Shown here: one piece after another, positions 1 to 64,000 of the stretch
Numbering within the stretch: the first letter of the stretch is position 1
Layout of the letters: the number at the start of each line of letters is the position of its first letter
From: Akkermansia sp.
GTDB lineage: Bacteria > Verrucomicrobiota > Verrucomicrobiia > Verrucomicrobiales > Akkermansiaceae
Length of the DNA: 64,000 nt
NCBI GenBank assembly: GCA_017471985.1
Contig: JAFURE010000103.1
Location: 1-64,000 of the forward strand
Reading direction: 5' to 3'
Made by a program: the position numbers and the translations under genes
Notes under the pieces: generated by a model
The model's database searches: none
Seen by the model: the letters and a program-made list of their open reading frames with translations, nothing else
What the model was told of the DNA's origin: nothing

Positions 1-5
1 GGTGG

Positions 6-1310
6 TTAATCCGGCAGGATTTGCCACCATTTTTCTGCCATATCGCGGGTGGTGCCCGCCATGTTGACATACCGGGAATAGAGCAGCTGCGCGGAACGGT
101 GGCCCATGTTGAGCTGTAGCCGGGTGATTTCGCCGTGGCGGGCCTTGAGGTAATAGGTGGCGTACGAGTGGCGCAGGCAGTCATGCTGCCAGATGCCACC
201 GCCGAACCCGGCACGGTGACGCAGGGCGGCAAGGTTGGCGTGGAGGTTTTTGGCGGGCGTCACTAAGTCACCCGGGGCGGCATCTGCCGGGCGGCAGGCA
301 CGCAGCCAAGCAGCGAGGGTGGCGTGCATTTCGATGTGGCGCTGGCCGCCGGTCTTGCTGTTCGGTGCACGCACGGATATGATAGCATCCTCAAAATCAA
401 TATCTTGCCAGCGCAGGCGGGTGCATTCTGTAGGACGCATGCCCGCGAACGCGCACACGGCGATATATGGGCGCAGGTAGGTTAAATCCTCCGTAGCAGC
501 GCGGCGTGCGGCGTGCCCGGTGATGTGGGCGGCGGCGGCGATTTCGGCGGCGGTGGCCGGACGGCACGCGGCGAATAGTTTTTGCAGATCACCGGGCGGC
601 AGCGCGGTGATTTCGGCCTCCTGCACGTGGCGCTGTTCCAGGCAGGTAACGGGGTTTTCCATGCGCACCAGCCTGCGTTTGATGGCGTAGGCAAACAGGG
701 CGTGCAACTGACGGCGGCCACCGTTCCAGGCGGTAGGGCTGTGCGACCATGCGGCATCCAGCGCGGCTTGCACCATTTCGGGCGTGAAGTGTTCCAGCGG
801 TACCTCTGACAGCCCCGGATTGCGGTTGAACAGGGTATGGCAGGCACCGCGCCGCGCACGGCGCGTGGCGATGGATTGGTGGCCTTTAGCAGCCTCGACT
901 TTGGCGAGGATGCCGGGCAACGTGAGCGAAGCGGCGGCGGCCGGGGCTGCCGTACCTATTTCCGCCCCCGCACCCCCGGAGGGTATGAACGGCGCACATG
1001 CCACGCCCTGCGCGTGTACGGCGGCGAATAGTTGGCGAACGGCATCGCACAGGGACAGGCCCGAGCCCTCAAGAAGTTGACAGGCGGCAGCGGCATCGGC
1101 AGCGAGCCGCGCAGGTAGCAGTGCCACGGGCTTTTCGCCGTGCTGTTTCACCTGCGCCCGGATGGAGGCCACGTAGCTGGATGCTGCCGCGCGTGTGGCG
1201 AATCGGCGGTACTGCCGTTTGCCTGTAGGCGATAGACGCGCGGGCAGTACAACAAGCCACGGGCTTTTCGCGTGGCCCTTGTATTTGTCCCTGGTGATGC
1301 TTAACTGCAT
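6..1310 (-). CDS. Phage-type tyrosine recombinase (integrase)
   Basis: Site-specific recombinase that would integrate or excise a mobile element by a tyrosine-DNA intermediate; 434 residues. The catalytic set is visible in order in the C-terminal half: Arg in CAFAGMRPTEC, Lys in NSKTGGQRHIE, the HxxR box in HDCLRHSYATYY, His in NMGHRSAQL, and the nucleophile Tyr414 in SRYVNMAG. The first ~60 residues (from MQLSITRD) look like a small DNA-arm-binding domain. An upstream in-frame ATG at 1424 would add 38 residues, but these are encoded by a phased TGGCCG repeat tract (1354-1399), so the ATG at 1310 is preferred. The stop is only 6 bases from the window edge. The mobile element it serves probably lies off the left end, because no att duplication or other phage genes are seen to the right. 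Confidence 0.9.
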   Translation of the reverse strand: MQLSITRDKYKGHAKSPWLVVLPARLSPTGKRQYRRFATRAAASSYVASIRAQVKQHGEKPVALLPARLAADAAAACQLLEGSGLSLCDAVRQLFAAVHAQGVACAPFIPSGGAGAEIGTAAPAAAASLTLPGILAKVEAAKGHQSIATRRARRGACHTLFNRNPGLSEVPLEHFTPEMVQAALDAAWSHSPTAWNGGRRQLHALFAYAIKRRLVRMENPVTCLEQRHVQEAEITALPPGDLQKLFAACRPATAAEIAAAAHITGHAARRAATEDLTYLRPYIAVCAFAGMRPTECTRLRWQDIDFEDAIISVRAPNSKTGGQRHIEMHATLAAWLRACRPADAAPGDLVTPAKNLHANLAALRHRAGFGGGIWQHDCLRHSYATYYLKARHGEITRLQLNMGHRSAQLLYSRYVNMAGTTRDMAEKWWQILPD

Positions 1311-1353
1311 GGGCGGTATTATATCGCGGGGCAACAGTTTAGGCAACCGCAAG

Positions 1354-1399
1354 AGGCCGCCCGTGGCCGTATCTGGCCGCAACTGGCCGCCTCTGGCCG
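1354..1399. repeat. Helically phased TGGCCG repeats upstream of the integrase
   Basis: TGGCCG occurs at 1364, 1374, 1384 and 1394, exactly 10 bp apart, with a fifth partial copy (AGGCCG) at 1354. The variable three bases before each core show that this is not simple slippage of one decamer. One-helical-turn spacing puts all sites on the same DNA face. It lies 45-90 bp upstream of the preferred integrase start. Recombinase-arm, excisionase or repressor sites are plausible but not shown. Confidence 0.6.
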
Positions 1400-1463
1400 C
1401 TGTATTTTTACATTCTTGCGCCACGCTTTACGCGCTGACGCATAACGCCTTGCGCCTTATTGC

Positions 1464-1492
1464 TTGCCATGCAAGGCGAAAAATGCTATATA
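1464..1492 (+). promoter_or_regulatory. Candidate sigma70 promoter for the U32-like pair
   Basis: TTGCCA (1464-1469) is followed after 17 bases by TATATA (1487-1492), which overlaps a TATAAT at 1489-1494. A 7-bp inverted repeat, GCCTTGC (1447-1453) and GCAAGGC (1471-1477), surrounds the -35 region and could be an operator. The first gene starts at 1557. Confidence 0.45.
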
Positions 1493-1556
1493 ATTCAAAA
1501 TTCAACTTTCCCTGCGGGCTTGACGGCGGGGCTCGGTAGTGGTAGATTAGAACAAG

Positions 1557-2525
1557 ATGAGCGATATGAGCAATAAACTGAGGTGGCCCGGGGCAGAGTG
1601 GGACGTGTCGGGCGCGTTTGCCAAGGATGCGGTGCTGCTCCGATTTCATGATTTCTGCCGGGATCACCTGGGCTATGCGCCCTTTGCTGTGGTGCACGGT
1701 TCACCCCTGTTCCGCTGGAATTGTGGTCGAGTGCTCAGTATGTTGCAGCGCAGTGACAAGGAAATTAACACCGCCGCCGCGGCATACGTGAAGCGCGGCA
1801 TTCCGGTGGACCTTACCTTCACCAACCCGAAACTGCGCGAGGAAGACATGAAGAACATGCTCGGCAACCGCCTGCTGAGTTTCTTTGCCGCGCAGAGCAC
1901 CCCTCAGGTACGCCATGCCGTCATCATCGGGTCCGATACTCTCTATGCGCACGTGAAGACTAATTATCCGCAACTCGGCACGGTATCCTCCATTCTGCGC
2001 ATTACCTGCGATGGCGGTAAGGGCAAGCTCGACTCCTACCTGCGCCTGGCCGAGCGCTATGATAAGGTGATGATTCACCCGGATGATGTGTTCAACTACG
2101 ACATGCTCGAAAAAATGGAGGATAAGGGGCGCTATGAGCTCATACTGAATGAGTACTGCATGCGTAACTGCCCCATGCGCGCCTTTCATTACACCACCAT
2201 GGCCGAGCAGGCCTATGATATTGATGGTTACGATACCACCAAATTCTACAAAGCCCTGGAGCGCAATGGTTGCCAAAATCTGCCCGCCATGCTGACCGAC
2301 CCGGCTGTGGGGGTGTCGGCCCTTACCACGCCCGAGATTGACCGCCTGTACGACATGGGATTCCGCAAGTTCAAGCTGCAGGGGCGTGCCCACCCGAATG
2401 CCCTGCCGCTCATCAATGATTTGTTGCGTTTCATGCTGCCGCCCGGCAGCGCGCAGGATACACTGTGGCTGAGCCTCTGCTCGGCCTTTCTGGAAAGTTT
2501 TACCCCCCTTACCACCGAGGCATGA
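1557..2525 (+). CDS. U32-peptidase-like protein, first of a paralogous pair
   Basis: A 322-residue soluble protein with no signal peptide or membrane helix. The clearest motif is NEYCMRNCPMRAFHY near residue 200. It resembles the Asn-Glu-x-Cys-x3-Cys-Pro-x-Arg-x3-His signature of TIM-barrel proteins related to the U32 peptidase/UbiU-UbiV group, where cysteines can bind an iron-sulphur cluster. The C-terminal part (GFRKFKLQGR) fits the last barrel strands of that fold. Other cysteines are present (for example FCRD and WNCGR), but a full cluster set cannot be assigned by eye. The stop codon overlaps the start of the next gene, a paralogue, so the two products are probably made together. Substrate and reaction are unknown. 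ATG 1557 is used; ATG 1566 is also possible. Confidence 0.55.
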   Translation: MSDMSNKLRWPGAEWDVSGAFAKDAVLLRFHDFCRDHLGYAPFAVVHGSPLFRWNCGRVLSMLQRSDKEINTAAAAYVKRGIPVDLTFTNPKLREEDMKNMLGNRLLSFFAAQSTPQVRHAVIIGSDTLYAHVKTNYPQLGTVSSILRITCDGGKGKLDSYLRLAERYDKVMIHPDDVFNYDMLEKMEDKGRYELILNEYCMRNCPMRAFHYTTMAEQAYDIDGYDTTKFYKALERNGCQNLPAMLTDPAVGVSALTTPEIDRLYDMGFRKFKLQGRAHPNALPLINDLLRFMLPPGSAQDTLWLSLCSAFLESFTPLTTEA

Positions 2526-3511
2526 AAACTGATTTTCTGACACAGGATTACCTGCCGCAAGCTGCCTGGAGCCTGAGTGGCGGCCTGTTACACGGCTATT
2601 GCATGGTGCAGCTCTGCGAGGGTATGGCAAAGGAAATGAAGGACATACGCAGCATGAAAGCGCTGCATATCACCCCCGCTTGTTCGTGGAGTCTGGACTG
2701 GCATGTGCAGCGCTCCATGACAACCCCGACCGCCTATCTGCACCTGCTGGGGCATACAGATGCCATTAAACAGCCGCTCTGCCTGAACTTCGACAATCCC
2801 TATGTGGCCAAGGCTATGGTTGAGGATGCCTTTGGCCTGTTTCTGGTCGATGAATTGCTGCGCCATAACCCCACGGGGCAGAATTGTGTGGCTGTGGCCG
2901 ATGACCGCGTGGCCTTTGTTCTGCGCCGTCAGTTCCCCACTCTGCGTATCATTGCCCACATGAATCGCTCTGTCTGCGAGGAGGGGGAGCCCGATGCCGA
3001 CTTCTGCAATCGCCTGCTGGAGGTTTATCACGAGGTACAGCTTTACCCCGGCAGTCTGCGCTACCCCGGTCTGGTGCAGGCTCTCAGCCATCCCGAGCGT
3101 TGTACCGTAGTGGTGAATGACCTTTGCCGTCGCGGCAGCCGTGCGGCTCACAGTCAGGCGCTGCTCTTACTGGCGCAGATGCGTGTACGCCCCTACGACT
3201 TCAACTACAAGGTGCGCCGTAGTGAGCAGATGTCGGCTCTTCTGGCACCCCCGGGAGCCCCGGCTAATATGTTCTCGCGTTCAGAACTGCAGACCCTCTA
3301 TGCGCAGGGGCTGCGCTCCTTCCATGTGCAGGCCGAGCAGTACCGGAATGCCATGACCCCGGCCTGGTTGTTCATGAATTACCTGCTCACGGACTCCCCT
3401 CAATACAGCAACAAGACATCGCTGCTCATCTACAAGGTGCTCAGCTACCTGACCGGCGACACTCCCTCCCTCGCCAGTGGTCTGGAGCCTTTCCCCATGC
3501 GCTGGGATTGA
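2522..3511 (+). CDS. U32-like paralogue, coupled to the preceding gene
   Basis: A 329-residue soluble protein starting in an ATGA overlap with the upstream stop (2522-2525). Layout and several motifs follow the upstream paralogue: a strand-rich N-terminal half, a motif VVNDLCRRGSRAAH at the place of its NEYCMRNCPMRAFH, and a late GLRSFHVQAEQ matching GFRKFKLQGR. The second cysteine and the proline of the Cys-x3-Cys-Pro motif are replaced by Gly and Ser here, so this copy may not bind a metal cluster in the same way. Two diverged subunits of one complex is the simplest reading, as in UbiU-UbiV, but this is inference. The fold is supported only by the pairing and the shared motif; the function is unknown. 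Confidence 0.5.
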   Translation: MKTDFLTQDYLPQAAWSLSGGLLHGYCMVQLCEGMAKEMKDIRSMKALHITPACSWSLDWHVQRSMTTPTAYLHLLGHTDAIKQPLCLNFDNPYVAKAMVEDAFGLFLVDELLRHNPTGQNCVAVADDRVAFVLRRQFPTLRIIAHMNRSVCEEGEPDADFCNRLLEVYHEVQLYPGSLRYPGLVQALSHPERCTVVVNDLCRRGSRAAHSQALLLLAQMRVRPYDFNYKVRRSEQMSALLAPPGAPANMFSRSELQTLYAQGLRSFHVQAEQYRNAMTPAWLFMNYLLTDSPQYSNKTSLLIYKVLSYLTGDTPSLASGLEPFPMRWD

Positions 3512-3569
3512 GGAAGTACGAGGGACCCGTCTCCGCGTCTCGCTGCGCTCGCTTGCTACGCCGTGGCAG

Positions 3570-4046
3570 GCTGCGGGCTTTGCCCGCCAAATATGAGAAC
3601 CCGCGCTTGCGCGGGTGGTATATGGTAGCCGGGCGGCGTAAGCCCCCGGTCAGCAATGGAAAATATATTGGAACCCGCACAGGGTGCGGGTGGCATAAAC
3701 GGTGGCTCTGATATAATGCGGTGAATACATGGCGATATTTTGCATCAACGGTTTATGCCACCCACACAAGTGTGGGTTCTCATTTTTTTATTATCGGTTA
3801 CCTTGGGCTTACGCCCAAGGCTATTATATGTCACCCGCGCAAGCGCGGGTTTTAAAGTATGGCTCCCGTCTTCGGCTTCGCCTACGCTGAGGCAGGCGCC
3901 TTCGCTCGCTAGGGATAAATATCTTTTTAACGGCCTGCGGCCGAGTGAAAAGCGGGCTGAAGCCCGCGGTGAAGAACCGGCTGCGCACGGTGGTGAAGAA
4001 TGCGCTGCGCGCATGGTGAAGACCAAGGCTGACGCCTTGGGGTACA
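3570..4046. repeat. Field of unrelated perfect hairpins with constant linkers (non-coding)
   Basis: The 580-base stretch between 3511 and the tRNA holds no convincing gene. It is filled with short perfect palindromes, each with a different stem. They are GCGGGC-ttt-GCCCGC (3573-3587), CCCGCGC-tt-GCGCGGG (3600-3615), ACCCGCAC-agg-GTGCGGGT (3673-3691), CCCACAC-aa-GTGTGGG (3761-3776), CCTTGGGC-ttac-GCCCAAGG (3801-3820), ACCCGCGC-aa-GCGCGGGT (3833-3850), GCGGGCT-ga-AGCCCGC (3952-3967), ATGCGC-tgc-GCGCAT near 4000, and CCAAGGC-tgac-GCCTTGG (4023-4040). Linkers recur: GGTGAAGAA between the last ones and GTGG after several others. GGGTGGCATAAAC (about 3687-3700) returns inverted near 3750-3763, so part of the field is inverted on itself. 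Confidence 0.75.
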
Positions 4047-4052
4047 TAAAGA

Positions 4053-4088
4053 AAAATCCCTTTCATACCGAAGCATGAAAGGGATTTT
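4053..4088 (-). terminator. Rho-independent terminator after tRNA-Leu
   Basis: AAAATCCCTTTCAT (4053-4066) pairs perfectly with ATGAAAGGGATTTT (4075-4088) around an 8-base loop. Read on the minus strand it ends in a T-rich run just past the tRNA 3' end. The A/T tails on both sides make it potentially bidirectional. Confidence 0.85.
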
Positions 4089-4091
4089 CTA

Positions 4092-4173
<82 letters not shown>

Positions 4174-4284
4174 ATGGGTTTTGCACTTGGTGCGCCGCAA
4201 CTATACACGAGTGCGGCGCAGAATGCAAGCCTTTTTTTGCAAAAAAGTGCAATTTTTTTGATTTTTTGTCAGAAAAGGGGTGTG

Positions 4285-4680
4285 TCAGTGGCGTTTTGAG
4301 CCGGCGTAGGAGCCGTTTTTGTTGTAATAGCGGGTATTGTTGCCGCTCTTTTCGGCGCTGCCGGAGTATGAACCGTTCTTGTTATAGTAGCGGGTGGAGT
4401 TACCGCTCTGCTGAGCGCTGCCGGAGTATGAACCGCTCTTGTTGTAGTAGCGGATGGTATTGCCGCTGCGCTGGGAGCTGCCGGCGAAAGAGCCGCTCTT
4501 GTCGTAGTAGCGGGTGGAGTCGCCGTTGTGCTCGGCACGGCCGATGTAGGAGCCGCTCTTGTCGTAATAGCGGGTGGTGTTGCCGCTGCGCTCAGTGCGG
4601 CCTACATTGCTGCCGTTCGGACCGTAAAAACTGTCTGCCATGACCGGCAGTGCCAACAGAAGAATGAGAAGGGGTTTCAT
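4285..4680 (-). CDS. Secreted 20-residue tandem-repeat protein
   Basis: A 131-residue protein with a short signal peptide (MKPLLILLLALPVMA) followed by five repeats of 20 residues. Each repeat has the core RYYxKxGSYxGxAxxSGN, rich in Gly, Ser, Asn and Tyr; the last ends GSYAGSKRH. The DNA repeats with a matching 60-bp period, so copy number could vary by recombination in frame. Such Gly/Ser/Tyr repeats suggest an exposed or matrix-like role, but no function is recognised. It is transcribed divergently from the eight-gene membrane-protein array, and the two share a 120-bp control region. Confidence 0.7.
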   Translation of the reverse strand: MKPLLILLLALPVMADSFYGPNGSNVGRTERSGNTTRYYDKSGSYIGRAEHNGDSTRYYDKSGSFAGSSQRSGNTIRYYNKSGSYSGSAQQSGNSTRYYNKNGSYSGSAEKSGNNTRYYNKNGSYAGSKRH

Positions 4681-4711
4681 GTTGATTATCGTTTGAAAAG
4701 GGTTCCTCTTT

Positions 4712-4740
4712 CTTATACCTCAAAAAGTGTTGCGGTACAA
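4712..4740 (-). promoter_or_regulatory. Promoter of the repeat-protein gene
   Basis: On the minus strand TTGTAC (4735-4740), a 17-base spacer and TATAAG (4712-4717) lie about 35 bp before the start at 4680. It is back to back with the array promoter (4751-4779). Confidence 0.55.
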
Positions 4741-4750
4741 GCGAAAAATC

Positions 4751-4779
4751 TTGCTGCGTGTTGATTTATCTGCTAGAAT
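4751..4779 (+). promoter_or_regulatory. Promoter of the eight-gene membrane-protein array
   Basis: TTGCTG (4751-4756), a 17-base spacer and TAGAAT (4774-4779), 21 bp before the first start at 4801. No terminator or gap longer than a few bases occurs until 12444, so this promoter could drive all eight genes. Confidence 0.55.
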
Positions 4780-4800
4780 GCCTGTCAACGAACCGTAACG

Positions 4801-5676
4801 ATGAAACTGACCGATACCGACCTGGATGTGCGTGACCGCGAGTGGGTGGAGAGCGTGCTGCAGGCAGACGAAGAACTGCTGCTGCTGTGCAAGCCGCAGG
4901 TACGTCTGTGGCGGGCGGGGTATCTGCCCATGGCTCTGTTCGCAGCTCTGTGGCTGGGCATCATTGGCACTATATCATTTTTCACTGTTCGGGAATGTCT
5001 GGAGTGCGTGCAAGAAAAGCCCGGCTTGCTGCTTATGGTGTTGTTTCTGGTGCCGTTCTGGGTGGTGGGTATCGGTTTTGTGCACAGCCCGTGGAGACGG
5101 CGTGAGCTGGATCGCCGTACGGTATACCTGCTGACCAACAGGCGGGCAGTGGTGCTGCGCCCGTCAGAGTTCCGTTTTCGCCCCACACAGAAGGATTACC
5201 CGCTGGAACATGGTATGATTAAAGAGGTGCAGGAGAAGCGGGACGGCAGTGGCAGCCTGGTTTTCGGCTACGAGGTACAGCAGACAAAAGGCGGTGAGAA
5301 CTATCTGCCCGTGGGATTTCTACATGTGCCGCAGTTGCAGCGGGTGAGAGATATTCTGCTCAGCGCCTTGCAGGAGTTTGCCGAACCTCAGCAGCCTGCG
5401 GTTGCTGTAACACCCGAGCCGCAAGCAGAAGCCCCCTCACGCATACTCCTCGTGGTTGCCTCCATCATTATAGCGATAGGTTTGAAAGAAATGACGGAGT
5501 CTGTAACGACCTTGCTGGAAAGGGCGGGTAATCCGGCTGAGTGGTTGTTTGAGTTGGTTGCTCCTTCGATGTTAAGCGGTTTTGGTAGTGTTTTGCTTAT
5601 CGCCTGGTTCAGGGATTACAGGAAGTATACGCGGCAATATCAACAATATAGCGATAGCAAAGGAGCCGCAGAATGA
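4801..5676 (+). CDS. PH-like membrane protein, array copy 1
   Basis: A 291-residue protein, first of eight tandem paralogues. Order of parts: a short cytosolic head ending in EELLLLCKPQ; two adjacent membrane helices (about 43-63 and 75-96); a PH-like module introduced by RRELDRRTVYLLTNRRAVVL and closing with VGFLHVPQLQRVRDIL; a Pro/Ala/Glu-rich linker (about 195-215); then two further hydrophobic segments (about 217-240 and 253-275) and a Tyr/Lys/Gln-rich tail. There is no DUF3592-like domain. The LYLLTNRRAxVL strand pattern resembles the bacterial PH family (bPH_2/bPH_3) found in YdbS/YdbT-type membrane proteins. No enzyme motif is present. The stop overlaps the next start (ATGA). Role unknown; topology is an estimate. 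Confidence 0.7.
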   Translation: MKLTDTDLDVRDREWVESVLQADEELLLLCKPQVRLWRAGYLPMALFAALWLGIIGTISFFTVRECLECVQEKPGLLLMVLFLVPFWVVGIGFVHSPWRRRELDRRTVYLLTNRRAVVLRPSEFRFRPTQKDYPLEHGMIKEVQEKRDGSGSLVFGYEVQQTKGGENYLPVGFLHVPQLQRVRDILLSALQEFAEPQQPAVAVTPEPQAEAPSRILLVVASIIIAIGLKEMTESVTTLLERAGNPAEWLFELVAPSMLSGFGSVLLIAWFRDYRKYTRQYQQYSDSKGAAE

Positions 5677-6254
5677 TGTCGAATACGGAATTGAGTGCAG
5701 GTGAGCGCCGACGTCTGGACGATACCTTGGGGGCGGATGAACGGCTGCTCCTGGCGGTGAAACCGCGCTCGGATGTCGAGGATGAGCGGTCAACGGTGGA
5801 GCGTATTGTCGGTACTTTTTTTCTGGTGATATGTTTGGGGGTAACCATTGGCATGGCCGAGGAAAACCCCATGGCCTGTATCCTGATGTTGCCGGCATGG
5901 ATTTCCGGTTTGCTGGGCTTTTTTCTGCCGAATATACGCCGTAAGCGTCGCCGGCTTACCCTGTACGCGATAACGGACAGGCGGGTGTTGATATGGGAGC
6001 CGAATCGCTGTATGGTGCTGCGGTTGCGCTCAATCCCGCTGCGGGCTGATATGATTCAGGAGGTAGCCTGTTTACCCGCCGGTTACGGCAATCTGGTATT
6101 TGACTACTCTTGGGATGAATGGAACGGCGCTCGCGAAGAACGCGTGGCCAAACAGGTGGGATTTATCGATATCCCTCAGGTTAAGCGCGTGCAGACCGTG
6201 CTCGAGTCTGCCATCGCTGAATATGAACGAAAATACAACAACTTGCGTCGATAA
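5673..6254 (+). CDS. PH-like membrane protein, array copy 2 (short form)
   Basis: A 193-residue protein, the shortest and most diverged array member. It keeps the head (ADERLLLAVKPR), two membrane helices (about 36-54 and 60-78) and the PH-like module (RLTLYAITDRRVLIWEP to VGFIDIPQVKRVQTVL). It then stops after a charged helix, with no linker, late membrane helices or DUF3592-like domain. It begins in an ATGA overlap with copy 1 and is followed 2 bases later by copy 3. Either it is a trimmed paralogue or it represents the minimal unit of the family. No disruption is seen, so it should be made. Confidence 0.65.
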   Translation: MMSNTELSAGERRRLDDTLGADERLLLAVKPRSDVEDERSTVERIVGTFFLVICLGVTIGMAEENPMACILMLPAWISGLLGFFLPNIRRKRRRLTLYAITDRRVLIWEPNRCMVLRLRSIPLRADMIQEVACLPAGYGNLVFDYSWDEWNGAREERVAKQVGFIDIPQVKRVQTVLESAIAEYERKYNNLRR

Positions 6255-6256
6255 TC

Positions 6257-7099
6257 ATGAATACTGAAGATTGGGAGATGAGCCCGCAGGGTGCAGCTCG
6301 AGTGCGGGAGTTGCTGCAGCCCGGCGAGGAGTTGTTGCTGGTGGTGAAGCCGGCTACCGGGCTGAATGTCGCAGCAGCAACAGGCGATTGGGTGATCGGT
6401 GCTGTGCTGTTGGGCTGTGTGGGTGGGATTTGTTGGCTGTGGTGGGGTGCCATTGTGGATATCTGGTGGTATTATATGCTCGCCTCGTCACCCTTTCTGG
6501 TGATGGGAACGGCCATCATCTGTTCTCCCCTGCTGAAGCGGTGGCGCGTGGGGCATACACTGTACCTGCTCACGAACCGCCGCGTGGTTATGTCGATTCC
6601 CCGTCTGTTTGCACGGGACAGCGTGCGGGAGTTTGTGCTGAATCCCAACCCGGTTAAGCGGGTATGCTACGCCGATGACGACAGCGGCGACATCGTATTC
6701 GCGTATGATACACCTCGTGTGTTCGGGCTCCGGCGTAAGCCGCTCCCCGTGGGATTTCTGTCTGTGCCGCAGGTGGAGCGTGTGGCTCAGCTGATTGCTC
6801 GGCAAGTTGTAGCTCAGGGTGGAGCGCGCACCGAGGATGAGGTGCTCCCTCCAACGGATTTCTCTCAATATCCGCAGTTGCTGCCGGAAAGCCGCTCGGT
6901 ATGGCTGTTGTTCGGGGTGATGGTTACGCTGTTTTCTGTGGGGCTTGCTGTCTTTGGGGGATATCAGCTGCTGAATCTGCTTGAGGAAGGAGACTGGCAT
7001 TTGCCGTTTTTTGCGTTGCTGAGCCTATTGTCTGCCATGGTGGGAATTTATATCGGCGGGGGAATGTTGGCCGATAGTCTGAAACGCCCGAAAGAATAA
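6257..7099 (+). CDS. PH-like membrane protein, array copy 3
   Basis: A 280-residue paralogue of the array. The head MNTEDWEMSPQGAARVRELL ends in GEELLLVVKP. Membrane helices lie at about 37-58 and 64-86. The PH-like module runs from RVGHTLYLLTNRRVVMSIP to VGFLSVPQVERVAQLI. After a linker there are two late hydrophobic segments (about 214-238 and 247-270) with a Gly-rich end, and no DUF3592-like domain. Architecture is closest to copies 1 and 4. It sits 2 bases after copy 2 and 5 bases before copy 4, so it belongs to the same transcript. Function unknown. Confidence 0.7.
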   Translation: MNTEDWEMSPQGAARVRELLQPGEELLLVVKPATGLNVAAATGDWVIGAVLLGCVGGICWLWWGAIVDIWWYYMLASSPFLVMGTAIICSPLLKRWRVGHTLYLLTNRRVVMSIPRLFARDSVREFVLNPNPVKRVCYADDDSGDIVFAYDTPRVFGLRRKPLPVGFLSVPQVERVAQLIARQVVAQGGARTEDEVLPPTDFSQYPQLLPESRSVWLLFGVMVTLFSVGLAVFGGYQLLNLLEEGDWHLPFFALLSLLSAMVGIYIGGGMLADSLKRPKE

Positions 7100-7104
7100 G
7101 TACC

Positions 7105-7917
7105 ATGGAAAATCTGCCCCCACGAGATGCCGCCCGTGCGGCTGCAGCCCTGCAGGCGGGCGAAGAGTTGTTGCTGGTGGTGAAACCGCGCTCGGCTCCG
7201 GGGGCTGATTTATATTTTCAGATGCTGCCCGGCGCGCTGATGGTGGCAGTTCCGGTTGGCGTTATGTGGACTTTGCAGGAGCTTGGATGGGTGCCGATTT
7301 TTATCGGGATGCCCTTCCTGCTTTTGGGCTTAACGGCGCTCAGTTCCCCCTGGCGATATCGGTGGCGCATGCAGCGCACGCTCTACCTGCTCACCAATCA
7401 CCGAGCGATTGTACTGGAACCACGCCGGTTCCGCATGCGTGTGCGGGCGTTTGCACTTCATCCTGACTTGGTAAAGCAGGTGGTGGCCGAACCGGCCGGG
7501 CATGGTGATATCATTTTTGCGAGGGAACGCCGATGGCAGTTCGGTGCGCGCAGTATTTACTATGGCTTGAGCCCGGTGGGATTTCTGGCCGTGCCGCAGG
7601 TGCAGCGTGTGGCGCAGATGATTGCTGAACTGACCGATTCCATATTGCCTTCGGCAGAACCGACTACGGCGTCGCAAGTGCCTGTTCGCACGGTGCAGAA
7701 CCCCGTGCAGTCCATGATTTTCGGCGCGGTGTTTATCCTCGTGACGACAGCGGTTGCCGTGGCGGGGGGCTGGTGCTTTGTGGCCGATGTGCTGACGAAT
7801 GGCTTGAGTGTTGATATATTGCCCGGTCTGATAATTGTTTTGGGTGGGGGATTCATGAGCCTTGTCGGGTGGTATATCCTGCTCGATGCTATCAAAGAAA
7901 AAAATAAAAAGAACTGA
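7105..7917 (+). CDS. PH-like membrane protein, array copy 4
   Basis: A 270-residue paralogue. The head LPPRDAARAAAALQAGEELL is very like copy 5. Two membrane helices (about 38-76) precede the PH-like module, which runs from RMQRTLYLLTNHRAIVLEP to VGFLAVPQVQRVAQMI. Two late hydrophobic segments (about 199-222 and 233-258) and a basic tail (KEKNKKN) end the protein. The DUF3592-like domain is absent. The GHGDIIFARERRWQ segment inside the module has close counterparts in copies 5 and 8 (GYGDI), marking these as nearer relatives. Function unknown. Confidence 0.7.
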   Translation: MENLPPRDAARAAAALQAGEELLLVVKPRSAPGADLYFQMLPGALMVAVPVGVMWTLQELGWVPIFIGMPFLLLGLTALSSPWRYRWRMQRTLYLLTNHRAIVLEPRRFRMRVRAFALHPDLVKQVVAEPAGHGDIIFARERRWQFGARSIYYGLSPVGFLAVPQVQRVAQMIAELTDSILPSAEPTTASQVPVRTVQNPVQSMIFGAVFILVTTAVAVAGGWCFVADVLTNGLSVDILPGLIIVLGGGFMSLVGWYILLDAIKEKNKKN

Positions 7918-7923
7918 CTACTG

Positions 7924-9105
7924 ATGAATACGGAACAATGGGGACTGAACCCTCGGGATGCAAGTCGCGCCTCTGCTGCCCTGCAGGCGGGTGAAGTGGT
8001 GACGCTCGTGGTGAAACCGCGGGCCAAAATGGATCCTATCATGGTGTTTCTGCGTGTGGGCAGTGGCTTGCTGCTGATTGCGTGGCTGCTGTTTGATGGG
8101 GTGACGGTCGATTGGGCTCTGTTGTGTGCACTGTGGGTGCTGGCTGTGCTTTTGCTTATCTCCCCCCTGTGGCACCGTCGGCGCATGGAGCGCACGCTCT
8201 ACCTGCTGACTTCTCGCCGTGCCCTGGTGCTGGAGCCCGGGTTGTTGTGGGGTGAGCGCATGGGCTCCTACCCACTGTACCCCAACCCGGTGCAGAAAGT
8301 GGAGCGCTATCGGGATGGCTACGGAGATATCGTGCTGGGCTATGAAATGCGCTGGTCCCCCGGGCACATCTTTTACCGCACCAACGGTGGCGGACTTGCC
8401 GGGGATATGTTCCGCCGCCGCAGGGTGAGTGTGGGTTTCATGAATGTGCCGCAGGTGGATGAGGTATACGCTCTTTTTTCTGCGCAGGTAGCGGCAGCTG
8501 TGCCCGAGGGATTGCCTGCCACGCCCGCTGCTGCACCTGCTCCTGTTCCCGCACCGGTAGGGCGCAGGCCGATTGAGTTCGGCGAGTGGGAAACGAATGC
8601 TGTCGACACGACCACCCCGCAGGCACTCATGGGCTTCGGTACGGTTATCAGCATAATCGCGGCGGTACTGCTGGCTGTGGGGATTTTCCTGCTGCACTCT
8701 GACCGTCAATTCGAAGCTGCCTGTGTGAAAACGCAGGGTACTGTGGTGAATGTGCGGCAGAAGACTGAGGTAAAGCACACGCGCAGCCGCCAACGTGGTT
8801 CCGGTGTTTCCATTCAGGTGGGAGGGAGCTCAACAGGGAACTCAGTCACGACTTATTATCCCACCCTTTGCTTTACAGATAGTGCCGGGGCCATTCATTA
8901 TTATGAGTCCGACTACGGCAACCGCGAACCCGGCTACTATACCATAGGGCAACAGCTCACGCTGCGCTATTTGCCCTCTGACCCCACAGATGTGCGAATA
9001 GAAGGGGAATCCAACCTGGGCATGCTGCTGACGGTCATCAGTGGTTTGGTGCTGGTGATAGGTGGCGGTTTGTTGGCCGGCGGTATCATGATGCGAAAGA
9101 AATGA
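7924..9105 (+). CDS. PH-like plus DUF3592-like membrane protein, array copy 5
   Basis: A 393-residue protein, the longest member. The N-terminal half follows the array plan: head MNTEQWGLNPRDASRASAAL, two membrane helices at about 38-82, and a PH-like module from RMERTLYLLTSRRALVLEP to VGFMNVPQVDEVYALF. A Pro/Ala-rich linker leads to a membrane helix (about 239-259). Next is a soluble domain with GTVVNVRQKT, YYPTLCFTDSAG and IGQQLTLRYLPSDPTDVRI, the pattern of DUF3592. A final hydrophobic segment (about 363-388) ends in MMRKK. The DUF3592-like part probably faces the periplasm between the two late helices. Its end overlaps copy 6 by ATGA. Confidence 0.75.
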   Translation: MNTEQWGLNPRDASRASAALQAGEVVTLVVKPRAKMDPIMVFLRVGSGLLLIAWLLFDGVTVDWALLCALWVLAVLLLISPLWHRRRMERTLYLLTSRRALVLEPGLLWGERMGSYPLYPNPVQKVERYRDGYGDIVLGYEMRWSPGHIFYRTNGGGLAGDMFRRRRVSVGFMNVPQVDEVYALFSAQVAAAVPEGLPATPAAAPAPVPAPVGRRPIEFGEWETNAVDTTTPQALMGFGTVISIIAAVLLAVGIFLLHSDRQFEAACVKTQGTVVNVRQKTEVKHTRSRQRGSGVSIQVGGSSTGNSVTTYYPTLCFTDSAGAIHYYESDYGNREPGYYTIGQQLTLRYLPSDPTDVRIEGESNLGMLLTVISGLVLVIGGGLLAGGIMMRKK

Positions 9106-10211
9106 ACAAGATGAAAACAGACCGTGACGCGGCGGATATCGCACTGTTTCGGGCGGTGCTTAAACCGCACGAGAATGCACTGCTGGTGGTAAGCCCTCAG
9201 GTGAAACCGGCCGGCAATAAGGCCGTGCGCCGTGCCATCTGCGGGGCGCTGTTGCTGGTGCTGCTGAGTGGGGCGGTGCTGTGTATCGACTCCTTCCGTT
9301 GGGTGATATCGCTGATGTTGCTGCCCCTGTGGGTACTGGCCTTGGTGTGGCTGAGTGCACCGCAGCGTGCGCGCGCGCGAACGGCTCGCACTCTCTGCTT
9401 GCTGACCAATCACCGTGCTCTGGTGCTGCAGCCGACGGCTATGGGCTATCGTTGTGTCACCTGGCCCTTGTATGAGGGGGTGGTGACAGAGGTTAAGCCG
9501 GCTGCGGATGGCTCGGGCAGCATTCTGTTTGATCGCAGCATGCACCAACATTACCCGGCCTCGCTCCGGCGTTCTCTGCCCGGCGGTTTTGAAGCCGTGC
9601 CACAGGTGGAGCGTGTGTTGCAGCTGATTGCGGAGCAGGTGGCCATGGCCAATCGAGAGCATGAAACGGAGACCGAGCTCCTGTTCCCTCAGCGCGGTAC
9701 GGTGACGACTCTGGATGCCGACGGGCATTTCCTGAAAGATTCCGCCGATACTCCGAAGGAGTACAGCGCCTCCCCCGGTATTGTGCTGGGCTCGTGTTTT
9801 GCTCTCTTGGCTTCCTTGTTTATGTGGGGTGTCCTGCCGTCATTGCGGATGGATATGCGGCTGGAGGCCGAAGGTGTGTCTGCCCGGGGTACAGTGGTGA
9901 GGGTGGAGTCGTCACTCTCCAGCGATAAGACCCTCTCGTATTTCCCGGTGGTTCATTTTACCCCGGCCGATGGTGTGGTGCGAGAGTACCGCTCGTCTTA
10001 CGGTTACTCGGCTACAGAATACTCTGTCGGCAGCAAGGTGGAGCTGCGCTACCTGCCGACAGACCCCACGCAGGTGCGCTTGGTTGGCGAACGGGGAGTG
10101 ACGGTGCTGATTCTGCTGTTCAGCGCGGCCTTTTTCTGGTTGGGGGTGATTATGGCCGGGCGCGGTGTTATTTTGTATTGGAGAAGGAGATATTATCATG
10201 AGTCTTTCTGA
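9102..10211 (+). CDS. PH-like plus DUF3592-like membrane protein, array copy 6
   Basis: A 369-residue paralogue starting in the ATGA that overlaps copy 5; ATG 9111 is an alternative. Two membrane helices (about 43-84) are followed by a PH-like module from RTARTLCLLTNHRALVLQP to GGFEAVPQVERVLQLI. Then come a linker, a helix (about 224-245) and a DUF3592-like domain (GTVVRVESSL, YFPVVHFTPADG, VGSKVELRYLPTDPTQVRL), and a last membrane segment. The head is more diverged than in copies 3-5 and lacks the NTExW start. The end overlaps copy 7 by 14 bases. Function unknown. Confidence 0.72.
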   Translation: MNKMKTDRDAADIALFRAVLKPHENALLVVSPQVKPAGNKAVRRAICGALLLVLLSGAVLCIDSFRWVISLMLLPLWVLALVWLSAPQRARARTARTLCLLTNHRALVLQPTAMGYRCVTWPLYEGVVTEVKPAADGSGSILFDRSMHQHYPASLRRSLPGGFEAVPQVERVLQLIAEQVAMANREHETETELLFPQRGTVTTLDADGHFLKDSADTPKEYSASPGIVLGSCFALLASLFMWGVLPSLRMDMRLEAEGVSARGTVVRVESSLSSDKTLSYFPVVHFTPADGVVREYRSSYGYSATEYSVGSKVELRYLPTDPTQVRLVGERGVTVLILLFSAAFFWLGVIMAGRGVILYWRRRYYHESF

Positions 10212-11295
10212 ATGGGGATTAAATCATAGGGATGCCAAACGACTGCAGCAGGTATTGCAGGATGACGAACGCGTGGTGATGGTCGCCGCACCCCGCCGGC
10301 AGATGCCGCTGTCGGACTCCTTCGGGCCGGTGCTTCTGGGGCTGGTGCTGCTGGCATTTTCGGGTGGCACGGCCTATCTGTTCGGTAAGATGTGGTGGGT
10401 GGCGGTGCTGTTCTTCAGCCCGTTCTGGTTGTTGGCTCTGGTGTTCCTCAGTGTGCCGTTACGCTATAGTTGGCGTATGGCTCGCACGCTGTATGTACTG
10501 ACGGACAAGCGGGCTATTGTGCTGGAGCAGCTGAGCCTGTGGCGCAGGCGCTGTGTGTGCTGGCCTCTCTTCCCCGGACTGGTGAAGAAGGTGGCGAAAG
10601 AGGGCCATGACCTGGGTAGCTTGATTTTTGACTACGAAATGCGCTTTTCCTTCGAATCCCGCCGGCGGCGCTATGTGCCCTGGCCTGTCGGTTTCCTCAT
10701 GGTGCCGCAACCGGAGCGGGTGCAGCAGTTGGTGGCAGAACAGGTGGCAGCCATTCCCGCAGAGCAGGCTCCCTTTGCCTATCGTCCCCCGGTCTTGAAA
10801 ACGCCTGCCCCTAAGCTCGATGCCTGGGGAACCCCGCTCGCAGAGCAACCTTGGGATAAGAAGAATGACAGGCGCTTTTTCCTGATATTCGGCGCGGCGT
10901 TTGTGTTCTTCGGCTTGCTGGGACTGGGGCAGGGCGTCCTCAGACTGCATACCGAGAGCCGACTGGAGGCTGAGGGCGTGCAGGCTACCGCTACGGTGCT
11001 GAAGGTAAGGACAAGTGGCAGCAATGGCAGAGGGCACAGTGAGTCCTATTATCCCACTCTGCGGTTTACGGATGCCGTAGGGCGTGTGCAAACGGTTGAT
11101 TATCATATCGGTACCGATAACTATCCTGTGGGCTGCAAGCTCCCGATAATCTACCTGCCCACCGACCCCGAGAGCCTGCGTATCGAGGAGCCCGGATTGA
11201 GCCCGGGTGTGGTTTCTGTGCTGGGTGGGGTGATTTTTGCGTTTGTCGGGGGCGGAATCCTCATTTTTGGTTACAGAATGAAAAAGAAGAGTTAA
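10198..11295 (+). CDS. PH-like plus DUF3592-like membrane protein, array copy 7
   Basis: A 365-residue paralogue. The start at 10198 is chosen because MSLSEWGLNHRDAKRLQQVL aligns with the heads of copies 3 and 5 and because a strong GGAG-type ribosome site (GGAGAAGGAG) lies just upstream, rare in this window. Layout: two membrane helices (about 40-82), PH-like module (RMARTLYVLTDKRAIVLEQ to VGFLMVPQPERVQQLV), linker, helix, DUF3592-like domain (YYPTLRFTDAVG, VGCKLPIIYLPTDPESLRI), last helix and a KKKS tail. Its own ribosome site hints that later genes of the array are boosted independently of upstream coupling. Confidence 0.74.
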   Translation: MSLSEWGLNHRDAKRLQQVLQDDERVVMVAAPRRQMPLSDSFGPVLLGLVLLAFSGGTAYLFGKMWWVAVLFFSPFWLLALVFLSVPLRYSWRMARTLYVLTDKRAIVLEQLSLWRRRCVCWPLFPGLVKKVAKEGHDLGSLIFDYEMRFSFESRRRRYVPWPVGFLMVPQPERVQQLVAEQVAAIPAEQAPFAYRPPVLKTPAPKLDAWGTPLAEQPWDKKNDRRFFLIFGAAFVFFGLLGLGQGVLRLHTESRLEAEGVQATATVLKVRTSGSNGRGHSESYYPTLRFTDAVGRVQTVDYHIGTDNYPVGCKLPIIYLPTDPESLRIEEPGLSPGVVSVLGGVIFAFVGGGILIFGYRMKKKS

Positions 11296-11301
11296 TAGCC
11301 G

Positions 11302-12411
11302 ATGGAAGATACTGATATGAAGCGTGTGCAGGAGCTGCTGGCAGAGAATGAGGAGGCGCTGCTGGTGGTGCACCCCCGCATGCCCCTGAGCAGTGGCAGG
11401 ACCTTTCTGCTGCTTCTGCCGACCGGTTTTGCTCTTTTGTGGGTACTGTGGGCGGCAGTGTCACTGGGGAGTGATTGCTGGGTGGCGCTGTTGTCGGGGC
11501 TGCCTTTTCTGCTGATTGGGGCGCTGTTCGGCATATCGCCGTTGTGGCACCGCTTGCAGATGGCGCGCATGGTGTATGTGCTCACGAATCGGCGTGTGGT
11601 CATTTCCGAACCTCTCGGGCTGCACGGGAGCCGCTGCGTGAGTCTGCCCCTGCGCCCGAACCCGGTGCTGAAAGTGGTGAAAAGGCAGGGCGGCTACGGC
11701 GATATCATTTTTGCCTGGGAGCGCCGTTGGCAGCTCGGGGCTCGGGTGTACAGTCTGGTCTCGCCCGTGGGGTTCATGGATGTTCCGCAGGTTACCCGTG
11801 TGCTGCAGATGCTCGAGGAACAGGTGGCGGCTCTGCCCGAGGATGCTGCCCTGTCGGCTGTCGAGGGTGTGGAACCCCTGCCGATGGACGGACGCGGCCG
11901 GCCGCGTGTGCTGACCGTGGAGCGAGAGTTTGCGCTGTGGGTAGGGGGCGCCTGTTGCGGTGTTTCCCTGCTGCTGTTGCTGTTGGGGGCTGCGGCATTG
12001 CCGCGTGAGCTGGGATTTAAGGAGAACGCTGTCACGACCACGGCCACGGTGTTGAGCCTGCGCCGCGAGCTGCACGATTTCTCCCCACATGTTCTCAGCG
12101 AGAAGGTTTGGATGACGCAGCGCAACGGTGTGCGCCGGGCATTTTTTGCCATGTACTACCCCACCGTACGCTTTACCGATGAAAAGGGGCGTACTCACAC
12201 CGTGGAATGCCCGGTGGCTCAGCCGACATCCAAGCTGCCACCCAACAGGCAGATGACCATCAGCTACCACCGCCGTAACCCCGAGTGGCTGGCTATGGGC
12301 AAACCCTCGCGCCGCGGAATTACCTTCTGCATTCTGAGCATGCTGGCTTTCGTGGTGGGCGCGGCTATTGCCTCCGCCGGGCTCATCCGCCACCCGAAAT
12401 CAGGTACCTAA
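11302..12411 (+). CDS. PH-like plus DUF3592-like membrane protein, array copy 8
   Basis: A 369-residue paralogue and the last of the array. The head is short (MEDTDMKRVQELLAENEEAL). Two membrane helices precede a PH-like module (RLQMARMVYVLTNRRVVISEP to VGFMDVPQVTRVLQML). After a linker and a helix, the DUF3592-like domain is partly worn: it keeps YYPTVRFTDEKGRTHTVE, but the usual YLPTDP ending is YHRRNPEWLAM and an insertion separates its first strands. A final hydrophobic segment ends the protein. A strong terminator follows 33 bases after the stop, closing the eight-gene transcript. Confidence 0.72.
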   Translation: MEDTDMKRVQELLAENEEALLVVHPRMPLSSGRTFLLLLPTGFALLWVLWAAVSLGSDCWVALLSGLPFLLIGALFGISPLWHRLQMARMVYVLTNRRVVISEPLGLHGSRCVSLPLRPNPVLKVVKRQGGYGDIIFAWERRWQLGARVYSLVSPVGFMDVPQVTRVLQMLEEQVAALPEDAALSAVEGVEPLPMDGRGRPRVLTVEREFALWVGGACCGVSLLLLLLGAAALPRELGFKENAVTTTATVLSLRRELHDFSPHVLSEKVWMTQRNGVRRAFFAMYYPTVRFTDEKGRTHTVECPVAQPTSKLPPNRQMTISYHRRNPEWLAMGKPSRRGITFCILSMLAFVVGAAIASAGLIRHPKSGT

Positions 12412-12443
12412 GCCCTGTTCCTGCACCCCTCATCCCCTCTCCT

Positions 12444-12477
12444 GAGCTGTGCCGATGATGGTGCAGCTCGTTTTTTT
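12444..12477 (+). terminator. Terminator of the eight-gene array
   Basis: GAGCTGTGCC (12444-12453) pairs with GGTGCAGCTC (12460-12469), with two G-U pairs and a 6-base loop, followed by seven T. Confidence 0.88.
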
Positions 12478-12780
12478 CGTGTAGTAATTATTGTTCCATA
12501 ACTGCTCCCGTTTCTCAGCTGAATATATGCTGTATAACTCATGCTGATTCGGCTACATTGCAGAGAGTGGGTTTTCTGTTATCTTTACCTTCCCCATCTC
12601 GCTATGCTCACCATCTGACTTCGGTACCGGTCCTTCCGCGCACTTCTCGATGCCAATGCCTATAAAGGAACGGATGAGGTAGGAATTGTGTTTGATGCTT
12701 CGTTGACAGGAGGGGACTTATCCTCAACTCATCCTTTCCCACCTTTTCTGCCGCAGCGCCTGAAAATCCCCTTGGGGCAT
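12478..12780. other. Intergenic stretch without a recognised gene
   Basis: About 300 bases between the array terminator and the converging XerC-like gene. No open frame with a plausible start and coding character is seen on either strand, and no hairpin with a T-run for the minus-strand gene is evident. It could be decayed coding sequence. Confidence 0.4.
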
Positions 12781-13701
12781 TCAAAATTCGTCCTCATCGT
12801 CATCCAATGCGCGCGGGTGGGCGTCGAGGTAGGCCTGTTTCATGCGGGTTTTGGTGACGTGGGTGTAAATCTGGGTGGTGGAAAGGGAGGCGTGGCCGAG
12901 CAGTTCCTGTACGGCTCTCAGGTCGGCGCCGGCATCGAGCATGTGGGTGGCAAAGGTGTGGCGCAGTTTGTGGGGGGATATGTGGAAGGGCAGGTCGGAG
13001 CAGCGCAGGTACTTGTCGAGCATGAGCTGCACGCTGCGGCCGGTCATGCGGCGGCGCAGTCGGCTGAGAAAGAGGGGCCCCTGCGGGTCGAGCCCGGCGC
13101 GCAGGCGGTAGTTCTGAACGGCCTCGCGGGCATAGTCGCCCACGGGAACCAGGCGCTCCTTGCGGCCCTTGCCCAGCACGCGCACGCAGTCCTCACCGGG
13201 TTGCAGGGCGTCGGCATTCAGCCCGACAAGCTCGCTGAGTCGTATGCCGCAGGAATAGAAGAGCTCCAGAATGGCGGCATCTCGGTACGGCAGCCAGTCC
13301 GGGCTTTTCTTGTCCACCGGGGTGCGCAGGGGCAGGGAGAGCAGGTCCTCCATCTGCCGCAGGCTCAGGTGCACGGGCAGGCTGTGGCGGGCTTTGGGCA
13401 GGGTGACTTCGGCCAGTGGGTTGACGGCCAGTCCCTCCCGGCGCATGAGGTAGGTATAGAGCGAGCGCAGCGCGGCAAATCTCAGGCGGATGGAGGCGGG
13501 CTTGAGCTGCTGCTGCATGGCCTCGTATAACCAGCCGCGAAAACTCTCGCTGCTGCAGTCATGCCAGCTCACGAAGCGCGGTCCCATCCACTCCCGGAAC
13601 TGCTGCAAGGTGCGTCGATAGGCCGCCAATGTGTGGGCCGAGGCGGTTTTCTCCACCTCCATATACGCCAGAAAGCGCTCTGCTATAGCCTCGGGTGACA
13701 T
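12781..13701 (-). CDS. xerC: XerC/XerD-type tyrosine recombinase
   Basis: A 306-residue recombinase of the size and layout of chromosome-dimer resolvases. It has an N-terminal SAM-like core-binding domain (residues ~1-90, with EKTASAHTLAAYRRTLQQF) and a C-terminal catalytic domain. Active-site residues: Arg in YSCGIRLSELVGL, Lys in VLGKGRKERLVPV, HxxR in HKLRHTFATHML, His in LLGHASLSTTQ and Tyr in IYTHV. The LSTTQIYTH wording and DAHPRA near the end favour XerC over XerD. It would act with a partner on a dif site; neither is in the window. A small inverted-end element (13714-14252) is inserted 12 bp before its start and may have displaced its original promoter. Confidence 0.85.
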   Translation of the reverse strand: MSPEAIAERFLAYMEVEKTASAHTLAAYRRTLQQFREWMGPRFVSWHDCSSESFRGWLYEAMQQQLKPASIRLRFAALRSLYTYLMRREGLAVNPLAEVTLPKARHSLPVHLSLRQMEDLLSLPLRTPVDKKSPDWLPYRDAAILELFYSCGIRLSELVGLNADALQPGEDCVRVLGKGRKERLVPVGDYAREAVQNYRLRAGLDPQGPLFLSRLRRRMTGRSVQLMLDKYLRCSDLPFHISPHKLRHTFATHMLDAGADLRAVQELLGHASLSTTQIYTHVTKTRMKQAYLDAHPRALDDDEDEF

Positions 13702-13713
13702 GGGGGATTTTAT

Positions 13714-14252
13714 AATTTACGATTTACGATTTACAATTTACAATTTACAATTTACAATTTGGAAATTCGGCGGCTGCGCCGCGGGGATTATTCGACAATA
13801 TTTTGGCGTTTTGTTTTGATAGACGCTGTGATGATAGCTGTGAGCTGACGGGCTTCGTCTGAAAGGTCCAGTAGAAGTTCTTTGCGTACCAATCCGCTGT
13901 TTGCGAGCAGTTCAAGCCAATAGACTGTCTCATCTGCTTCTTCTTCACATATTTTCAGCTTGTTCAGAAAGTCATTGGCACTTTTAGCTATGCAGGCTGC
14001 TCTGTAATTGGCGCCGATGGAAGTACCGGAGCGCAGAAGCTGATGGGCTAAAACCCGGGCAGCTCCGCCTTTCCCCATCAGTTTCTCACTCAGGTGAATG
14101 ATGCGTAGGGCAAATTGTTGGGTTCTACTAATCAGCTCTTCTCGGGTCATACAGTTGAGAGTGAAAAAACAGTTCGGCGACTACGCGCGTGCTATACGCG
14201 GTGCAGCCGCCGAACTTTTTACATTGTCAATTGTAAATGGTAGATTGTAAAT
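13714..14252. mobile_element. Small element with inverted ends carrying a four-helix-bundle gene
   Basis: Left end: six 7-bp units of the type AATTTAC/GATTTAC (13714-13755), then TTCGGCGGCTGCGCCGCG (13766-13783). Right end: CGCGGTGCAGCCGCCGAA (14197-14214), whose reverse complement matches the left block at 17 of 18 bases. It is followed by ATTGTAAAT-type units (about 14224-14251), the reverse complement of the left repeats. The two ends are thus inverted copies about 540 bp apart. The only gene inside encodes a four-helix-bundle protein; no transposase is present. A second hairpin, GTTCGGCG to CGCCGAAC (14172-14215), lies at the right end. Target duplication is not evident. Confidence 0.7.
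13788..14150 (-). CDS. Four-helix-bundle protein (S23/IVP family)
   Basis: A 120-residue all-helical protein with the family pattern: an early RIIHLSEKLM helix, then LAHQLLRSGTSIGANYRAAC, the EADETVYWLELL helix, and a last helix ending in TASIKT. This matches the four-helix-bundle family first described from intervening sequences of 23S rRNA genes, and related to the accessory protein of diversity-generating retroelements. No reverse transcriptase or variable repeat is nearby. The protein is basic and may bind nucleic acid; its role in the element is unknown. It is bracketed tightly by the element ends (13714-13783 and 14197-14252). Confidence 0.85.
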   Translation of the reverse strand: MTREELISRTQQFALRIIHLSEKLMGKGGAARVLAHQLLRSGTSIGANYRAACIAKSANDFLNKLKICEEEADETVYWLELLANSGLVRKELLLDLSDEARQLTAIITASIKTKRQNIVE

Positions 14253-14261
14253 ACTACTGAT

Positions 14262-15083
14262 TTACTTCTTGCCGGCGATTCCCATGGTGTAGCCGTTGTA
14301 CTCACGCATGTTGTACAGGGGCTGACCTTCGGGAACAGCGTAGCCGATGTTCTTGCGAATCTGCAGGAAGTCGGCAATACCGGCCTCGTCCACCTGATTC
14401 AGGCCGCCACCGTGCAGGTCGGCAAAGAGTACCATCTTGCAGTAGGCGTCGGCGTTCTCCATGAACCACTCAGCTTCTTCGATGTGGCGGGCACCGGTAA
14501 TGACACCGTGGTTCTCCATGAACACAACGGTGCTCTGGTGGCAGGCCTTGGCCACGGCCTCGGCGGTCTCGGGCGAGCCGGGGGTGCCGTAGGGGGCCAG
14601 CGGAATGTGCCCCAGGAAGATGTCGGCCTCGGGGTTGATGCCGTTGGGCGGTACTTTGCCGGCAAAGAGGAAGGCATTGCAGCAGGGGGGATGAGCATGG
14701 ATGCAGGCGTTCACGCCCACCTCCTTCATCATGGCGATGTGGGTCTTCACCTCGCTGGTGGCGGGGCGATAGCCGCAGAGCTGACCGGCATTCATGTCGA
14801 CCAGACAGATGTCCTCCACCGTCATGAAGCCCTTGGAGCAGAGGGTGGGGGAGCAGAGCACCAAATCCTTCGCTACGCGAACAGACAGGTTGCCGCCATT
14901 GCCGTCCACGTACTCGCGGGCCCACAGGCGGCGGCCCATATCCACCATACGCTCCTTAATCACCAGGATTTCGGGGCTGTTGAAAAATGCATCGATTTCT
15001 TCACGCGTCTGCGGATCGTACTTCTCCCAGGGGAAAATGCGGTCAGGCAGCGCCGGCTTTATGTATAAATCAGGATTAGCCAT
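14262..15083 (-). CDS. Class II aldolase (rhamnulose/fuculose-phosphate type)
   Basis: A 273-residue zinc-dependent aldolase of the class II/adducin family. Visible motifs: REYVDGNGGNLSVRV (substrate phosphate binding), the two-His metal motif in NACIHAHPPCCNAF, and a third His in VVFMENHGVITGA. Glu in the substrate pocket is expected from this family; TSEVKTHIAMM provides a candidate. Reactions in the family cleave fuculose-, rhamnulose- or ribulose-phosphates to dihydroxyacetone phosphate or glycolaldehyde phosphate plus an aldehyde. Fucose from mucin is a plausible source in this organism, but the substrate cannot be fixed here. It is monocistronic, with the four-helix element just downstream. 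Confidence 0.8.
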   Translation of the reverse strand: MANPDLYIKPALPDRIFPWEKYDPQTREEIDAFFNSPEILVIKERMVDMGRRLWAREYVDGNGGNLSVRVAKDLVLCSPTLCSKGFMTVEDICLVDMNAGQLCGYRPATSEVKTHIAMMKEVGVNACIHAHPPCCNAFLFAGKVPPNGINPEADIFLGHIPLAPYGTPGSPETAEAVAKACHQSTVVFMENHGVITGARHIEEAEWFMENADAYCKMVLFADLHGGGLNQVDEAGIADFLQIRKNIGYAVPEGQPLYNMREYNGYTMGIAGKK

Positions 15084-15208
15084 AACGTTACACTATTTTT
15101 AGCAAAATGATGAGGGTAAGTCAAGTTTTGTGGCATCGATTCTCGAAATTTCAGGGATGGGTGATTAGTATACAGCAAAAAAAATTACATAAAAACAACC
15201 TTTTGTGC

Positions 15209-15237
15209 TTGACTTCTGGCTATGGTTCTGGTAGATG
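15209..15237 (+). promoter_or_regulatory. Promoter of the PEP-tail protein
   Basis: TTGACT (15209-15214), a 17-base spacer and TAGATG (15232-15237), leaving a ~70-base leader before the start at 15315. Confidence 0.5.
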
Positions 15238-15314
15238 TCATACCAAATGGGAAGGAAAAGCTGGATGGTAGGTTTTTACTTCTCTGTATAACTAATCGTA
15301 ACTTTTACATTTCA

Positions 15315-16010
15315 ATGAAAAAGACACTTTCGCTTCTTGCTGCCGCGGCTCTCGTGCTGAGTGCTGCCCCCGGCATGGCCGAGACGATAGAGCTACTGCC
15401 GAATTTTTCCTTCCAATCAGTAATAAAAGGTGCAACGATAGCTCCGGGTGCGACTCTCATCAATACCACTACCGGGGGCATGGTTATATACGATATCAAT
15501 ACTACTGATCTAAAGATTGAGCCCCCATTTAATACTTCTGACGGTACTGTATACTGGGGGGTTGAAATTTACGACCCCAAGAAGTCCGCGGTTGTTTCTC
15601 TGAAGGATGTTGCGGTAAGCGAGGGTGATGAAATTGTGCTTAATTTTACCACATGGTATAGCGGTGGCGGTGCCGGAATGGGCGGTCCTGTTGACAAGGA
15701 ATATTTTGTAATCATGTTCCGTTCTATGACTGGTGAAGGAGATAACTTTTCTACTTGGTATGATGAGGGTGGAAAAGATATTCCCATAACCGCCCGGTTT
15801 CTAAACGGTACGTATGAGGCTTATATCATCGACGAAACCTGTGATCAGGCAGATCCTGCATCGACATGGGGTGGGTTGGTGTTCTTCCGCGCGAATGACG
15901 TAGCTCCGAAGGTGCGTGATGCTGAGGTATTCCCTGTTCCGGAGCCCACCACGACCACACTGAGTCTGCTGGCTTTTGCCGGTTTGGTCATGCGTCGTCG
16001 TCGCAGATAA
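15315..16010 (+). CDS. Secreted protein with PEP-CTERM-like sorting tail
   Basis: A 231-residue exported protein. It has a signal peptide (MKKTLSLLAAAALVLSAAPG to MAE), a beta-rich body and the C-terminal tail VPEPTTTTLSLLAFAGL followed by VMRRRRR. That tail is a PEP motif, a hydrophobic helix and an arginine run, the form typical of Akkermansia and relatives. PEP-CTERM tails are processed by exosortases in other phyla; no exosortase gene is in this window. An upstream in-frame GTG/ATG extension to 15222 exists but would place the signal peptide internally, so 15315 is used. The body (Gly/Thr-rich, with WGVEIYDPK and RANDV) could be a lectin- or sandwich-like domain; no family is recognised. 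It has its own promoter and terminator. Confidence 0.85.
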   Translation: MKKTLSLLAAAALVLSAAPGMAETIELLPNFSFQSVIKGATIAPGATLINTTTGGMVIYDINTTDLKIEPPFNTSDGTVYWGVEIYDPKKSAVVSLKDVAVSEGDEIVLNFTTWYSGGGAGMGGPVDKEYFVIMFRSMTGEGDNFSTWYDEGGKDIPITARFLNGTYEAYIIDETCDQADPASTWGGLVFFRANDVAPKVRDAEVFPVPEPTTTTLSLLAFAGLVMRRRRR

Positions 16011-16030
16011 ACTCTGCCATTAAGATAATA

Positions 16031-16072
16031 CAAAGCCGATGTTCCGTAAAGAACATCGGCTTTGATTTTTTT
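16031..16072 (+). terminator. Terminator after the PEP-tail gene
   Basis: CAAAGCCGATGTTC (16031-16044) pairs perfectly with GAACATCGGCTTTG (16051-16064), 6-base loop, then a T-run. It converges on the transglutaminase operon. Confidence 0.9.
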
Positions 16073-16099
16073 AAGGAGAGGGAGCGTGGTAAATGTCCG

Positions 16100-17467
16100 T
16101 CAGAACCAGCTTTCTACTTCCTCTGTGGCGGAGTTCCACCATTCAGTAGCTTGCTGTTCCGCGGATTGCAGCGCTTTGTCGGCGGCTTCCTCAAGCTGTT
16201 GGCTTGTTTCCCGGAGTTGGCGGGTAGCCTCCTGCCACAGGTGGTCGAGCTCCTGCTCAATGGGTGAGAGGTCGATGTCGTCTGTCCAGTCAGTGAGCCC
16301 ACCGTTTTCGACCCAGTCGCGGGCCTTCTCCACAGCGGCACGAGTGACCTGCAGAACCTCCTCGGTTGCGCGGGTGGGAGTGCCGGAGTGGTTGAACGTC
16401 AGCCGGACCACCCCGCCACCGCTCTGGGGACCGCTCCAAGATTTTACAGCAGCGAGAGCGGGTATGTGGGGGATATTCTGCAACAGGCTGCGCTCAAAGG
16501 CCGACTTGTCGCCGTAGGCCGTAAGGTAGGCCTCGTACTCTGTGGCCCCGCTGTCGATGGCGGCTGCGACAGCTTGCCAGAATTGGCCGTAGTTGGTGAA
16601 ATAGGCCTTATTGGTGCGGAAGTAGAGGGCATCCTTCACCGCCGAGACGGGGATAGAGTCCCGCTGCCAGCTGTGATCCCCGGCTATCTGAGCATCTGTC
16701 ACCAGAAAGTAATGGTGCGAGAGCACATTTCGATTGCTGCCGATGATGGTAGGGTCATCCCATGTGGCATCGACGTGGTACCACTCGCCGTCAACCTGCA
16801 CGAGGTTCCAGGCGTGTGGTTCATCCGTATGCCCGGCAACGATGAGGCAGGGTATGCCGGCCATGCGCAGCATGAGCCAGAGGGTACGGCTGTAGGCCTC
16901 GCACACGCCGCGATTGTGGAGCAGCATGGTGGTGCAATTGCCACCGGAGGGCAGGTCGTAAGTGGCGCGGTTCACCAGGTCATCGTGCAGGGCACGCACT
17001 TTCTCGAGAGTGGACATCTGCGGTGTGATGAGTTCCTGCATGCGCTGGCGGGCTACAGCCAGAGCCTGTTGCTGCTCCGTGGTCAGGTGGGCTCGCAGGG
17101 TGGGGTTGCGATGAGCGGCCAGCATGAGCGCGTTGTCCTTGTAGGTGAAGGTGAAGACGACCGAGGAGTCCGGGTGAGTGGTGATGGTGACGGAGTCTGC
17201 GTAATTGAACCAGAGCGAGCGCTGCAGGGTTTCTTTTTCTTTGCCCTTGAGGTTGCCGACAAAAAGGCAGTTGGTGCTCGACTTGCCGCTCAGAGCGAGT
17301 GATTCGATGTGGTTGTTGAACTCGGCCAGGCTGCGAATGATGACCATATCGCGCTTGAGTTGCAGGTAATCCTGCACCTGAGCCTGCGGTGCCTGAGCTG
17401 CAGCGGGCGGGGTACACAGTGCGAGTGTTGCTGCCGTCAGTTTGATGATGGGTAGAGGGAGATTCAT
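16100..17467 (-). CDS. Exported transglutaminase-like protein
   Basis: A 455-residue secreted protein with a signal peptide (about 1-25, ending PPAAAQA). The transglutaminase-like catalytic triad is readable: Cys in NRGVCEAYSRTLW, His in TDEPHAWNLVQV and Asp in YHVDATWDDPT. In this superfamily the fold serves peptidases or peptide-crosslinking enzymes acting on proteins or cell-wall peptides. The C-terminal ~60 residues form a long charged helix with repeated ELxxLW/EEAADKAL patterns and tryptophans (TEWWNSATEEVESWF), an amphipathic tail that could bind membrane or a partner. It begins 6 bp after the histidine kinase gene ends, so it is in the same operon and probably an output or sensor partner of that two-component system. 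Confidence 0.8.
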   Translation of the reverse strand: MNLPLPIIKLTAATLALCTPPAAAQAPQAQVQDYLQLKRDMVIIRSLAEFNNHIESLALSGKSSTNCLFVGNLKGKEKETLQRSLWFNYADSVTITTHPDSSVVFTFTYKDNALMLAAHRNPTLRAHLTTEQQQALAVARQRMQELITPQMSTLEKVRALHDDLVNRATYDLPSGGNCTTMLLHNRGVCEAYSRTLWLMLRMAGIPCLIVAGHTDEPHAWNLVQVDGEWYHVDATWDDPTIIGSNRNVLSHHYFLVTDAQIAGDHSWQRDSIPVSAVKDALYFRTNKAYFTNYGQFWQAVAAAIDSGATEYEAYLTAYGDKSAFERSLLQNIPHIPALAAVKSWSGPQSGGGVVRLTFNHSGTPTRATEEVLQVTRAAVEKARDWVENGGLTDWTDDIDLSPIEQELDHLWQEATRQLRETSQQLEEAADKALQSAEQQATEWWNSATEEVESWF

Positions 17468-17473
17468 ACGGAT

Positions 17474-19039
17474 TTATTCGCCCAGTGGGAGAGTCAGAAG
17501 GAAAGTCGTGCCGGCGGCATCGCTCTTGTCGAGTACGAGGTCACCCCCGATGGAACGAGCCAAGTCGCGGGAGAGCGCCAAGCCCAGGCCTACGCCGGGT
17601 TTGCGACCGCTCTCGGATTTGGCGGAACGGGAGAAGGCGCGGAAGAGGCCTTTCTGCAGCTCGGCGGGAATTCCCGGCCCATTGTCAGCAAAGCGAATGG
17701 CCAGTGTGCGGTGGGACTGGAGCACGTTGATGCTGACGGTGGGATGCTTGGCCTCGGCGTATTTGATGGCATTGTCGGCCAGATTGATGAGCACCTGCTC
17801 CACCGAGAGCAAATCCGTGCGCATGGTGATGAGCGTGGTGCGCGGGTCGAGGGTGTAATGGCACTCCACACCGGCCTTGGCCAGACGTTCCCTGACCTTG
17901 GCGAAGAGCTCGGGCAGTAGTTTGCTGCAGGTGCCTACATCCTGCCTGCCGCGTACCTTGCCGCGGGTGAGTTTGGCAAATGAGAGCACATTCTCGACCA
18001 GGTGACCGAGTCGGCGGCTCTCATTGTAGAGCGTATCGTGGTATTCTGCGACCTTTTCGGGCGGCAGGTTACCGTTCCTGAGCATTTCGGTATAGAGGTT
18101 GAAGCTGGTGAGCGGTGTGCGCAGTTCGTGGGTGACGGCCGAGACAAAGTCGCTGCGGCGGCGCTCCAGGCGGGCGTAGAATGCCAGAAGGCCGAAGAGA
18201 ATGACGATGGAAAGAATGGAGATGAGCCAGGCACTGGCAACCGTGCCTCGCAGCGCTTGCTCACGCAGACCGCTGTCGGGCAGGGTTATCTTGTTGCCGG
18301 GTTTCAGGATGAGGGGCAGGGGGGAGAGATTGCTGACTTCGCCGCGCTGAATCAGGCGGATTTCGGGTTGCTCCAACCCGGGCTCAACCAAGGGCAGCAG
18401 GTGTGCGGCCAGTTTGGGAACGTCTATCACAAAACCGTCGGCTCCATTGCCGTGGGTGGTGGGGAAACTGCGCTGGCAGACCAGCAGTCCCTCGTAGAAC
18501 CAGGAGAAGAAGGGTCCGGGGGTGCCGGTGAGCTTGAGCGGTTGCTCTTCATTCGGGTCGGTGACCTGGTACACGCCGAAGACCGGCAGGTGAACGTCCG
18601 GGTCGAACTTCACCGCCTTGTCGGGGTTGAACACCGGGGCGTTGGGGTTATCGGCCTTGCGGCGAATGGCGTCGATAATCATAGAGTTGTTCTCGAGCCA
18701 TTGCTTGATAGCCTCATCACCGAGCGGGCATTGCAACCCGCGGGATGTGAGCATGAAGAAACCGTTGTTGAAGTCTGCCTTGCCCTCTTCGGGCATGTGG
18801 TAGTACATGAGCCCGATAGGCGGTTTTTTGCCCAGTTTGTTGCGCTCGGCATTGAGCAGTCGGCTCAGCTCCGCCTGCACGCGCGGCAGGGAGAGCTCGA
18901 GCAGGCGATTGGCCTGGGTCTGTCGGTCAATCTGCAGCAGCCGCTCCTCGAGGGTGGCGGCCTCGTGCGCCTGCCACAGGGCGGCTCCTATGACCAGGAG
19001 TGAAAAAAATGCCAGAATAATGGTGAGTTTCTTTTTCAT
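17474..19039 (-). CDS. Membrane sensor histidine kinase
   Basis: A 521-residue two-component sensor. An N-terminal membrane helix (about 4-24) and a second (about 265-287) enclose a ~240-residue periplasmic sensor region with no family I recognise. The kinase core follows directly, with little room for a HAMP domain: H-box SAVTHELRTPLTSFN (phospho-His), N-box NLADNAIKYA, G1 FADNGPGIP, G2 GVGLGLAL. The start at 19039 gives an ATGA overlap with the response regulator stop; the ATG at 19054 would add five residues. It should phosphorylate the regulator encoded upstream. It is followed by the transglutaminase-like gene in one transcript. Confidence 0.9.
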   Translation of the reverse strand: MKKKLTIILAFFSLLVIGAALWQAHEAATLEERLLQIDRQTQANRLLELSLPRVQAELSRLLNAERNKLGKKPPIGLMYYHMPEEGKADFNNGFFMLTSRGLQCPLGDEAIKQWLENNSMIIDAIRRKADNPNAPVFNPDKAVKFDPDVHLPVFGVYQVTDPNEEQPLKLTGTPGPFFSWFYEGLLVCQRSFPTTHGNGADGFVIDVPKLAAHLLPLVEPGLEQPEIRLIQRGEVSNLSPLPLILKPGNKITLPDSGLREQALRGTVASAWLISILSIVILFGLLAFYARLERRRSDFVSAVTHELRTPLTSFNLYTEMLRNGNLPPEKVAEYHDTLYNESRRLGHLVENVLSFAKLTRGKVRGRQDVGTCSKLLPELFAKVRERLAKAGVECHYTLDPRTTLITMRTDLLSVEQVLINLADNAIKYAEAKHPTVSINVLQSHRTLAIRFADNGPGIPAELQKGLFRAFSRSAKSESGRKPGVGLGLALSRDLARSIGGDLVLDKSDAAGTTFLLTLPLGE

Positions 19040-19731
19040 GCGTGTTCGTTCCACTTGTAGCCCCGCCCGCGTACGTTCTCAAAGCAGGCTGCGGCGGCAG
19101 GGCCGATTTTCTCTCTTAATCTTGTAAGGGTGACAGGTACGGTACGGGTTTTGCCCGGGTCGGCGCTGATACCCCATACGCGCAGCAGCAATTCCTCCTG
19201 CGGGATGACGCGGTTGGGGTGGCTGAGGAAGTAGCGGAAGAGGTCGAACTCTTTCTCGCTCAGGGGGATTGGTGTGCCGTCCGTTTGGGTGGTGCTGCGG
19301 GTGGTGGGATTGAGCTGCCCGCCGGGGAAGTTCAGTGTGGCGCCGGCGGCTCGTTGCCTGCCCGGGGCGCGGCGTAGTACGGCGGCGATGCGAGCCAGTA
19401 GTTCGGCAATGCTGAAGGGCTTGACCACGTAGTCATCTGCCCCGAGTTCCAGTCCTTTTACACGCTCACGCTCTTCGCCGTGAGCCGTGAGAATGATGCT
19501 GGGAATGCCGGGGCACTCCTTGCTCATGATTTTGAGCAGTTGAAATCCGGTGAGCTGGGGCATGTTGACATCCAGCAGTGCCAGATCTACCTCGCGGGTG
19601 AGCAGCAGCTCTAGCGCACGGCGTCCGTCCTCTGCCGCGAGCACGGTATAACCGGCACCGGTCAGGGTGTCGGTCAGGGCCTGGCGTATGGGCGCGTCGT
19701 CTTCCGCCACGAGTATGCACCTCTCGTTCAT
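19036..19731 (-). CDS. OmpR-family response regulator
   Basis: A 231-residue DNA-binding regulator. The receiver domain (1-120) has the acidic pair in VAEDDAP, phospho-acceptor Asp in LALLDVNMPQ, Thr in IILTAHGEE and Lys in YVVKPFSIAELL. A Gln/Thr-rich linker is followed by a winged-helix C-terminal domain with LSEKEFDLFRYFLSHPNRVI, a VPVTLTRLREKIG recognition helix and NVRGRGYKW at the hairpin. It is the first gene of the regulator-kinase-transglutaminase operon. An imperfect dyad, GTTACAC-gatt-GTGACAC near 19785-19803, lies about 60 bp upstream and could be an autoregulatory site. Confidence 0.9.
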   Translation of the reverse strand: MNERCILVAEDDAPIRQALTDTLTGAGYTVLAAEDGRRALELLLTREVDLALLDVNMPQLTGFQLLKIMSKECPGIPSIILTAHGEERERVKGLELGADDYVVKPFSIAELLARIAAVLRRAPGRQRAAGATLNFPGGQLNPTTRSTTQTDGTPIPLSEKEFDLFRYFLSHPNRVIPQEELLLRVWGISADPGKTRTVPVTLTRLREKIGPAAAACFENVRGRGYKWNEHA

Positions 19732-19894
19732 AGCAGAATCTTATCACAGTGCTTGCCGAAGTAGCAAGGAAAATGCCCGACTGTTACACGATTGTGACAC
19801 AAATGGCGATAAAATTGACTCGCCAGGCATGCGCGAACGTGCTAGACTTTCCGTATCGGCTGACAGATCGTAGCGGCGGGCCTGATAAATCTAT

Positions 19895-20170
19895 ATGACG
19901 GATGATGAGAAAGTAACGCGACTGGTGGTGATGCCGTGCCCGCCCGATGTGGCCGAGGAGGTACGGATACTCAGTGAATTCAACGCTGTTGACAAGACCG
20001 AGTTTGTGCTCACTGCCGTTGAACTGTACATGGACTATCTGTGCCGGCTGTTCCCTGAGCTGGCTGCACTGCCGCCGGCACCGCTGCGAACCCGCACCAG
20101 ACGCCGTAGCACATACGCGGTTGATGATGAGGACGAACCCGTGCTGATGGCTGCCGAAAATGAGGAATGA
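19895..20170 (+). CDS. Small ribbon-helix-helix-like protein
   Basis: A 91-residue protein. Residues ~6-50 fit a ribbon-helix-helix plan: a strand VTRLVVMP, helix A (PPDVAEEVRILSEF), a turn with DKTEF, and helix B (VLTAVELYMDYLCRLF). The rest is a disordered Arg/Thr then acidic tail. If so it would bind DNA as a dimer or act like an antitoxin; this is a reading of secondary structure only. It overlaps the start of the SprT-like gene by 11 bases, so the two are translated together. The pair is divergent from the response regulator operon. Confidence 0.5.
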   Translation: MTDDEKVTRLVVMPCPPDVAEEVRILSEFNAVDKTEFVLTAVELYMDYLCRLFPELAALPPAPLRTRTRRRSTYAVDDEDEPVLMAAENEE

Positions 20171-20714
20171 ACCCTACACACTGCCGCCTGCCGGGGAGTG
20201 GACTCAACCGGCGGATGTGGCCGCCTGGGCGGAGTTGTGTCTGGCCGCACTGGACTTGACCGGATGGAGTTTCGGTTGGGACAGGGCAGTGCGCAGGCTG
20301 GGCTGCTGCTGTTACGGCAAACGGCGTATCACGCTTTCGCGGCACTACGTGGCTACCTATCTGGAGAAAGACGCCGCAATGGTGCGCCGTACGGTGCTGC
20401 ACGAGTTGGCGCATGCTCTGGCGATGGTGCAGCACCGCGAGCGAGGGCATGGCCGGGTGTGGCGTCACTATTGCAACCTGCTGGGGATTGCGGGTGAGAA
20501 GGCCAGCTGCAAGTGCGATGACTTTGCCCCGCCGGGTCACAAGCGGCGCCCCGTTTGTTATGAACTCTGCCACCGGGATACGGGGGAGGTGTTCCGCCAA
20601 TACCGTGGCAAGCCTCGACTGACAACCGGACGACTGGCCCACGTGTACATAGTGGGCCGACGCGAGGAAACGCTGGGCAAACTGATGCTGCGCCGAGTGA
20701 GCTCGCAGAGCTGA
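20160..20714 (+). CDS. SprT-like zinc metalloprotease domain protein
   Basis: A 184-residue protein with the SprT/Spartan-like active site HELAHALAMV near residue 81, followed by GHGRVWRHYC, which supplies the third zinc ligand. The N-terminal part has the usual AWAELCLAALDLTGWSFGWD segment and RRLGCCCYGKRRITLSRHYV strand. The C-terminal part has Cys/His residues (KCDDFAPPGH, CYELCH) that may form a small zinc site. SprT relatives in eukaryotes cut DNA-protein crosslinks; bacterial substrates are unknown. The coupling to a possible DNA-binding protein just upstream is suggestive but unproven. Confidence 0.75.
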   Translation: MRNEPYTLPPAGEWTQPADVAAWAELCLAALDLTGWSFGWDRAVRRLGCCCYGKRRITLSRHYVATYLEKDAAMVRRTVLHELAHALAMVQHRERGHGRVWRHYCNLLGIAGEKASCKCDDFAPPGHKRRPVCYELCHRDTGEVFRQYRGKPRLTTGRLAHVYIVGRREETLGKLMLRRVSSQS

Positions 20715-20720
20715 GCCGGC

Positions 20721-21506
20721 TCAGGCGTGGTGATTAACGGCCCAGAGTTCGCCGAGCTTGTGCGAGGTGGCAATGGCCTTGGCAATGTACTGCAGCGAGA
20801 GCTCCACTGCCGGTACCAGTTCATGCCCCATGGCAAGATGGGCAGCTACGGCACTGGAGAGGGTGCAACCGGTGCCGTGGGTGGAGATGCCCATGGTGCG
20901 GGGATGCGACCAGCGGTGGGCGGTTCCGTCTTTCATGACAAGAATGTCGGTGCAGGTGTCGCCGCCCAGATGACCACCCTTGGCCAGAACGGCGCAGTTG
21001 TAGCGGCGGGTCAGTACAACCGCGGCCTGTTGCAGGTCATCTGCCGTGCGAATGGCATCCATCGTGCCGAGCAGACGCTGCAGTTCATCCAGATTGGGGG
21101 TGAGCAGGGTGGTGCGGGGCATGAGGCTCTGCTCGTACACACTGATGGCAGCCTGCAGAATGAGCGGTTCGCCGGCTGTGGCAATCATGACGGGGTCCAC
21201 CACGATGGGGCCGTTGAAGTCCTGCAGTTCAGCAGTGACAGCCCTCACGATTTCAGGGCTGTAGAGCATGCCGGTCTTAATGGCCGCCACGGGGAAGTGC
21301 TGCAGGCAGATGCGCACCTGAGCTGCCACGAACTGCGGCTCCATGGCAACGATGCCCTCAACCTTGCCCGGAACTTCGCTCACCACACAGGTGACGGCGG
21401 TGAGCGGGTAACAACCCAGCGCAAAACCGGCCTTCAGGTCGGCCTGTATGCCGGCACCGGCTGAGCAGTCGGAACCGGCTATGCTGAGGTAAACCGGAGC
21501 ACTCAT
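20721..21506 (-). CDS. thiD: Hydroxymethylpyrimidine (phosphate) kinase
   Basis: A 261-residue ribokinase-fold enzyme that phosphorylates HMP and HMP-phosphate in thiamine synthesis. Characteristic segments: IAGSDCSAGAGIQADLK at the N terminus, AIKTGMLYSPEIV, VVDPVMIATAGEPL, LLTPNLDEL, and the GTGCTLSSAVAAHLA anion hole with catalytic Cys. Length is normal. The start overlaps the gatA stop by four bases, so it is the last gene of the gatC-gatA operon. Thiamine and aminoacylation genes are not usually linked, and no other thiamine gene or TPP riboswitch is seen here. Confidence 0.92.
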   Translation of the reverse strand: MSAPVYLSIAGSDCSAGAGIQADLKAGFALGCYPLTAVTCVVSEVPGKVEGIVAMEPQFVAAQVRICLQHFPVAAIKTGMLYSPEIVRAVTAELQDFNGPIVVDPVMIATAGEPLILQAAISVYEQSLMPRTTLLTPNLDELQRLLGTMDAIRTADDLQQAAVVLTRRYNCAVLAKGGHLGGDTCTDILVMKDGTAHRWSHPRTMGISTHGTGCTLSSAVAAHLAMGHELVPAVELSLQYIAKAIATSHKLGELWAVNHHA

Positions 21507-22912
21507 GACAGGGCCCCTTCCAGTGCCGAGGCTACGCGCAGCAAATCAACCTCGGCAAAGTGCCTGCCGAGCAGCTGCACACCGACGGGGCGGGCTCCCT
21601 CTGCCTGCGGGCAGGGAACGGAGATGCCGGGCAGACCTGCCAGATTGGCCGGAATGGTGTAGATGTCGGCCAGGTAAATCTGCAGCGGGGTCATGTCGGC
21701 GCCCTCCAGTGCCGGAGCCGGGGTGGGGGCAACAGGGCCGAGGATGAAGTCGACCTGCTCAAAGGCGGCGGCAAAGTCCTGAGCAACGAGGGCGCGAACC
21801 TTCTGGGCCTTGGCGTAGTAAGCATCGTAGAAACCGCTGGAGAGCACATAAGTGCCCAGGATGATGCGGCGCTTAACCTCCGGTCCGAAGCCCTCGGCGC
21901 GGGAGCGGCTGTACAGGTCATCGAGCCCGTTGGTGCCCTCGGCTCGGTGGCCGTAGCGAATGCCGTCGAATCGGCTGAGGTTGGAGGAAGCCTCGGCGCA
22001 TGCTATAATATAATAGGCAGCCACAACAGCCTCGGCATGCGGGAGCGAGATTTCCACAATCTCAGCACCCAGCTCGGTGAGTTTCTGCACGGCGGTCTGA
22101 AGAGCGGCTGTCACGGCGGGATCGTTGCCCTCAGAAAGGTATTCTTTCGGCAGGCCGATGCGGGCTCCCTTGATGCTCTGCCCCAGACCGGCGGTGAAGT
22201 CGGTGGTTGGCTCGGTGGAGGAGGTGGAGTCCTTCTCGTCGTGACCGCAGAGGGCATTGAGCAGCAGGGCGGCGTCCTCAACATTCTGTGTGAGCGGCCC
22301 AATCTGGTCGAGGGAGGAGGCAAAGGCTACAAGCCCATAGCGGGAAACTCGACCGTAGGTGGGTTTCATGCCCACGATACCGCAGTGTGAGGCGGGCTGG
22401 CGAATGGAGCCACCGGTATCTGACCCGAGGGCCGCAATGGCCATGCCACCTGCCACAGCGGCGGCAGAACCGCTGGAGGAACCGCCCGGTACGTGGCCGG
22501 GAGCGGCGGGGTTATCTGTAGCGCCATATGCGGAGTTCTTGCCGAATGAGCCCATGGCGAACTCATCCATATTCGCACGACCGAAGGGAATGGCACCGGC
22601 AGCACGCAGGCGGGTGATGGCCGTGGCATCGTACGGGGAGCGGAAGTTGTCCAGTATGCGCGAGGCACAGCGGGTGGGTGCCCCCTGTATGCAGATGTTG
22701 TCCTTGATAGCGATGGGAATACCACCGAGGGGAAGGCTGAGGTCGGCTTTGGCCGCTGCGGCGAGGGCGGACTCTTTGTCCCATGAGATGTAGGCGTTGA
22801 CTGCCGGGTTATGAGCCTCGATGGAGCGTGAGATTTCTTCGACCAGTTCGGTGGGGGTAATGGCGCCTGTGGTGAGCTGGTTGCGCCAGTAGGAAATGGA
22901 GCCGTTGAGCAT
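21503..22912 (-). CDS. gatA: Glutamyl-tRNA(Gln)/aspartyl-tRNA(Asn) amidotransferase subunit A
   Basis: A 469-residue amidase subunit that releases ammonia from glutamine to amidate misacylated Glu-tRNA(Gln) or Asp-tRNA(Asn). The Ser-cisSer-Lys triad is visible: Lys in GIPIAIKDNIC, and the Gly/Ser-rich core PGGSSSGSAAAVAGG with ALGSDTGGSIRQPA. The ends fit the family (SIEAHNPAVNAYISWD early; GLPGISVPCPQAEGARPVGV late). It follows gatC by 17 bp. gatB is not in the window. Its presence implies the indirect route to Gln-tRNA or Asn-tRNA. Confidence 0.96.
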   Translation of the reverse strand: MLNGSISYWRNQLTTGAITPTELVEEISRSIEAHNPAVNAYISWDKESALAAAAKADLSLPLGGIPIAIKDNICIQGAPTRCASRILDNFRSPYDATAITRLRAAGAIPFGRANMDEFAMGSFGKNSAYGATDNPAAPGHVPGGSSSGSAAAVAGGMAIAALGSDTGGSIRQPASHCGIVGMKPTYGRVSRYGLVAFASSLDQIGPLTQNVEDAALLLNALCGHDEKDSTSSTEPTTDFTAGLGQSIKGARIGLPKEYLSEGNDPAVTAALQTAVQKLTELGAEIVEISLPHAEAVVAAYYIIACAEASSNLSRFDGIRYGHRAEGTNGLDDLYSRSRAEGFGPEVKRRIILGTYVLSSGFYDAYYAKAQKVRALVAQDFAAAFEQVDFILGPVAPTPAPALEGADMTPLQIYLADIYTIPANLAGLPGISVPCPQAEGARPVGVQLLGRHFAEVDLLRVASALEGALS

Positions 22913-22929
22913 GGCGGGGAAGGGGGGGA

Positions 22930-23226
22930 TTAGTGGGCTGATTCTACAACTTTGGGCACGCGGAACTGACCATCTTCTGCAGCCGGGGCATTGGCAACAG
23001 CGGCCTCATTGCTCAGGCTGGTGCCGGGTACGTCCTCGCGCACGGCGTCGAACACGGGCAGGGGGTGGTACATGGGGGGCACGTCTGTGGTGTCCCACTG
23101 CTCAAGCTGGGCTACATAGCCAAGCACCTGATTGAGGTCGGCTGAGAAGCGCTCCGTCTCCTCGACGGTGAGATCGAGCTTGGCCAGTTTGGCAATGTAG
23201 GCAACATCGATTTGGGGCTGTTCCAT
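22930..23226 (-). CDS. gatC: Amidotransferase subunit C
   Basis: A 98-residue GatC that stabilises the GatA-GatB complex. Typical sequence: DVAYIAKLAKLDLTVEETER, then FSADLNQVLGYVAQLEQWDT and the extended VPPMYHPLPVFDAVREDVPG that wraps around GatA. Length is normal. It sits between two short coiled-coil membrane protein genes (upstream) and gatA (downstream), all within 20 bp of each other. Confidence 0.93.
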   Translation of the reverse strand: MEQPQIDVAYIAKLAKLDLTVEETERFSADLNQVLGYVAQLEQWDTTDVPPMYHPLPVFDAVREDVPGTSLSNEAAVANAPAAEDGQFRVPKVVESAH

Positions 23227-23234
23227 GGCAGAAA

Positions 23235-23543
23235 TTACTGATTAAGTACGTAAATGCAGATGTGATAGAGAACGATGATGGAGATGACAAGTCCAATCAA
23301 TAGCACGACGTTTTCACCCAATATATTTTGGGGCCTGGTGTTACCGGTGACTACATGGACTCGCTTTTGGATGCGACGCTTCTCAACAACATCCTCATTG
23401 GGGCCAAGTGTGTTGTTCGGTCGGGCCCAGGTGTCATCGTAGTAATCTTTTCGGCGGCGCAATTGCTGTTCCTGTTCGTACTGAGCCTGCTGTTTCATGT
23501 GCTCGAGTTCCTGTCGGCGGCGTCTGTTGTAATCACTTGCCAT
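23235..23543 (-). CDS. Small charged protein with C-terminal membrane helix
   Basis: A 102-residue protein. Residues ~1-35 are a highly charged, Gln-rich helix (RRRRQELEHMKQQAQYEQEQ) likely to form a coiled coil; the middle is Asn/Asp-rich and basic. Residues ~78-98 form a single membrane helix (NVVLLIGLVISIIVLYHI). It would be tail-anchored with the coiled coil in the cytosol. The next gene upstream, 7 bp away, encodes a second tail-anchored coiled-coil protein, so they may form a complex. No family recognised. Confidence 0.6.
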   Translation of the reverse strand: MASDYNRRRRQELEHMKQQAQYEQEQQLRRRKDYYDDTWARPNNTLGPNEDVVEKRRIQKRVHVVTGNTRPQNILGENVVLLIGLVISIIVLYHICIYVLNQ

Positions 23544-23550
23544 AAATCTG

Positions 23551-24183
23551 TCAGGGGGTGGTAATAAGTTGGTAAATGGCCCAGCTGATGAGAATCAGCA
23601 CGAAGAGGGGAAGATGGAATGACAGACCTCGCGCCATTTCTTCTTTCAGGTTCTTCCAGGTCAGGCGATGCTCAGGCTCTTCGCCCGGCTTGCTCATCAG
23701 TACATCGGTGTGGCGATATTTGGAGCCGAAGGCATACGCCTCCTCAAAATCGTTGTATGCTCTCTGCAGGCGCGGCTGGGCGTCCTGAAGTCGCTCGTTT
23801 ACACTATCGGGGGGCCACATCTCGGGCTGCAGGGCAGAGAGTATCTGCAGATGGTGCTTAAAGCAGTCGCACACCAGTTCAAGTTCGTGCTGCTCTTTGT
23901 TCATGGATTCCAGCTCGCGCTCAATGCGCCTTACGGCATTGTGTATGCGCGTGCCTACTTCGTTCAAATCATCGTTAAATCGGGCTTTTCGGAATGTGCT
24001 CTGCTCCAGCTCGCGACTTTGGCTCTCTGATTGGAGCCTCTGCTGTTCAAATAGTTCCGCTTGTTGGCGTAACTTCTCCACCTGTTCGCGTACGCGCTCA
24101 GGTGAGTGCATGCTCCCATTGGCCGCATGTGGATTGAGTTCCATCTGGCGGTACGGTTGCGGTCTCGGTTCCACTGTAGGCAT
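23551..24183 (-). CDS. Tail-anchored coiled-coil protein
   Basis: A 210-residue protein, first of the operon leading to gatC-gatA-thiD. After a Pro/Gln-rich start, residues ~25-115 are rich in Glu, Gln, Arg and Leu in heptad-like spacing (PERVREQVEKLRQQAELFEQ, then RNAVRRIERELES-like segments), predicting a long coiled coil. One membrane helix lies near the C terminus (about 185-206, LSFHLPLFVLILISWAIYQL). The conserved-looking middle (LQILSALQPEMWPPDSVNER) is not recognised. Association with the next gene, of similar plan, is inferred from adjacency. Confidence 0.6.
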   Translation of the reverse strand: MPTVEPRPQPYRQMELNPHAANGSMHSPERVREQVEKLRQQAELFEQQRLQSESQSRELEQSTFRKARFNDDLNEVGTRIHNAVRRIERELESMNKEQHELELVCDCFKHHLQILSALQPEMWPPDSVNERLQDAQPRLQRAYNDFEEAYAFGSKYRHTDVLMSKPGEEPEHRLTWKNLKEEMARGLSFHLPLFVLILISWAIYQLITTP

Positions 24184-24294
24184 AATTATCCCTTTTGTGT
24201 GCTGGTGATTCTTAAAGAAAAGTTAAACAAATTCCGCCCGCTTGTCAAGCGTATATCTTGGCTTGATGTGAAAAAGGGGCGGATTTATGAGGAA

Positions 24295-24329
24295 AAAACT
24301 CCGGCAGCAAAATGAGCTGCCGGAGTTTT
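24295..24329 (-). terminator. Terminator of tRNA-Gly(CCC)
   Basis: AAAACTCCGGCAGC pairs perfectly with GCTGCCGGAGTTTT around a 7-base loop. On the minus strand it lies 5 bases after the tRNA end and runs into Ts. Confidence 0.88.
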
Positions 24330-24334
24330 GTGAA

Positions 24335-24405
24335 TACGGGCGACGGGAATCGAACCCGTGTCTCATGCTTGGGAAGCACGCGTCCTACCATTGAACGACG
24401 CCCGC
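24335..24405 (-). tRNA. tRNA-Gly (anticodon CCC) with unusual acceptor end
   Basis: A 71-nt tRNA on the minus strand. The anticodon loop TTCCCAA gives anticodon CCC (plus-strand 24371-24373). The D arm (GTTCAATGGTAGGAC) and T arm (ACGGG-TTCGATT-CCCGT) are normal. The acceptor strands are GCGGGCG and CGCCCGT, so pair 1-72 is G-U and the discriminator is A73. Bacterial glycine tRNAs normally have G1-C72 and U73, as the neighbouring TCC gene does. CCA is not encoded. Confidence 0.9.
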
Positions 24406-24421
24406 AACTGGATGCGGCGGA

Positions 24422-24450
24422 AGTATATCGGTCAAAGGGGTAAATGTCAA
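24422..24450 (-). promoter_or_regulatory. Promoter of tRNA-Gly(CCC)
   Basis: On the minus strand a consensus TTGACA (24445-24450), a 17-base spacer and TATACT (24422-24427), 16 bp before the tRNA. Confidence 0.85.
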
Positions 24451-24488
24451 GAGAAAAATAGAAAAAATCATTTTTTTGAAAATAATGC

Positions 24489-24516
24489 TTGCATTCTCTC
24501 ACAATTATTGTAGAAT
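24489..24516 (+). promoter_or_regulatory. Promoter of tRNA-Gly(TCC) and probably the EPS operon
   Basis: TTGCAT (24489-24494), a 16-base spacer and TAGAAT (24511-24516), 15 bp before the tRNA. No other promoter is seen before the next gene at 24627. Confidence 0.7.
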
Positions 24517-24531
24517 GCGTGCAGAGATAGC

Positions 24532-24602
24532 GCGGGTATAGCTTAATGGCAAAGCTCCAGCCTTCCAAGCTGATCATGCGGGTTCGATTCCCGCTACCCG
24601 CT
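24532..24602 (+). tRNA. tRNA-Gly (anticodon TCC)
   Basis: A 71-nt tRNA. The acceptor GCGGGTA pairs fully with TACCCGC, discriminator T73, T arm GCGGG-TTCGATT-CCCGC, anticodon loop CTTCCAA giving TCC. The anticodon stem has a mismatch at its first pair. It is divergent from tRNA-Gly(CCC). Only 24 bases separate its 3' end from the next start codon, with no terminator hairpin between. Confidence 0.93.
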
Positions 24603-24626
24603 TCACACCCAAACGTTTGAAGGTAT

Positions 24627-25181
24627 ATGAAAAGAATAGGTATAGCACTGGCCCTGTTAGGGCTTATTTCGGCGGCTTCTGCTGATGCTGCTTCACCTGA
24701 GCGTGCGAAGGCCATGGAGTTGTCAGCTCCGGGTTCAAAGAGCTCGCTCGGTAGTATTTGTCTTGCTGTTTATAAGGCGGTGAAAGCTGAGCCTGCCAGA
24801 GCATCAGAAATTTTTGGCGAGGTGATTTCTCAGCGTACAACCTGGAAGGTGAGCGAGACTTCTGCCATATTCCGCGCTGTCTTAATGGCCCGTCCTGATT
24901 TGGGTGCCGCCTGGGGGCAGTTTGTACGCGCTAATCGCGGTGCTAAGCTCAATAGATACGGTAAGGATGGTAAGGGTGGCGCTGTCAATGCTCCCGGACT
25001 GCCCCGTGAGATTAATGAGATGTTGAATTATCTTTATAATGCGTCTCTTGAGGATGGTGTTCCTGAAGATACATTCAACGAACTTATTAATCCGCCGGCT
25101 GAGCTGCCCTATATCCCTGTGGCTCCTCCCACGCCCATTAATGTTATTGTGACTCCTGGGGATATGAGTCCGGCAAATTGA
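24627..25181 (+). CDS. Secreted protein at the head of the EPS operon
   Basis: A 184-residue protein with a signal peptide (MKRIGIALALLGLISAASAD to AAS). The body is helical (SLGSICLAVYKAVKAEPARA, EVISQRTTWKVSETSAIFRA), ending in a Pro-rich tail (PPAELPYIPVAPPTPINV) that could be unstructured. No domain is recognised. It is 19 bp before the outer-membrane barrel gene and starts 24 bp after tRNA-Gly(TCC). Position suggests a periplasmic partner in polysaccharide export. The Pro-rich tail resembles that of periplasmic adaptors only in composition. Confidence 0.65.
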   Translation: MKRIGIALALLGLISAASADAASPERAKAMELSAPGSKSSLGSICLAVYKAVKAEPARASEIFGEVISQRTTWKVSETSAIFRAVLMARPDLGAAWGQFVRANRGAKLNRYGKDGKGGAVNAPGLPREINEMLNYLYNASLEDGVPEDTFNELINPPAELPYIPVAPPTPINVIVTPGDMSPAN

Positions 25182-25200
25182 TTACTCGAACGGATATATT

Positions 25201-26391
25201 ATGAAGTCATTGGTTTATAAGATGCTGGTTGTGGCAGGTGTTTTTGCTCCTGCTGCGCAGGCGTACTCCCTGTTTGATGCAGCACCGGCAGTTGGTGTGC
25301 CTGAGTCGTACGCCATTCGTTACAATGCTTACATGAATGTAGGCGTAGACGATAATGTTAACAGTTCTCCTCGGGATGAGAAGAGCGGTGGTTTTGTGAG
25401 ACTTGGTGTTGGTGCTTCTTATGCAGACTACGAGTCTGTTACTAAGTTGAGCTACAGAGCCAGGGTTGGTGCTCAGTTGTATGATAAGGATGCACACGGT
25501 ACGCAGGACCGTTCGTTTACGGATATTCTTATCAACGGTTCCTTTACTCACTCGATGGACAGAGGGCGTCAGTACTCGTGCAGTCTGGGCTTAACGTATA
25601 CCCCGGAGGTGGATTATTCGGACAGTTTCTCTCGTGACCGTTCATATGGTGAGAGGTTGAACTGGTATATTAACAACACCTACTCGCATGCTATCGATGA
25701 ACGCTGGGCTGCTAGTCTTTCTCTTGCGTACAGTGGTGACGTGAGTTTTGAAAATGATTACGATGATCGTCAGTATTTGACTGTAGGTGCAGGACTGAAT
25801 TACAAGGCTTCCGAGCGTACAACGTATGGCCTGTCGACCCGATATCGTTACGATTTCCGAGAGGTTGGTCTGGAGTCGGAAAGCGTTTATTTGAACGGTA
25901 CGGTTTCTTATGCTCTCAGCCCTGTTTCATCTTTGTTCCTGAGTGCAGGTACTCAGTACAAGATTGTGGATGGTACAGGAGATGTATACCCCGATATTTC
26001 ATTCTCCTATAATCGAGAACTTGCTGAGGGTATGAGTGTCAGAGCTTATCTGACCTACTCTAATGAGAACTCGATGTCCAGTCTGGTGTCTCGGGTGGAT
26101 GATTATCGCTCCGTGGAGACCCTGCGTGCAGGCGTGAGACTTAACTATGTCTATACCCCGCGTGTTTCTTTCTCCTGTGGCGCAGTGATGACCAAGTCTG
26201 ATTACAGTGATTCGGTTAAGGGTACTAAGGGCTATGAAAGGACTTTCTGGTCTGTGAATGCTGGTATGGCTTACAAGCTTACCAACAGCACTTCGCTCAA
26301 TTTTGACTATGCCTACTACACCGGTGATACATATGCAGATGACGACTATCAGCGTAATGTTGTATCGGCTGGCCTGAATTATACATTCTGA
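25201..26391 (+). CDS. Outer-membrane beta-barrel protein of the EPS operon
   Basis: A 396-residue exported protein (signal peptide about 1-21, ending AQA). The rest is alternating aromatic/polar strands (for example YRARVGAQLYDKDA, YGLSTRYRYDFREVGL, VSAGLNYTF) and ends in a C-terminal Phe, the usual signal for barrel insertion. Strand count by eye is about 16 or more. Barrels of this kind occur next to Wzc/Wza genes, where they may form the outer pore for a secreted polysaccharide. The Wza-like protein downstream is short and lacks an obvious outer-membrane helix, which makes a separate barrel plausible. Confidence 0.75.
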   Translation: MKSLVYKMLVVAGVFAPAAQAYSLFDAAPAVGVPESYAIRYNAYMNVGVDDNVNSSPRDEKSGGFVRLGVGASYADYESVTKLSYRARVGAQLYDKDAHGTQDRSFTDILINGSFTHSMDRGRQYSCSLGLTYTPEVDYSDSFSRDRSYGERLNWYINNTYSHAIDERWAASLSLAYSGDVSFENDYDDRQYLTVGAGLNYKASERTTYGLSTRYRYDFREVGLESESVYLNGTVSYALSPVSSLFLSAGTQYKIVDGTGDVYPDISFSYNRELAEGMSVRAYLTYSNENSMSSLVSRVDDYRSVETLRAGVRLNYVYTPRVSFSCGAVMTKSDYSDSVKGTKGYERTFWSVNAGMAYKLTNSTSLNFDYAYYTGDTYADDDYQRNVVSAGLNYTF

Positions 26392-26462
26392 TTTGTTTTT
26401 ACTGGGGTGGAACTGGAGCTTTGTATGGCTGATAGTTCCACCCCCTTTGTCAAGTTATAACT

Positions 26463-28673
26463 ATGGCAGACGGTTCATTATTGGCGAATAAGGCGGAGAC
26501 TGTTCTTCACGCGCAAGATTACTTGCAGATATTGAAGAATCGTTGGAAGGAGGCTTTTTTGGTATTTTTCTTGGTATTCCTCAGTTGTGCGCTCATCACT
26601 AAGTTGATGACACCGAAGTATACCAGTACGATGAGGTTTGAGATAAAACTTCCGCGCGATTTGATAAATCTTACGGTTGGCGGAGACGTGAATCCCGTGC
26701 AGGAAGATGCGAGAGGGTATGATTACATGTCAACGCAGTTTGAGTTGCTGACGTCCGAGAAGAACCTGATTGCTGTAGCGAATAAGCTTGGGTTGCCCGG
26801 TGAATGGGGTATATCAGAAATCACGGCGGCCTCGCGTATTGCTATGGCCACAAAGGTTGAGCCGGTCATGGGAACTAATCTTGTGGATGTATTTGTAACC
26901 GAGACGGATCCCATAGTGGCTCAGAGTATATGCGAGGCGATAGCGACGTGTTATAAGGAGGTTCGCGAGGAAAAGGAGAAAGCTCTCATAAACGAGGTTA
27001 TAAGTAAGAGAGATGAAATCAGGCGAGAGCAGCAGGATGCTCTTGATACAAAGGCTGATGTTGTTCGCCAGTATATTCGCTCCGGAAAGTATTTGCAGAA
27101 TATCTGGGCTCAAAGTGGTGGAAATGCCCCTCTTTCTACAGCGGCGGAAGAGCAGACGTTTAATCAATTGACGAATGCTCGTTTGACGCTTGAGTCAGAA
27201 ATTTCGCAGATGACGGTTCATGTTGAGAAACTGCAGACTTTGAAGGATAACGATTTGCTCAGTTATGTTACTCGAACCGGGTTGCTTTCTGCTGAGTCAT
27301 ACAGTTCTGCGCGAGTTCGAGAGTTGGATGAGTCCTTCCGAAAGGAAGAAGAAACCTGGGAAAGTAAGCTGATTAGCGGCTATGGTGAGGGGCATCCGAT
27401 TATGAAAACTCTGGCCGAGCAGCACAAGAATACTCAGACTCAGCTTTTTGCTGAGCTGGTAGGAATGCGGGATGCTATGCAGGATCAGCTCGAGGTGAAG
27501 AAAGCAGAGCTTGTAGAGTTGGAAGCACGCCTGCGTGATGCTCGGAATAAGCTCAGAGAAAAAACGCTCGAAGACCAAAAGGTGATGACGGCACTTCAGG
27601 AATATCGGGAAGAAAAGGCACGCTACGACAAATTGGTGAATGATTTGGTAGTTGATAGCATGCGCCTGAAGGCTCCTCGTCAGATTATTGAGGTTTACAG
27701 TACACCTGTAGCTGCTACAGTTCCCAGTAGTCCTAATTATAAAGTCAATCTCATTGTAGGTGCTGTTGCCGGTATGATTCTTGCCTTGGTGGTGGCAGTG
27801 ATATTCAACTATTTTGATACCTCAGTCAAATCCCTTGAGGAGGCTGAGCGTCATCTTCAGCTGCCTGTGCTTGGTGTTATTCCCCAGGATATTGGCTTGC
27901 TTATGCTGCAGGATGGCAACAACCCTGATGCTGAGGCGTACAGAATTCTTCGTACGAATGTGGAACTGAAGAAGTCGTTGTACAAGGCCAGAACTCTTGC
28001 TGTCGTTTCAGCTAACGCAGGTGAGGGCAAGACGACTACCTTGTGCAACCTGGCTTATGTGTTTGCTTCTGCAGGTTACAGTACGCTGATGGTAGATGCC
28101 GACATGCGTCGTCCGCGCTTGGATCGTTATGCCGAGGTGGATTCGGAAGTGGGGCTTTCTAACTATCTTACGTCTGATATCGAGCTTAAAGAAGTCGTGG
28201 TTAAGACATCCACCCCGAATCTCTATATGTTGCCGGCCGGACCTTTGCCCAACGACCCGTCAGGTGTGCTGGGTTCGTCGCGGATGTCACAGCTGCTGTC
28301 GGAAGTGAACAAGAGATTTGATATCGTACTGTTTGACTCTCCGCCGGTATTGGGTGTGAGTGATGCATCTCTGCTGGTGAGCAAGGTGGATGCGACTCTG
28401 ATTGTGTTGCAGCCCAGTAAGATGCCTTTGAAAGCTCTGCTGAGGATGCGTAGTATTATTCAGAATGTTGGCGGTCAGATAATGGGACTTGTTATGAATA
28501 ATGTTGATATCAGCAGTGATTCGCAGTATCAGTACTATACGACATATTACTCCTACTATTCACCGGATGCCAATCGCAAGACCTTGGCCCCGGAAGAGAA
28601 GAATGCTGAACTTCAGCCGAAGCCTCTTCTTGCCCAGAAGCCTGAAGTAGATAACAGTGAGGATATTTATTAA
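26463..28673 (+). CDS. Polysaccharide co-polymerase with tyrosine autokinase (Wzc type)
   Basis: A 736-residue inner-membrane protein controlling polysaccharide chain length and export. The Wzz domain has membrane helices at about 34-52 and 428-450, enclosing a coiled-coil-rich periplasmic region. The cytosolic bacterial tyrosine kinase domain shows Walker A SANAGEGKTTTLCN, Walker A' TLMVDADMRRPRL and Walker B IVLFDSPPVLGVSDA. A C-terminal tyrosine cluster (QYQYYTTYYSYYSPD) is the autophosphorylation tail. Fusion of both parts in one chain is the proteobacterial/Bacteroidota form. It lies between the barrel gene and the Wza-like gene, 11 bp apart from the latter. Confidence 0.93.
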   Translation: MADGSLLANKAETVLHAQDYLQILKNRWKEAFLVFFLVFLSCALITKLMTPKYTSTMRFEIKLPRDLINLTVGGDVNPVQEDARGYDYMSTQFELLTSEKNLIAVANKLGLPGEWGISEITAASRIAMATKVEPVMGTNLVDVFVTETDPIVAQSICEAIATCYKEVREEKEKALINEVISKRDEIRREQQDALDTKADVVRQYIRSGKYLQNIWAQSGGNAPLSTAAEEQTFNQLTNARLTLESEISQMTVHVEKLQTLKDNDLLSYVTRTGLLSAESYSSARVRELDESFRKEEETWESKLISGYGEGHPIMKTLAEQHKNTQTQLFAELVGMRDAMQDQLEVKKAELVELEARLRDARNKLREKTLEDQKVMTALQEYREEKARYDKLVNDLVVDSMRLKAPRQIIEVYSTPVAATVPSSPNYKVNLIVGAVAGMILALVVAVIFNYFDTSVKSLEEAERHLQLPVLGVIPQDIGLLMLQDGNNPDAEAYRILRTNVELKKSLYKARTLAVVSANAGEGKTTTLCNLAYVFASAGYSTLMVDADMRRPRLDRYAEVDSEVGLSNYLTSDIELKEVVVKTSTPNLYMLPAGPLPNDPSGVLGSSRMSQLLSEVNKRFDIVLFDSPPVLGVSDASLLVSKVDATLIVLQPSKMPLKALLRMRSIIQNVGGQIMGLVMNNVDISSDSQYQYYTTYYSYYSPDANRKTLAPEEKNAELQPKPLLAQKPEVDNSEDIY

Positions 28674-28684
28674 ATCATAAGCAT

Positions 28685-29323
28685 ATGAAACAATTCGTGA
28701 TTACGGTTTTGCTTGCACTGGTCTTTGGCCTGTTTGCAGCAGCGCCCGTGGTGGCTCAGTCTGATTATGATGATGGTGTGGCTGCTGAGCCGCGAGCCCG
28801 CAAAGGCGGTATGGTACGTCTGGAGTTCCGCGATATTCCGTCTGAGGACAAGGCGAATGTAGATGGCAATTACCCGGTCAGCAATGATGATGGCACGATT
28901 ATGTTGCCATATCTCTCTTCGCGCGTTCGTGTAGTGGGTAAGACGGCTCGCCAGTTAAGTGATATGATTCGCCGACTCTACATTGAGCAGAAAATATATT
29001 CTCGCCCTATCGTCATGGCTCATGTGGGTGATGAGGATGAGGTGCGTCAGCTCATGATGCGCCGAATAACCGTTACCGGTTATGTGAATGTAAAGAAAGC
29101 TGTTCCATATCGCCCGGGTATAACGCTGATTCAGGTGTTGCTTGAATGTGGAGATATCAGTATGCATGGTTCACGCCGCATTCAGGTGACTCGTAAGGGA
29201 CAGACCAGAACGTACGATTATTTCAGTGCTGGCGACCGTTCTATAAAACTGTTGCCAAACGATGAGGTGTTTGTGCCTGAGCGAGGCCCCTGGGAAGGGC
29301 GTCCTTCGAAACTGTTACCTTGA
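28685..29323 (+). CDS. Polysaccharide export protein (Wza-like, SLBB)
   Basis: A 212-residue periplasmic protein with a signal peptide (about 1-24, ending VVAQ). The Poly_export domain starts at GMVRLEFRDIPSEDKANVDG and includes DGTIMLPYLSSRVRVVGKTA and the RQLSDMIRRLY helix. One SLBB-like segment follows (ITVTGYVNVKKAVPYRPGIT to LLPNDEVFVPERG). It is shorter than E. coli Wza (~380 residues): one SLBB unit and no C-terminal outer-membrane helix. No lipobox Cys is evident. The barrel encoded upstream may supply the outer-membrane pore. Confidence 0.85.
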   Translation: MKQFVITVLLALVFGLFAAAPVVAQSDYDDGVAAEPRARKGGMVRLEFRDIPSEDKANVDGNYPVSNDDGTIMLPYLSSRVRVVGKTARQLSDMIRRLYIEQKIYSRPIVMAHVGDEDEVRQLMMRRITVTGYVNVKKAVPYRPGITLIQVLLECGDISMHGSRRIQVTRKGQTRTYDYFSAGDRSIKLLPNDEVFVPERGPWEGRPSKLLP

Positions 29324-29333
29324 ATGCGAAAAG

Positions 29334-29375
29334 AATGCCCGCCGATGAAAATGTTCGGCGGGCATTTATTTTTTT
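29334..29375 (+). terminator. Terminator of the EPS export operon
   Basis: AATGCCCGCCGA (29334-29345) pairs perfectly with TCGGCGGGCATT (29355-29366), then a run of eight T. Confidence 0.92.
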
Positions 29376-29402
29376 TAGTTTGAAAGTTTGGTGTATCAGT
29401 TC

Positions 29403-30512
29403 ATGAGCTGTTCAGGAAGGGCTCTGATATTGAGTGTCGGGTATGGTGCCGGGCATCATGCTGCGGCGCGAGCTGTTGCCGAGGAATTGGAAAGTCGGAG
29501 TTGGCAGACTTATACACTGGATCCCTGCTTGGTGGCGCACCCGCTTTTGTTTGAGCTCAGCAGGCGTTTTTATCAGTTCTGTGTGCGACAGGTTCCGTGG
29601 TTATGGGGGGTGACTTACTCTCAAACAGGTACGGCGGATTGGTCGGTAAAAGCTCACTCATTCATTTTATCGGATGTTACGGAATGCATTGTAGAGCATG
29701 TGCGTAATATTCGCCCTCATGTGATAATATGTACCTATCCGCTTTTTGCGCACATGTTGGATACTCTCACTCGTGAGAAGGTATTGAATGTTCCGTATGT
29801 TGTTGTGGTGACAGATTCGCTTGAAATCAGTCGCCCGTGGATGGTAACCCAAGCCCCTTATATCTGTTTGCCGGATGAATATTCCCTTAAGTTGATGAGT
29901 GAGCGTTACGCGATTTCGGCAGAGCGTATGAGGTTGACCGGTTTTCCTGTTCGGCAGGCGTTTGTGCGTGTTGCTGAAGGTGGGGCGCATGTGCCTACGC
30001 AGGATAACCTCAGGTTGATTTATGGTGCGTATGCTCCACTCTCACGTGTGCGAGCAGATTTGACGGCGTTGACTTCTCATTACCCGAATGTGCGCATTAC
30101 TGTTATTGCCGGCGAACGTCGCAAAGCCTTGATGGAATTTAACCGCGACGGGGTTGAAGTTTTGTCGCATACAGATAACATGGCTGAGTTGTTTGCTCAA
30201 AGCCATTTTTATATCGGTAAAGCGGGGGCTGCTACATTGTTCGAGGCTTACGCCGCTGAATTGCCGGTCATCGTGAATTATTCGCTTCCCGGTCAGGAAG
30301 AGGGGAATCTTGCCTTGCTCTTGTTGGATGGTGCCGGGATTACTGCAGAATCTGCCTCAGAGCTGATTACGAAACTTAATCGACTGTTAAAGGATGGTGC
30401 CACCGGGTGGAAACGTTTGAAACTGGCGATGAAGTCAGCCGGTAGAGTGGGTGGAGCACGTAGAATCGCTGATATGCTTGAAGAGATTATTCTATATGAA
30501 CAAAAAGGCTGA
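29403..30512 (+). CDS. MGDG-synthase/MurG-like glycosyltransferase
   Basis: A 369-residue GT-B fold glycosyltransferase (family GT28 type). The N-terminal acceptor domain has LILSVGYGAGHHAAARAVAEE, the Gly-His-x-x-Ala-Ala motif of monogalactosyl-diacylglycerol synthases, and the usual HVIICTYPLFAHML and VVVTDSLEIS segments. The C-terminal donor domain has ITVIAGERR, FYIGKAGAATLFEAYA and LPVIVNYSLPGQEEGN, which bind the nucleotide sugar. It could make a glycolipid or an EPS lipid intermediate. Start at ATG 29403; in-frame GTG 29391 and TTG 29388 are also possible. The end overlaps coaX by 17 bases. Confidence 0.8.
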   Translation: MSCSGRALILSVGYGAGHHAAARAVAEELESRSWQTYTLDPCLVAHPLLFELSRRFYQFCVRQVPWLWGVTYSQTGTADWSVKAHSFILSDVTECIVEHVRNIRPHVIICTYPLFAHMLDTLTREKVLNVPYVVVVTDSLEISRPWMVTQAPYICLPDEYSLKLMSERYAISAERMRLTGFPVRQAFVRVAEGGAHVPTQDNLRLIYGAYAPLSRVRADLTALTSHYPNVRITVIAGERRKALMEFNRDGVEVLSHTDNMAELFAQSHFYIGKAGAATLFEAYAAELPVIVNYSLPGQEEGNLALLLLDGAGITAESASELITKLNRLLKDGATGWKRLKLAMKSAGRVGGARRIADMLEEIILYEQKG

Positions 30513-31248
30513 TATTGTACTTCTTATAGATAACTCTAACACGCGTACGAAAATGATGTTTTCAGTAGATGGCGTGTTGCAAGAGCAGTTGTTGGTGATG
30601 CCGACTGCGGACGTGAATCGGCAATCACTTTTGCGCTTTGCGGAGCAGAATCATTTTGACCGGGTGGTTGTTAGTTCTGTTGTTCCGGCGGTGGCTGTTG
30701 AAATCAGTAGAGCATTTGCCGGTAAGGTTACGTCGCTCAGTGTTGATAATCAATTAAATTTCGATTATGAATATCGTGGTTGTTCGACACTGGGAGCTGA
30801 TCGTATAGCTAATGTAGCAGCTGTTGTTCAGAAGGGATACGTGCCCTGCATAGCAGTCGATTTGGGCACAGCGGTCACCTTTGATGTGGTTATTCCCGGC
30901 CCTAAGGTGCCTCTCTTTATAGGTGGTTCTATAGCACCCGGGCTTGCCGGTATGGCTCGATATCTCTCAGTTAATACCGCTCAATTGCCTGCGGTTGATT
31001 TTGGCTGCGAAATCAGAGCCATTGGTCGGGATACTGTTGAGGCTATTCAAGCTGGTTGCCTTTTGGGGTTTTGTGGTATGGTGAGAGAAATTCTGCGCGC
31101 AATTGTAGCCGAGCTTGGCCAGCGACCGAGAATCGTTGCTACCGGTGGTGACGCAGAATTGATAGCCAAATATTTGCATGAAATTGACGAGGTTGATCCC
31201 CTTTTGACTTTCAAGGGGTTGAATGTGGTTGCAAGTTATGCCCGTTGA
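30496..31248 (+). CDS. coaX: Type III pantothenate kinase
   Basis: A 250-residue ASKHA-fold kinase that catalyses the first step of coenzyme A synthesis. Visible: a phosphate-1 motif variant IDNSNTRTKM (usually DxGNT), DRIANVAAVV, the AVDLGTAVTFDVV motif with catalytic Asp, GGSIAPGLAGMARYLSVNTAQLP and a late ATGGDAELIAKYL adenosine motif. Asn replaces the usual Gly of the first loop, a mild change. It starts inside the glycosyltransferase gene (17-base overlap), so translation is coupled. Confidence 0.9.
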   Translation: MNKKADIVLLIDNSNTRTKMMFSVDGVLQEQLLVMPTADVNRQSLLRFAEQNHFDRVVVSSVVPAVAVEISRAFAGKVTSLSVDNQLNFDYEYRGCSTLGADRIANVAAVVQKGYVPCIAVDLGTAVTFDVVIPGPKVPLFIGGSIAPGLAGMARYLSVNTAQLPAVDFGCEIRAIGRDTVEAIQAGCLLGFCGMVREILRAIVAELGQRPRIVATGGDAELIAKYLHEIDEVDPLLTFKGLNVVASYAR

Positions 31249-31277
31249 TACTTTTTTTCTTAAAACGTAAATTTTTG

Positions 31278-31309
31278 TTGCAACTTTGAATCTGATGCGC
31301 TATTATAAT
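31278..31309 (+). promoter_or_regulatory. Promoter of acpP
   Basis: TTGCAA (31278-31283), 17 bases, then TATTAT (31301-31306), overlapping a perfect TATAAT at 31304-31309. It starts a short leader before the ATG at 31335. Confidence 0.65.
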
Positions 31310-31334
31310 GGCACCTAAAAAACTAGTCACACTT

Positions 31335-31574
31335 ATGTCCGACAGCATTGAAACACAGGTAAAGGAAATCATCGTCGATCAGCTCGGCGTTGACCCCGAG
31401 AAGGTAACCAGCGACGCTAAGTTCATCGAGGATCTCGGTGCAGATTCTCTCGATACGGTTGAGCTCGTCATGACGTTCGAGGAGAAGTTCTCCGTGGAGG
31501 TTCCTGATGAGGACGCCGAGAAGCTTAAGTCCGTGGCTGATGTTGTTGCTTACATCAAGGCCAATCAGGCCTGA
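31335..31574 (+). CDS. acpP: Acyl carrier protein
   Basis: A 79-residue acidic carrier for fatty-acid synthesis. The phosphopantetheine serine is in [16 protein letters not shown]; the QLGVDPEKV and VADVVAYI helices are standard. The start at 31335 gives the normal family N terminus ([13 protein letters not shown]); an upstream ATG at 31308 lies inside the -10 box and is unlikely. It is transcribed alone from its own promoter to a terminator at 31602; fabF and fabG are not adjacent. Codon use is strongly biased (GAG, AAG, CTC), as for a highly expressed gene. Confidence 0.96.
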
Positions 31575-31601
31575 TAGCAGCCAGGTAACCTTTTCAATTT
31601 C

Positions 31602-31645
31602 GGACGGTTCCTCCTTGGTAGGCGGGAGCCGTCCTTTATCTTTTT
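31602..31645 (+). terminator. Terminator of acpP
   Basis: GGACGGTTCC (31602-31611) pairs with GGGAGCCGTCC (31624-31634, with wobble), then TTTATCTTTTT. Confidence 0.85.
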
Positions 31646-31670
31646 CTCTGATTTTTTTATTCAACACACA

Positions 31671-32198
31671 ATGAATACTGACGCGACGGCTGCATATGCT
31701 ATGCAGAACACTCAGGTTCTGTATGTGCCGGATAGGCGTATAGATTCATTTGGTGATACTCGCTTCAATTATATTCTCTTGTCCGAGCCGTTGGATTCTG
31801 TCGGCCATTGTCGGATTCGGAGTGGTTGGGTCGAGGCAAATCGCCCCCGTATATTGCGCCCGGCTGATCTTGTTGGGATAGAAATGGAGGGGTTCGGGCC
31901 TGCTGCCCGCAGTTTTTTCGATTGGATTGCAGAACACGGGGCTTCGATAAGAGCTCTGATGAAGTATGGTTTTCGTTTCAGTCGTTCCGATGTGAGGACT
32001 GAGTATGTGCACGAAAGTGTGCCGGAGGTTTCTGAACGGGTGGTCAACGAGGCACTGCACTCGGGGGATAGTTTCAGAGCAGTAATAAAGGGGGTGGATG
32101 ATGCCTGGGAGGTATCCCTGCTCTGTTTTATGTTGGAAATGATACAACAATCTCATGACATCAATTTTTTCGATTTTAAGCGTCGCGGGCTTCTGTAG
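31671..32198 (+). CDS. Unrecognised conserved-looking protein
   Basis: A 175-residue soluble protein with no signal peptide or membrane helix. A strand-rich first half contains TRFNYILLSEPLDSVGHCRI and RPADLVGIEMEGFGPAARSF; a helical end contains EVSLLCFMLEMIQQSHDINF. It has no catalytic motif I can name. It lies 36 bp after the acpP terminator and overlaps the LysM gene by 44 bases, an unusually long overlap that argues for tight coupling. Both are probably expressed together. Confidence 0.6.
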   Translation: MNTDATAAYAMQNTQVLYVPDRRIDSFGDTRFNYILLSEPLDSVGHCRIRSGWVEANRPRILRPADLVGIEMEGFGPAARSFFDWIAEHGASIRALMKYGFRFSRSDVRTEYVHESVPEVSERVVNEALHSGDSFRAVIKGVDDAWEVSLLCFMLEMIQQSHDINFFDFKRRGLL

Positions 32199-32943
32199 TC
32201 TCGCTCTGATGGCAGCTGAGGATACTGCCAATTATTCTCTCTGGCCGCGGCGCCCTGCTGAGTTGGAGCAGGCTCGCGGTCTGCTTAGGGAGCAGAAGTT
32301 GCAGCAGGCTACTGAGTTACTGCAGCCATTTGTTGCAGAGAAGGGGATTGCGGGGAGAGAGGCTCGCCAGATAACCGGGGCAGTAAATGTACGCCGTTAT
32401 CTCAGTACCGAACATCCCGGAATTTCCAAATACAAGGTTCAGCGGGGGGATAACCTGGCTCGCATAGCCCACAAGACATCTTGCCCGGCAGATGTTATCA
32501 TGCTGCTCAATGGGTTGGTGGAACCATCGGCTTTGAAGGCCGGTCAGGTTTTGGTTACCGTGCCTATGAATCTGCGCATGGAAATCAGGCCGTTGCAGAG
32601 GGAGCTCACTGTGTGGGATAATCGCGTGCTTGTTGCGGCATATAATCTTCAATCAATTGAGCGTGTGTCAGAAAAACAGAACTCGACCACCGCGATTAAA
32701 AGTAGGGATGGCTACATCAATGGTGTCATACTGCCCCGTCATTCCATTCAGCATCTTGCCGGCGACCGAGGGCTGGTTCTTGAAAATGGTTGGCAATTGG
32801 TGTCGGGAGAGCAGCAGGGTGGAACCGTGTTGCGAATGGATAGCCGTGACCTGAATGAATTGACTCTGCTGATGAATATTGGCGGTAGGGTTGATATTGT
32901 GTGCGATGAGGAGAACTTTTCGCCTGCTTCATCCCCTCAATGA
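32155..32943 (+). CDS. Exported LysM-domain protein
   Basis: A 262-residue protein with an N-terminal export signal (MTSIFSILSVAGFCSLALMA to AED). A short helical repeat (AELEQARGLLREQKLQQATE) leads to one LysM domain (about 92-137: KYKVQRGDNLARIAHKTSCP to LKAGQVLVTVP), which binds the glycan of peptidoglycan. The C-terminal ~120 residues include SRDGYINGVILPRHSI and LVLENGWQLVSGEQQG and are not recognised. It has no catalytic module, so a wall-anchored structural or sensor role is likely. The start lies inside the preceding gene. Confidence 0.8.
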   Translation: MTSIFSILSVAGFCSLALMAAEDTANYSLWPRRPAELEQARGLLREQKLQQATELLQPFVAEKGIAGREARQITGAVNVRRYLSTEHPGISKYKVQRGDNLARIAHKTSCPADVIMLLNGLVEPSALKAGQVLVTVPMNLRMEIRPLQRELTVWDNRVLVAAYNLQSIERVSEKQNSTTAIKSRDGYINGVILPRHSIQHLAGDRGLVLENGWQLVSGEQQGGTVLRMDSRDLNELTLLMNIGGRVDIVCDEENFSPASSPQ

Positions 32944-32978
32944 CAGACAAATAGCTGAGAAAAGCCACAAGTTGTCAT

Positions 32979-33018
32979 ATCTCCATGAAAAAAGACTTTT
33001 CATGGAGATTTTTTTTTG
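32979..33018 (+). terminator. Terminator after the LysM gene
   Basis: ATCTCCATGAAAA (32979-32991) pairs with TTTTCATGGAGAT (32997-33009), then T8. A TAGAAT box at 33020-33025 follows at once and may be the ilvB -10. Confidence 0.9.
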
Positions 33019-33062
33019 CTAGAATACGCACACGCCGGGGTCAAAGGCACCGGTTCATGTAA

Positions 33063-34940
33063 ATGCAATCTAACCATTCACAGAATACTATGAGCGATTC
33101 CCATAACGATACACAGTCCGTCCGCAAAACAATGAACGGGGCTGAGGCCCTCGTGCAGAGCCTAGTACGCGAGGGGGTCGATGTCGTATTTGCTTATCCC
33201 GGTGGTGCCAGTATGCCTATGCACCAGGCCCTCAGCCACGAGCCCTCCATTCGTACTATTCTGCCCCGCCATGAGCAGGGTGGCGCTTTTGCCGCTGAAG
33301 GTTACGGCCGCGTGACTGGCAAGGTTGGTGTCTGTATGTCGACCTCCGGTCCCGGCGCTACTAACATGATTACACCTATTGCGGATGCATTCCTTGACTC
33401 TGTTCCCATGGTGGCAATTACAGCGCAGGTCGGTAGTGGGCTTATCGGCAGTTCTGCATTCCAGGAGACTGATGTTTTCGGTATGACATCACCGATTGTA
33501 AAGCACAGTTATCTGGTTACCAAGCTTGAGGATATTCCCAGAATTATAAAGGAGGCCTTCTATATTGCCCGCACGGGGCGCCCGGGTCCGGTGGTGATTG
33601 ATATTCCCAAGAATTTCCAGGAAGGTGTGTTCGAGCCTGATTTTGATGCTCCCATGGATTTGCCCGGTTACAAGCCGGAGCTGCCGCTACCCGTCGATAA
33701 GCTTGATGCCGTGCTTCCCCTGTTACAGGCAGCTAAGCGCCCGGCAATCTATGCCGGTGGTGGTGTTGTAATTGCCGAGGCTGCTGATCAGCTGCGTGAG
33801 TTGGCCGAGCGACTGCAGATACCTGTTGCAACAACGCTCATGGGTATCGGGGCGATGCCCGAGGATCACCCGCTTTCGGTGCGGTGGTTGGGTATGCATG
33901 GTGCTGTGTATGCCAACTATACGGTAAATGAGGCCGATGTCGTACTGGCAATAGGCGCTCGGTTTGACGACCGTGTGACCGGCGCTGTGAAAACTTTCTG
34001 CGAGCATGCCCGTATCATCCACATTGATTACGATGCAGCTGAGCTCAACAAGAATAAGAAAGTTGAGATGGCCATACGGGCTGACGCCGGCTCTGCTCTG
34101 CGTTATCTGAATACCAAGCTGGAAGCGCAGGGGTGTGCAGTTAAGGAATATGCCGTGGAGAACAGGCCGGAGTGGTTCAGCCTCATCGAACAGTGGAAGA
34201 AGGATTACCCTCTTTCCTACGAGACTCGTGAGCATGAAATTGCACCTCAGTCTGTGATTGAGGAGCTTTACCGCCAGATGAATGGGCAGGATGCCATCAT
34301 CTGCACCGGTGTAGGGCAGCACCAGATGTTTGCAGCCCAGTTCTACCGCTTCAACAAACCCCGCCGCCTTTCCACATCCGGTGGTTTGGGGTCTATGGGG
34401 TATGGCTTGCCTGCAGCAATGGGGGCTCATGTAGCTTACCCGGATTTGCCGGTTATCAATATCGATGGTGATGGCTCCTTCCTTATGAATGTGCAGGAGC
34501 TGGGCACTATTCGTACTGAACATATGCCTATTAAGTGCATTATTATTGATAATCAGCATTTGGGGATGGTGGTTCAGTGGGAGGATCTGAAGTACGACTC
34601 TCACCGTGCCAATACGTTCCTGGCTGACCCGACAGAGAAGTATGATCCCACTCATCACACACCTGAGGTGCTCTATCCCAATTACCCTGTCCTTTGTGAA
34701 GGTTTTGGAATAAAATGTGAGCGCGTTGTGGAGCCTGCCGAGCTTGCTCCGGCCATTGCTCGCATGCTTGCATCGAAGGATGCATATGTACTCGATGTGA
34801 TGGTGCCGCACGATGTTCACGTTCTGCCGATGATTCCCGGCGGTATGTGCTATAAGGATGTGGTACTTGAGCGAATTGCCGGAGATGGCAAGGGAAGGAA
34901 AGCTTCCGATTTGGGTAAAGAAATACCCTCTGCTCTCTGA
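33063..34940 (+). CDS. ilvB: Acetolactate synthase large subunit
   Basis: A 625-residue thiamine-diphosphate enzyme of branched-chain amino-acid synthesis. Family hallmarks: FAYPGGASMPMHQAL, the catalytic-Glu motif LPRHEQGGAFAAEGYGR, TSGPGATNMITPIADA, QETDVFGMTSPIVKHS, RFDDRVTGAV in the FAD/linker domain, and the ThDP motif NIDGDGSFLMNVQELGTI. The sequence starts ~25 residues before the enzyme core; ATG 33090 is a plausible alternative start. The regulatory subunit ilvN is not next to it. Instead a polymerase-like membrane protein starts 17 bp later. Confidence 0.94.
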   Translation: MQSNHSQNTMSDSHNDTQSVRKTMNGAEALVQSLVREGVDVVFAYPGGASMPMHQALSHEPSIRTILPRHEQGGAFAAEGYGRVTGKVGVCMSTSGPGATNMITPIADAFLDSVPMVAITAQVGSGLIGSSAFQETDVFGMTSPIVKHSYLVTKLEDIPRIIKEAFYIARTGRPGPVVIDIPKNFQEGVFEPDFDAPMDLPGYKPELPLPVDKLDAVLPLLQAAKRPAIYAGGGVVIAEAADQLRELAERLQIPVATTLMGIGAMPEDHPLSVRWLGMHGAVYANYTVNEADVVLAIGARFDDRVTGAVKTFCEHARIIHIDYDAAELNKNKKVEMAIRADAGSALRYLNTKLEAQGCAVKEYAVENRPEWFSLIEQWKKDYPLSYETREHEIAPQSVIEELYRQMNGQDAIICTGVGQHQMFAAQFYRFNKPRRLSTSGGLGSMGYGLPAAMGAHVAYPDLPVINIDGDGSFLMNVQELGTIRTEHMPIKCIIIDNQHLGMVVQWEDLKYDSHRANTFLADPTEKYDPTHHTPEVLYPNYPVLCEGFGIKCERVVEPAELAPAIARMLASKDAYVLDVMVPHDVHVLPMIPGGMCYKDVVLERIAGDGKGRKASDLGKEIPSAL

Positions 34941-34957
34941 CGAACATATCATAGGTC

Positions 34958-36535
34958 ATGGGATCCGGTGTACTGAAGACTATCGTTGTTCTCATTCTGC
35001 TGGTGGCATTGGCTTTTGTCGCCGGTTCCATGGCTGCAGACGGTGTAAAGCAAGCAATGGTGCCTTCCTTGCTTGCTTTAGGCGTCTTGGTGTTGTTGTG
35101 TTTGGGACACAATTGCTGGATTTTGGCATTTATTATTCCGCCTTTCCTTTCTTTGTTGGAGTTTGGTGGTTATAAGATTCCCATGGCGCATTTAGTAAGC
35201 GTAGTCTTGTTGGGGTATTGGTTGTTGATGGGTGTGATGGGATACACGAAGATTACGTGGAATAAGTTACCTGTTATTGATTTTGCCGTATTTATATTTG
35301 TAGTCTATTTCCTTTCTACGTGGTTTGCAAACCCCGTGAAAATTAATGCGTTTGTGAACCCTATCACAGATGAAGGTTATGCTCAGGTCGGTGGTGCTGA
35401 ATATATCTGGTGTCTTACTGCATTGATGACGTTCATATTCATCAGTATTTTACCTCTTACTTTTGAGCGTTTGGGTGTTGTACTTAAATGGGTTGTCGTT
35501 TTTTCTATAATTGCAGCTTTCTTGGCGTCAGTTAAAACATTGATTTCACCGCAGGTGAATGATGCGGGTGAGCGTGTTGCTTTGGGGGAGGCAATTCATG
35601 GAAGTCGATTTAGCGGTTTTGCTGATTTGGGTAATGCAATATGTCTATTGATGTTTTGCAAATACTCTATTCTGGGGATTATTTGCTCACCATGGAAGCT
35701 TGCTCTGTGTTTGGCCGGAGGCGTCGGTATAGCACTCTCCGGTTTTAGAAGCATGATTTTGAACGTCGTAATATTGTGCGCCTTGATACAATTTTATCGG
35801 CGACAATTCGTTACTTTGATATTCTGTGCTCTCTGTGCGTATGCCGGCGTGTTGGGGCTTTCCCATGCAATTCCAATGGAGCGCGTACCACTAGGTATAA
35901 AGCGAGTTTTTTCATCTGTACCCGGGGTGGATGTAAAGGATAAAAAGTTGGCTAGTGCAGCTCAGCACTCTCTCGATTGGCGATATCAAATGTGGGATTG
36001 GGCTATGGATTCTTCCAAGGGTTACATTAAAAATTACGTTTGGGGGGATGGGTTTGCTCTGGATTCTCGTGAATATCGTCTAGAACGTATTAACATTAAT
36101 CGCCGTAAAATCGATTCCGGTAGTAACGTCCTCTTTGCCAAGAGAGGTGTATGGCACAGTGGCTGGGTGACAGCTATCCATCGTCTGGGGTATGTAGGAT
36201 TGACTATTACCGTAATTTTTCAGTTGATAGTTTGTGTGTATGTAGTGCGTTTATGCATGAATATTAGAGGTGTCGCAAACTATGAGTATTTCTACTTCAT
36301 TCTGATTCCAATTATTCCCGATATAATAATATTATTCCATTATTCAGCTGGTACGTATACGACATTCTTTGCATTATTCCATAAACTTTCCATAATGAAA
36401 TTGACGTATGTTCTGGCTGTCAAGGAGGGCATAATGTCGCCCATGTTCAGTAAACAGAAGTATGTACCCATGATGTTGCAGGAAGTTGAGGGAGCTCATC
36501 GGAAATCGGAGGAGGACTCAGCCTTACCCGCTTAA
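34958..36535 (+). CDS. O-antigen polymerase/ligase-like membrane protein
   Basis: A 525-residue protein with about ten or more membrane helices. The long soluble loop between late helices (roughly residues 310-400) has the Wzy_C/WaaL type layout, with AQHSLDWRYQMWDWAMDSSK and NVLFAKRGVWHSGWVTAIHR, where a His and Arg are typical for the active loop. Such proteins polymerise lipid-linked repeat units or ligate polysaccharide. Given the EPS genes ~6 kb upstream it may serve the same polymer. Its codon use is more A/T-rich than that of ilvB, 17 bp upstream. It ends at a bidirectional terminator. Confidence 0.78.
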   Translation: MGSGVLKTIVVLILLVALAFVAGSMAADGVKQAMVPSLLALGVLVLLCLGHNCWILAFIIPPFLSLLEFGGYKIPMAHLVSVVLLGYWLLMGVMGYTKITWNKLPVIDFAVFIFVVYFLSTWFANPVKINAFVNPITDEGYAQVGGAEYIWCLTALMTFIFISILPLTFERLGVVLKWVVVFSIIAAFLASVKTLISPQVNDAGERVALGEAIHGSRFSGFADLGNAICLLMFCKYSILGIICSPWKLALCLAGGVGIALSGFRSMILNVVILCALIQFYRRQFVTLIFCALCAYAGVLGLSHAIPMERVPLGIKRVFSSVPGVDVKDKKLASAAQHSLDWRYQMWDWAMDSSKGYIKNYVWGDGFALDSREYRLERININRRKIDSGSNVLFAKRGVWHSGWVTAIHRLGYVGLTITVIFQLIVCVYVVRLCMNIRGVANYEYFYFILIPIIPDIIILFHYSAGTYTTFFALFHKLSIMKLTYVLAVKEGIMSPMFSKQKYVPMMLQEVEGAHRKSEEDSALPA

Positions 36536-36557
36536 TTTCCCCTTTTTTACAGGACAA

Positions 36558-36597
36558 CAGAAAAGCCGCAGAGTTCGACCTCTCTGCGGCTTTTCTG
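36558..36597. terminator. Bidirectional terminator between polymerase gene and rpsO
   Basis: CAGAAAAGCCGCAGAG (36558-36573) pairs perfectly with CTCTGCGGCTTTTCTG (36582-36597), loop 8. A and T tracts within the stem serve both strands. Confidence 0.88.
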
Positions 36598-36640
36598 TGA
36601 ATTGTGTAGGGGTTGACTTCGCAACCCGCCACGGTATTGA

Positions 36641-36892
36641 TTAGTGGCGGAGACCCAGACGAGTCAGCAGGCTCTTATAAAGAGCGTTGTCCGTACGCTT
36701 GGCATAATCCAGCAGCTTACGGCGCTTGGCAACCATCATGAGCAGACCGCGGCGGGAAGCGTGGTCGTGCTTGTTGGAGGCCAGGTGCTGAGTGAGGTGA
36801 GCAATGCGCTTGGTGAGCACGGCTACCTGGAAACCGGTGGAACCGGTGTCCTTCTCGTTGATCTTGAAGTCGTTGACGTTGATTTCGCTCAT
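36641..36892 (-). CDS. rpsO: 30S ribosomal protein S15
   Basis: An 83-residue ribosomal protein that binds the central domain of 16S rRNA. Typical sequence: KDTGSTGFQVAVLTKRIAHL, the HDHASRRGLLMMVAKRRKLL rRNA-binding motif and a GLRH C terminus. It is a few residues shorter than E. coli S15 at the N terminus. It is monocistronic here; pnp, its usual neighbour, is not next to it. A ~70-base leader could carry an S15 autoregulatory fold, but none is evident by eye. Confidence 0.96.
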   Translation of the reverse strand: MSEINVNDFKINEKDTGSTGFQVAVLTKRIAHLTQHLASNKHDHASRRGLLMMVAKRRKLLDYAKRTDNALYKSLLTRLGLRH

Positions 36893-36963
36893 TGTCGTAA
36901 TAGTCTCTTAATTGTTGGTTGATTTTTCGTGGCTGCGGCAAATCGACCTTCAGAGGTGGCCGT

Positions 36964-36991
36964 ATGATACCACGTTCACCACACATTGCAA
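36964..36991 (-). promoter_or_regulatory. Promoter of rpsO
   Basis: On the minus strand TTGCAA (36986-36991), 16 bases, then TATCAT (36964-36969), about 70 bp before the start. Confidence 0.6.
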
Positions 36992-37051
36992 GCCTAAATT
37001 GACTGTACACAAGAAAATTATGCAAAAATACCCCTGTGTCGCACTTTATGT

Positions 37052-37081
37052 TTGACCGTGCGGGGCCTGAAGTGGTAGTAT
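37052..37081 (+). promoter_or_regulatory. Promoter of the NfeD-like/flotillin pair
   Basis: TTGACC (37052-37057), 18 bases, then TAGTAT (37076-37081), 23 bp before the start at 37105. Confidence 0.6.
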
Positions 37082-37104
37082 AGGGACAGTAAATACTCTG
37101 CGAT

Positions 37105-37728
37105 ATGGAAACTCTGGTCAGCACATTCGAATGGATTACCCGCATTCTCGATGCCGCATCCCTCCTGCCTGATTTCGACAGCCCGTTGGGCATATTCTGC
37201 GCGATTGCGTGGATTGCCACGCTGATATCCGGCCTTACCTTTGCGATAGCCTTTATCGCTGATTTGGGCGGTGGCGATATGGATGCCGGTTCAGCGGATG
37301 GCGACACCGGCTCATTCTCGGTTCAGGCCGTCATGGGCTTTGTGCTCGGTTTCGGCTGGGGCGGTTATCTGGCCGTGCTTGGTGGGGCCGGAGTGGGGCT
37401 GGGAATTGTTGTGGGTATGCTTGTGGGTATCGTCATGTTCTTTGTGATTGCCGGTATCATGAAAGCTATCTACAGCCTGAAGTCCGATGGCTCCCTGAAG
37501 TATGAAACTCTGGTGGGCATGACCGGTACCGTGTATGTAACCATCCCCCCGAACGGCGAACCCGGCGGTCAGGTGCAGGTGAGCCACCCCAGCCAGCTTA
37601 TCACGATGGCCGCCGTGCAGGATGGCCCGGAGCCCCTGCCGGCCCAGACCCGCATTGAAGTGGTGGCCGCCACCACATACCAGCTTACCGTGCGCCCCGT
37701 GGGTGCCCAGCCTTCTTCTCAAAAATAA
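37105..37728 (+). CDS. NfeD-like membrane protein (YqiJ type)
   Basis: A 207-residue membrane protein. Helices lie at about 25-55 (GIFCAIAWIATLISGLTFAI) and 73-118 (Gly-rich, MGFVLGFGWGGYLAVLGGAG, then GIVVGMLVGIVMFFVIAGIM). The C-terminal ~70 residues form a small beta domain (LVGMTGTVYVTIPPNGEPGG to TTYQLTVRPV) like the OB-fold of NfeD-family proteins. These proteins accompany flotillins and help organise membrane microdomains. The flotillin gene starts 15 bp downstream, supporting the call. Confidence 0.8.
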   Translation: METLVSTFEWITRILDAASLLPDFDSPLGIFCAIAWIATLISGLTFAIAFIADLGGGDMDAGSADGDTGSFSVQAVMGFVLGFGWGGYLAVLGGAGVGLGIVVGMLVGIVMFFVIAGIMKAIYSLKSDGSLKYETLVGMTGTVYVTIPPNGEPGGQVQVSHPSQLITMAAVQDGPEPLPAQTRIEVVAATTYQLTVRPVGAQPSSQK

Positions 37729-37743
37729 CAACATCACAAAACT

Positions 37744-39270
37744 ATGATATCCAATATCTACTCCGTGCTCGCACGCGCTGCATCCGGTTCCGGATCTTTC
37801 GGCCAGATTATGGTCGTTATTATTCTGGTAGTCTTCATCATGGGCGTAATCGGGCTTCTGCTCACGCGCTACAAGAAGTGCCCCTCCGACAAAATCCTCA
37901 TCGTCTACGGTAACGTGGGTGCAGGCCGTTCTGCCAAGTGTATACATGGTGGCGCCACCTTCGTGCTGCCCCTCATTCAGAGCTACTCCTTCATGGACCT
38001 CAACCCGCTCAACATCGATGTCCCGCTGAAGGGTGCCCTCTCCAGCCAGAACATCCGTGTGGACGTGCCCTCCTCATTCATCGTCGGCATCAGCACTCAG
38101 CCGGAAATCATGCAGAACGCCGCCAGCCGCCTGCTGGGGCGTACCCGTCAGGATATCCGAGACCTGGCCTCCGAAATCATCATGGGCCAGATGCGCGTGG
38201 TGATTGCCTCCCTCACCATTGAGGAAATCAACGCCGACCGCGAGAAGCTCATTAAGGGCATTACCGGTGGTGTGGACGTTGAGCTGCACAAGGTAGGTCT
38301 GTACCTCATCAATGCCAACATCACCGATATTCGCGACGCTTCGGGCTACATTGCCGCCCTCGGTCAGGAGGCCGCTGCCCGCGCCATCAACGATGCCATG
38401 ATTAAGGTGGCCGAGGAAACCCGCCGTGGTGAAATCGGTAAGGCCGAGGCTCTGCGCGACCAGACTGTGCAGGTGGCTATGGCCAATGCTGCCGCTGTGG
38501 AGGGTAATAACGAAGCCCAGATGAAAGTGGCAGACTCCAACGCCCGCCTGAAAGTTCGTCAGGCAGAGGCTCATCGAATTGCCGTTGTGGCTGAGAAGGA
38601 GCAGGCAGCCAAGGCTGAAGAGGCCGGCTACATCGCCAACCGAGAGGCCGAAATGAAGCGTGCCGAACTCGAGCGTGCTACGCAGACCGCCAATGAACTT
38701 GTGGCCGCTGAAATCCAGAAGCGCAAAAAGGAGATTGCTGCCGAGGCTGTTGCCGCCGTGCTCGTGAAGGAGCAGGAAGGTAAGGCACAAGCCCTCGTGA
38801 TTGCCAACAAGGCTGAGGGTGACGCCGCTCTCGAACTTGCTAAGGGCGAGGCCGAGGCTCTTCTTCTTAAGAAAAAGGCCGAGGGTGAAGGTCTTGAGCT
38901 CGTTGGTCGTGGCCAGGCCGCTGCCATTCAGGCGGCACTCGAGGCTAAGGCCAGCGGTTTCCGCCAGATTATTGCCGCCGCCGGCGATGCCCGCAGTGCC
39001 TCCGGTCTGCTGGTAACCGAGCAGCTGCCCCAGATTGTCGAAACTCAGGCCAGCGCTGTACGCGGTCTTACCTTCGACAAGGTGGTGGTCATGGGTGGTG
39101 GCAACGACAAGGCCGGCAGCGTGGGTGGCTTTGTGCAGAACCTGGTGACCGGTACTCTGCCGCTGCATGAGCTTGCCGGCAGTCTGGGTGTGGAGCTGCC
39201 CTCCTATCTGGGCAAGTCTGCTCCCGAGGCTCCCGCCGCTACCTCCACCTCTGACGAGAGCAAGGCCTGA
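37744..39270 (+). CDS. Flotillin-like SPFH protein (YqiK type)
   Basis: A 508-residue membrane-associated scaffold. An N-terminal membrane helix (about 18-40) is followed by the SPFH/band-7 domain (about 50-200, with NIDVPLKGALSSQNIRVDVP). A long Ala/Glu/Lys/Arg-rich coiled coil (about 220-400) drives oligomer formation, and a C-terminal region reads LPLHELAGSLGVELPSYLGK. In flotillins the C terminus helps membrane clustering. It is paired with an NfeD-like gene 15 bp upstream and ends at its own terminator. Confidence 0.9.
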   Translation: MISNIYSVLARAASGSGSFGQIMVVIILVVFIMGVIGLLLTRYKKCPSDKILIVYGNVGAGRSAKCIHGGATFVLPLIQSYSFMDLNPLNIDVPLKGALSSQNIRVDVPSSFIVGISTQPEIMQNAASRLLGRTRQDIRDLASEIIMGQMRVVIASLTIEEINADREKLIKGITGGVDVELHKVGLYLINANITDIRDASGYIAALGQEAAARAINDAMIKVAEETRRGEIGKAEALRDQTVQVAMANAAAVEGNNEAQMKVADSNARLKVRQAEAHRIAVVAEKEQAAKAEEAGYIANREAEMKRAELERATQTANELVAAEIQKRKKEIAAEAVAAVLVKEQEGKAQALVIANKAEGDAALELAKGEAEALLLKKKAEGEGLELVGRGQAAAIQAALEAKASGFRQIIAAAGDARSASGLLVTEQLPQIVETQASAVRGLTFDKVVVMGGGNDKAGSVGGFVQNLVTGTLPLHELAGSLGVELPSYLGKSAPEAPAATSTSDESKA

Positions 39271-39298
39271 TAGCTCTCGACGGAACGTGATTTGTGTG

Positions 39299-39337
39299 CA
39301 CCCTGTTGCAGAATATGTGGCAGGGTGTATTTTTATT
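39299..39337 (+). terminator. Terminator after the flotillin gene
   Basis: CACCCTG (39299-39305) pairs with CAGGGTG (39321-39327), then TATTTTTATTCTTT. Confidence 0.75.
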
Positions 39338-39367
39338 CTTTCAATCATTCGAAATATCATACTAACT

Positions 39368-40942
39368 ATGAACAATACCCTGAAAATCATGCTTTTGAGC
39401 CCCTTGTTGCTCATGCCTCAAACTCTTGCTGAGCAGCCGTCTGTTCGGCCGGCTTCGCATCAGCAACTCTCACCTGCAGCCCGACTGGCAGATGCCGTGC
39501 AGCGAGGGGATGCCGCCGCTGTGCGTGAACTTCTGTTGCGCGGTGGTGCAAGCCTGCCGACAGACCATGGTGAGTATCTTGCCCTGCTGAATAGTGCAGC
39601 TTTGAGCGGTAACCCCGATATTCTGGACTACATCCCCTATGTCGAGCCCGTAGCGGGGCATACTGACAGCGCGCTTATTGTTGCTCTGCGCAACAAGGTT
39701 GGCCCCCGCATGGTTGCAGCGTTGTTGGCTGCCGGTGCCCGCCCTGATGACCGCGCGGTAACCGGTAAGTACAAACCCCACTCTGTGGCGATTGCTCGCC
39801 AATCGGGGGATCATGTGAGTGCAGAGCTACTGTTGGCCTCAGAAAAAAGAAATTTCTCATGGATGGACCAGCAGTTAAAAGATGATGGTGTAGAAGAAAT
39901 GCAGCGCATACTTTCCGCTCCCGGTTTTTATGCCGTCGACCAACGAGTGCTCGGTGGTTACACCCCCTTGATTGCAGCTGCCCGTGCAGGGCAGGTAGAG
40001 CTTGTGCGCCTGTTGCTGGCGGCGGGGGCGGACCCTCATGCTCTCGATGCTGCCGGTAACAATGCCCTCACCCACGCGATTGATGGTATGAACGACCCGC
40101 AGGTCATCAGCATGTTGCAGGCTGCCGGCTGCAAACAGGCTCCCATGCGCCAAGCTGCCCCCAATCCCGAGGGCGAATTGCAGGTTGCGGAATATTTTGC
40201 GCCTATTCGGCAGGCGCTGGAGCAGGGGGATGCTGAGTACTTCCTGACCCTTCCGCGCCCGCTGCTTGAATATGCTGTCATGCCCCTGAGTGGTGCCGAG
40301 CGCTTTCATGATTCCGGGCGCGCTCTCGGCCGCTATTATAGGGGAACCCCGCTCATGGTGGCCGCTGCCAATGGACAGGTGGATTTGCTGCGCGTGCTGC
40401 TGGCGCGAGGTGCTGATATCGAAGCTCACGATTTTTCCGGTCGCACCGCCATTGTGTACGCTGCGGTAAATGGTCATGCGGACTGTGTACGCCTGTTGCT
40501 GACTGCCGGCTCCCGACAGGTGGAGCCTGCATTGCACATGGCGGCCTATGCCGGGCAGCATGCTGTGGTGGACTTCCTGCTGGAGCGCGGCGTGCGGCCC
40601 GGTTTGGCAGTGGAGTGGGCTCTTATGAGTGAGAACCCGCACCCGGCGCTGATGGCCCTGCGTCAGCCGGATGCCGACCTCGCCCTCAGTCTGGCTGTGC
40701 GCCGCAATCACTCTGGGCTTGTTACCCGTCTGGTGCAGTTGGGGGCAGATGTCAACCGCCCGAACTTCTACCCCCTGCATGAGTGGGTGGACTCGTTCCC
40801 GTGGAGCAATGATGCTGTGCTGCCTGAATTGCTGCGTGCCGGGGCCGATATCAACCGCAAGCGTAATGGACAGACTGCGGTAGAGTATGCCCGTACGGAG
40901 GGAAATTCGCATGCGCTTGACTTATTGCAAAGCTCAAAATAA
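39368..40942 (+). CDS. Exported ankyrin-repeat protein
   Basis: A 524-residue protein with a signal peptide (MNNTLKIMLLSPLLLMPQTL to AEQ) and ankyrin repeats through most of its length. Clear units include TPLIAAARAGQVELVRLLLA, TPLMVAAANGQVDLLRVLLA, TAIVYAAVNGHADCVRLLLT and LHMAAYAGQHAVVDFLLERG, with GADI/GADV turns; about eight to ten units in all, some worn. It should act in the periplasm or outside as a protein-binding scaffold; no enzyme part is present. The start at 39368 is chosen over a longer frame because it gives the export signal and follows the flotillin terminator. Confidence 0.85.
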   Translation: MNNTLKIMLLSPLLLMPQTLAEQPSVRPASHQQLSPAARLADAVQRGDAAAVRELLLRGGASLPTDHGEYLALLNSAALSGNPDILDYIPYVEPVAGHTDSALIVALRNKVGPRMVAALLAAGARPDDRAVTGKYKPHSVAIARQSGDHVSAELLLASEKRNFSWMDQQLKDDGVEEMQRILSAPGFYAVDQRVLGGYTPLIAAARAGQVELVRLLLAAGADPHALDAAGNNALTHAIDGMNDPQVISMLQAAGCKQAPMRQAAPNPEGELQVAEYFAPIRQALEQGDAEYFLTLPRPLLEYAVMPLSGAERFHDSGRALGRYYRGTPLMVAAANGQVDLLRVLLARGADIEAHDFSGRTAIVYAAVNGHADCVRLLLTAGSRQVEPALHMAAYAGQHAVVDFLLERGVRPGLAVEWALMSENPHPALMALRQPDADLALSLAVRRNHSGLVTRLVQLGADVNRPNFYPLHEWVDSFPWSNDAVLPELLRAGADINRKRNGQTAVEYARTEGNSHALDLLQSSK

Positions 40943-40961
40943 GCTGTCATTTAACGCTAAA

Positions 40962-41005
40962 GGGAGCAGTGTTACAATTGCGTAACAACTGCTCCCTTTT
41001 CTGTG
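40962..41005 (+). terminator. Terminator after the ankyrin gene
   Basis: GGGAGCAG and CTGCTCCC pair, extended by an inner GTTAC/GTAAC stem, followed by TTTTCT. Confidence 0.85.
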
Positions 41006-41046
41006 ATGATATTGTAATATTCTGTAACACTTTTAAACTCGTATCG

Positions 41047-41130
41047 CTCATCTGAATGTGTTAATAATGACGTTGTAAGGATAAACAACCCCTTGCGATA
41101 ATATCACATGGCATTACACATTCAGATGAG
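41047..41130 (+). promoter_or_regulatory. 15-bp inverted repeat spanning the start of the PA14-like gene
   Basis: CTCATCTGAATGTGT (41047-41061) is the exact reverse complement of ACACATTCAGATGAG (41116-41130). The second arm is codons 3-8 of the gene that starts at 41108, so a transcript beginning upstream could fold the start region into a loop. An inner GTTGT/ACAAC hairpin (41072-41089) exposes AAGGA in its loop. The paralogue at 42624 has the same 27 coding bases but no upstream arm. Confidence 0.6.
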
Positions 41131-42454
41131 TGAAAAAGTCGAGCGTATGCTGCATAGGGAGTCGCTTAAAAATAAACTCTCTTCGGTTCTGGCCTGCGCG
41201 CTTTTTATGTTAATAAGTTCCGGCGTGTTGTATTTTACCGTCGAGTTCATTGTGGGAGATACCCCGGTCTCGTTCCTGGCTTATACTCCCCCTGCAGAGG
41301 ATTCCCCGTCTGTGCATAACGAGCCTGTATGGGAATTTCGGTCCCGTCATGCGCCAAATCATTCCTCGATGACTCCATCGCAGCTGCTTGTGATGGGGGC
41401 CATCTCACTCTCATTGGCTCCGGTGGAGATTGATATGTCAGAAGGTCTGCCACCGATAAGCTCGGTCTTTGATTTCGGGTTTGAATGCAGTTTGGGTGAA
41501 GAACTGGGCGGCGATACTACCCCGCTGGGGAGCAATCAGGCCGGGGGCTCGGCACTTGTAGGTACTTTTTATGACCTCAAGCAGGCAGGGCGTGGGCGTA
41601 GTCGCAAGCCATCGGCAGTTGCTCTCAAAAAGGGGGATGGAACACTGAGCATCCAGCGGGATAAGTATTATGAGACCATTGCTCATTTCGTGAACAAAGG
41701 ATGGAGTACCGGTCAGCTGAGTAGGTATTTCGAATCCCCGCAAAAGTTATATGCCTCATGCTTCTATCTGCCGTCGGCTCGGGCTCGCTACGCTCCCATC
41801 GCCTATCAGATGGGGGATTCCCGCAAGCCGGAGAGCCAGTGGGTCTGTCAGCCCGGTGGCTGGTGTGTGGTGTACCGTGGTAAGGTGCGTGCTCCCAAAA
41901 CAGGCAAGTTCCGCTTCATTGGCACAGGGGATGACTACATCGCTGTGCGCTTTGACCGCAAACTTGTTCTTTCGGCCGGTTATCGACTCTTCACTCACTA
42001 TGATGTCAGGGTAAAGGGTGGCCCCAAGTTCGCATTCTCCGAGCCAGCGGTACGTGAAAAGTTCCTGAAGGATGTCAGGGCCGGGCTCGACTCTGCCCAC
42101 AAGGGGTACGAGCTTATCAGCACTGTTCCCGGCTGTGAGCGCTGGAATAGAGAATTGGGCGGTCTGACGGCCGGTCGTGAATTCTCTGTCAGGGAGGGGG
42201 CGGTCTACGATATTGAGATTCTGCTTGCCGAGGAAGGTGGGTATTTCGGTTGTGTGCTCTTCATCGAGGATATTACCGACGGCAAGAACTCCGGGGCTCG
42301 GCAGTACGACCTCTTTCGTACCAATTTTTCTGCTCCCGACGCGCGGGAAGTAAGCCGTATGTTGCAGGAGGCCGATAGCTTTGACGGTGATCCGGCAAAG
42401 GCGCAAGCCATACCTTACAATGAGGATTCCTATATCTGGGCAGTTGTTCCGTGA
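41108..42454 (+). CDS. Membrane-anchored PA14-like protein, paralogue 1
   Basis: A 448-residue protein with a cytosolic head (~28 residues), a membrane helix (about 29-52, ACALFMLISSGVLYFTVEFI) and a large periplasmic part. A low-complexity Ser/Pro/Gly region leads to a beta domain (about 240-400) with VYRGKVRAPKTGKFRFIGTG, DDYIAVRFDRKLVL and YDIEILLAEEGGYFGCVLFI. That pattern of PA14-like domains is associated with carbohydrate or adhesin binding. It ends IPYNEDSYIWAVVP. It is closely similar to the next gene. No enzyme site seen; probably envelope-exposed. Confidence 0.7.
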   Translation: MALHIQMSEKVERMLHRESLKNKLSSVLACALFMLISSGVLYFTVEFIVGDTPVSFLAYTPPAEDSPSVHNEPVWEFRSRHAPNHSSMTPSQLLVMGAISLSLAPVEIDMSEGLPPISSVFDFGFECSLGEELGGDTTPLGSNQAGGSALVGTFYDLKQAGRGRSRKPSAVALKKGDGTLSIQRDKYYETIAHFVNKGWSTGQLSRYFESPQKLYASCFYLPSARARYAPIAYQMGDSRKPESQWVCQPGGWCVVYRGKVRAPKTGKFRFIGTGDDYIAVRFDRKLVLSAGYRLFTHYDVRVKGGPKFAFSEPAVREKFLKDVRAGLDSAHKGYELISTVPGCERWNRELGGLTAGREFSVREGAVYDIEILLAEEGGYFGCVLFIEDITDGKNSGARQYDLFRTNFSAPDAREVSRMLQEADSFDGDPAKAQAIPYNEDSYIWAVVP

Positions 42455-42568
42455 AAAAAGTGGGTCATATACTTACTGTTCTCGCTCTTATCGAGAGTCA
42501 GCAGTCCGTTTTTTGAAGCTGTAACAGTTTTTTAACACTTTTCGGGGATTTTCTGCTCGCTTTAGCGT

Positions 42569-42585
42569 ATTCTACGTGGTAGAAT
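42569..42585 (+). promoter_or_regulatory. Palindrome over a -10-like box before PA14 paralogue 2
   Basis: ATTCTAC (42569-42575) and GTAGAAT (42579-42585) form a perfect 7-bp dyad around GTG. The right arm contains TAGAAT, a likely -10 hexamer, 39 bp before the start. A protein bound here would block the promoter. Confidence 0.45.
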
Positions 42586-42623
42586 GCCCTCGTTAGGAAA
42601 AATTTCAACCGTTATTATTACCT

Positions 42624-43976
42624 ATGGCATTACACATTCAGATGAGTGAAGAAGCCGAGGCTTTGCTGCGTAAGGAAGCGCTTAAGAATAAGCTCTCCTC
42701 CGTGCTGGCCTGCGTGCTTTTCATGTTGCTGGGCTTCGGTATATTGTACTTTACCGCAGTGTTCATTGTGGGCGATACCCCCGTATCCTTCCTGGCCTAC
42801 ACCCCGCCCGCAGAGGATGGCCCCCCCACCAATAACCCCACTCCCAAGGAGCTGACTTCCCGCTCTGCCCCCGCAGCATCATCGGTTGCGCCCTCGGTGA
42901 TTGTGGCTACCAGCACGGCTGCTGTCTCTCTGGCCTCCGTCGAGATTGATATGTCCGATGGTCTGTCACTGGACAGCACGCTTGATATCGGCCTGGGCGA
43001 CTCCGACCTGGGTGAAGGTCTGGGCGATGGCGGTAGTGGTCTGGGTTCCGGTCAGGGCGGTGGTTCTGCTCTTGAAGGTACTTTCTATGACCTCAAGCAG
43101 ACCGGCAAGGGCCGTAATCGGAAGGCATCCAAGCTCGCCCAGAAGGGGGAGGGAGGTGTGCTGCGCATTAACCGTAACCAGTACTATGAAGTACTGTCCG
43201 ATTTCATGAACACTGGCTGGAGCCCTGCCAAGCTCGGCAGGTATTACGAGTCCCCCAACAAACTGTACGCCTCTAACTTCTACCTGCCTGTGGCCAAGGC
43301 TCGTTATGCTCCCATCGCCTATCAGGTGGGTGACGCCAAGAAGCCCGAAACTCAGTGGGTGTGCCAGCCCGCCGGTTGGTGCGTGGTGTACCGTGGTAAG
43401 GTTCGCGCACCCAAGACCGGCAAGTTCCGTTTCATTGGTACGGGTGACGACTGCATTGCCGTGCGTTTTGACCGCAAGGTAGTGATGGAGGGTGGCTACC
43501 GACTGATTTCCTCTTTCGATGCCAAGAAAGGCGGCGGTCCCAAGCTGCGGCTTTCTACCCCGGGCGGTCGGGATGCTTTCTTTAAGGATGTTAAGAGTGG
43601 CCGTGATCGAGACCACAAGGAGTACGAGCTTATTCCTACGGTTGAAGGTATCGGCATCTGGAAACAGGAGCTCGGTGGCCTGATGGCCGGCAATACCTTC
43701 TCGGTGAAGGAGGGCGAGGTGTATCCTATCGAAATTCTGGTGGCAGAAGAAGGTGGTGCATTCGGGTTCGTGCTTTTCATTGAGGATGTGACCGATGGTA
43801 AGAACTCCAAGGCAAAGCAGTATGACCTGTTCCGCACGAACTTCTCGGAGCCGTCTTCCGAGGAAATCAATAACATGTTGCGCGAGACCGGCAGTGTGCA
43901 CGTGTTCAACGGCAAGGGACTTCGCCTGGATATCCCCTACAACAAAGATTCTCTCATCTGGACTGCGGTTCCCTGA
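42624..43976 (+). CDS. Membrane-anchored PA14-like protein, paralogue 2
   Basis: A 450-residue paralogue of the preceding gene; the first 27 coding bases are identical (MALHIQMSE). It has a membrane helix at about 28-52 and a Ser/Ala-rich linker with conserved VEIDMSDGLSLDS. A Gly-rich stretch (DGGSGLGSGQGGGSALEGTF) leads to the PA14-like domain with VYRGKVRAPKTGKFRFIGTG, DDCIAVRFDRKVVM and EILVAEEGGAFGFVLFIEDV, ending IPYNKDSLIWTAVP. Codon use is more biased to frequent codons than in paralogue 1, hinting at higher expression. It has its own promoter region and terminator, so the two may be regulated separately. Confidence 0.7.
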   Translation: MALHIQMSEEAEALLRKEALKNKLSSVLACVLFMLLGFGILYFTAVFIVGDTPVSFLAYTPPAEDGPPTNNPTPKELTSRSAPAASSVAPSVIVATSTAAVSLASVEIDMSDGLSLDSTLDIGLGDSDLGEGLGDGGSGLGSGQGGGSALEGTFYDLKQTGKGRNRKASKLAQKGEGGVLRINRNQYYEVLSDFMNTGWSPAKLGRYYESPNKLYASNFYLPVAKARYAPIAYQVGDAKKPETQWVCQPAGWCVVYRGKVRAPKTGKFRFIGTGDDCIAVRFDRKVVMEGGYRLISSFDAKKGGGPKLRLSTPGGRDAFFKDVKSGRDRDHKEYELIPTVEGIGIWKQELGGLMAGNTFSVKEGEVYPIEILVAEEGGAFGFVLFIEDVTDGKNSKAKQYDLFRTNFSEPSSEEINNMLRETGSVHVFNGKGLRLDIPYNKDSLIWTAVP

Positions 43977-44001
43977 TAGGACTGAACGCAGAATTTGACA
44001 C

Positions 44002-44042
44002 ACAAAAGGCTGTGGCATCCGGCTGCAGCCTTTTGTTTTTTA
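44002..44042 (+). terminator. Terminator after PA14 paralogue 2
   Basis: ACAAAAGGCTG (44002-44012) pairs with CAGCCTTTTGT (44026-44036), then T6. Confidence 0.88.
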
Positions 44043-44147
44043 CCGGCCGGCTCCCGTGAGCTTTTTTCATGCTTGGCATAGGCTGAATTATCTTGCCATA
44101 GCAGGTGAATGTTGGTATAGTACCGGAGGACTCGGGTTGTTTAGTAT

Positions 44148-46202
44148 ATGCGTAGAAAACATGTTTTTATAGCAATCATGATGGCAGCCGTGCTGGGGGG
44201 CTCATTCCCCTGCGGGGCTGAAACAAATCCTGAATACGTGCGCATGGCTCAGGAGTGGACTTCTCCCCACGACCTGAAGGTTGAGCAGACGGCGAAGGTT
44301 GCCCTGCTGCCCTTTCCTCAGCAGGTAATCTGGCATAGCGGTGAGCTGGATGAGCAGGGGCGTGAGCCTCGCCTGATGGGTGATGTCGGTACTATGCTGC
44401 AAACGGCACTCGAGGATTATCAGAGCTCCCGCATGCAGGGGAATGGTATTCTGCCGGTAACCTGCACCTTGCACCCCGATGCTTTGCCGAAAGAGCACGC
44501 CGCAGAGGGGTACAAACTGACTGTGGGTGCAGATGGCGTGAAGATAACAGCCGTGACTGAGGCCGGTTTGCTCTACGGTTTCCAGACCCTGCGGCAGATG
44601 CTGGCCACCGGTAAGGGCAAGCTGCCGTATTGTGATATCACCGACTGGCCTGCCTTCCGCTATCGTGGTTACATGCAGGATTGTGGTCGCAACTTCCGCA
44701 GCGTGGAGCGATTGAAGGCGGAGCTTTCTCTTGCCGCTCAGCTGAAGGTGAATCTCTTCCACTGGCACATGACGGATTACCCGGCCTGGCACATTGAGTG
44801 CAAGTCATACCCGCAGTTGAATGCCCCGCGCCACCGCACCCGCGACAAGAATGATACCTACACCTACGAGCAGATTCGCGATGTGTTTGCCTATGCCGCT
44901 GAGCGTAATATCACCATCATTCCCGAGCTGGATATGCCCGGTCACAGCGCGTATTTTGAGCGAGCCTTCGGGTTTAAGATGCACACCCCGCAGGGTATGA
45001 AGATTGTGGGTGAGTTGCTGGATGAATTCTGCCGGGAAATCCCCGCAGAGATTTGCCCCATCGTGCATTTCGGTGCCGATGAGGTGCGCATACCCAACGC
45101 TGCTCAGTTTGTGGACTTCGTGACAAAAAAACTGCAGAGCCATGGCCGAACCCCCATGCAGTGGGCCAGTAACCGCGACCTGCCCGTTGGTGAGCACTCC
45201 ATCGAACAGCGTTGGGGCGAGGGAGCTGATATGGTGGCAAAATCCATACGCTCAGAGCGAATTAAACGCCCGGCATTCGACTCGACCATGGGTTACACGA
45301 ATCTGCTCGACCCTGCGCTGCTGGTGCGCCGCTACTTCTTCATGCGTCCCTGTGGCTCAGCTCAGGGAGATGAGTTGAAGCTCGGTACCATCATGTGTAT
45401 ATGGCCCGATGGCAAGGTGGATGACAAGAGCCTTATTCCTGCCATGTGCACCATGTGGCCAGGTATGATGGCCATGGCTGAGCGCTCGTGGAAGGGCGGT
45501 GGGGCAGATGGTGATCACCTGCCGCTGGAAATGCCCGCTGCAGATACCACTCCCGGTCGGGCATACGCTCTCTTTGAGCAGCGCATGCAGGCCCTGCGTG
45601 ACACCCAGTTCGCCGGCGAATCCTTCCCCGTCTGGCCGGAGTCTGCTGTGAGCTGGACGGTTGTGGAACCGGTGCCTGCAAGGCAGGCCGCCGCTGTGCG
45701 GGAGCAGGTGCTGAGCGGTAAGCTCGATAACCTGCACACGCGCAGAGCTCACTGTGCTAACCTTTATTTCCGTACCAGACCCGATACCGGCTATCTGGGC
45801 ATGTTCCCGAAAGCCCGGGCAGGGCAGACGGTATGGGCTGTTACAACCATTCATGCTGAGCAGGCCGGCCCGCAGAAGTTCATGGTGGGCTTCGATGCCC
45901 CGGCTCGCTCCAATCGCCGCTGGACCGGCGTGCCCCGCAATGGTGAGTGGTCACAGGCCGGTACCCGAATCTGGCTCAACGGGCAGGAGTTGAAAAATCC
46001 CCGCTCCTATCGCCTGGCCGGGCAGCGGCGCCACCCCGGCAATGCCTGGAACTTCGAGCACCCGCTCGATGTTGAGGAAATCTGGTGGGTGCAGGAGCCT
46101 GTCGAGATAACGCTTCAGAAGGGCGATAATACTTTCATTATCGAACAGCCCTATGCAGGTGAACATCATTCCTGGGGTGTTTCGCTTATTCCTGTGAAAT
46201 AA
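44148..46202 (+). CDS. Secreted GH20 beta-N-acetylhexosaminidase
   Basis: A 684-residue exported glycoside hydrolase with a signal peptide (about 1-24, ending GAE). An N-terminal GH20b-like domain (KLTVGADGVKITAVTEAGLL) precedes the GH20 barrel: FRYRGYMQDCGRNFRSVERL, VNLFHWHMTDYPAWHIECKS, IIPELDMPGHSAYF and HFGADEVRI, with catalytic Asp311-Glu312 (acid/base and neighbour). The C-terminal ~200 residues form a beta domain with VNGQ/WNFEHPLDVEEIWWV-like strands. It should remove terminal GlcNAc or GalNAc, as found on mucin O-glycans. It lies directly upstream of a secreted GH2 enzyme, each with its own terminator. Confidence 0.92.
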   Translation: MRRKHVFIAIMMAAVLGGSFPCGAETNPEYVRMAQEWTSPHDLKVEQTAKVALLPFPQQVIWHSGELDEQGREPRLMGDVGTMLQTALEDYQSSRMQGNGILPVTCTLHPDALPKEHAAEGYKLTVGADGVKITAVTEAGLLYGFQTLRQMLATGKGKLPYCDITDWPAFRYRGYMQDCGRNFRSVERLKAELSLAAQLKVNLFHWHMTDYPAWHIECKSYPQLNAPRHRTRDKNDTYTYEQIRDVFAYAAERNITIIPELDMPGHSAYFERAFGFKMHTPQGMKIVGELLDEFCREIPAEICPIVHFGADEVRIPNAAQFVDFVTKKLQSHGRTPMQWASNRDLPVGEHSIEQRWGEGADMVAKSIRSERIKRPAFDSTMGYTNLLDPALLVRRYFFMRPCGSAQGDELKLGTIMCIWPDGKVDDKSLIPAMCTMWPGMMAMAERSWKGGGADGDHLPLEMPAADTTPGRAYALFEQRMQALRDTQFAGESFPVWPESAVSWTVVEPVPARQAAAVREQVLSGKLDNLHTRRAHCANLYFRTRPDTGYLGMFPKARAGQTVWAVTTIHAEQAGPQKFMVGFDAPARSNRRWTGVPRNGEWSQAGTRIWLNGQELKNPRSYRLAGQRRHPGNAWNFEHPLDVEEIWWVQEPVEITLQKGDNTFIIEQPYAGEHHSWGVSLIPVK

Positions 46203-46234
46203 GTTCCTTAGCTTTTGCTGGCAAAAACTGATTG

Positions 46235-46277
46235 CACCGGGCTCTGTTGTTTTTAACCTCAGTGCCCGGTGTTTTTT
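46235..46277 (+). terminator. Terminator after the GH20 gene
   Basis: CACCGGGC (46235-46242) pairs with GCCCGGTG (46264-46271), followed by T6. Confidence 0.8.
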
Positions 46278-46351
46278 GCTTGCCATGTCGTTTAAAATAT
46301 GCTAAATGATACGGAACCGTTTGCCGTACAGGTGAACTGATATACATAGCC

Positions 46352-49330
46352 ATGAATGCAAAATATATACTCCCACTGATAGCGCTGGGCATTGCTGCGG
46401 CACATGCCGGTGAACGTGAGACATTTGATTTCGGCTGGAAATTCAAATACTTTGGCGGTTATGACCCGGCCGATGCCGGTTCTCCTACCTGGTGCTCCGG
46501 TTACCAGGGTGGTCACCCTGCATCCCATGCGGTGGATGGTAATATGGACACCCGATGGTGCGCCCCCAGTTCGGAGGAAGGGTATAAGTTGGTGGTGGCT
46601 CCCGGGTTCGATGACCCGGTGAAACTTTTCCTTATCTATTGGGAAAAGCCCAGTACTTTCGACGTGAATATCAAAGTCATCTGCCGGGACGAAAGTAAGA
46701 ACTTCGAGCTTTCATTCAACCAGGGCGGACAGGCTGCCAGCTTTGTGGAGATGCCGGAGCCGACGGCCATTCGCTACGTGGTGGTGACGGTTCCGAGCGG
46801 CACTACCATTTCGCAGTGGATGAGTGTGTGTGAGGTGCTTTTTACCGGTGCAGACAATACCCCGCTCAAGGTGCGGCGTGGCCCGGGGGCAGAGTCTCAC
46901 GCTGCGGTGGATGCCAGTGAAATCGGTTATAAGCAAGTGCAGCTCCCGCACGACTGGGCTATCGAGAGCCCATTCCTTGAGGCAGAACCCAACGAAACGG
47001 GTAAACTCCCCTGGAACGGCTGGGGCTGGTACCGTAAGAACTTCGATGTGCCCGCCACCTTCGACGCCGCTAAAGAGCGCTGGTATCTGGATTTCGATGG
47101 CGTGATGTCCCGCCCGCAGATTTATGTGAACGGGCAGAAAGCCGGCGAGTGGGCCTATGGCTACAACTCCTTCCGCGTGGATATCACCCCCTTCCTTAAG
47201 CCCGGTCAGCAGAACCTCGTGGCCGTGATGGCCAGTAACCTGCCGCTCTCCACCCGTTGGTACCCGGGCGCCGGAATTTACCGCCACGTGTGGCTCGAGA
47301 AGACCGGCCCCGTGCACCTGGCTAAGTGGCCCACTTATGTAACCACTCCTGAAATCAGTGAGCAGTCTGCCCTCGTGAAGGTGCAGACAACCGTTGCAAA
47401 CACTAGCGATACCCCGGCAGAGGTTACGGTGTACCAGCAGGTCGAGGGTGCCGCCGCCGCCCCTGCTACCATTACTCTGGCTCCCGGTACCGAGGGCGTG
47501 GTGGAGCAGGAACTGCGCGTGGCTTCCCCGCGCCTGTGGAGCTGCGAGTCCCCCAACCTCTACAAGCTCAATACGCGCGTCGTGATGAATGGGCGTGAGA
47601 TTGATAATCACGATACCACATTCGGCGTTCGCAATATCGAGTGGCGTAAGGAGGGCTTCTTCCTCAATGGCCAGCGCGTTAAGATTAAGGGCGTGTGTGA
47701 ACACCACGACCTGGGGGCACTCGGCGCCGCCTTCTACGCCCGTGCTTACGAGCGCAAGATTGAAAAGCTGAAGGAAATGGGTTGCAATTCCATCCGCATG
47801 ACCCACAACCCGCCCGCTCCCGAGGTGCTCGACCTCTGCGACAAGCACGGCATACTGGTCATCGACGAGCTCTTCGATATCTGGAAACGCCAGAAGTACG
47901 AGAAGGTGAACGGCTATCACCTTTACTGGGATAAATGGATGCAGAAGGACGTGCGTAACTTCATGCTGCGCGACCGTAATCACCCCTCCATCATTGCCTG
48001 GAGCGGTGGCAATGAGGTCATGGAACAAACCATGAGTAAGACTGATAAGAAGTGGAATGCCCTTAACTTCCGTGTCGCCTACAGTCTGCGGGATGAAATC
48101 CGCAAGTACGATACCACGCGTCCCTATACCGTGGGTTGTAATGATATGAATGCCTGGAAGAACGGCTTTATCGATACCATGGATATCTATGGCTTCAACT
48201 ACAAGCCGCATCTTTACGATGACTTCCGCAAGAAGCACCCGAATACGCCCTACTACGGCTCCGAGACCTGCTCCTGCGTCGGCACGCGAGATACCTACAA
48301 CTTCCCGCTCGGTTGGAAGGTGGGGGATGGCTACTTTAAGCCCGGTGCTGTACCGCACCAGGTGAGTGCCTATGGACTGGCCAGTACTCACTGGGGCTCC
48401 AGCCCGGATATTGAGATGAATGCCCACACCATGAACCCCGACCTGGCCGGTGAGTACGTGTGGACCGGTTTCGACTACATCGGTGAGCCTACTCCCTATA
48501 ACCAGGACGCCTCCATCGAGAACAACATCAAGCACCTGCCCAAGGAGCAGCGCGAGGCCATCATGCGTGAGTACGAGGCCATGGGCAATCGTGCCGCGAG
48601 CCGTAGCTCTTACTTCGGTATCATTGACCTCGCCGGTTTCCCCAAGGATATCTACTACCTCTACCAGAGCCAGTGGAACCCCGACAAGGCTCAGGCTCAT
48701 ATCCTGCCGCATTGGAACTGGAAGGGCCACGAGGGGCGTACCACACCCGTGATGGTATTCACCAGCGGCGACGAGGCCGAGCTCTTTGTGAACGGCAAGA
48801 GCCAGGGCGTGCGCAAGCGCGGCGAGGGCCAGACCTTCGTGCAGAAGGATAAATCTCTGGCCGTGAGCAAGAATCAGTTCCGTTTCACCTGGGAGGATGT
48901 CGTCTACGAACCCGGCACCGTTGAGGTGGTGGTGAAGAAGGATGGCAAGCCCTGGGCCACTGCCAAGCGCGTGACCACCGGCGATTCCGCCGCGGTGAGG
49001 GCCGATGTGGATCGCTCCACCATCGTGGGCGATTCCCGCGACCTGGCTTTCGTGGAACTGGCACTGACCGATGCTCAGGGTAATGTGGTACCCACCGACA
49101 GCCGTCGCGTGAGCTTCTCCATCGAGGGGCCGGCCGAGCTGGTGGGCTTCTGCAATGGCGACCCGACCGACTGGACCTGCATGCAGGACCTCAACCAGCG
49201 CTTCTTCAACGGCCGCCTGCTGGCTGTCGTACGTGGTAAGCGTGGTGAAAGCGGCACTGCAACCGTCACCGTGCGCGCCAACGGCCTGCCCGAGATTAAG
49301 GTGCCCGTAACCATCGCGCCCATGAAGTAA
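46352..49330 (+). CDS. Secreted GH2 beta-galactosidase with inserted discoidin-like domain
   Basis: A 992-residue exported enzyme (signal peptide about 1-19). The GH2 sugar-binding start (RETFDFGWKFKYFG) is interrupted by a ~125-residue discoidin/CBM32-like insert (GGHPASHAVDGNMDTRWCAP, AIRYVVVTVPSG). It resumes at YKQVQLPHDWAIESPF, followed by the immunoglobulin-like and TIM-barrel parts. Catalytic residues: acid/base Glu555 in WSGGNEVME and nucleophile Glu638 in YYGSETCSC. C-terminal Ig-like domains (DUF4982-type, IYYLYQSQWNPDKAQAHILP) end the protein. It probably removes beta-linked galactose from mucin glycans; exact linkage is not readable. Confidence 0.9.
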   Translation: MNAKYILPLIALGIAAAHAGERETFDFGWKFKYFGGYDPADAGSPTWCSGYQGGHPASHAVDGNMDTRWCAPSSEEGYKLVVAPGFDDPVKLFLIYWEKPSTFDVNIKVICRDESKNFELSFNQGGQAASFVEMPEPTAIRYVVVTVPSGTTISQWMSVCEVLFTGADNTPLKVRRGPGAESHAAVDASEIGYKQVQLPHDWAIESPFLEAEPNETGKLPWNGWGWYRKNFDVPATFDAAKERWYLDFDGVMSRPQIYVNGQKAGEWAYGYNSFRVDITPFLKPGQQNLVAVMASNLPLSTRWYPGAGIYRHVWLEKTGPVHLAKWPTYVTTPEISEQSALVKVQTTVANTSDTPAEVTVYQQVEGAAAAPATITLAPGTEGVVEQELRVASPRLWSCESPNLYKLNTRVVMNGREIDNHDTTFGVRNIEWRKEGFFLNGQRVKIKGVCEHHDLGALGAAFYARAYERKIEKLKEMGCNSIRMTHNPPAPEVLDLCDKHGILVIDELFDIWKRQKYEKVNGYHLYWDKWMQKDVRNFMLRDRNHPSIIAWSGGNEVMEQTMSKTDKKWNALNFRVAYSLRDEIRKYDTTRPYTVGCNDMNAWKNGFIDTMDIYGFNYKPHLYDDFRKKHPNTPYYGSETCSCVGTRDTYNFPLGWKVGDGYFKPGAVPHQVSAYGLASTHWGSSPDIEMNAHTMNPDLAGEYVWTGFDYIGEPTPYNQDASIENNIKHLPKEQREAIMREYEAMGNRAASRSSYFGIIDLAGFPKDIYYLYQSQWNPDKAQAHILPHWNWKGHEGRTTPVMVFTSGDEAELFVNGKSQGVRKRGEGQTFVQKDKSLAVSKNQFRFTWEDVVYEPGTVEVVVKKDGKPWATAKRVTTGDSAAVRADVDRSTIVGDSRDLAFVELALTDAQGNVVPTDSRRVSFSIEGPAELVGFCNGDPTDWTCMQDLNQRFFNGRLLAVVRGKRGESGTATVTVRANGLPEIKVPVTIAPMK

Positions 49331-49357
49331 GAGAGTCTCTATTTCTCTGAGTTACTT

Positions 49358-49390
49358 ATCGGCCCGCGTCTGTAGCAGATGCGGGCCGAT
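49358..49390 (+). terminator. Strong hairpin after the GH2 gene
   Basis: ATCGGCCCGCGTCTG (49358-49372) and CAGATGCGGGCCGAT (49376-49390) pair with one G-T pair and a 3-base loop. The T-tract after it is weak, so it may terminate poorly or protect the 3' end. Confidence 0.6.
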
Positions 49391-49477
49391 TGCCATTATC
49401 GGGAATTGTAATGTTATTTAAAATGATAGGAAATAAGCATTGACTACAGGGGAATGGTAGTGTACACTTCTGACGCT

Positions 49478-51121
49478 ATGAGTCGTATGATGAGAATATG
49501 GGCTTGTATTTCAGCTGCTCTGGTGTTGTTGAGTGCATGCTCCGCCCCCTTGGTGCCGGCCGCTCGGGTGAGCCGTAGTGAGCGACTCGCCGAGCCGGAT
49601 GCCGTGCTGATGGAGCAGATGCGCAGGGATTGGTTTGCGCTGCAGGAGCCCGGTCTGGATGCGGAGGAATACAGCATGCTCGTCAATCGCTATAATCGTG
49701 CCCTTCTGTTGATGATGCGCCGCTACCGCGCAGATATGCTGCAGGCATTTGAGCGGGGGGATAAAGATTACCGGGTTTCCGGCGTGAAGTTCATCACCGC
49801 CGATACCGGAATAGAACGCCCTTTGCGTGAGGTGTATGAAGACATGGTGCCGGCGTGGGACATCACCACGCACTCGCTGCAGGAGCACTTCACCATGCCC
49901 GGTCTGGGTGTGCCCATGGTCGGTATCATTCCTGCTGAGAATGTTGATAAATCTGAGCAGAAGTTCAGCATTCGTACCCGCGGTACCGTGACGAATATCA
50001 CCGCCGTCATGGAGTTCCCGACCAATAAGAATGAGGAGCCCCGACTGCGTTTCCTGCTCCGTAATAAGCAGGACACCCTGCGCCTGCGCGGTTACGACCA
50101 TGCGCTTGCTGCCGATTTCTCTGCTGCGATTGAGATTTACTGGAACCTGACCCGAGTGAAGGAGGACCGTATGCTGGGTATGCTCAAACCCCAGCAGTTG
50201 CGTGATGTTAATGGTCTGTCCTGTATTGAGGAGTACGACCCGAACAAAATCCCCGTCATTCTGACTCATGGCCTGCTGTCGAGTGCCGGCACCTTTGACA
50301 ATCTGGTGAACCGCTTGATGTGTGACCCGGTTATTCGCAGGAATTACCAGTTCTGGTACTACAATTACCCCACCGGGGTGACCTGGACCCTCACGGCGGT
50401 GAAGTATCGTGAATCCCTTGAGGAGGTGCGCCGTCGACTGGACCCCAAGGGTACTAACAAAAACTGGGACAACATGGTGGTGGTAGGTCACTCGATGGGT
50501 GGTTTGATTACACACTACAGCCAGTGCACAGAACCCTGGCTCATGCTGCGAGACAGACCAAGAATGGAAAAATATCTGGATAGCAAGTATGTAGATGAAA
50601 AATTACCATTCAGCGATGGGGATGAGTTGCGTCAGGCTTTCTACTTCAGACCTGTCAAATCCGGAATGGTTGTCTATTTGGCCACCCCGCATCGTGGTGC
50701 GCCGCTGGCTCGTTATCGTATAGTCACTGCACTGATGAAATTAGTGGAACTCCCGCAGAACCTCGTCAGCGAGGTGGTGAATATCGCTACCCTGCAGCAG
50801 GATAACGTGCTGCTCAATCCCGGTAAACTGACGGAGGCCTTCACCAGCGTGAACCAGCTTTCGCCCGACAGCTATTCCATTCGCGGTCTGCAGGGGCTCG
50901 AGGTGCGCGATGTTCCCACTCACTCCATCATTGGCGACCGAGGGAAGGGGAATACGCCCAACAGCTCCGACGGTGTGGTGCCCTACTGGTCCAGCCACCT
51001 GGCAAGGGGGACGGAGACAATTGTACCGACCGGGCATTCCGTGCAGGATGTTTCGGAAACGGCGTCGGACATGATTCGAGTTCTCGCGGAGCACCTGAAG
51101 CGCTGCGGCCGCCTGAAATAG
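49478..51121 (+). CDS. Lipoprotein alpha/beta hydrolase (lipase/esterase)
   Basis: A 547-residue lipoprotein. The signal peptide ends in the lipobox LLSAC (Cys ~20 from ATG 49478). After a ~200-residue N-terminal domain there is an alpha/beta-hydrolase core: VILTHGLLSSAGTFDNLVNR (oxyanion region), nucleophile elbow VVVGHSMGGLITHY with Ser339, YLATPHRGAPLARY, a late Asp candidate in SSDGVVPYWSS and His in PTGHSVQDVSE. The layout is like lipases and PGAP1-type acylhydrolases. Substrate unknown. A longer frame starts at 49454 but would push the lipobox inward. Confidence 0.82.
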   Translation: MSRMMRIWACISAALVLLSACSAPLVPAARVSRSERLAEPDAVLMEQMRRDWFALQEPGLDAEEYSMLVNRYNRALLLMMRRYRADMLQAFERGDKDYRVSGVKFITADTGIERPLREVYEDMVPAWDITTHSLQEHFTMPGLGVPMVGIIPAENVDKSEQKFSIRTRGTVTNITAVMEFPTNKNEEPRLRFLLRNKQDTLRLRGYDHALAADFSAAIEIYWNLTRVKEDRMLGMLKPQQLRDVNGLSCIEEYDPNKIPVILTHGLLSSAGTFDNLVNRLMCDPVIRRNYQFWYYNYPTGVTWTLTAVKYRESLEEVRRRLDPKGTNKNWDNMVVVGHSMGGLITHYSQCTEPWLMLRDRPRMEKYLDSKYVDEKLPFSDGDELRQAFYFRPVKSGMVVYLATPHRGAPLARYRIVTALMKLVELPQNLVSEVVNIATLQQDNVLLNPGKLTEAFTSVNQLSPDSYSIRGLQGLEVRDVPTHSIIGDRGKGNTPNSSDGVVPYWSSHLARGTETIVPTGHSVQDVSETASDMIRVLAEHLKRCGRLK

Positions 51122-51250
51122 CCGATGGAATTGCATGTGAGGCCCGTTTTCGGAACCCATGAGACCCATTGAGGATTTTTTCGTGAGCTCCGGGGCTGCG
51201 GACGGAAAATCTGCTGATGGCAGATTTTGAAATCATCTTGCACTTTTGCA

Positions 51251-51279
51251 TTGACAATCGCTCAGTTGTGGTATATAAC
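51251..51279 (+). promoter_or_regulatory. Promoter of speA
   Basis: TTGACA (51251-51256), a 17-base spacer and TATAAC (51274-51279), 29 bp before the start. Near-consensus. Confidence 0.82.
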
Positions 51280-51308
51280 GCGCGCACACTCTAACCTTGA
51301 GCTTCATT

Positions 51309-53249
51309 ATGGTATCTCGCAAACACACCACAATCAAACGCAAAGTTAAGAACTGGACCGCGGCAGACTCTGCCGAGCTTTACTGTGTTGATGCCTGGAG
51401 TAATGGCTACTTCGGCGTGTCCCGCAACGGTGAGGTCACTGTCAATCTGGTGGATACCGATGGCGAGAAACGCCCCGTGAGCCTGCATACTATCATGAAA
51501 GGTCTTGCCGAGCGTGGAACGGACGCCCCCGTGCTGCTGCGATTCCGTGACCTGCTGCGAGCCCGTATCGACGAGCTCAATCAGAGTTTTATCAAGGCTA
51601 TTAAGGAGGCCGACTACAAAGGTGTGTACCGCGGTGTGTACCCGGTGAAGGTCAATCAGCAGCGCGAGATTGTTGAGGAGATTGTATCGTACGGCTCCCG
51701 TTACCACTACGGGCTCGAGGCCGGTAGTAAGCCTGAGCTTATTGCTGCCATGGCTCAGATGAAAGACCCGCAGGCATTCCTGATGTGCAACGGCTACAAG
51801 GATGACGAGTTCATTGACCTGGCACTCATGGCCCAGCGCATGGGTATCAATATCTGCCTGATTCTGGAAATGCCCAACGAGCTGCCTGCCATTCTGGAGC
51901 GTGCCCGCAAACTGGGTATTGACCCCAATCTGGGTGTGCGCGTACGTCTGGCCGCCAAGGGGGCCGGCCATTGGAGTGAGTCTGCCGGTGATCGCTCGGT
52001 ATTCGGCCTGAACACGGCTCAGGTTATCGAGGTGGTCGACACGCTGAAAGCCGCCGATAAACTTCACTGCCTGAAAGTTCTGCACTACCACCAGGGCTCA
52101 CAAATCCCGAACATTTCCGTTGTGCGTGAGGGGCTGACGGAGGCCTGCCGCATGTACATTGACCTTGTGCGCGAGGGAGCTCCCATGGGTACGCTCGATA
52201 TGGGCGGCGGTCTGGCTGTGGACTATGATGGTTCGCAGACCAATTTCCACTCCTCCTGTAACTACACCATGGAGGAGTACGCCCGCGATATCGTGGAGGT
52301 TGTCGGCGAGCTGTGCAGCAAGTGCGAGGTGCCGCACCCCACGCTGGTGACTGAGAGTGGCCGCGCTATCTCAGCCTTCCACTCTGTGCTGGTGTTCAAT
52401 ATTCTGGATGTAGCCAGTGCTCCCGGTCAGGATGCCCTGCCGCCCGAGTTGCCCGAGAACCCGAGCGAAATCCTCAAAGCGCTGGATGAAACGCGCCGCA
52501 TGCTCACCCGCAAGAATATTCAGGAGTGCTACAACGACGCCAACTATTACCGCGACCAGCTGCGCATGCAATTCTTCTATGGCAATGCCAGCCTGCGCGA
52601 GCGCGGTGTGGGCGAGGCTATCTATTGGCACATCATGGGCCTGATTTCACGCCGTATTGCCGAAATGAGTGAAATCCCCGAGGATTTGAAGGAGGTTTCT
52701 GACAACATGGTGGACTTCTATTACGGCAATTTCTCGCTCTTCCAGAGCATGCCCGACTCCTGGGCCATCGACCAGCTTTTCCCGGTCATGCCCATTCAGC
52801 GCCTTTGCGAGCGCCCCACCCAGAAGACGGTGCTGGTGGACATCACCTGCGATTGCGATGGCAAGGTCGACAATTTCATTGACCGCGAGGACGTGGCTCA
52901 CTCCCTCCCCCTGCATGAGTTTGAAGGGCAGGAGAACTATTACGTGGCCGTGTTCCTGGTTGGTGCTTATCAGGAAACGCTGGGCGACATTCACAATCTG
53001 CTGGGCGACACCAACGTGGTGAGCGTGCACCTGGAGAACGGTCGCCCTGTCTACACTCAGGAGGAAGAGGGCGACAGCGTGGCCGACGTGCTCTCCTATG
53101 TGAAGTACGACAGCCGCGACCTCGTAGCTCAGTTCCGTAACCTCGCCGAGCGCGCTGTGGAAGAAGGGCTTATCACCCCCCGCCAGCGCAGGGATGCTCT
53201 GGAGGCCTACCGCACCGGTCTTAATGGCTATACTTACTACGAGCTGTAA
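51309..53249 (+). CDS. speA: Biosynthetic arginine decarboxylase
   Basis: A 646-residue PLP enzyme converting arginine to agmatine for polyamine synthesis. The fold-III barrel is evident: PLP-lysine K114 in YPVKVNQQREIVEEIV, GLEAGSKPELIAAMA, LHYHQGSQIPNIS, the glycine-rich LDMGGGLAVDYDGS, and the second-domain active site VDITCDCDGKVDNF. Length is normal for SpeA. The start at 51309 (MVSRKHTT) is used; the frame has only a TTG upstream. Its end overlaps the convergent ATPase gene by 13 bases, with no terminator hairpin between. Confidence 0.95.
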   Translation: MVSRKHTTIKRKVKNWTAADSAELYCVDAWSNGYFGVSRNGEVTVNLVDTDGEKRPVSLHTIMKGLAERGTDAPVLLRFRDLLRARIDELNQSFIKAIKEADYKGVYRGVYPVKVNQQREIVEEIVSYGSRYHYGLEAGSKPELIAAMAQMKDPQAFLMCNGYKDDEFIDLALMAQRMGINICLILEMPNELPAILERARKLGIDPNLGVRVRLAAKGAGHWSESAGDRSVFGLNTAQVIEVVDTLKAADKLHCLKVLHYHQGSQIPNISVVREGLTEACRMYIDLVREGAPMGTLDMGGGLAVDYDGSQTNFHSSCNYTMEEYARDIVEVVGELCSKCEVPHPTLVTESGRAISAFHSVLVFNILDVASAPGQDALPPELPENPSEILKALDETRRMLTRKNIQECYNDANYYRDQLRMQFFYGNASLRERGVGEAIYWHIMGLISRRIAEMSEIPEDLKEVSDNMVDFYYGNFSLFQSMPDSWAIDQLFPVMPIQRLCERPTQKTVLVDITCDCDGKVDNFIDREDVAHSLPLHEFEGQENYYVAVFLVGAYQETLGDIHNLLGDTNVVSVHLENGRPVYTQEEEGDSVADVLSYVKYDSRDLVAQFRNLAERAVEEGLITPRQRRDALEAYRTGLNGYTYYEL

Positions 53250-54598
53250 TTCCTGCAGGCCAACGCATCATCACACTCTGTTTTCAGAGTGCATAATGAG
53301 TAGAGCGGTAAATCGATGAGGGTAGTTGTCTTACCCTCTCCTACTGTGATTTCCTGCCTGAAATATTCATGCATGGAGGTTCGTACGGCCAGAGACGGAG
53401 TAAACTTGCGGCAATAGCTTTTCAGACTTTTAGCCTGCAGATTAAGCTCTGCTTTTACTTCTACAGGCACAATTTCCATATTGTAATGGAACAGGAAGTC
53501 CAGTTCAGCCCGCAGACTTTCTGATACCCAGTAGTAAGGGGATATGTTGCATTCAGCTCTCAGTTGCTGCTGCACATATTGTTCTGTCAGAGCTCCCTTG
53601 AACTCCTGAAAAATTTGGTTTCCTTTTAACAGGGTGGATACGTTGAGGTCTGTTTTGGCTCCCAGAAGTCCGACATCGAGAAAGAATAGCTTGAACGCTC
53701 CGTCTTCGTATGGATTGAGCGGTATGGCCGGTTTGCTGACGCGCTGAATCTGGTATATCAGACCTGCTCGCTTGAGCCAGTCCAAGGCATCTTCCAGATC
53801 TTTTGCTCTCATATTTTTCTGAACTTCACTGTATATAAACCGCTTATTTTCCTTTGCCAGTTGTCGGGGAATGGACTCCCAAAGCAGGTTGACTTTGGCT
53901 GATAAGGATGGGGGAATATGTTTGCTGAAATCGTTTGTGTAGCTGCCTAGTATTTCATGCTGAACTTCTCGCACTTGATTGAAATCCTGAGTGTTGCGAT
54001 AGGTTCCCACTACTTCCGGCATGCCGCCGATATAATAATAGAGCCTCAGCAATTCTGTGAGAGTTTGTGAAAAATTGTGAATGAGGGCAAGGTTGCGGTT
54101 TTTGAGTTCCTCGCTCAGTATTTCTTTACCCATGGCTGCCAGAAATTCTGTGAAACTCATGGGGTAGAGGGTCATCATATTTACTTTTCCCACCGGAAAA
54201 CCGGTGCCGTTGTGCTGGTGTATACCCAACAGAGAACCCGCAGCGATAATGTGATATTCCCGGGCATCTTCACAGAAATACTTCAGGGCTGTTAAGCCGG
54301 CCGGGCATTCTTGTATTTCATCCAGTATTATAAGAGTATCTTCCGGTGTGATGCGGAATCCCACTCTTGCCTGTAGATTGCGCAGCAGTATTTCAGGGGT
54401 GCCGGTATTGGATTCAAAGATACGCCGCATTTCTTCATCTCTATCCAGTCGAATGTAGGCAGTTTGTTTATAGTGTTTGCGGCCGAATTCCTGCATCAGC
54501 CAGGTTTTTCCAACCTGACGTGCTCCCATGAGTAACATGGGTTTTCTACGGGGGCTTTTTTTCCATTGTTCAAGCGCTGTCAGAGCCGTTCTTTTCAT
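53237..54598 (-). CDS. AAA-family ATPase with DUF4143
   Basis: A 453-residue ATPase of a family common in host-associated bacteria. N-terminal AAA_14 core: Walker A MLLMGARQVGKTWLM, Walker B TLIILDEIQECPA, then LYPMSFTEFLAAMG. The C-terminal DUF4143 region (LEDALDWLKRAGLIYQIQRV) includes a nuclease-like strand set ELDFLFHYNM and VPVEVKAE, resembling a PD-(D/E)xK site. Function is not established for the family. The start at 54598 matches the usual family N terminus (MKRTALTALEQW). Upstream lie 33-bp tandem hairpin repeats. Copies of this gene type often differ between close strains. Confidence 0.85.
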   Translation of the reverse strand: MKRTALTALEQWKKSPRRKPMLLMGARQVGKTWLMQEFGRKHYKQTAYIRLDRDEEMRRIFESNTGTPEILLRNLQARVGFRITPEDTLIILDEIQECPAGLTALKYFCEDAREYHIIAAGSLLGIHQHNGTGFPVGKVNMMTLYPMSFTEFLAAMGKEILSEELKNRNLALIHNFSQTLTELLRLYYYIGGMPEVVGTYRNTQDFNQVREVQHEILGSYTNDFSKHIPPSLSAKVNLLWESIPRQLAKENKRFIYSEVQKNMRAKDLEDALDWLKRAGLIYQIQRVSKPAIPLNPYEDGAFKLFFLDVGLLGAKTDLNVSTLLKGNQIFQEFKGALTEQYVQQQLRAECNISPYYWVSESLRAELDFLFHYNMEIVPVEVKAELNLQAKSLKSYCRKFTPSLAVRTSMHEYFRQEITVGEGKTTTLIDLPLYSLCTLKTECDDALACRNYSS

Positions 54599-54670
54599 GG
54601 TGTTCTGCGGGGTTGTTTTTATTATACTGATATGCAATAGTTAAGCAAGTAAAAACTGCAAAATTGTAAC

Positions 54671-54783
54671 GACTTTTATGAAAAATATTGCAAAAGTAGT
54701 AGGGACTTTTGTGAAAAACGCTGCAAAAGTGGTAGGGACTTTTGCGAAAAATGCTGCAAAAGTAGTAGGGACTTTTGCGAAAT
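54671..54783. repeat. 33-bp tandem repeats, each a perfect hairpin
   Basis: Three full units (54671-54703, 54704-54736, 54737-54769) and a partial fourth (to 54783). Each unit contains ACTTTTGC-like and GCAAAAGT arms (8 bp, exact in unit 3) around ~10 A-rich bases, then AGTAGG. The period is a multiple of three, and the open frames on both strands read 11-residue repeats (plus strand KNAAKVVGTFA, minus strand AKVPTTFAAFF). The repeats fill the 5' region of the DUF4143 ATPase gene and touch the stop codon of the DegT-like gene. There are no unique spacers, so this is not CRISPR. Confidence 0.85.
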
Positions 54784-55760
54784 CAGCCCAGAATTCGCTT
54801 GATGAGCCACTGCATGTCGGTGGGGGTGTAGCGCTGGTCGAGGGGCAGGGGGAGCAGGGTTCGGGCCAATCGGTTTTCGGTTTCATCTGCCGAGGTGGCA
54901 GCTATGACTTCGGGCCAATAAAGGGGGAGGGCCACTCCGGCATCTATCAGCTCGTCTCGCAAGCCCGGTATGCCGCAGACCAGGGGGTAGCACATGGGGG
55001 CAAAAGCGGGGTGCGGCGGTAGTTGCAGTCGGTTAATGGGTGCCAGCGCGGCATGCAGGGTGGCGTAGTTTTGCAGTCGTTTGCGGGCTGCTGTTTGCCA
55101 GTCAATGTTCTGCAAAAGGATTCGGGTGAGAGCTGACATGCGTCGGGGCGGGGCAGATAGGCTGTCTTCTGCCTGCTGAATGGCCTTGGCCGCTGCAGTA
55201 AGTCCGTTTTCCGCTCTCTGCCACATACCGAGCATGCGCTCAGCAGAGTAGTCCTGCTCTGTGGGTAATTCCAGGGGAAAGGGGGCGCAGGCCACTCCGC
55301 CGTCACATAAACCACCGAACTTGCGGGGGCTGTAGAAGGTGGGTATGCCGGGCAGGGGTGGGGTGTAGAGTGCGGTAGTGGCATCCACTATCACAGGGCC
55401 GGGGTGACGCAGAGCAGCAGCATGTACGGCCTCGCCCGTCAGGCCAAAGTAATTGACCAGCAGCAGTAAATCCCGACTGTCGGCATCCGGCGGCGGGCAG
55501 GGCTCCAGTTGTTCTGTAACCTGATAGCGAACTATCGGCAGTTCCATGCGCTGCAGGGGTTCTGTCACGGTGTCGCAAATAAAGCGCGGTATGAGCACAC
55601 GGCGGGGGCGTGGCATGTTACTCAGCAGGCAATCGAGTGCCGCTCGCCCGCTGCTCAGCAGAGCACAGCAGGAACTTTCGGTATGCGGAAAGTTGTTATA
55701 GATCGTCAGTTCCGGTCCGAAACTTCCACCCATCATATCGTTTTTGGGGAGGTCAGTCAT
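54783..55760 (-). CDS. DegT/DnrJ/EryC1-like PLP protein (short form)
   Basis: A 325-residue protein with the outline of sugar aminotransferases of the DegT family: an early SGRAALDCLLSNM helix, RVLIPRFICDTV, an Asp that would hold the PLP ring (PVIVDATTALYT) and a lysine in FYSPRKFGGLCDGGVA, at the place of the Schiff-base lysine. It is shorter than typical members (~370) and the residues around the lysine are altered, so substrate class is open. The start at 55760 lies 8 bases inside the lipoprotein gene upstream, so the two are coupled. A longer in-frame reading up to 56264 is only the shadow of that lipoprotein gene. Confidence 0.65.
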   Translation of the reverse strand: MTDLPKNDMMGGSFGPELTIYNNFPHTESSCCALLSSGRAALDCLLSNMPRPRRVLIPRFICDTVTEPLQRMELPIVRYQVTEQLEPCPPPDADSRDLLLLVNYFGLTGEAVHAAALRHPGPVIVDATTALYTPPLPGIPTFYSPRKFGGLCDGGVACAPFPLELPTEQDYSAERMLGMWQRAENGLTAAAKAIQQAEDSLSAPPRRMSALTRILLQNIDWQTAARKRLQNYATLHAALAPINRLQLPPHPAFAPMCYPLVCGIPGLRDELIDAGVALPLYWPEVIAATSADETENRLARTLLPLPLDQRYTPTDMQWLIKRILG

Positions 55761-56385
55761 GGTAGCCGAGTTCATCATAAGGGTCATCAAAACGGTCAGG
55801 CTCCAGCGGTGCCGGTGGGGTTTGCGGGGTGGTGGGCTGAATAATGAGGGTACCATGCTGGCCCATATCATTGAATATACCGCCGAAAATCCGTAAGCCC
55901 GTGTAGCGAAGTTTGCTGAAGTCGGCTCCGTATCGCTCACAATCTGCCCGGTATGCCCGGTCGATGGCGCGACGGCTGATGGGTGCCCCCTCTTTGAGCG
56001 CGTGGTACAGAATATCGTGCCGCAGGCTGGGCATGAGGTCCTCCGGCTGAGTGCTCCCCACACTGTTGCCGTCCCACACATAGCGGCGGTGCAGTATGAG
56101 GGTGTGACCGCGCGCCTCCACCAGCACGCGGTGGGGAGGGCGCGGGTGTAGTCCCCGCCAGTACCCCAGATACAGGCTCTCATCTTTCCACACAATGGCG
56201 TGGCGTGTTCGCAGGCAGAACCCCGGCGAGCGGTGAGCCAGGTAGGTGTACCAGCAATCTTCATTCTGCGCAGTCTGCTGAACTTCAGGTGATATGCGCT
56301 TGTGCAGCATCATATCCAGCGTGCCGGTGCAGCTTGTCAGCAGCCCGGTACTCAGAAGCAGGGAAATGGCGCACCTACATTTCAT
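55753..56385 (-). CDS. Lipoprotein with DUF1353-like domain
   Basis: A 210-residue lipoprotein with lipobox LLTSC near residue 19. The middle carries LILHRRYVWDGNSVGSTQPE and LMPSLRHDILYHALKEGAPI, the Trp-Asp-Gly and His-Asp pattern of DUF1353 proteins, which are also found in phages. A disordered Pro-rich tail ends the protein (PTTPQTPPAPLEPDRFDDPY). Function of the domain is not established. It overlaps the DegT-like gene by 8 bases and is the first gene of that pair. Confidence 0.65.
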   Translation of the reverse strand: MKCRCAISLLLSTGLLTSCTGTLDMMLHKRISPEVQQTAQNEDCWYTYLAHRSPGFCLRTRHAIVWKDESLYLGYWRGLHPRPPHRVLVEARGHTLILHRRYVWDGNSVGSTQPEDLMPSLRHDILYHALKEGAPISRRAIDRAYRADCERYGADFSKLRYTGLRIFGGIFNDMGQHGTLIIQPTTPQTPPAPLEPDRFDDPYDELGYHD

Positions 56386-56484
56386 GCAATCCTATTCTAG
56401 CCCTGCATGAGCTGATTGTCAATGATATTTGATTCTGCACCGCTCGGGTGCACCGCTCGGGTTGATAACAAAGTTCGGCAGAAA

Positions 56485-57615
56485 TCAGCAGCAACTGTAG
56501 CGCCCGCCGGGCAGGGGGATGATAGCGCGCTCAATCTGCAGGCGCATGAGCTGTGGGGTGAGTTGCATGGTTCGCAGCCCCAGGGCGGAGCAGAGGGCAT
56601 CGAGCGTGTCGTGCCCGGCTGCTATGGCGGCAAGTATGTCGGCCCGGTCGACGCAATCCGTCGGTTCGGGGCGGGGGGCTTCCTCCGTTGGCTCTTCAGC
56701 GGGGAAGAGTTCCATTTGTTGCGCGGGGCCGCTCCAGTTCATGTCGCGCAGGAGTTCCTGCGGTGTGGTGCAGAGGATGGCGCCATCCCGTATGAGCCCG
56801 TGGCAGCCGACCGAGGAGGGGTTGTCGATAGAGCCGGGCAGGGCAAAGACGGTGTTGCCGTAGTAGTCGGCGGCAATGGCTGCGGTGTGCAGGGCTCCGC
56901 TGCGGTGCGGCGCTTCTGCGACCAGTACCGCTTTTGCCCAGGCGGCAACAATGCGGTTGCGCTGGGGGAAGGTGGTGCGACCGGGCGGCAGGGTCATGGG
57001 GAATTCACTCACGACAGCACCGTGACCGTTGCAGATTCGGTGGGCAAGTTCGCTGTTTTCCTGCGGGAAGAGATGGGCCAGACCGCTGCCCAGCACGGCG
57101 ATGGTGCGCCCGCCGGCATCCAGCGCGCCCCAGTGCCCGGCGGTATCAATGCCCCGAGCCAGACCGGAAATGATGGTGCAGCCGGCATCTGCCAGTTCGC
57201 GGCCGAACCTGCGTGCATGGCTCATGCCGTAGGGAGTGGCCGCGCGTGAGCCGACGATGGCAACCCCTCGCTCACCATCTGCCGGCAGCCATTCCCCTCG
57301 CACGTAGAGGACGATGGGCGGGTCGCTCATGCGCCGCAGTGCTGCGGGGTAATCATCATCTACAATGGTGACCACGCGCACGCCGTGCGACTCTGCCAGA
57401 GCCAGTTCGGCGTGCACGTTGGTACAATCCCGCCAGCTCGCGATGGCTCTGGCCAGTTTGGGGCCTATGCGGGGCACATTTTCCAGGACTCCGTGCGGGG
57501 CGGCAAGCACCAGCTCCGCAGAGCCGAAGAAGCTCAGCAATGACTGTATGCGCACCGAACCCAACCCCGGTATGAGGTTGAGGGTAATGAGTGACTCTCG
57601 CGGGCTGAGTTCCAT
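56485..57615 (-). CDS. dprA: DNA processing protein A
   Basis: A 376-residue protein that loads RecA on incoming single-stranded DNA during natural transformation. N-terminal helix-hairpin-helix-like region (LNLIPGLGSVRIQSLLSFFG, VPRIGPKLARAIASW), then the extended Rossmann core with VAIVGSRAATPYGMSHAR, SGLARGIDTAGHWGAL, IAVLGSGLAHLFP and EFPMTLPPGRTTFPQRNRI. A C-terminal winged helix (about 315-376) is present. It starts 10 bp after nadC ends. Its presence suggests, but does not prove, competence. Confidence 0.95.
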   Translation of the reverse strand: MELSPRESLITLNLIPGLGSVRIQSLLSFFGSAELVLAAPHGVLENVPRIGPKLARAIASWRDCTNVHAELALAESHGVRVVTIVDDDYPAALRRMSDPPIVLYVRGEWLPADGERGVAIVGSRAATPYGMSHARRFGRELADAGCTIISGLARGIDTAGHWGALDAGGRTIAVLGSGLAHLFPQENSELAHRICNGHGAVVSEFPMTLPPGRTTFPQRNRIVAAWAKAVLVAEAPHRSGALHTAAIAADYYGNTVFALPGSIDNPSSVGCHGLIRDGAILCTTPQELLRDMNWSGPAQQMELFPAEEPTEEAPRPEPTDCVDRADILAAIAAGHDTLDALCSALGLRTMQLTPQLMRLQIERAIIPLPGGRYSCC

Positions 57616-57625
57616 GAAGGTCGCG

Positions 57626-58492
57626 TCAGCGCTCCACGGTGAAGTCCAGCCCCAGGTCCATGGACGGTACGGAGTGGGTCAGACAGCCGAAGCTCATGTA
57701 GTCCACGCCGCTCTCGGCTGCGGCAGGGGCGGTCTCGAGCGTCAGTCCGCCACTGGCTTCGAAATAGGGTTTCTTGTTCTTACCTCGCATTTCCACGGCC
57801 TTGGCCATGTCCTCGGGGCTCATGTTGTCCAGCAAGATGTAGTCCACCCCGCGCAGTTTAAGGAATGCCTCCACCTGAGTAAGGTTATCGGCCTCGAGCT
57901 CAACCTCCACACCGGGTTTATCGGCATTGAGCTTGTCGATGCAGGCCTGCAGGTGAGCGGTATCGCCATCGGTCATGAGGTGGTTGTCCTTCACCATGGC
58001 ACGGTCATAGAGCCCCAGACGGTGGTTGTTGCCGCCACCGTGTACCACGGCGGCTTTCTCGAGCAGGCGGTAACCGGGGGTGGTCTTGCGGGTATCGAGC
58101 AGCTTGCAGTTGGTGTGAGCAATGGCCTTCATGTACTTGTTGGTCATGGTGGCCACGCCCGACAGGCGCTGAATGAAGTTCAGTGCGGTGCGCTCTGCAC
58201 CCAGAATGGAGCGGGCGGAACCCTCAATCATCATCACAATTGCACCGGGGGAAACGGATTCACCATCGTGCAGGTACACCTCGACCTTCAGGCTCGGGTC
58301 AACTGCGCGGAACACGGCCTCGGCCACTTTCACGCCGGAAAGCACACCCTGCGTGCGCGGGCGCATGAGGGCGCGAGCCTGCAGCCCCTCGGGTACAAAA
58401 TACGTGGAGGTTACATCACCATCACCGAAATCCTCATCGAGCGCCAGCTTGATGAGCGCATCCATATTGTCAGAAACTTTCATATCGCTCAT
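57626..58492 (-). CDS. nadC: Nicotinate-nucleotide pyrophosphorylase (carboxylating)
   Basis: A 288-residue quinolinate phosphoribosyltransferase, third step of de novo NAD synthesis. Motifs: DEDFGDGDVTSTYFVPEGLQ at the start, SGVATMTNKYM, the quinolinate/PRPP site LDTRKTTPGYRLLEKAAVVH with GGGNNHRLGLYDRAMVKDNH, EADNLTQVEAFL and EASGGLTLETAP. Length is normal. It is first of the nadC-dprA operon and divergent from the defence module. nadA and nadB are not nearby. Confidence 0.96.
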   Translation of the reverse strand: MSDMKVSDNMDALIKLALDEDFGDGDVTSTYFVPEGLQARALMRPRTQGVLSGVKVAEAVFRAVDPSLKVEVYLHDGESVSPGAIVMMIEGSARSILGAERTALNFIQRLSGVATMTNKYMKAIAHTNCKLLDTRKTTPGYRLLEKAAVVHGGGNNHRLGLYDRAMVKDNHLMTDGDTAHLQACIDKLNADKPGVEVELEADNLTQVEAFLKLRGVDYILLDNMSPEDMAKAVEMRGKNKKPYFEASGGLTLETAPAAAESGVDYMSFGCLTHSVPSMDLGLDFTVER

Positions 58493-58608
58493 GCCCTATA
58501 CTATAGAGCACCTGCACCTGATTGTAAAGGCGGAAAACAGGCTCAGCTGCGGATTTGGGTGTAAATAAGCTTGATTTACGGCATTGGGGAATGTAACATG
58601 TAGTCACA

Positions 58609-60438
58609 ATGGCGCGCATGTTCCCGGCAGAGTTTATCGTAACCGCACCGTCTAATATGGGGGAAATCGGTGAGCGGTTGGTGTATGAGGCCCTGCGGCA
58701 GATGCCGGAGGACTGGACAGTTATACACAATTGCTGGCGGCATTTGCTGGTGAAAGGCCCGAAAAAGCTCAAAAAGACCAGGCAGCACATCACCTACGAG
58801 GCTGATTTCGTGGTGCTGATTCCGGGGAAAGGGATATTGGTGCTCGAGGTGAAGAACTGGCAGCGTGCCAAGGTGGAAAATGGGCGTTGGTTCAGGGGGA
58901 ACCCTGACGGCAGCTATGAGGCGGTAAATCATGACAGCCCGCTCAATCAGGCCTTTCTGGCCATGAAACACCTGCGAACAGAGCTTGAAAAGCAGTTCCG
59001 CTGGGGGTATGATGGGCGCTCGAGGTTGGAGTGCCGCTGCATGGCTGTTCTGCTCGGTGAAATCAGCAATTACGTGAACCTGACAGAGACGGAGCATGAT
59101 GCCGCCGCCGTGGATTTTCTGCAGCAGACGACCGGTTGTGAAGCTGTGCCGCGCAATGAGATATACGATTGGTTGTACCTTTGCGGCAGCAATTCGCTGT
59201 TTTCGGGCTTGCAACGTCGGATTGAGCGGCTTTTCTGCTTCAATAATTCAACCTCAGTTGCTGAACTGGATGACGTGAGGCGCTACCTGCTGCAGAATTT
59301 GGTATTCCGTACCGATGTCGCTACAGCTACCTCCATTATCAATTCTGCTGCCGCTCCGTTGACTCGTGTGCTGCCCATGCTCGAGGAATCTCCCATCGGT
59401 GTGCATGTGGAGGGCTGTGCCGGCTCCGGCAAGAGTACCATGCTGTGCGTCGAGGCCGCGCGCCTGACTCTGGAGGCCGCTCAGCTGGGAATCCCCCGCC
59501 GAGTGTTGGTGCTCTGTTTCAATTATAATCTGGCTGAGTTTTTGCGAGTTCAGGGGGCTATGCGATATGCCCGGGTTAAGCGATTCGATGAGGTGTCCCC
59601 GCTTGTGCTTGATAATTTCCAGACGGTGGTGGAACATATCTGCGAGCAGGTGAAGGTACCCGTGGCTGAAAGTCTGTTTACGCCCGGTGCGTTGAACGAG
59701 CTGTGCGATTGGCTGCGCTGTAACTCTCGGTATACCTTTGACCACATTTTTGTGGATGAAGCTCAGGATTTTCCCGAGGAATGGTGGGCCGTGGTGCGTG
59801 CTATGCTGCGACCCGGCGGCAAGCTTTATCTGTTTACGGATGCCGGGCAACAGCTCTATGGCTACGACCACTCACTGCCGGACTTACCCGTGCGGTTGAG
59901 ACTGCGCCACAATCTGCGCAATTCCGCACAGATTGCCTCGTTCTGTGCTCCGATAAGTGGCGGGGCTGATAGTGTGCTCCCCCTGCAGGGGCCGGAGGTT
60001 GAAGTGCTGCCCGCTGCCGAAACGCCAACAGAACGTGCCATTGCTGTGAAGTCAGCCATCGAACGCTTGCTATCAGAGCACTATGCTATCAATGACATCG
60101 TGGTGCTGACTCCCTGGCGCCGCAATACTTCCCTGAAGGACCCGCTGCTCGCCGAGCTTGTGGATTTTCCTGCCGATGGCGAAACGAGAGAGAATGCCGA
60201 CGAGCGCCTGAGCCGCTGTCTGGCTCCCGGTTCGGTCCGCGTGCTGGGCGAAACCATTAAGGCCTACAAGGGACTTGAGAGCCCGGCTGTCATCCTGACC
60301 GATATCGCAGCCCCGAGGGAGGGACGCACCTCCGGTTTTACGCCCAACGAATTTTATGTCGCATGTACCCGAGCTCGGCTCAGGCTGATTATCATCCCTA
60401 CCCATAGCGGCGCCGAGTATATTCAACAATTGATATAA
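58609..60438 (+). CDS. NERD nuclease-related domain fused to UvrD-like helicase
   Basis: A 609-residue protein. Residues ~18-130 form a NERD domain (MGEIGERLVYEALRQMPEDW, YEADFVVLIPGKGILVLEVK, with the Asp and Glu-x-Lys of a PD-(D/E)xK-like nuclease). An SF1 helicase follows: Walker A VEGCAGSGKSTML near 267, FDHIFVDEAQDFPEEWW (motif II, ~380), AYKGLESPAVILTDI and FYVACTRARLRLIII. Such NERD-helicases occur in anti-phage islands. It stands 12 bp before the McrB-like gene and on the same strand, so it is probably the third component of the module. ATG 58618 is an alternative start. Confidence 0.85.
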   Translation: MARMFPAEFIVTAPSNMGEIGERLVYEALRQMPEDWTVIHNCWRHLLVKGPKKLKKTRQHITYEADFVVLIPGKGILVLEVKNWQRAKVENGRWFRGNPDGSYEAVNHDSPLNQAFLAMKHLRTELEKQFRWGYDGRSRLECRCMAVLLGEISNYVNLTETEHDAAAVDFLQQTTGCEAVPRNEIYDWLYLCGSNSLFSGLQRRIERLFCFNNSTSVAELDDVRRYLLQNLVFRTDVATATSIINSAAAPLTRVLPMLEESPIGVHVEGCAGSGKSTMLCVEAARLTLEAAQLGIPRRVLVLCFNYNLAEFLRVQGAMRYARVKRFDEVSPLVLDNFQTVVEHICEQVKVPVAESLFTPGALNELCDWLRCNSRYTFDHIFVDEAQDFPEEWWAVVRAMLRPGGKLYLFTDAGQQLYGYDHSLPDLPVRLRLRHNLRNSAQIASFCAPISGGADSVLPLQGPEVEVLPAAETPTERAIAVKSAIERLLSEHYAINDIVVLTPWRRNTSLKDPLLAELVDFPADGETRENADERLSRCLAPGSVRVLGETIKAYKGLESPAVILTDIAAPREGRTSGFTPNEFYVACTRARLRLIIIPTHSGAEYIQQLI

Positions 60439-60450
60439 CCTGTTTATTTT

Positions 60451-62442
60451 ATGGCATTGCAATCACATTACATACCTGCATACAAAGCAGTTACTGACTA
60501 TCTTTCTGAGCATGGCGGTTTTCAGCCTGACCGTGGTCATCAGAATTATTTCGGACTTTACCGGGATGGTGTGCTGATAACAGCTCGCTTGTCTAAACCG
60601 ACAAGCCGGAATCAACACAATACGGTGACGGTTGAGATTTACTGCGATTCCGAAGACCAGTATGCTTGCTTCTTTTCATTTTTGAACGCGCTGAGTTCAA
60701 ATGAAGTACACCATAGATTCAGCGATGCAAAATGCCATTATACGCATATCAGTCAGTTATTGGAACAGAGGTCCAAAGCCATCAAGATAGAACGGCGTTT
60801 CGTGGTTCCCGATGAATTGGACGCATTATCGGAAACATGCCAGTGGCTTGTAAAAAGTTACAAGGAGTGGGCCGGGCGCCCTTGCACACGTTATCCGGTG
60901 AAGGAGACGTCATCGGGATTCTCGGGTGAGCAGCTTGCTCAGCTGGTCGAGGAAGTCGGAATCCCTGAGGCGAAAATGCAGGAGTACCTGCAGCGTGGTG
61001 TGGCCGGTATTACTCACCCGGAAAAGCGAGATGGTGAGCTTTACGCTGCTCTTTGGTTTGACCAAAGTGTCATTCCTGAGTTGCCCGATTCGTTGGAATG
61101 GGGTGAGCAGTGGAAGCCTACAGAGGTGTATCGAACGCCACCCGCGTTTGCGGAGAAAGAGCCCAAAACACGCTATTGGTTATTGGTGGCTAATCCTCAG
61201 TATTGGAGTTTCTTCCACATGGCCGAAGGTGAGGAAGAAAGCTACTCGGTGTACACAGAGAAGGGGAACCCTCGCCAGGTTCCGGCGAACTTTGGGTTAG
61301 TGGCACCGGGTGAAAAAATTGTGTGTTACGAGGCCTATCCCACCATGCAAGTGGTAGCTCTTGGTGAGATAACAGAGGGCTCTGACGGTCAGAAAATTAC
61401 GTTCCGCAAGACGGAGAATCTGCTTGAGCCGCTTAAGCGAGAGCTGCTCATGGCTCAGCCGTCATTGACTAAGCTATTCGGCAATCTGCACGGTAGTCTT
61501 CATGAATTGGCAGAGCGTCAGTATCTGTTGATAGAGCGTATGGCTCATGCCGAAAAGGCTCAGGCATTGACGAAAGCTCACAATCGCATCATTTTCGGTG
61601 CTCCCGGAACGGGTAAGAGTTATCTGTTGAATGCAGATGCCGCCTCGGTGGCAGAGGTGAACAGGGAGCGCGTCACCTTTCACCCTGAGTACAGCTACTA
61701 TGATTTTGTCGGCTCCTATAAGCCGGTGATGAGAGATGGGAAAATTTGTTATGCCTTCGTTCCCGGCCCCTTTGCACGCATGTTGAAACGTGCGCTGAAC
61801 AACAGGAGCGAGAACTATCTGCTGCTGATAGAGGAAATCAATCGAGCCCGTGTTGCAAGCGTGTTCGGTGATATATTCCAATTGCTGGATCGTAATGATT
61901 CGGGGGCCAGTATGTATGATATCGCTCCTTCCGAGGAGCTGAGGGAATATCTTTTCGGTGATCAGGCATCTGCCGAGGCGCGTGTGTATATACCGTCTAA
62001 CCTCTACATCTGGGCTACCATGAACAGCGCAGACCAGGGTGTATACCCCATGGATACCGCGTTCAAGCGGCGCTGGAGTTTTGAGTATGTGGGCATTGAT
62101 GAGGGGGCCGCTTATGTGCAGGGAGAATGGCGCGAAGACTGGAAACTTCTGCGCGCGAGAGTGAACGGTTTGCTGAGGGACGCCGGTATAAATGAGGATA
62201 AACTCATGGGTGCCTTCTTCCTGAACAGCAAAGAGCTGGCAGAGAAAGAGTATTTTATAGCGGCAGTAAAGAGCAAAGTGCTTATGTATTTGTTTGAGGA
62301 TGCCGCTAAGCATAAACGCAGTGCTGTGTTTGCAGATAGCCGGAGTTATTCCGAATTGGTACAGGCGTTTGCCAACGCGTACCATGCCGGCGGTATGCAG
62401 ACTGCTCTCGATAAGGTATTCTGTCGTCCGGCGGAACAATGA
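60451..62442 (+). CDS. McrB-like AAA+ motor with EVE domain
   Basis: A 663-residue protein. The N-terminal ~150 residues are not recognised (DYLSEHGGFQPDRGHQNYFG). Residues ~240-316 form an EVE/PUA-like domain (RYWLLVANPQYWSFFHMAEG to VVALGEITEGSDG), which in related proteins reads modified DNA bases. The C-terminal part is an McrB-type motor: Walker A FGAPGTGKSYLL (383-390), PEYSYYDFVGSYKP, Walker B YLLLIEEINRAR (~457) and sensor WATMNSADQGVYPMDTAFKR. It should drive a nuclease subunit on modified DNA. The end overlaps the LlaJI-like gene by ATGA. Confidence 0.88.
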   Translation: MALQSHYIPAYKAVTDYLSEHGGFQPDRGHQNYFGLYRDGVLITARLSKPTSRNQHNTVTVEIYCDSEDQYACFFSFLNALSSNEVHHRFSDAKCHYTHISQLLEQRSKAIKIERRFVVPDELDALSETCQWLVKSYKEWAGRPCTRYPVKETSSGFSGEQLAQLVEEVGIPEAKMQEYLQRGVAGITHPEKRDGELYAALWFDQSVIPELPDSLEWGEQWKPTEVYRTPPAFAEKEPKTRYWLLVANPQYWSFFHMAEGEEESYSVYTEKGNPRQVPANFGLVAPGEKIVCYEAYPTMQVVALGEITEGSDGQKITFRKTENLLEPLKRELLMAQPSLTKLFGNLHGSLHELAERQYLLIERMAHAEKAQALTKAHNRIIFGAPGTGKSYLLNADAASVAEVNRERVTFHPEYSYYDFVGSYKPVMRDGKICYAFVPGPFARMLKRALNNRSENYLLLIEEINRARVASVFGDIFQLLDRNDSGASMYDIAPSEELREYLFGDQASAEARVYIPSNLYIWATMNSADQGVYPMDTAFKRRWSFEYVGIDEGAAYVQGEWREDWKLLRARVNGLLRDAGINEDKLMGAFFLNSKELAEKEYFIAAVKSKVLMYLFEDAAKHKRSAVFADSRSYSELVQAFANAYHAGGMQTALDKVFCRPAEQ

Positions 62443-63905
62443 GTCGTGCTCACACAGAGAATCGCCTGCGCTCCCTGGCTTGGGCAAGGGAGCGAGTGGC
62501 TTACTCGCGCAAGCAGATAGCCGATATTTTCGGCATGAGTCCGAACGAGTCGGGCAATTTGATACTGACCCTCATGAATGAGGGAATTCTGAGCCAGCGC
62601 AGAAAATTTGACCGAACGGAACAGGCCGATGAGAGCGCACTCGAATCCTTCATCGGCTCAGGAGATTACGCATTTTCGTATGTGGGCATGTACTGCCACA
62701 GGGGGCATCTTGTTTATGTAATGCCCAAGTATTATACGGAGGATGCACTGATGGAGCCCGAGCTCGCCGTAGTCGGTGGGGCTCTTCCTACTACCCGCAT
62801 GAATGTTTTCGCGCAGGTGATTAAGGTCATAGCGCGTTATAAATCAAAGTATGAAAACGTGTTTTCTGATGCTCTGCATGAGCGTGAATCTACCTGTTAT
62901 CTGGCCCTATTGGTCTCATTGCTTTGTGATTATGCAGAGCACGGGGAGTATCGGGAAGATGTGGATTTGATTTCTCGGAATGGCAGCGGGCGAATTCTGT
63001 GGAATCGAACCATCAACACAACGACTCCTTTTATGCAGGACGGCACACCCGTGTACGTAGATGTGGATACCTGTCGTACCATCGATGCCCAAGACCATTT
63101 TATTACCCGTTTGCATAGGGTCATTGTAAAGGAATGCTACCGACAATTGGAGCTGTTCAGTCTGCCGGAACTGCTGGAACTCCCTCATGTCGAAACTATT
63201 GAGGAAAATATTGAGGAGCTGGGTGAAACGGATTTTCTGTTGCACTGTGTGGGGGCGGAACTCAACCAACAGTTCGACTCTCGCCGCAGGCATATTTTGC
63301 AGCTCATGCAGACATACTTGCATCAGCGTTTTGAACAGGATGAACTGCCCGAGTATTCCTTTTCCTTCGGCTGTACTCATTTTCACACCGTGTGGGAGGA
63401 CGTTTGCCGTTGCTCTTTGGGAGTGGATGTGAAAAGTCGCTATGGCATTCAGCCCCCGAGATGGTCGATTTGTGATGGTGCTGCCTCAGACGTCCAACCT
63501 CTTAAGCTCGACATGCTGTTTGAGAAGGAAGGGGTAGCCTATGTGTTTGATGCTAAATACTACCTGCCGGAAATTGTCAATGGGCGGGTAAGCCGCTTGC
63601 CCGGTGTGAATGATGTCACCAAACAATTCCTTTATGCTATCGCTGTGCAGAAGAAGGAGGCTCTCAGCACACCTCCGGAGTGGTTGCCTTATACCGTATG
63701 CAACGCTTTCCTTATGCCCTTGCCCGTTGATGGCTCTCGTACGGCGGAAGTGGAGTATTATGCCGATATTGAGATGGGGCTTTTCAGCGGCATGCGTATA
63801 AAGGTATTTCGTCTGCAGGCCGCTCAACTCTATGAGGCTTATTTGACGCATCGCAAGTGCAATTGGCCGGAGTGCTTGTTTTCTCTGACATGCCGGGAGG
63901 TTTGA
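62439..63905 (+). CDS. LlaJI/McrC-like restriction nuclease subunit
   Basis: A 488-residue protein. It begins with a winged-helix-like segment (SRKQIADIFGMSPNESGNLI). The C-terminal domain has a PD-(D/E)xK core, PLKLDMLFEKEGVAYVFDAK, with Asp357 and the Asp371-Ala-Lys373 motif, then QFLYAIAVQKK. The layout fits LlaJI-family endonucleases, the partner of McrB-like motors. The four-base overlap with the EVE-McrB gene supports one complex. Cleavage of modified phage DNA is inferred from the families. No adjacent methyltransferase is seen, which favours a modification-dependent (type IV) system. Confidence 0.85.
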   Translation: MSRAHTENRLRSLAWARERVAYSRKQIADIFGMSPNESGNLILTLMNEGILSQRRKFDRTEQADESALESFIGSGDYAFSYVGMYCHRGHLVYVMPKYYTEDALMEPELAVVGGALPTTRMNVFAQVIKVIARYKSKYENVFSDALHERESTCYLALLVSLLCDYAEHGEYREDVDLISRNGSGRILWNRTINTTTPFMQDGTPVYVDVDTCRTIDAQDHFITRLHRVIVKECYRQLELFSLPELLELPHVETIEENIEELGETDFLLHCVGAELNQQFDSRRRHILQLMQTYLHQRFEQDELPEYSFSFGCTHFHTVWEDVCRCSLGVDVKSRYGIQPPRWSICDGAASDVQPLKLDMLFEKEGVAYVFDAKYYLPEIVNGRVSRLPGVNDVTKQFLYAIAVQKKEALSTPPEWLPYTVCNAFLMPLPVDGSRTAEVEYYADIEMGLFSGMRIKVFRLQAAQLYEAYLTHRKCNWPECLFSLTCREV

Positions 63906-63981
63906 TATTGACGGAGATGGGGCGCCTGATATACTGTTGGAAGTCGCTTTGCTTCATCAGATAACATAAGAGAGACAGAAA

Positions 63982-64000
63982 ATGAAAATCAGGAATATAC
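63982..64000 (+). CDS. Possible start of a further gene, cut by the window
   Basis: An ATG at 63982 opens a frame (MKIRNI) to the window end, after AAGAGAGACAG that could serve as ribosome site. Too short to assign. Confidence 0.3.

Follow-up and report, generated by a model that had tools for sequence, protein, structure and literature searches.

A tandem array of eight paralogous PH-hairpin genes in Akkermansia and its possible role as a membrane assembly of the cell envelope

The window analysed here, a 64,000-nucleotide stretch of an Akkermansia sp. genome (assembly GCA_017471985.1, contig JAFURE010000103.1, positions 1 to 64,000, forward strand), contains at 4801-12411 an array of eight near-overlapping, co-directional plus-strand ORFs. 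Their intergenic spacing along copies 1-8 (−4, +2, +5, +6, −4, −14 and +6 bp) agrees with the eight consecutive same-strand genes, spaced by −14 to +6 bp, that were reported in a preliminary description of this DNA. A PH-hairpin unit followed by two late transmembrane (TM) helices is encoded by copies 1 (P0001, 291 aa, 4801..5676), 3 (P0003, 280 aa, 6257..7099) and 4 (P0004, 270 aa, 7105..7917), whereas copy 2 (P0002, 193 aa, 5673..6254) consists of the unit alone. The remaining copies, namely copy 5 (P0005, 393 aa, 7924..9105), copy 6 (P0006, 369 aa, 9102..10211), copy 7 (P0007, 365 aa, 10198..11295) and copy 8 (P0008, 369 aa, 11302..12411), add a third TM helix, a DUF3592 domain (diverged in copy 8) and a fourth TM helix. 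The array is probably transcribed as a single transcript. The terminator described near 12444 corresponds to a strong plus-strand structure at 12443-12470 (a 12-pair stem followed by T7), but the promoter claimed at 4751 is weak: the scan does not report it, and the plus-strand site read by eye at 4751..4779 (TTGCTG-17-TAGAAT) stays below its threshold, with boxes matching at 3/6 and 5/6 positions only. Upstream, a divergent minus-strand gene (4285..4680) encodes a repeat protein of 131 aa whose start resembles a signal peptide; a Pfam search with this protein gave no match, and its homologues occupy the same place and orientation in three related genomes (L052, L053 and L054). Also near the array are the genes for an integrase (6-1424) and for tRNA-Leu (4091-4174).

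All eight copies share the previously noted head motif, LTxRR strand and VGFxxVPQ closing motif, and their alignment contains the invariant residues E24, P32, T112, R115, G172, F173, P177, Q178 and V182 (P0001 numbering). Pairwise identity is only 27-41%. A profile built from the eight copies recovers additional members in the same genome with E-values of 3e-26 to 5e-7, and the copies therefore constitute a true, profile-defined family rather than a collection drawn from unrelated ones. Together with the phylogenetic tree, the profile rules out chance resemblance; on this comparison of sequences, the eight genes are confirmed as real paralogues. The suggestion that the copies diverged after duplication is likewise supported.

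The nature of the common unit was assessed using AF2 models of copy 2 (ma39bc9ad7027; pLDDT 91, pTM 0.82) and copy 7 (m0230b0a7a7d5; pLDDT 88). In both models the chain runs from β1 through a TM hairpin to β2-β7 and a C-terminal helix, i.e. it contains the seven strands and the terminal helix of solved bacterial PH-like (PHb) domains. As modeled, the unit is a PHb domain whose β1-β2 connection is opened by the transmembrane hairpin, in line with the PH-like identity proposed earlier. Among the PDB hits of copy 2, solved PHb proteins score best and take Foldseek ranks 1-4 and 6-10; its model (residues 1-182) superimposes on 3hsa with Z 8.5 (4.1 Å over 109 residues) and on 3dcx with Z 8.4 (3.5 Å over 100); the copy 7 model matches 3dcx with Z 6.7. 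The same fold (Z 8.4-8.5) is thus shared with the PF08000/DUF1696 proteins 3dcx, 3hsa and 3b77. Three further residues, E24, T102 and R105 (P0007 numbering), are invariant or nearly so, and may be the counterparts of the PHb1 core Glu31/Thr47/Arg50, in which a buried, conserved Glu accompanies a Thr and an Arg spaced by three residues (PMC2817789). Unlike the array copies, the PF08000/DUF1696 proteins are soluble, homo-oligomeric rings devoid of a TM hairpin; PHb proteins have been found to build C5 and C12 rings (PMC2817789).

At the level of sequence the relationship to established PH families is distant. None of the eight copies directly matches a Pfam bPH family, no match to PF03703 (bPH_2) was found in them or in G000, and sequence searches for solved relatives returned nothing meaningful. 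On the other hand, an hhalign comparison of A5 with three bPH_2 proteins (E 7e-7, probability 91.8, 88 columns) reveals a remote homology of the PH part, and a related chain (L055) matches bPH_3 with 25.4 bits (cut-off 23). A viral structure search with copy 2 gave no match below E 0.001. With respect to sidedness, the hairpin loop contains 0-2 K/R as compared to 4-9 K/R in the ~30 residues following TM2, a charge distribution suggesting that the PH domain is cytoplasmic.

The DUF3592-like domain reported for copies 5-8 is supported, albeit with a formal Pfam pass (PF12158, gathering cut-off 25.3 bits) for copy 6 alone (residues 262-330, 9885..10091, 35.8 bits). The plus-strand matches of copy 5 (residues 270-362, 8731..9009, 22.0 bits), copy 7 (residues 264-330, 10987..11187, 21.5 bits) and copy 8 (residues 281-328, 12142..12285, 16.5 bits) remain below the cut-off, yet align along the domain, and the copy 7 model shows the small β-domain expected for this part. 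The domain sits between two TM helices; what sets the array apart from other DUF3592 proteins is that the domain here follows a PH-hairpin unit within the same chain, and does so in four paralogues in a row. In copies 1, 3 and 4 the two late helices are present with no DUF3592 between them. In the literature searched, a single paper mentions DUF3592 and no functional study of it turned up; the present arrangement makes it likely that the domain lies outside the membrane, carried by a PH-hairpin scaffold. The similarity in layout of the C-terminal part of copy 7 to BK-channel β4 subunits (Foldseek E 4.9e-4, TMq 0.23; Z 7.2-8.2 but 7-9 Å rmsd) was interpreted as a common topology (TM, outside domain, TM) and not as homology.

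Three Akkermansia MAGs from the ruminant gut (L052, L053 and L054) have the array in the corresponding position, where it comprises 5-6 copies. In the tree, copies 1, 2, 7 and 8 form 1:1 groups with members of the sheep and buffalo arrays (99-100% bootstrap), and they also occur at the same place in the cattle genome L053. Their orthologues (for copy 1, in all three MAGs) are kept in the same order despite ~50% protein divergence and evolve under purifying selection (omega 0.16-0.46). The other four, copies 3-6, are additional (copies 3 and 4 being sisters) and group near the copy 7/8 lineage. Across relatives, then, the order of the four orthologous copies is kept while the number of copies varies, and the two outcomes that would have deflated the array, a single gene in close relatives and a set of recent identical duplicates free of constraint, are both ruled out.

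The same comparison bears on the idea of a mobile or phage-derived cassette inserted beside the tRNA-Leu and integrase genes. The proximity of these two genes is what recommends it, but the array retains its neighbours in related species (the repeat protein, an aldolase and XerC, plus the left gene pair in L052 and L054). A phage or plasmid origin was further rejected as no protein matches were found for copy 7 among 50,697 phage records or for copy 1 among 72,556 plasmid records, making such an insertion highly improbable.

The array is real at this locus but not unique to it, variable tandem arrays being found at this and other Akkermansia sites; the genomes of the genus have between 0 and 21 family matches each. 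Some of these arrays include PH-only and DUF3592-only genes, which adjoin in L044 and L045. Natural fusions join two units (L125:5726-6952) or three (L055:1817-3553) in one chain. Beyond Akkermansia, most occurrences are solitary and have no consistent neighbour; tandem pairs are seen at times, and in one case a single chain carries three fused units.

This variability could signify a lineage-specific expansion of paralogues whose products act independently of one another and have partners or ligands of their own (different envelope proteins, for example, that each would help to assemble or would serve as a scaffold), the clustering merely recording birth by tandem duplication. Such an explanation, to which we assign an appreciable probability clearly below even, agrees with the variable copy number, with the mostly solitary unit outside the genus and with the position of copies 3-6 near the copy 7/8 lineage, as later tandem duplication predicts. 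It also draws on weak NCBIfam matches of copies 2, 3 and 8 to PuhB (NF040894) across the head, TM helices and first PH strands, PuhB being thought to act as an assembly factor or scaffold for the photosynthetic complex. Membership in the PuhB family itself was rejected: the array copies score 13-22 bits (best 21.7, copy 8) against a cut-off of 110 and have no photosynthesis context. Independent action of the products is harder to reconcile with 1:1 positional orthology in a conserved order, with near-zero gene spacing, with natural two- and three-unit fusions, and with related arrays combining PH-only and DUF3592-only genes. The fusions and the DUF3592-only genes would, on the contrary, fit a hetero-oligomer.

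PH-like domains are common in bacterial membrane proteins, where their roles are largely unknown, and solved ring structures have prompted the idea that membrane-bound PH-like proteins are pores or transporters. A literature search found no paper on such arrays in Akkermansia. The earlier statement that no described system has this build overlooks, however, the YdbS/YdbT-type bPH_2 loci (B. subtilis ydbST, enterocin DD14 ddEF, aureocin A53 orf7-8 and lacticin Q lnqCD), for which a transport role has been published (PMC8657885). YdbS is one PH-hairpin unit and YdbT fuses three of them, with six TM helices in all, both being encoded in one operon; export of enterocin DD14 is blocked when one of the two co-encoded PH proteins, DdE or DdF, is deleted (PMC8657885). 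The array shares with these loci the building block of two TM helices plus a (predicted) cytoplasmic PH-like domain, the co-encoding of several such units (eight adjacent genes here, three fused in L055) and the remote profile match to bPH_2. It is distinguished by eight separate genes, four of them with a predicted extracytoplasmic DUF3592 domain, by a β1 strand ahead of the hairpin, by the lack of a direct Pfam bPH_2 match or of bacteriocin genes, and by a host in Verrucomicrobiota. By analogy, it may resemble a subdivided YdbS/YdbT system, i.e. PH-hairpin proteins exporting, or protecting against, membrane-active peptides.

The reading that we tentatively prefer, at a confidence somewhat short of even, is that the products of all eight genes come together in one hetero-oligomeric inner-membrane assembly, with PHb inside, DUF3592 outside and a YdbS/YdbT-like job in the envelope. 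Every subunit would place its PHb domain in the cytoplasm and its hairpin, inserted between β1 and β2, in the membrane. Since solved PHb homologues make edge-to-edge rings, the eight units would be expected to stand side by side, packed via their PH domains, with the membrane portion built from the hairpins. In each of copies 5-8 a further pair of helices would flank a DUF3592 β-domain and present it to the periplasm. Subunits 1, 2, 7 and 8, whose order is kept, would form the core, and the other copies would be lineage-specific additions altering the composition. A point against the assembly is that copy number varies widely, so that no fixed stoichiometry is required. The job would likely be to move membrane-active amphipathic peptides or lipids at the envelope, or to keep them out, as suggested by YdbS/YdbT. 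A transport role in a Gram-negative commensal would be an extrapolation from Gram-positive loci, the PH proteins of which are just 17-18% identical to YdbS/YdbT, and the genes next to the array included no recognisable bacteriocin-like gene or ABC transporter. A bolder version, an undescribed Akkermansia envelope machine of up to eight different PH-hairpin subunits with a conserved four-subunit core, interchangeable accessories, a PH ring inside, DUF3592 outside and a composition tuned between species by tandem gene gain and loss, appears rather unlikely.

The association of PH-hairpin proteins with leaderless bacteriocin loci, where they are linked to both immunity and transport (PMC11580447, PMC8657885), allows for yet another interpretation, a poly-immunity or resistance array whose variant copies would each counter a separate membrane-active agent, be it a toxin, a bacteriocin or a host peptide, a diversity that life in the gut would favour. 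The variable number and presence of the copies would suit it, but selection is purifying on the core copies, which are conserved, none of the genes next to the arrays was recognised as encoding a toxin or bacteriocin, and the sole PADLOC match is weak (DrmE, copy 5, E 0.025, 10.6 bits); we regard it as improbable. With that single match, an anti-phage defence system was also rejected.

Co-encoded PH-hairpin units are thus already known from YdbS/YdbT-type loci, and what differs here is their distribution over eight separate genes, four with DUF3592. If the proposed assembly is correct, the envelope of some gut Akkermansia would contain a variable system with a possible bearing on tolerance of membrane-active compounds. 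The natural series from a single gene through a tandem pair and two- or three-unit fusions to the eight-gene operon offers a direct test of whether the units assemble with one another.

The eight same-strand open reading frames of the array (4801-12411, forward strand; copies 1-8, P0001-P0008) were found at the coordinates given in the preliminary description, and the intergenic spacing (-4, +2, +5, +6, -4, -14 and +6 bp) agrees with it as well. Aligning all eight copies recovered the proposed motifs (a head with Glu and Pro, an LTxRR strand and GFxxxPQ) in every one of them (8/8), at a pairwise identity of only 27-41%. The strong terminator 3' of copy 8 (12443-12470) was also recovered. The promoter named in the same description is weak, having matches of 3/6 and 5/6 only and being absent from the output of a promoter scan; the assignment of a DUF3592 domain to copies 5-8 exceeded the Pfam cut-off for copy 6 alone, with copies 5, 7 and 8 sub-threshold. 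Overall, the tandem array is real, conserved and unusual.

The part shared by the eight copies is unnamed by Pfam and NCBIfam, weak PuhB matches being the sole hints. AlphaFold models of copies 7 and 2, built with alignments of relatives, were confident. In copy 7 (pLDDT 88) a strand (residues 26-30) is followed by a transmembrane (TM) hairpin (~38-95), six further strands and a helix (to 185), and then by a long helix (224-259), five strands corresponding to the DUF3592 region (261-329) and a final helix; copy 2 (pLDDT 91, pTM 0.82) equals the first part of copy 7 alone. The top PDB matches of the copy 2 model were the solved bacterial PH domains 3hsa (Z 8.5, 109 residues) and 3dcx (Z 8.4, 100 residues), with the alignment spanning the hairpin. 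This bears out the PH-like identity suggested earlier and argues that the common unit, as modeled, is a PHb domain with a TM hairpin set between strands one and two (PH-hairpin unit). Two sequence bridges to annotated families agree with this identity: bPH_2 proteins align at profile level (E 7e-7, probability 92%, 88 columns), and a related Thiotrichales protein with three units in one chain (L055:1817-3553) exceeds the Pfam cut-off for bPH_3. E24, T102 and R105 (P0007 numbering), each invariant or close to it, form a pattern that resembles the Glu/Thr/Arg core known from PHb domains (PMC2817789).

Lys and Arg residues number 0-2 in the hairpin loop, 4-9 in the ~30 residues beyond TM2 and, for the seven longer copies, 2-5 in the C-terminal tail. 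Under the positive-inside rule, this distribution probably places the PH domain in the cytoplasm and the DUF3592 domain, which TM3 and TM4 flank, in the periplasm.

The window derives from a 2.5-Mb Akkermansia-type genome, whose closest named records are Akkermansia MAGs from sheep (L052), dairy cattle (L053) and water buffalo (L054). At the same site, flanked by a divergent repeat-protein gene and class II aldolase/XerC genes, these carry five, five and six copies, respectively. In a maximum-likelihood tree of 66 units, copies 1, 2, 7 and 8 form 1:1 groups with the sheep (entered as L033) and buffalo (L032) arrays in identical order. Copy number varies: copies 3-6 of the window are extra, cattle and buffalo have one additional copy following copy 2, and sheep and buffalo one more at the array end. 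Omega for orthologous pairs was 0.16-0.46; in the wider of these pairs, synonymous changes are near saturation. In the alignment, the orthologue of copy 8 from sheep has lost most of its DUF3592 domain and kept both flanking helices, and copies with two late helices only, like 1, 3 and 4, could have arisen in this way. The XerC and aldolase genes of the window (12781-15083) are inverted relative to the array, as compared with all three relatives. In cattle and buffalo a PEP-CTERM gene (L053 8843-9526; L054 11390-12151) is inserted between copies 7 and 8, and its homologue is found in the window at 15222-16010.

Within the genus, family matches range from 0 to 21 per genome. A second site, adjoining the glycyl-tRNA synthetase gene, holds up to eight genes, chiefly short PH-only units (L034); the window's own genome has two there (L076). 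In a third array type (L044, L045), a single PH-only gene accompanies DUF3592-only genes. An Akkermansia of another type (L125) encodes a 408-aa chain containing two units. Matches outside the genus, in a phylum-level sample of 288 genomes, were mostly single genes of ~190-200 aa, with tandem pairs at two loci (L121, L124). In another Akkermansia an ATPase-like gene (MENKVRELNRSFACIMVIGARQVGKST...) breaks up a PH/DUF3592 array adjoining the same aldolase gene (L040 3645-8381); in cattle, a homologue of this ATPase-like gene is located between copy 8 and the aldolase (L053 11279-12553).

The most economical account of the array is an assembly into which its different PH-hairpin subunits would join, because the core copies keep their order and separate orthology, genes overlap, two or three units are naturally fused, PH-only and DUF3592-only genes adjoin, and PHb domains habitually form rings (PMC2817789). 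The closest described counterpart is the co-encoded pair YdbS (one unit) and YdbT (three units); export of a leaderless bacteriocin requires both DdE and DdF, which are related to them (PMC8657885). From this likeness and export role we propose, with clearly lower confidence than for the assembly itself, that the assembly would transport or exclude membrane-active molecules. PH-hairpin membrane proteins are already known, and the array is not a categorically new system; we regard its architecture and evolution as well supported, and its function is what we infer, by analogy.

Upstream of the array, two adjacent ~325-aa proteins (1557-3511; the first with LNEYCMRNCPMRAFHY) are distant paralogues of one another with no match in Pfam; a syntenic pair adjoins the array in sheep and buffalo, and the second gene has diverged homologues throughout the genus. 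A cluster of short G+C-rich palindromes read by eye at 3540-4070 (e.g. gcgggctgaagcccgc, cttgggcttacgcccaag) looks like a REP-type element. The gene divergent from the array (4285-4680) encodes a repeat protein with a signal-peptide-like start and units like NGSYSGSAEKSGNNTRYYNK, variable in repeat number and copy number among relatives. Another tandem duplication, of two adjoining paralogous ~450-aa membrane proteins (MALHIQMSE...), is found at 41108-43976.
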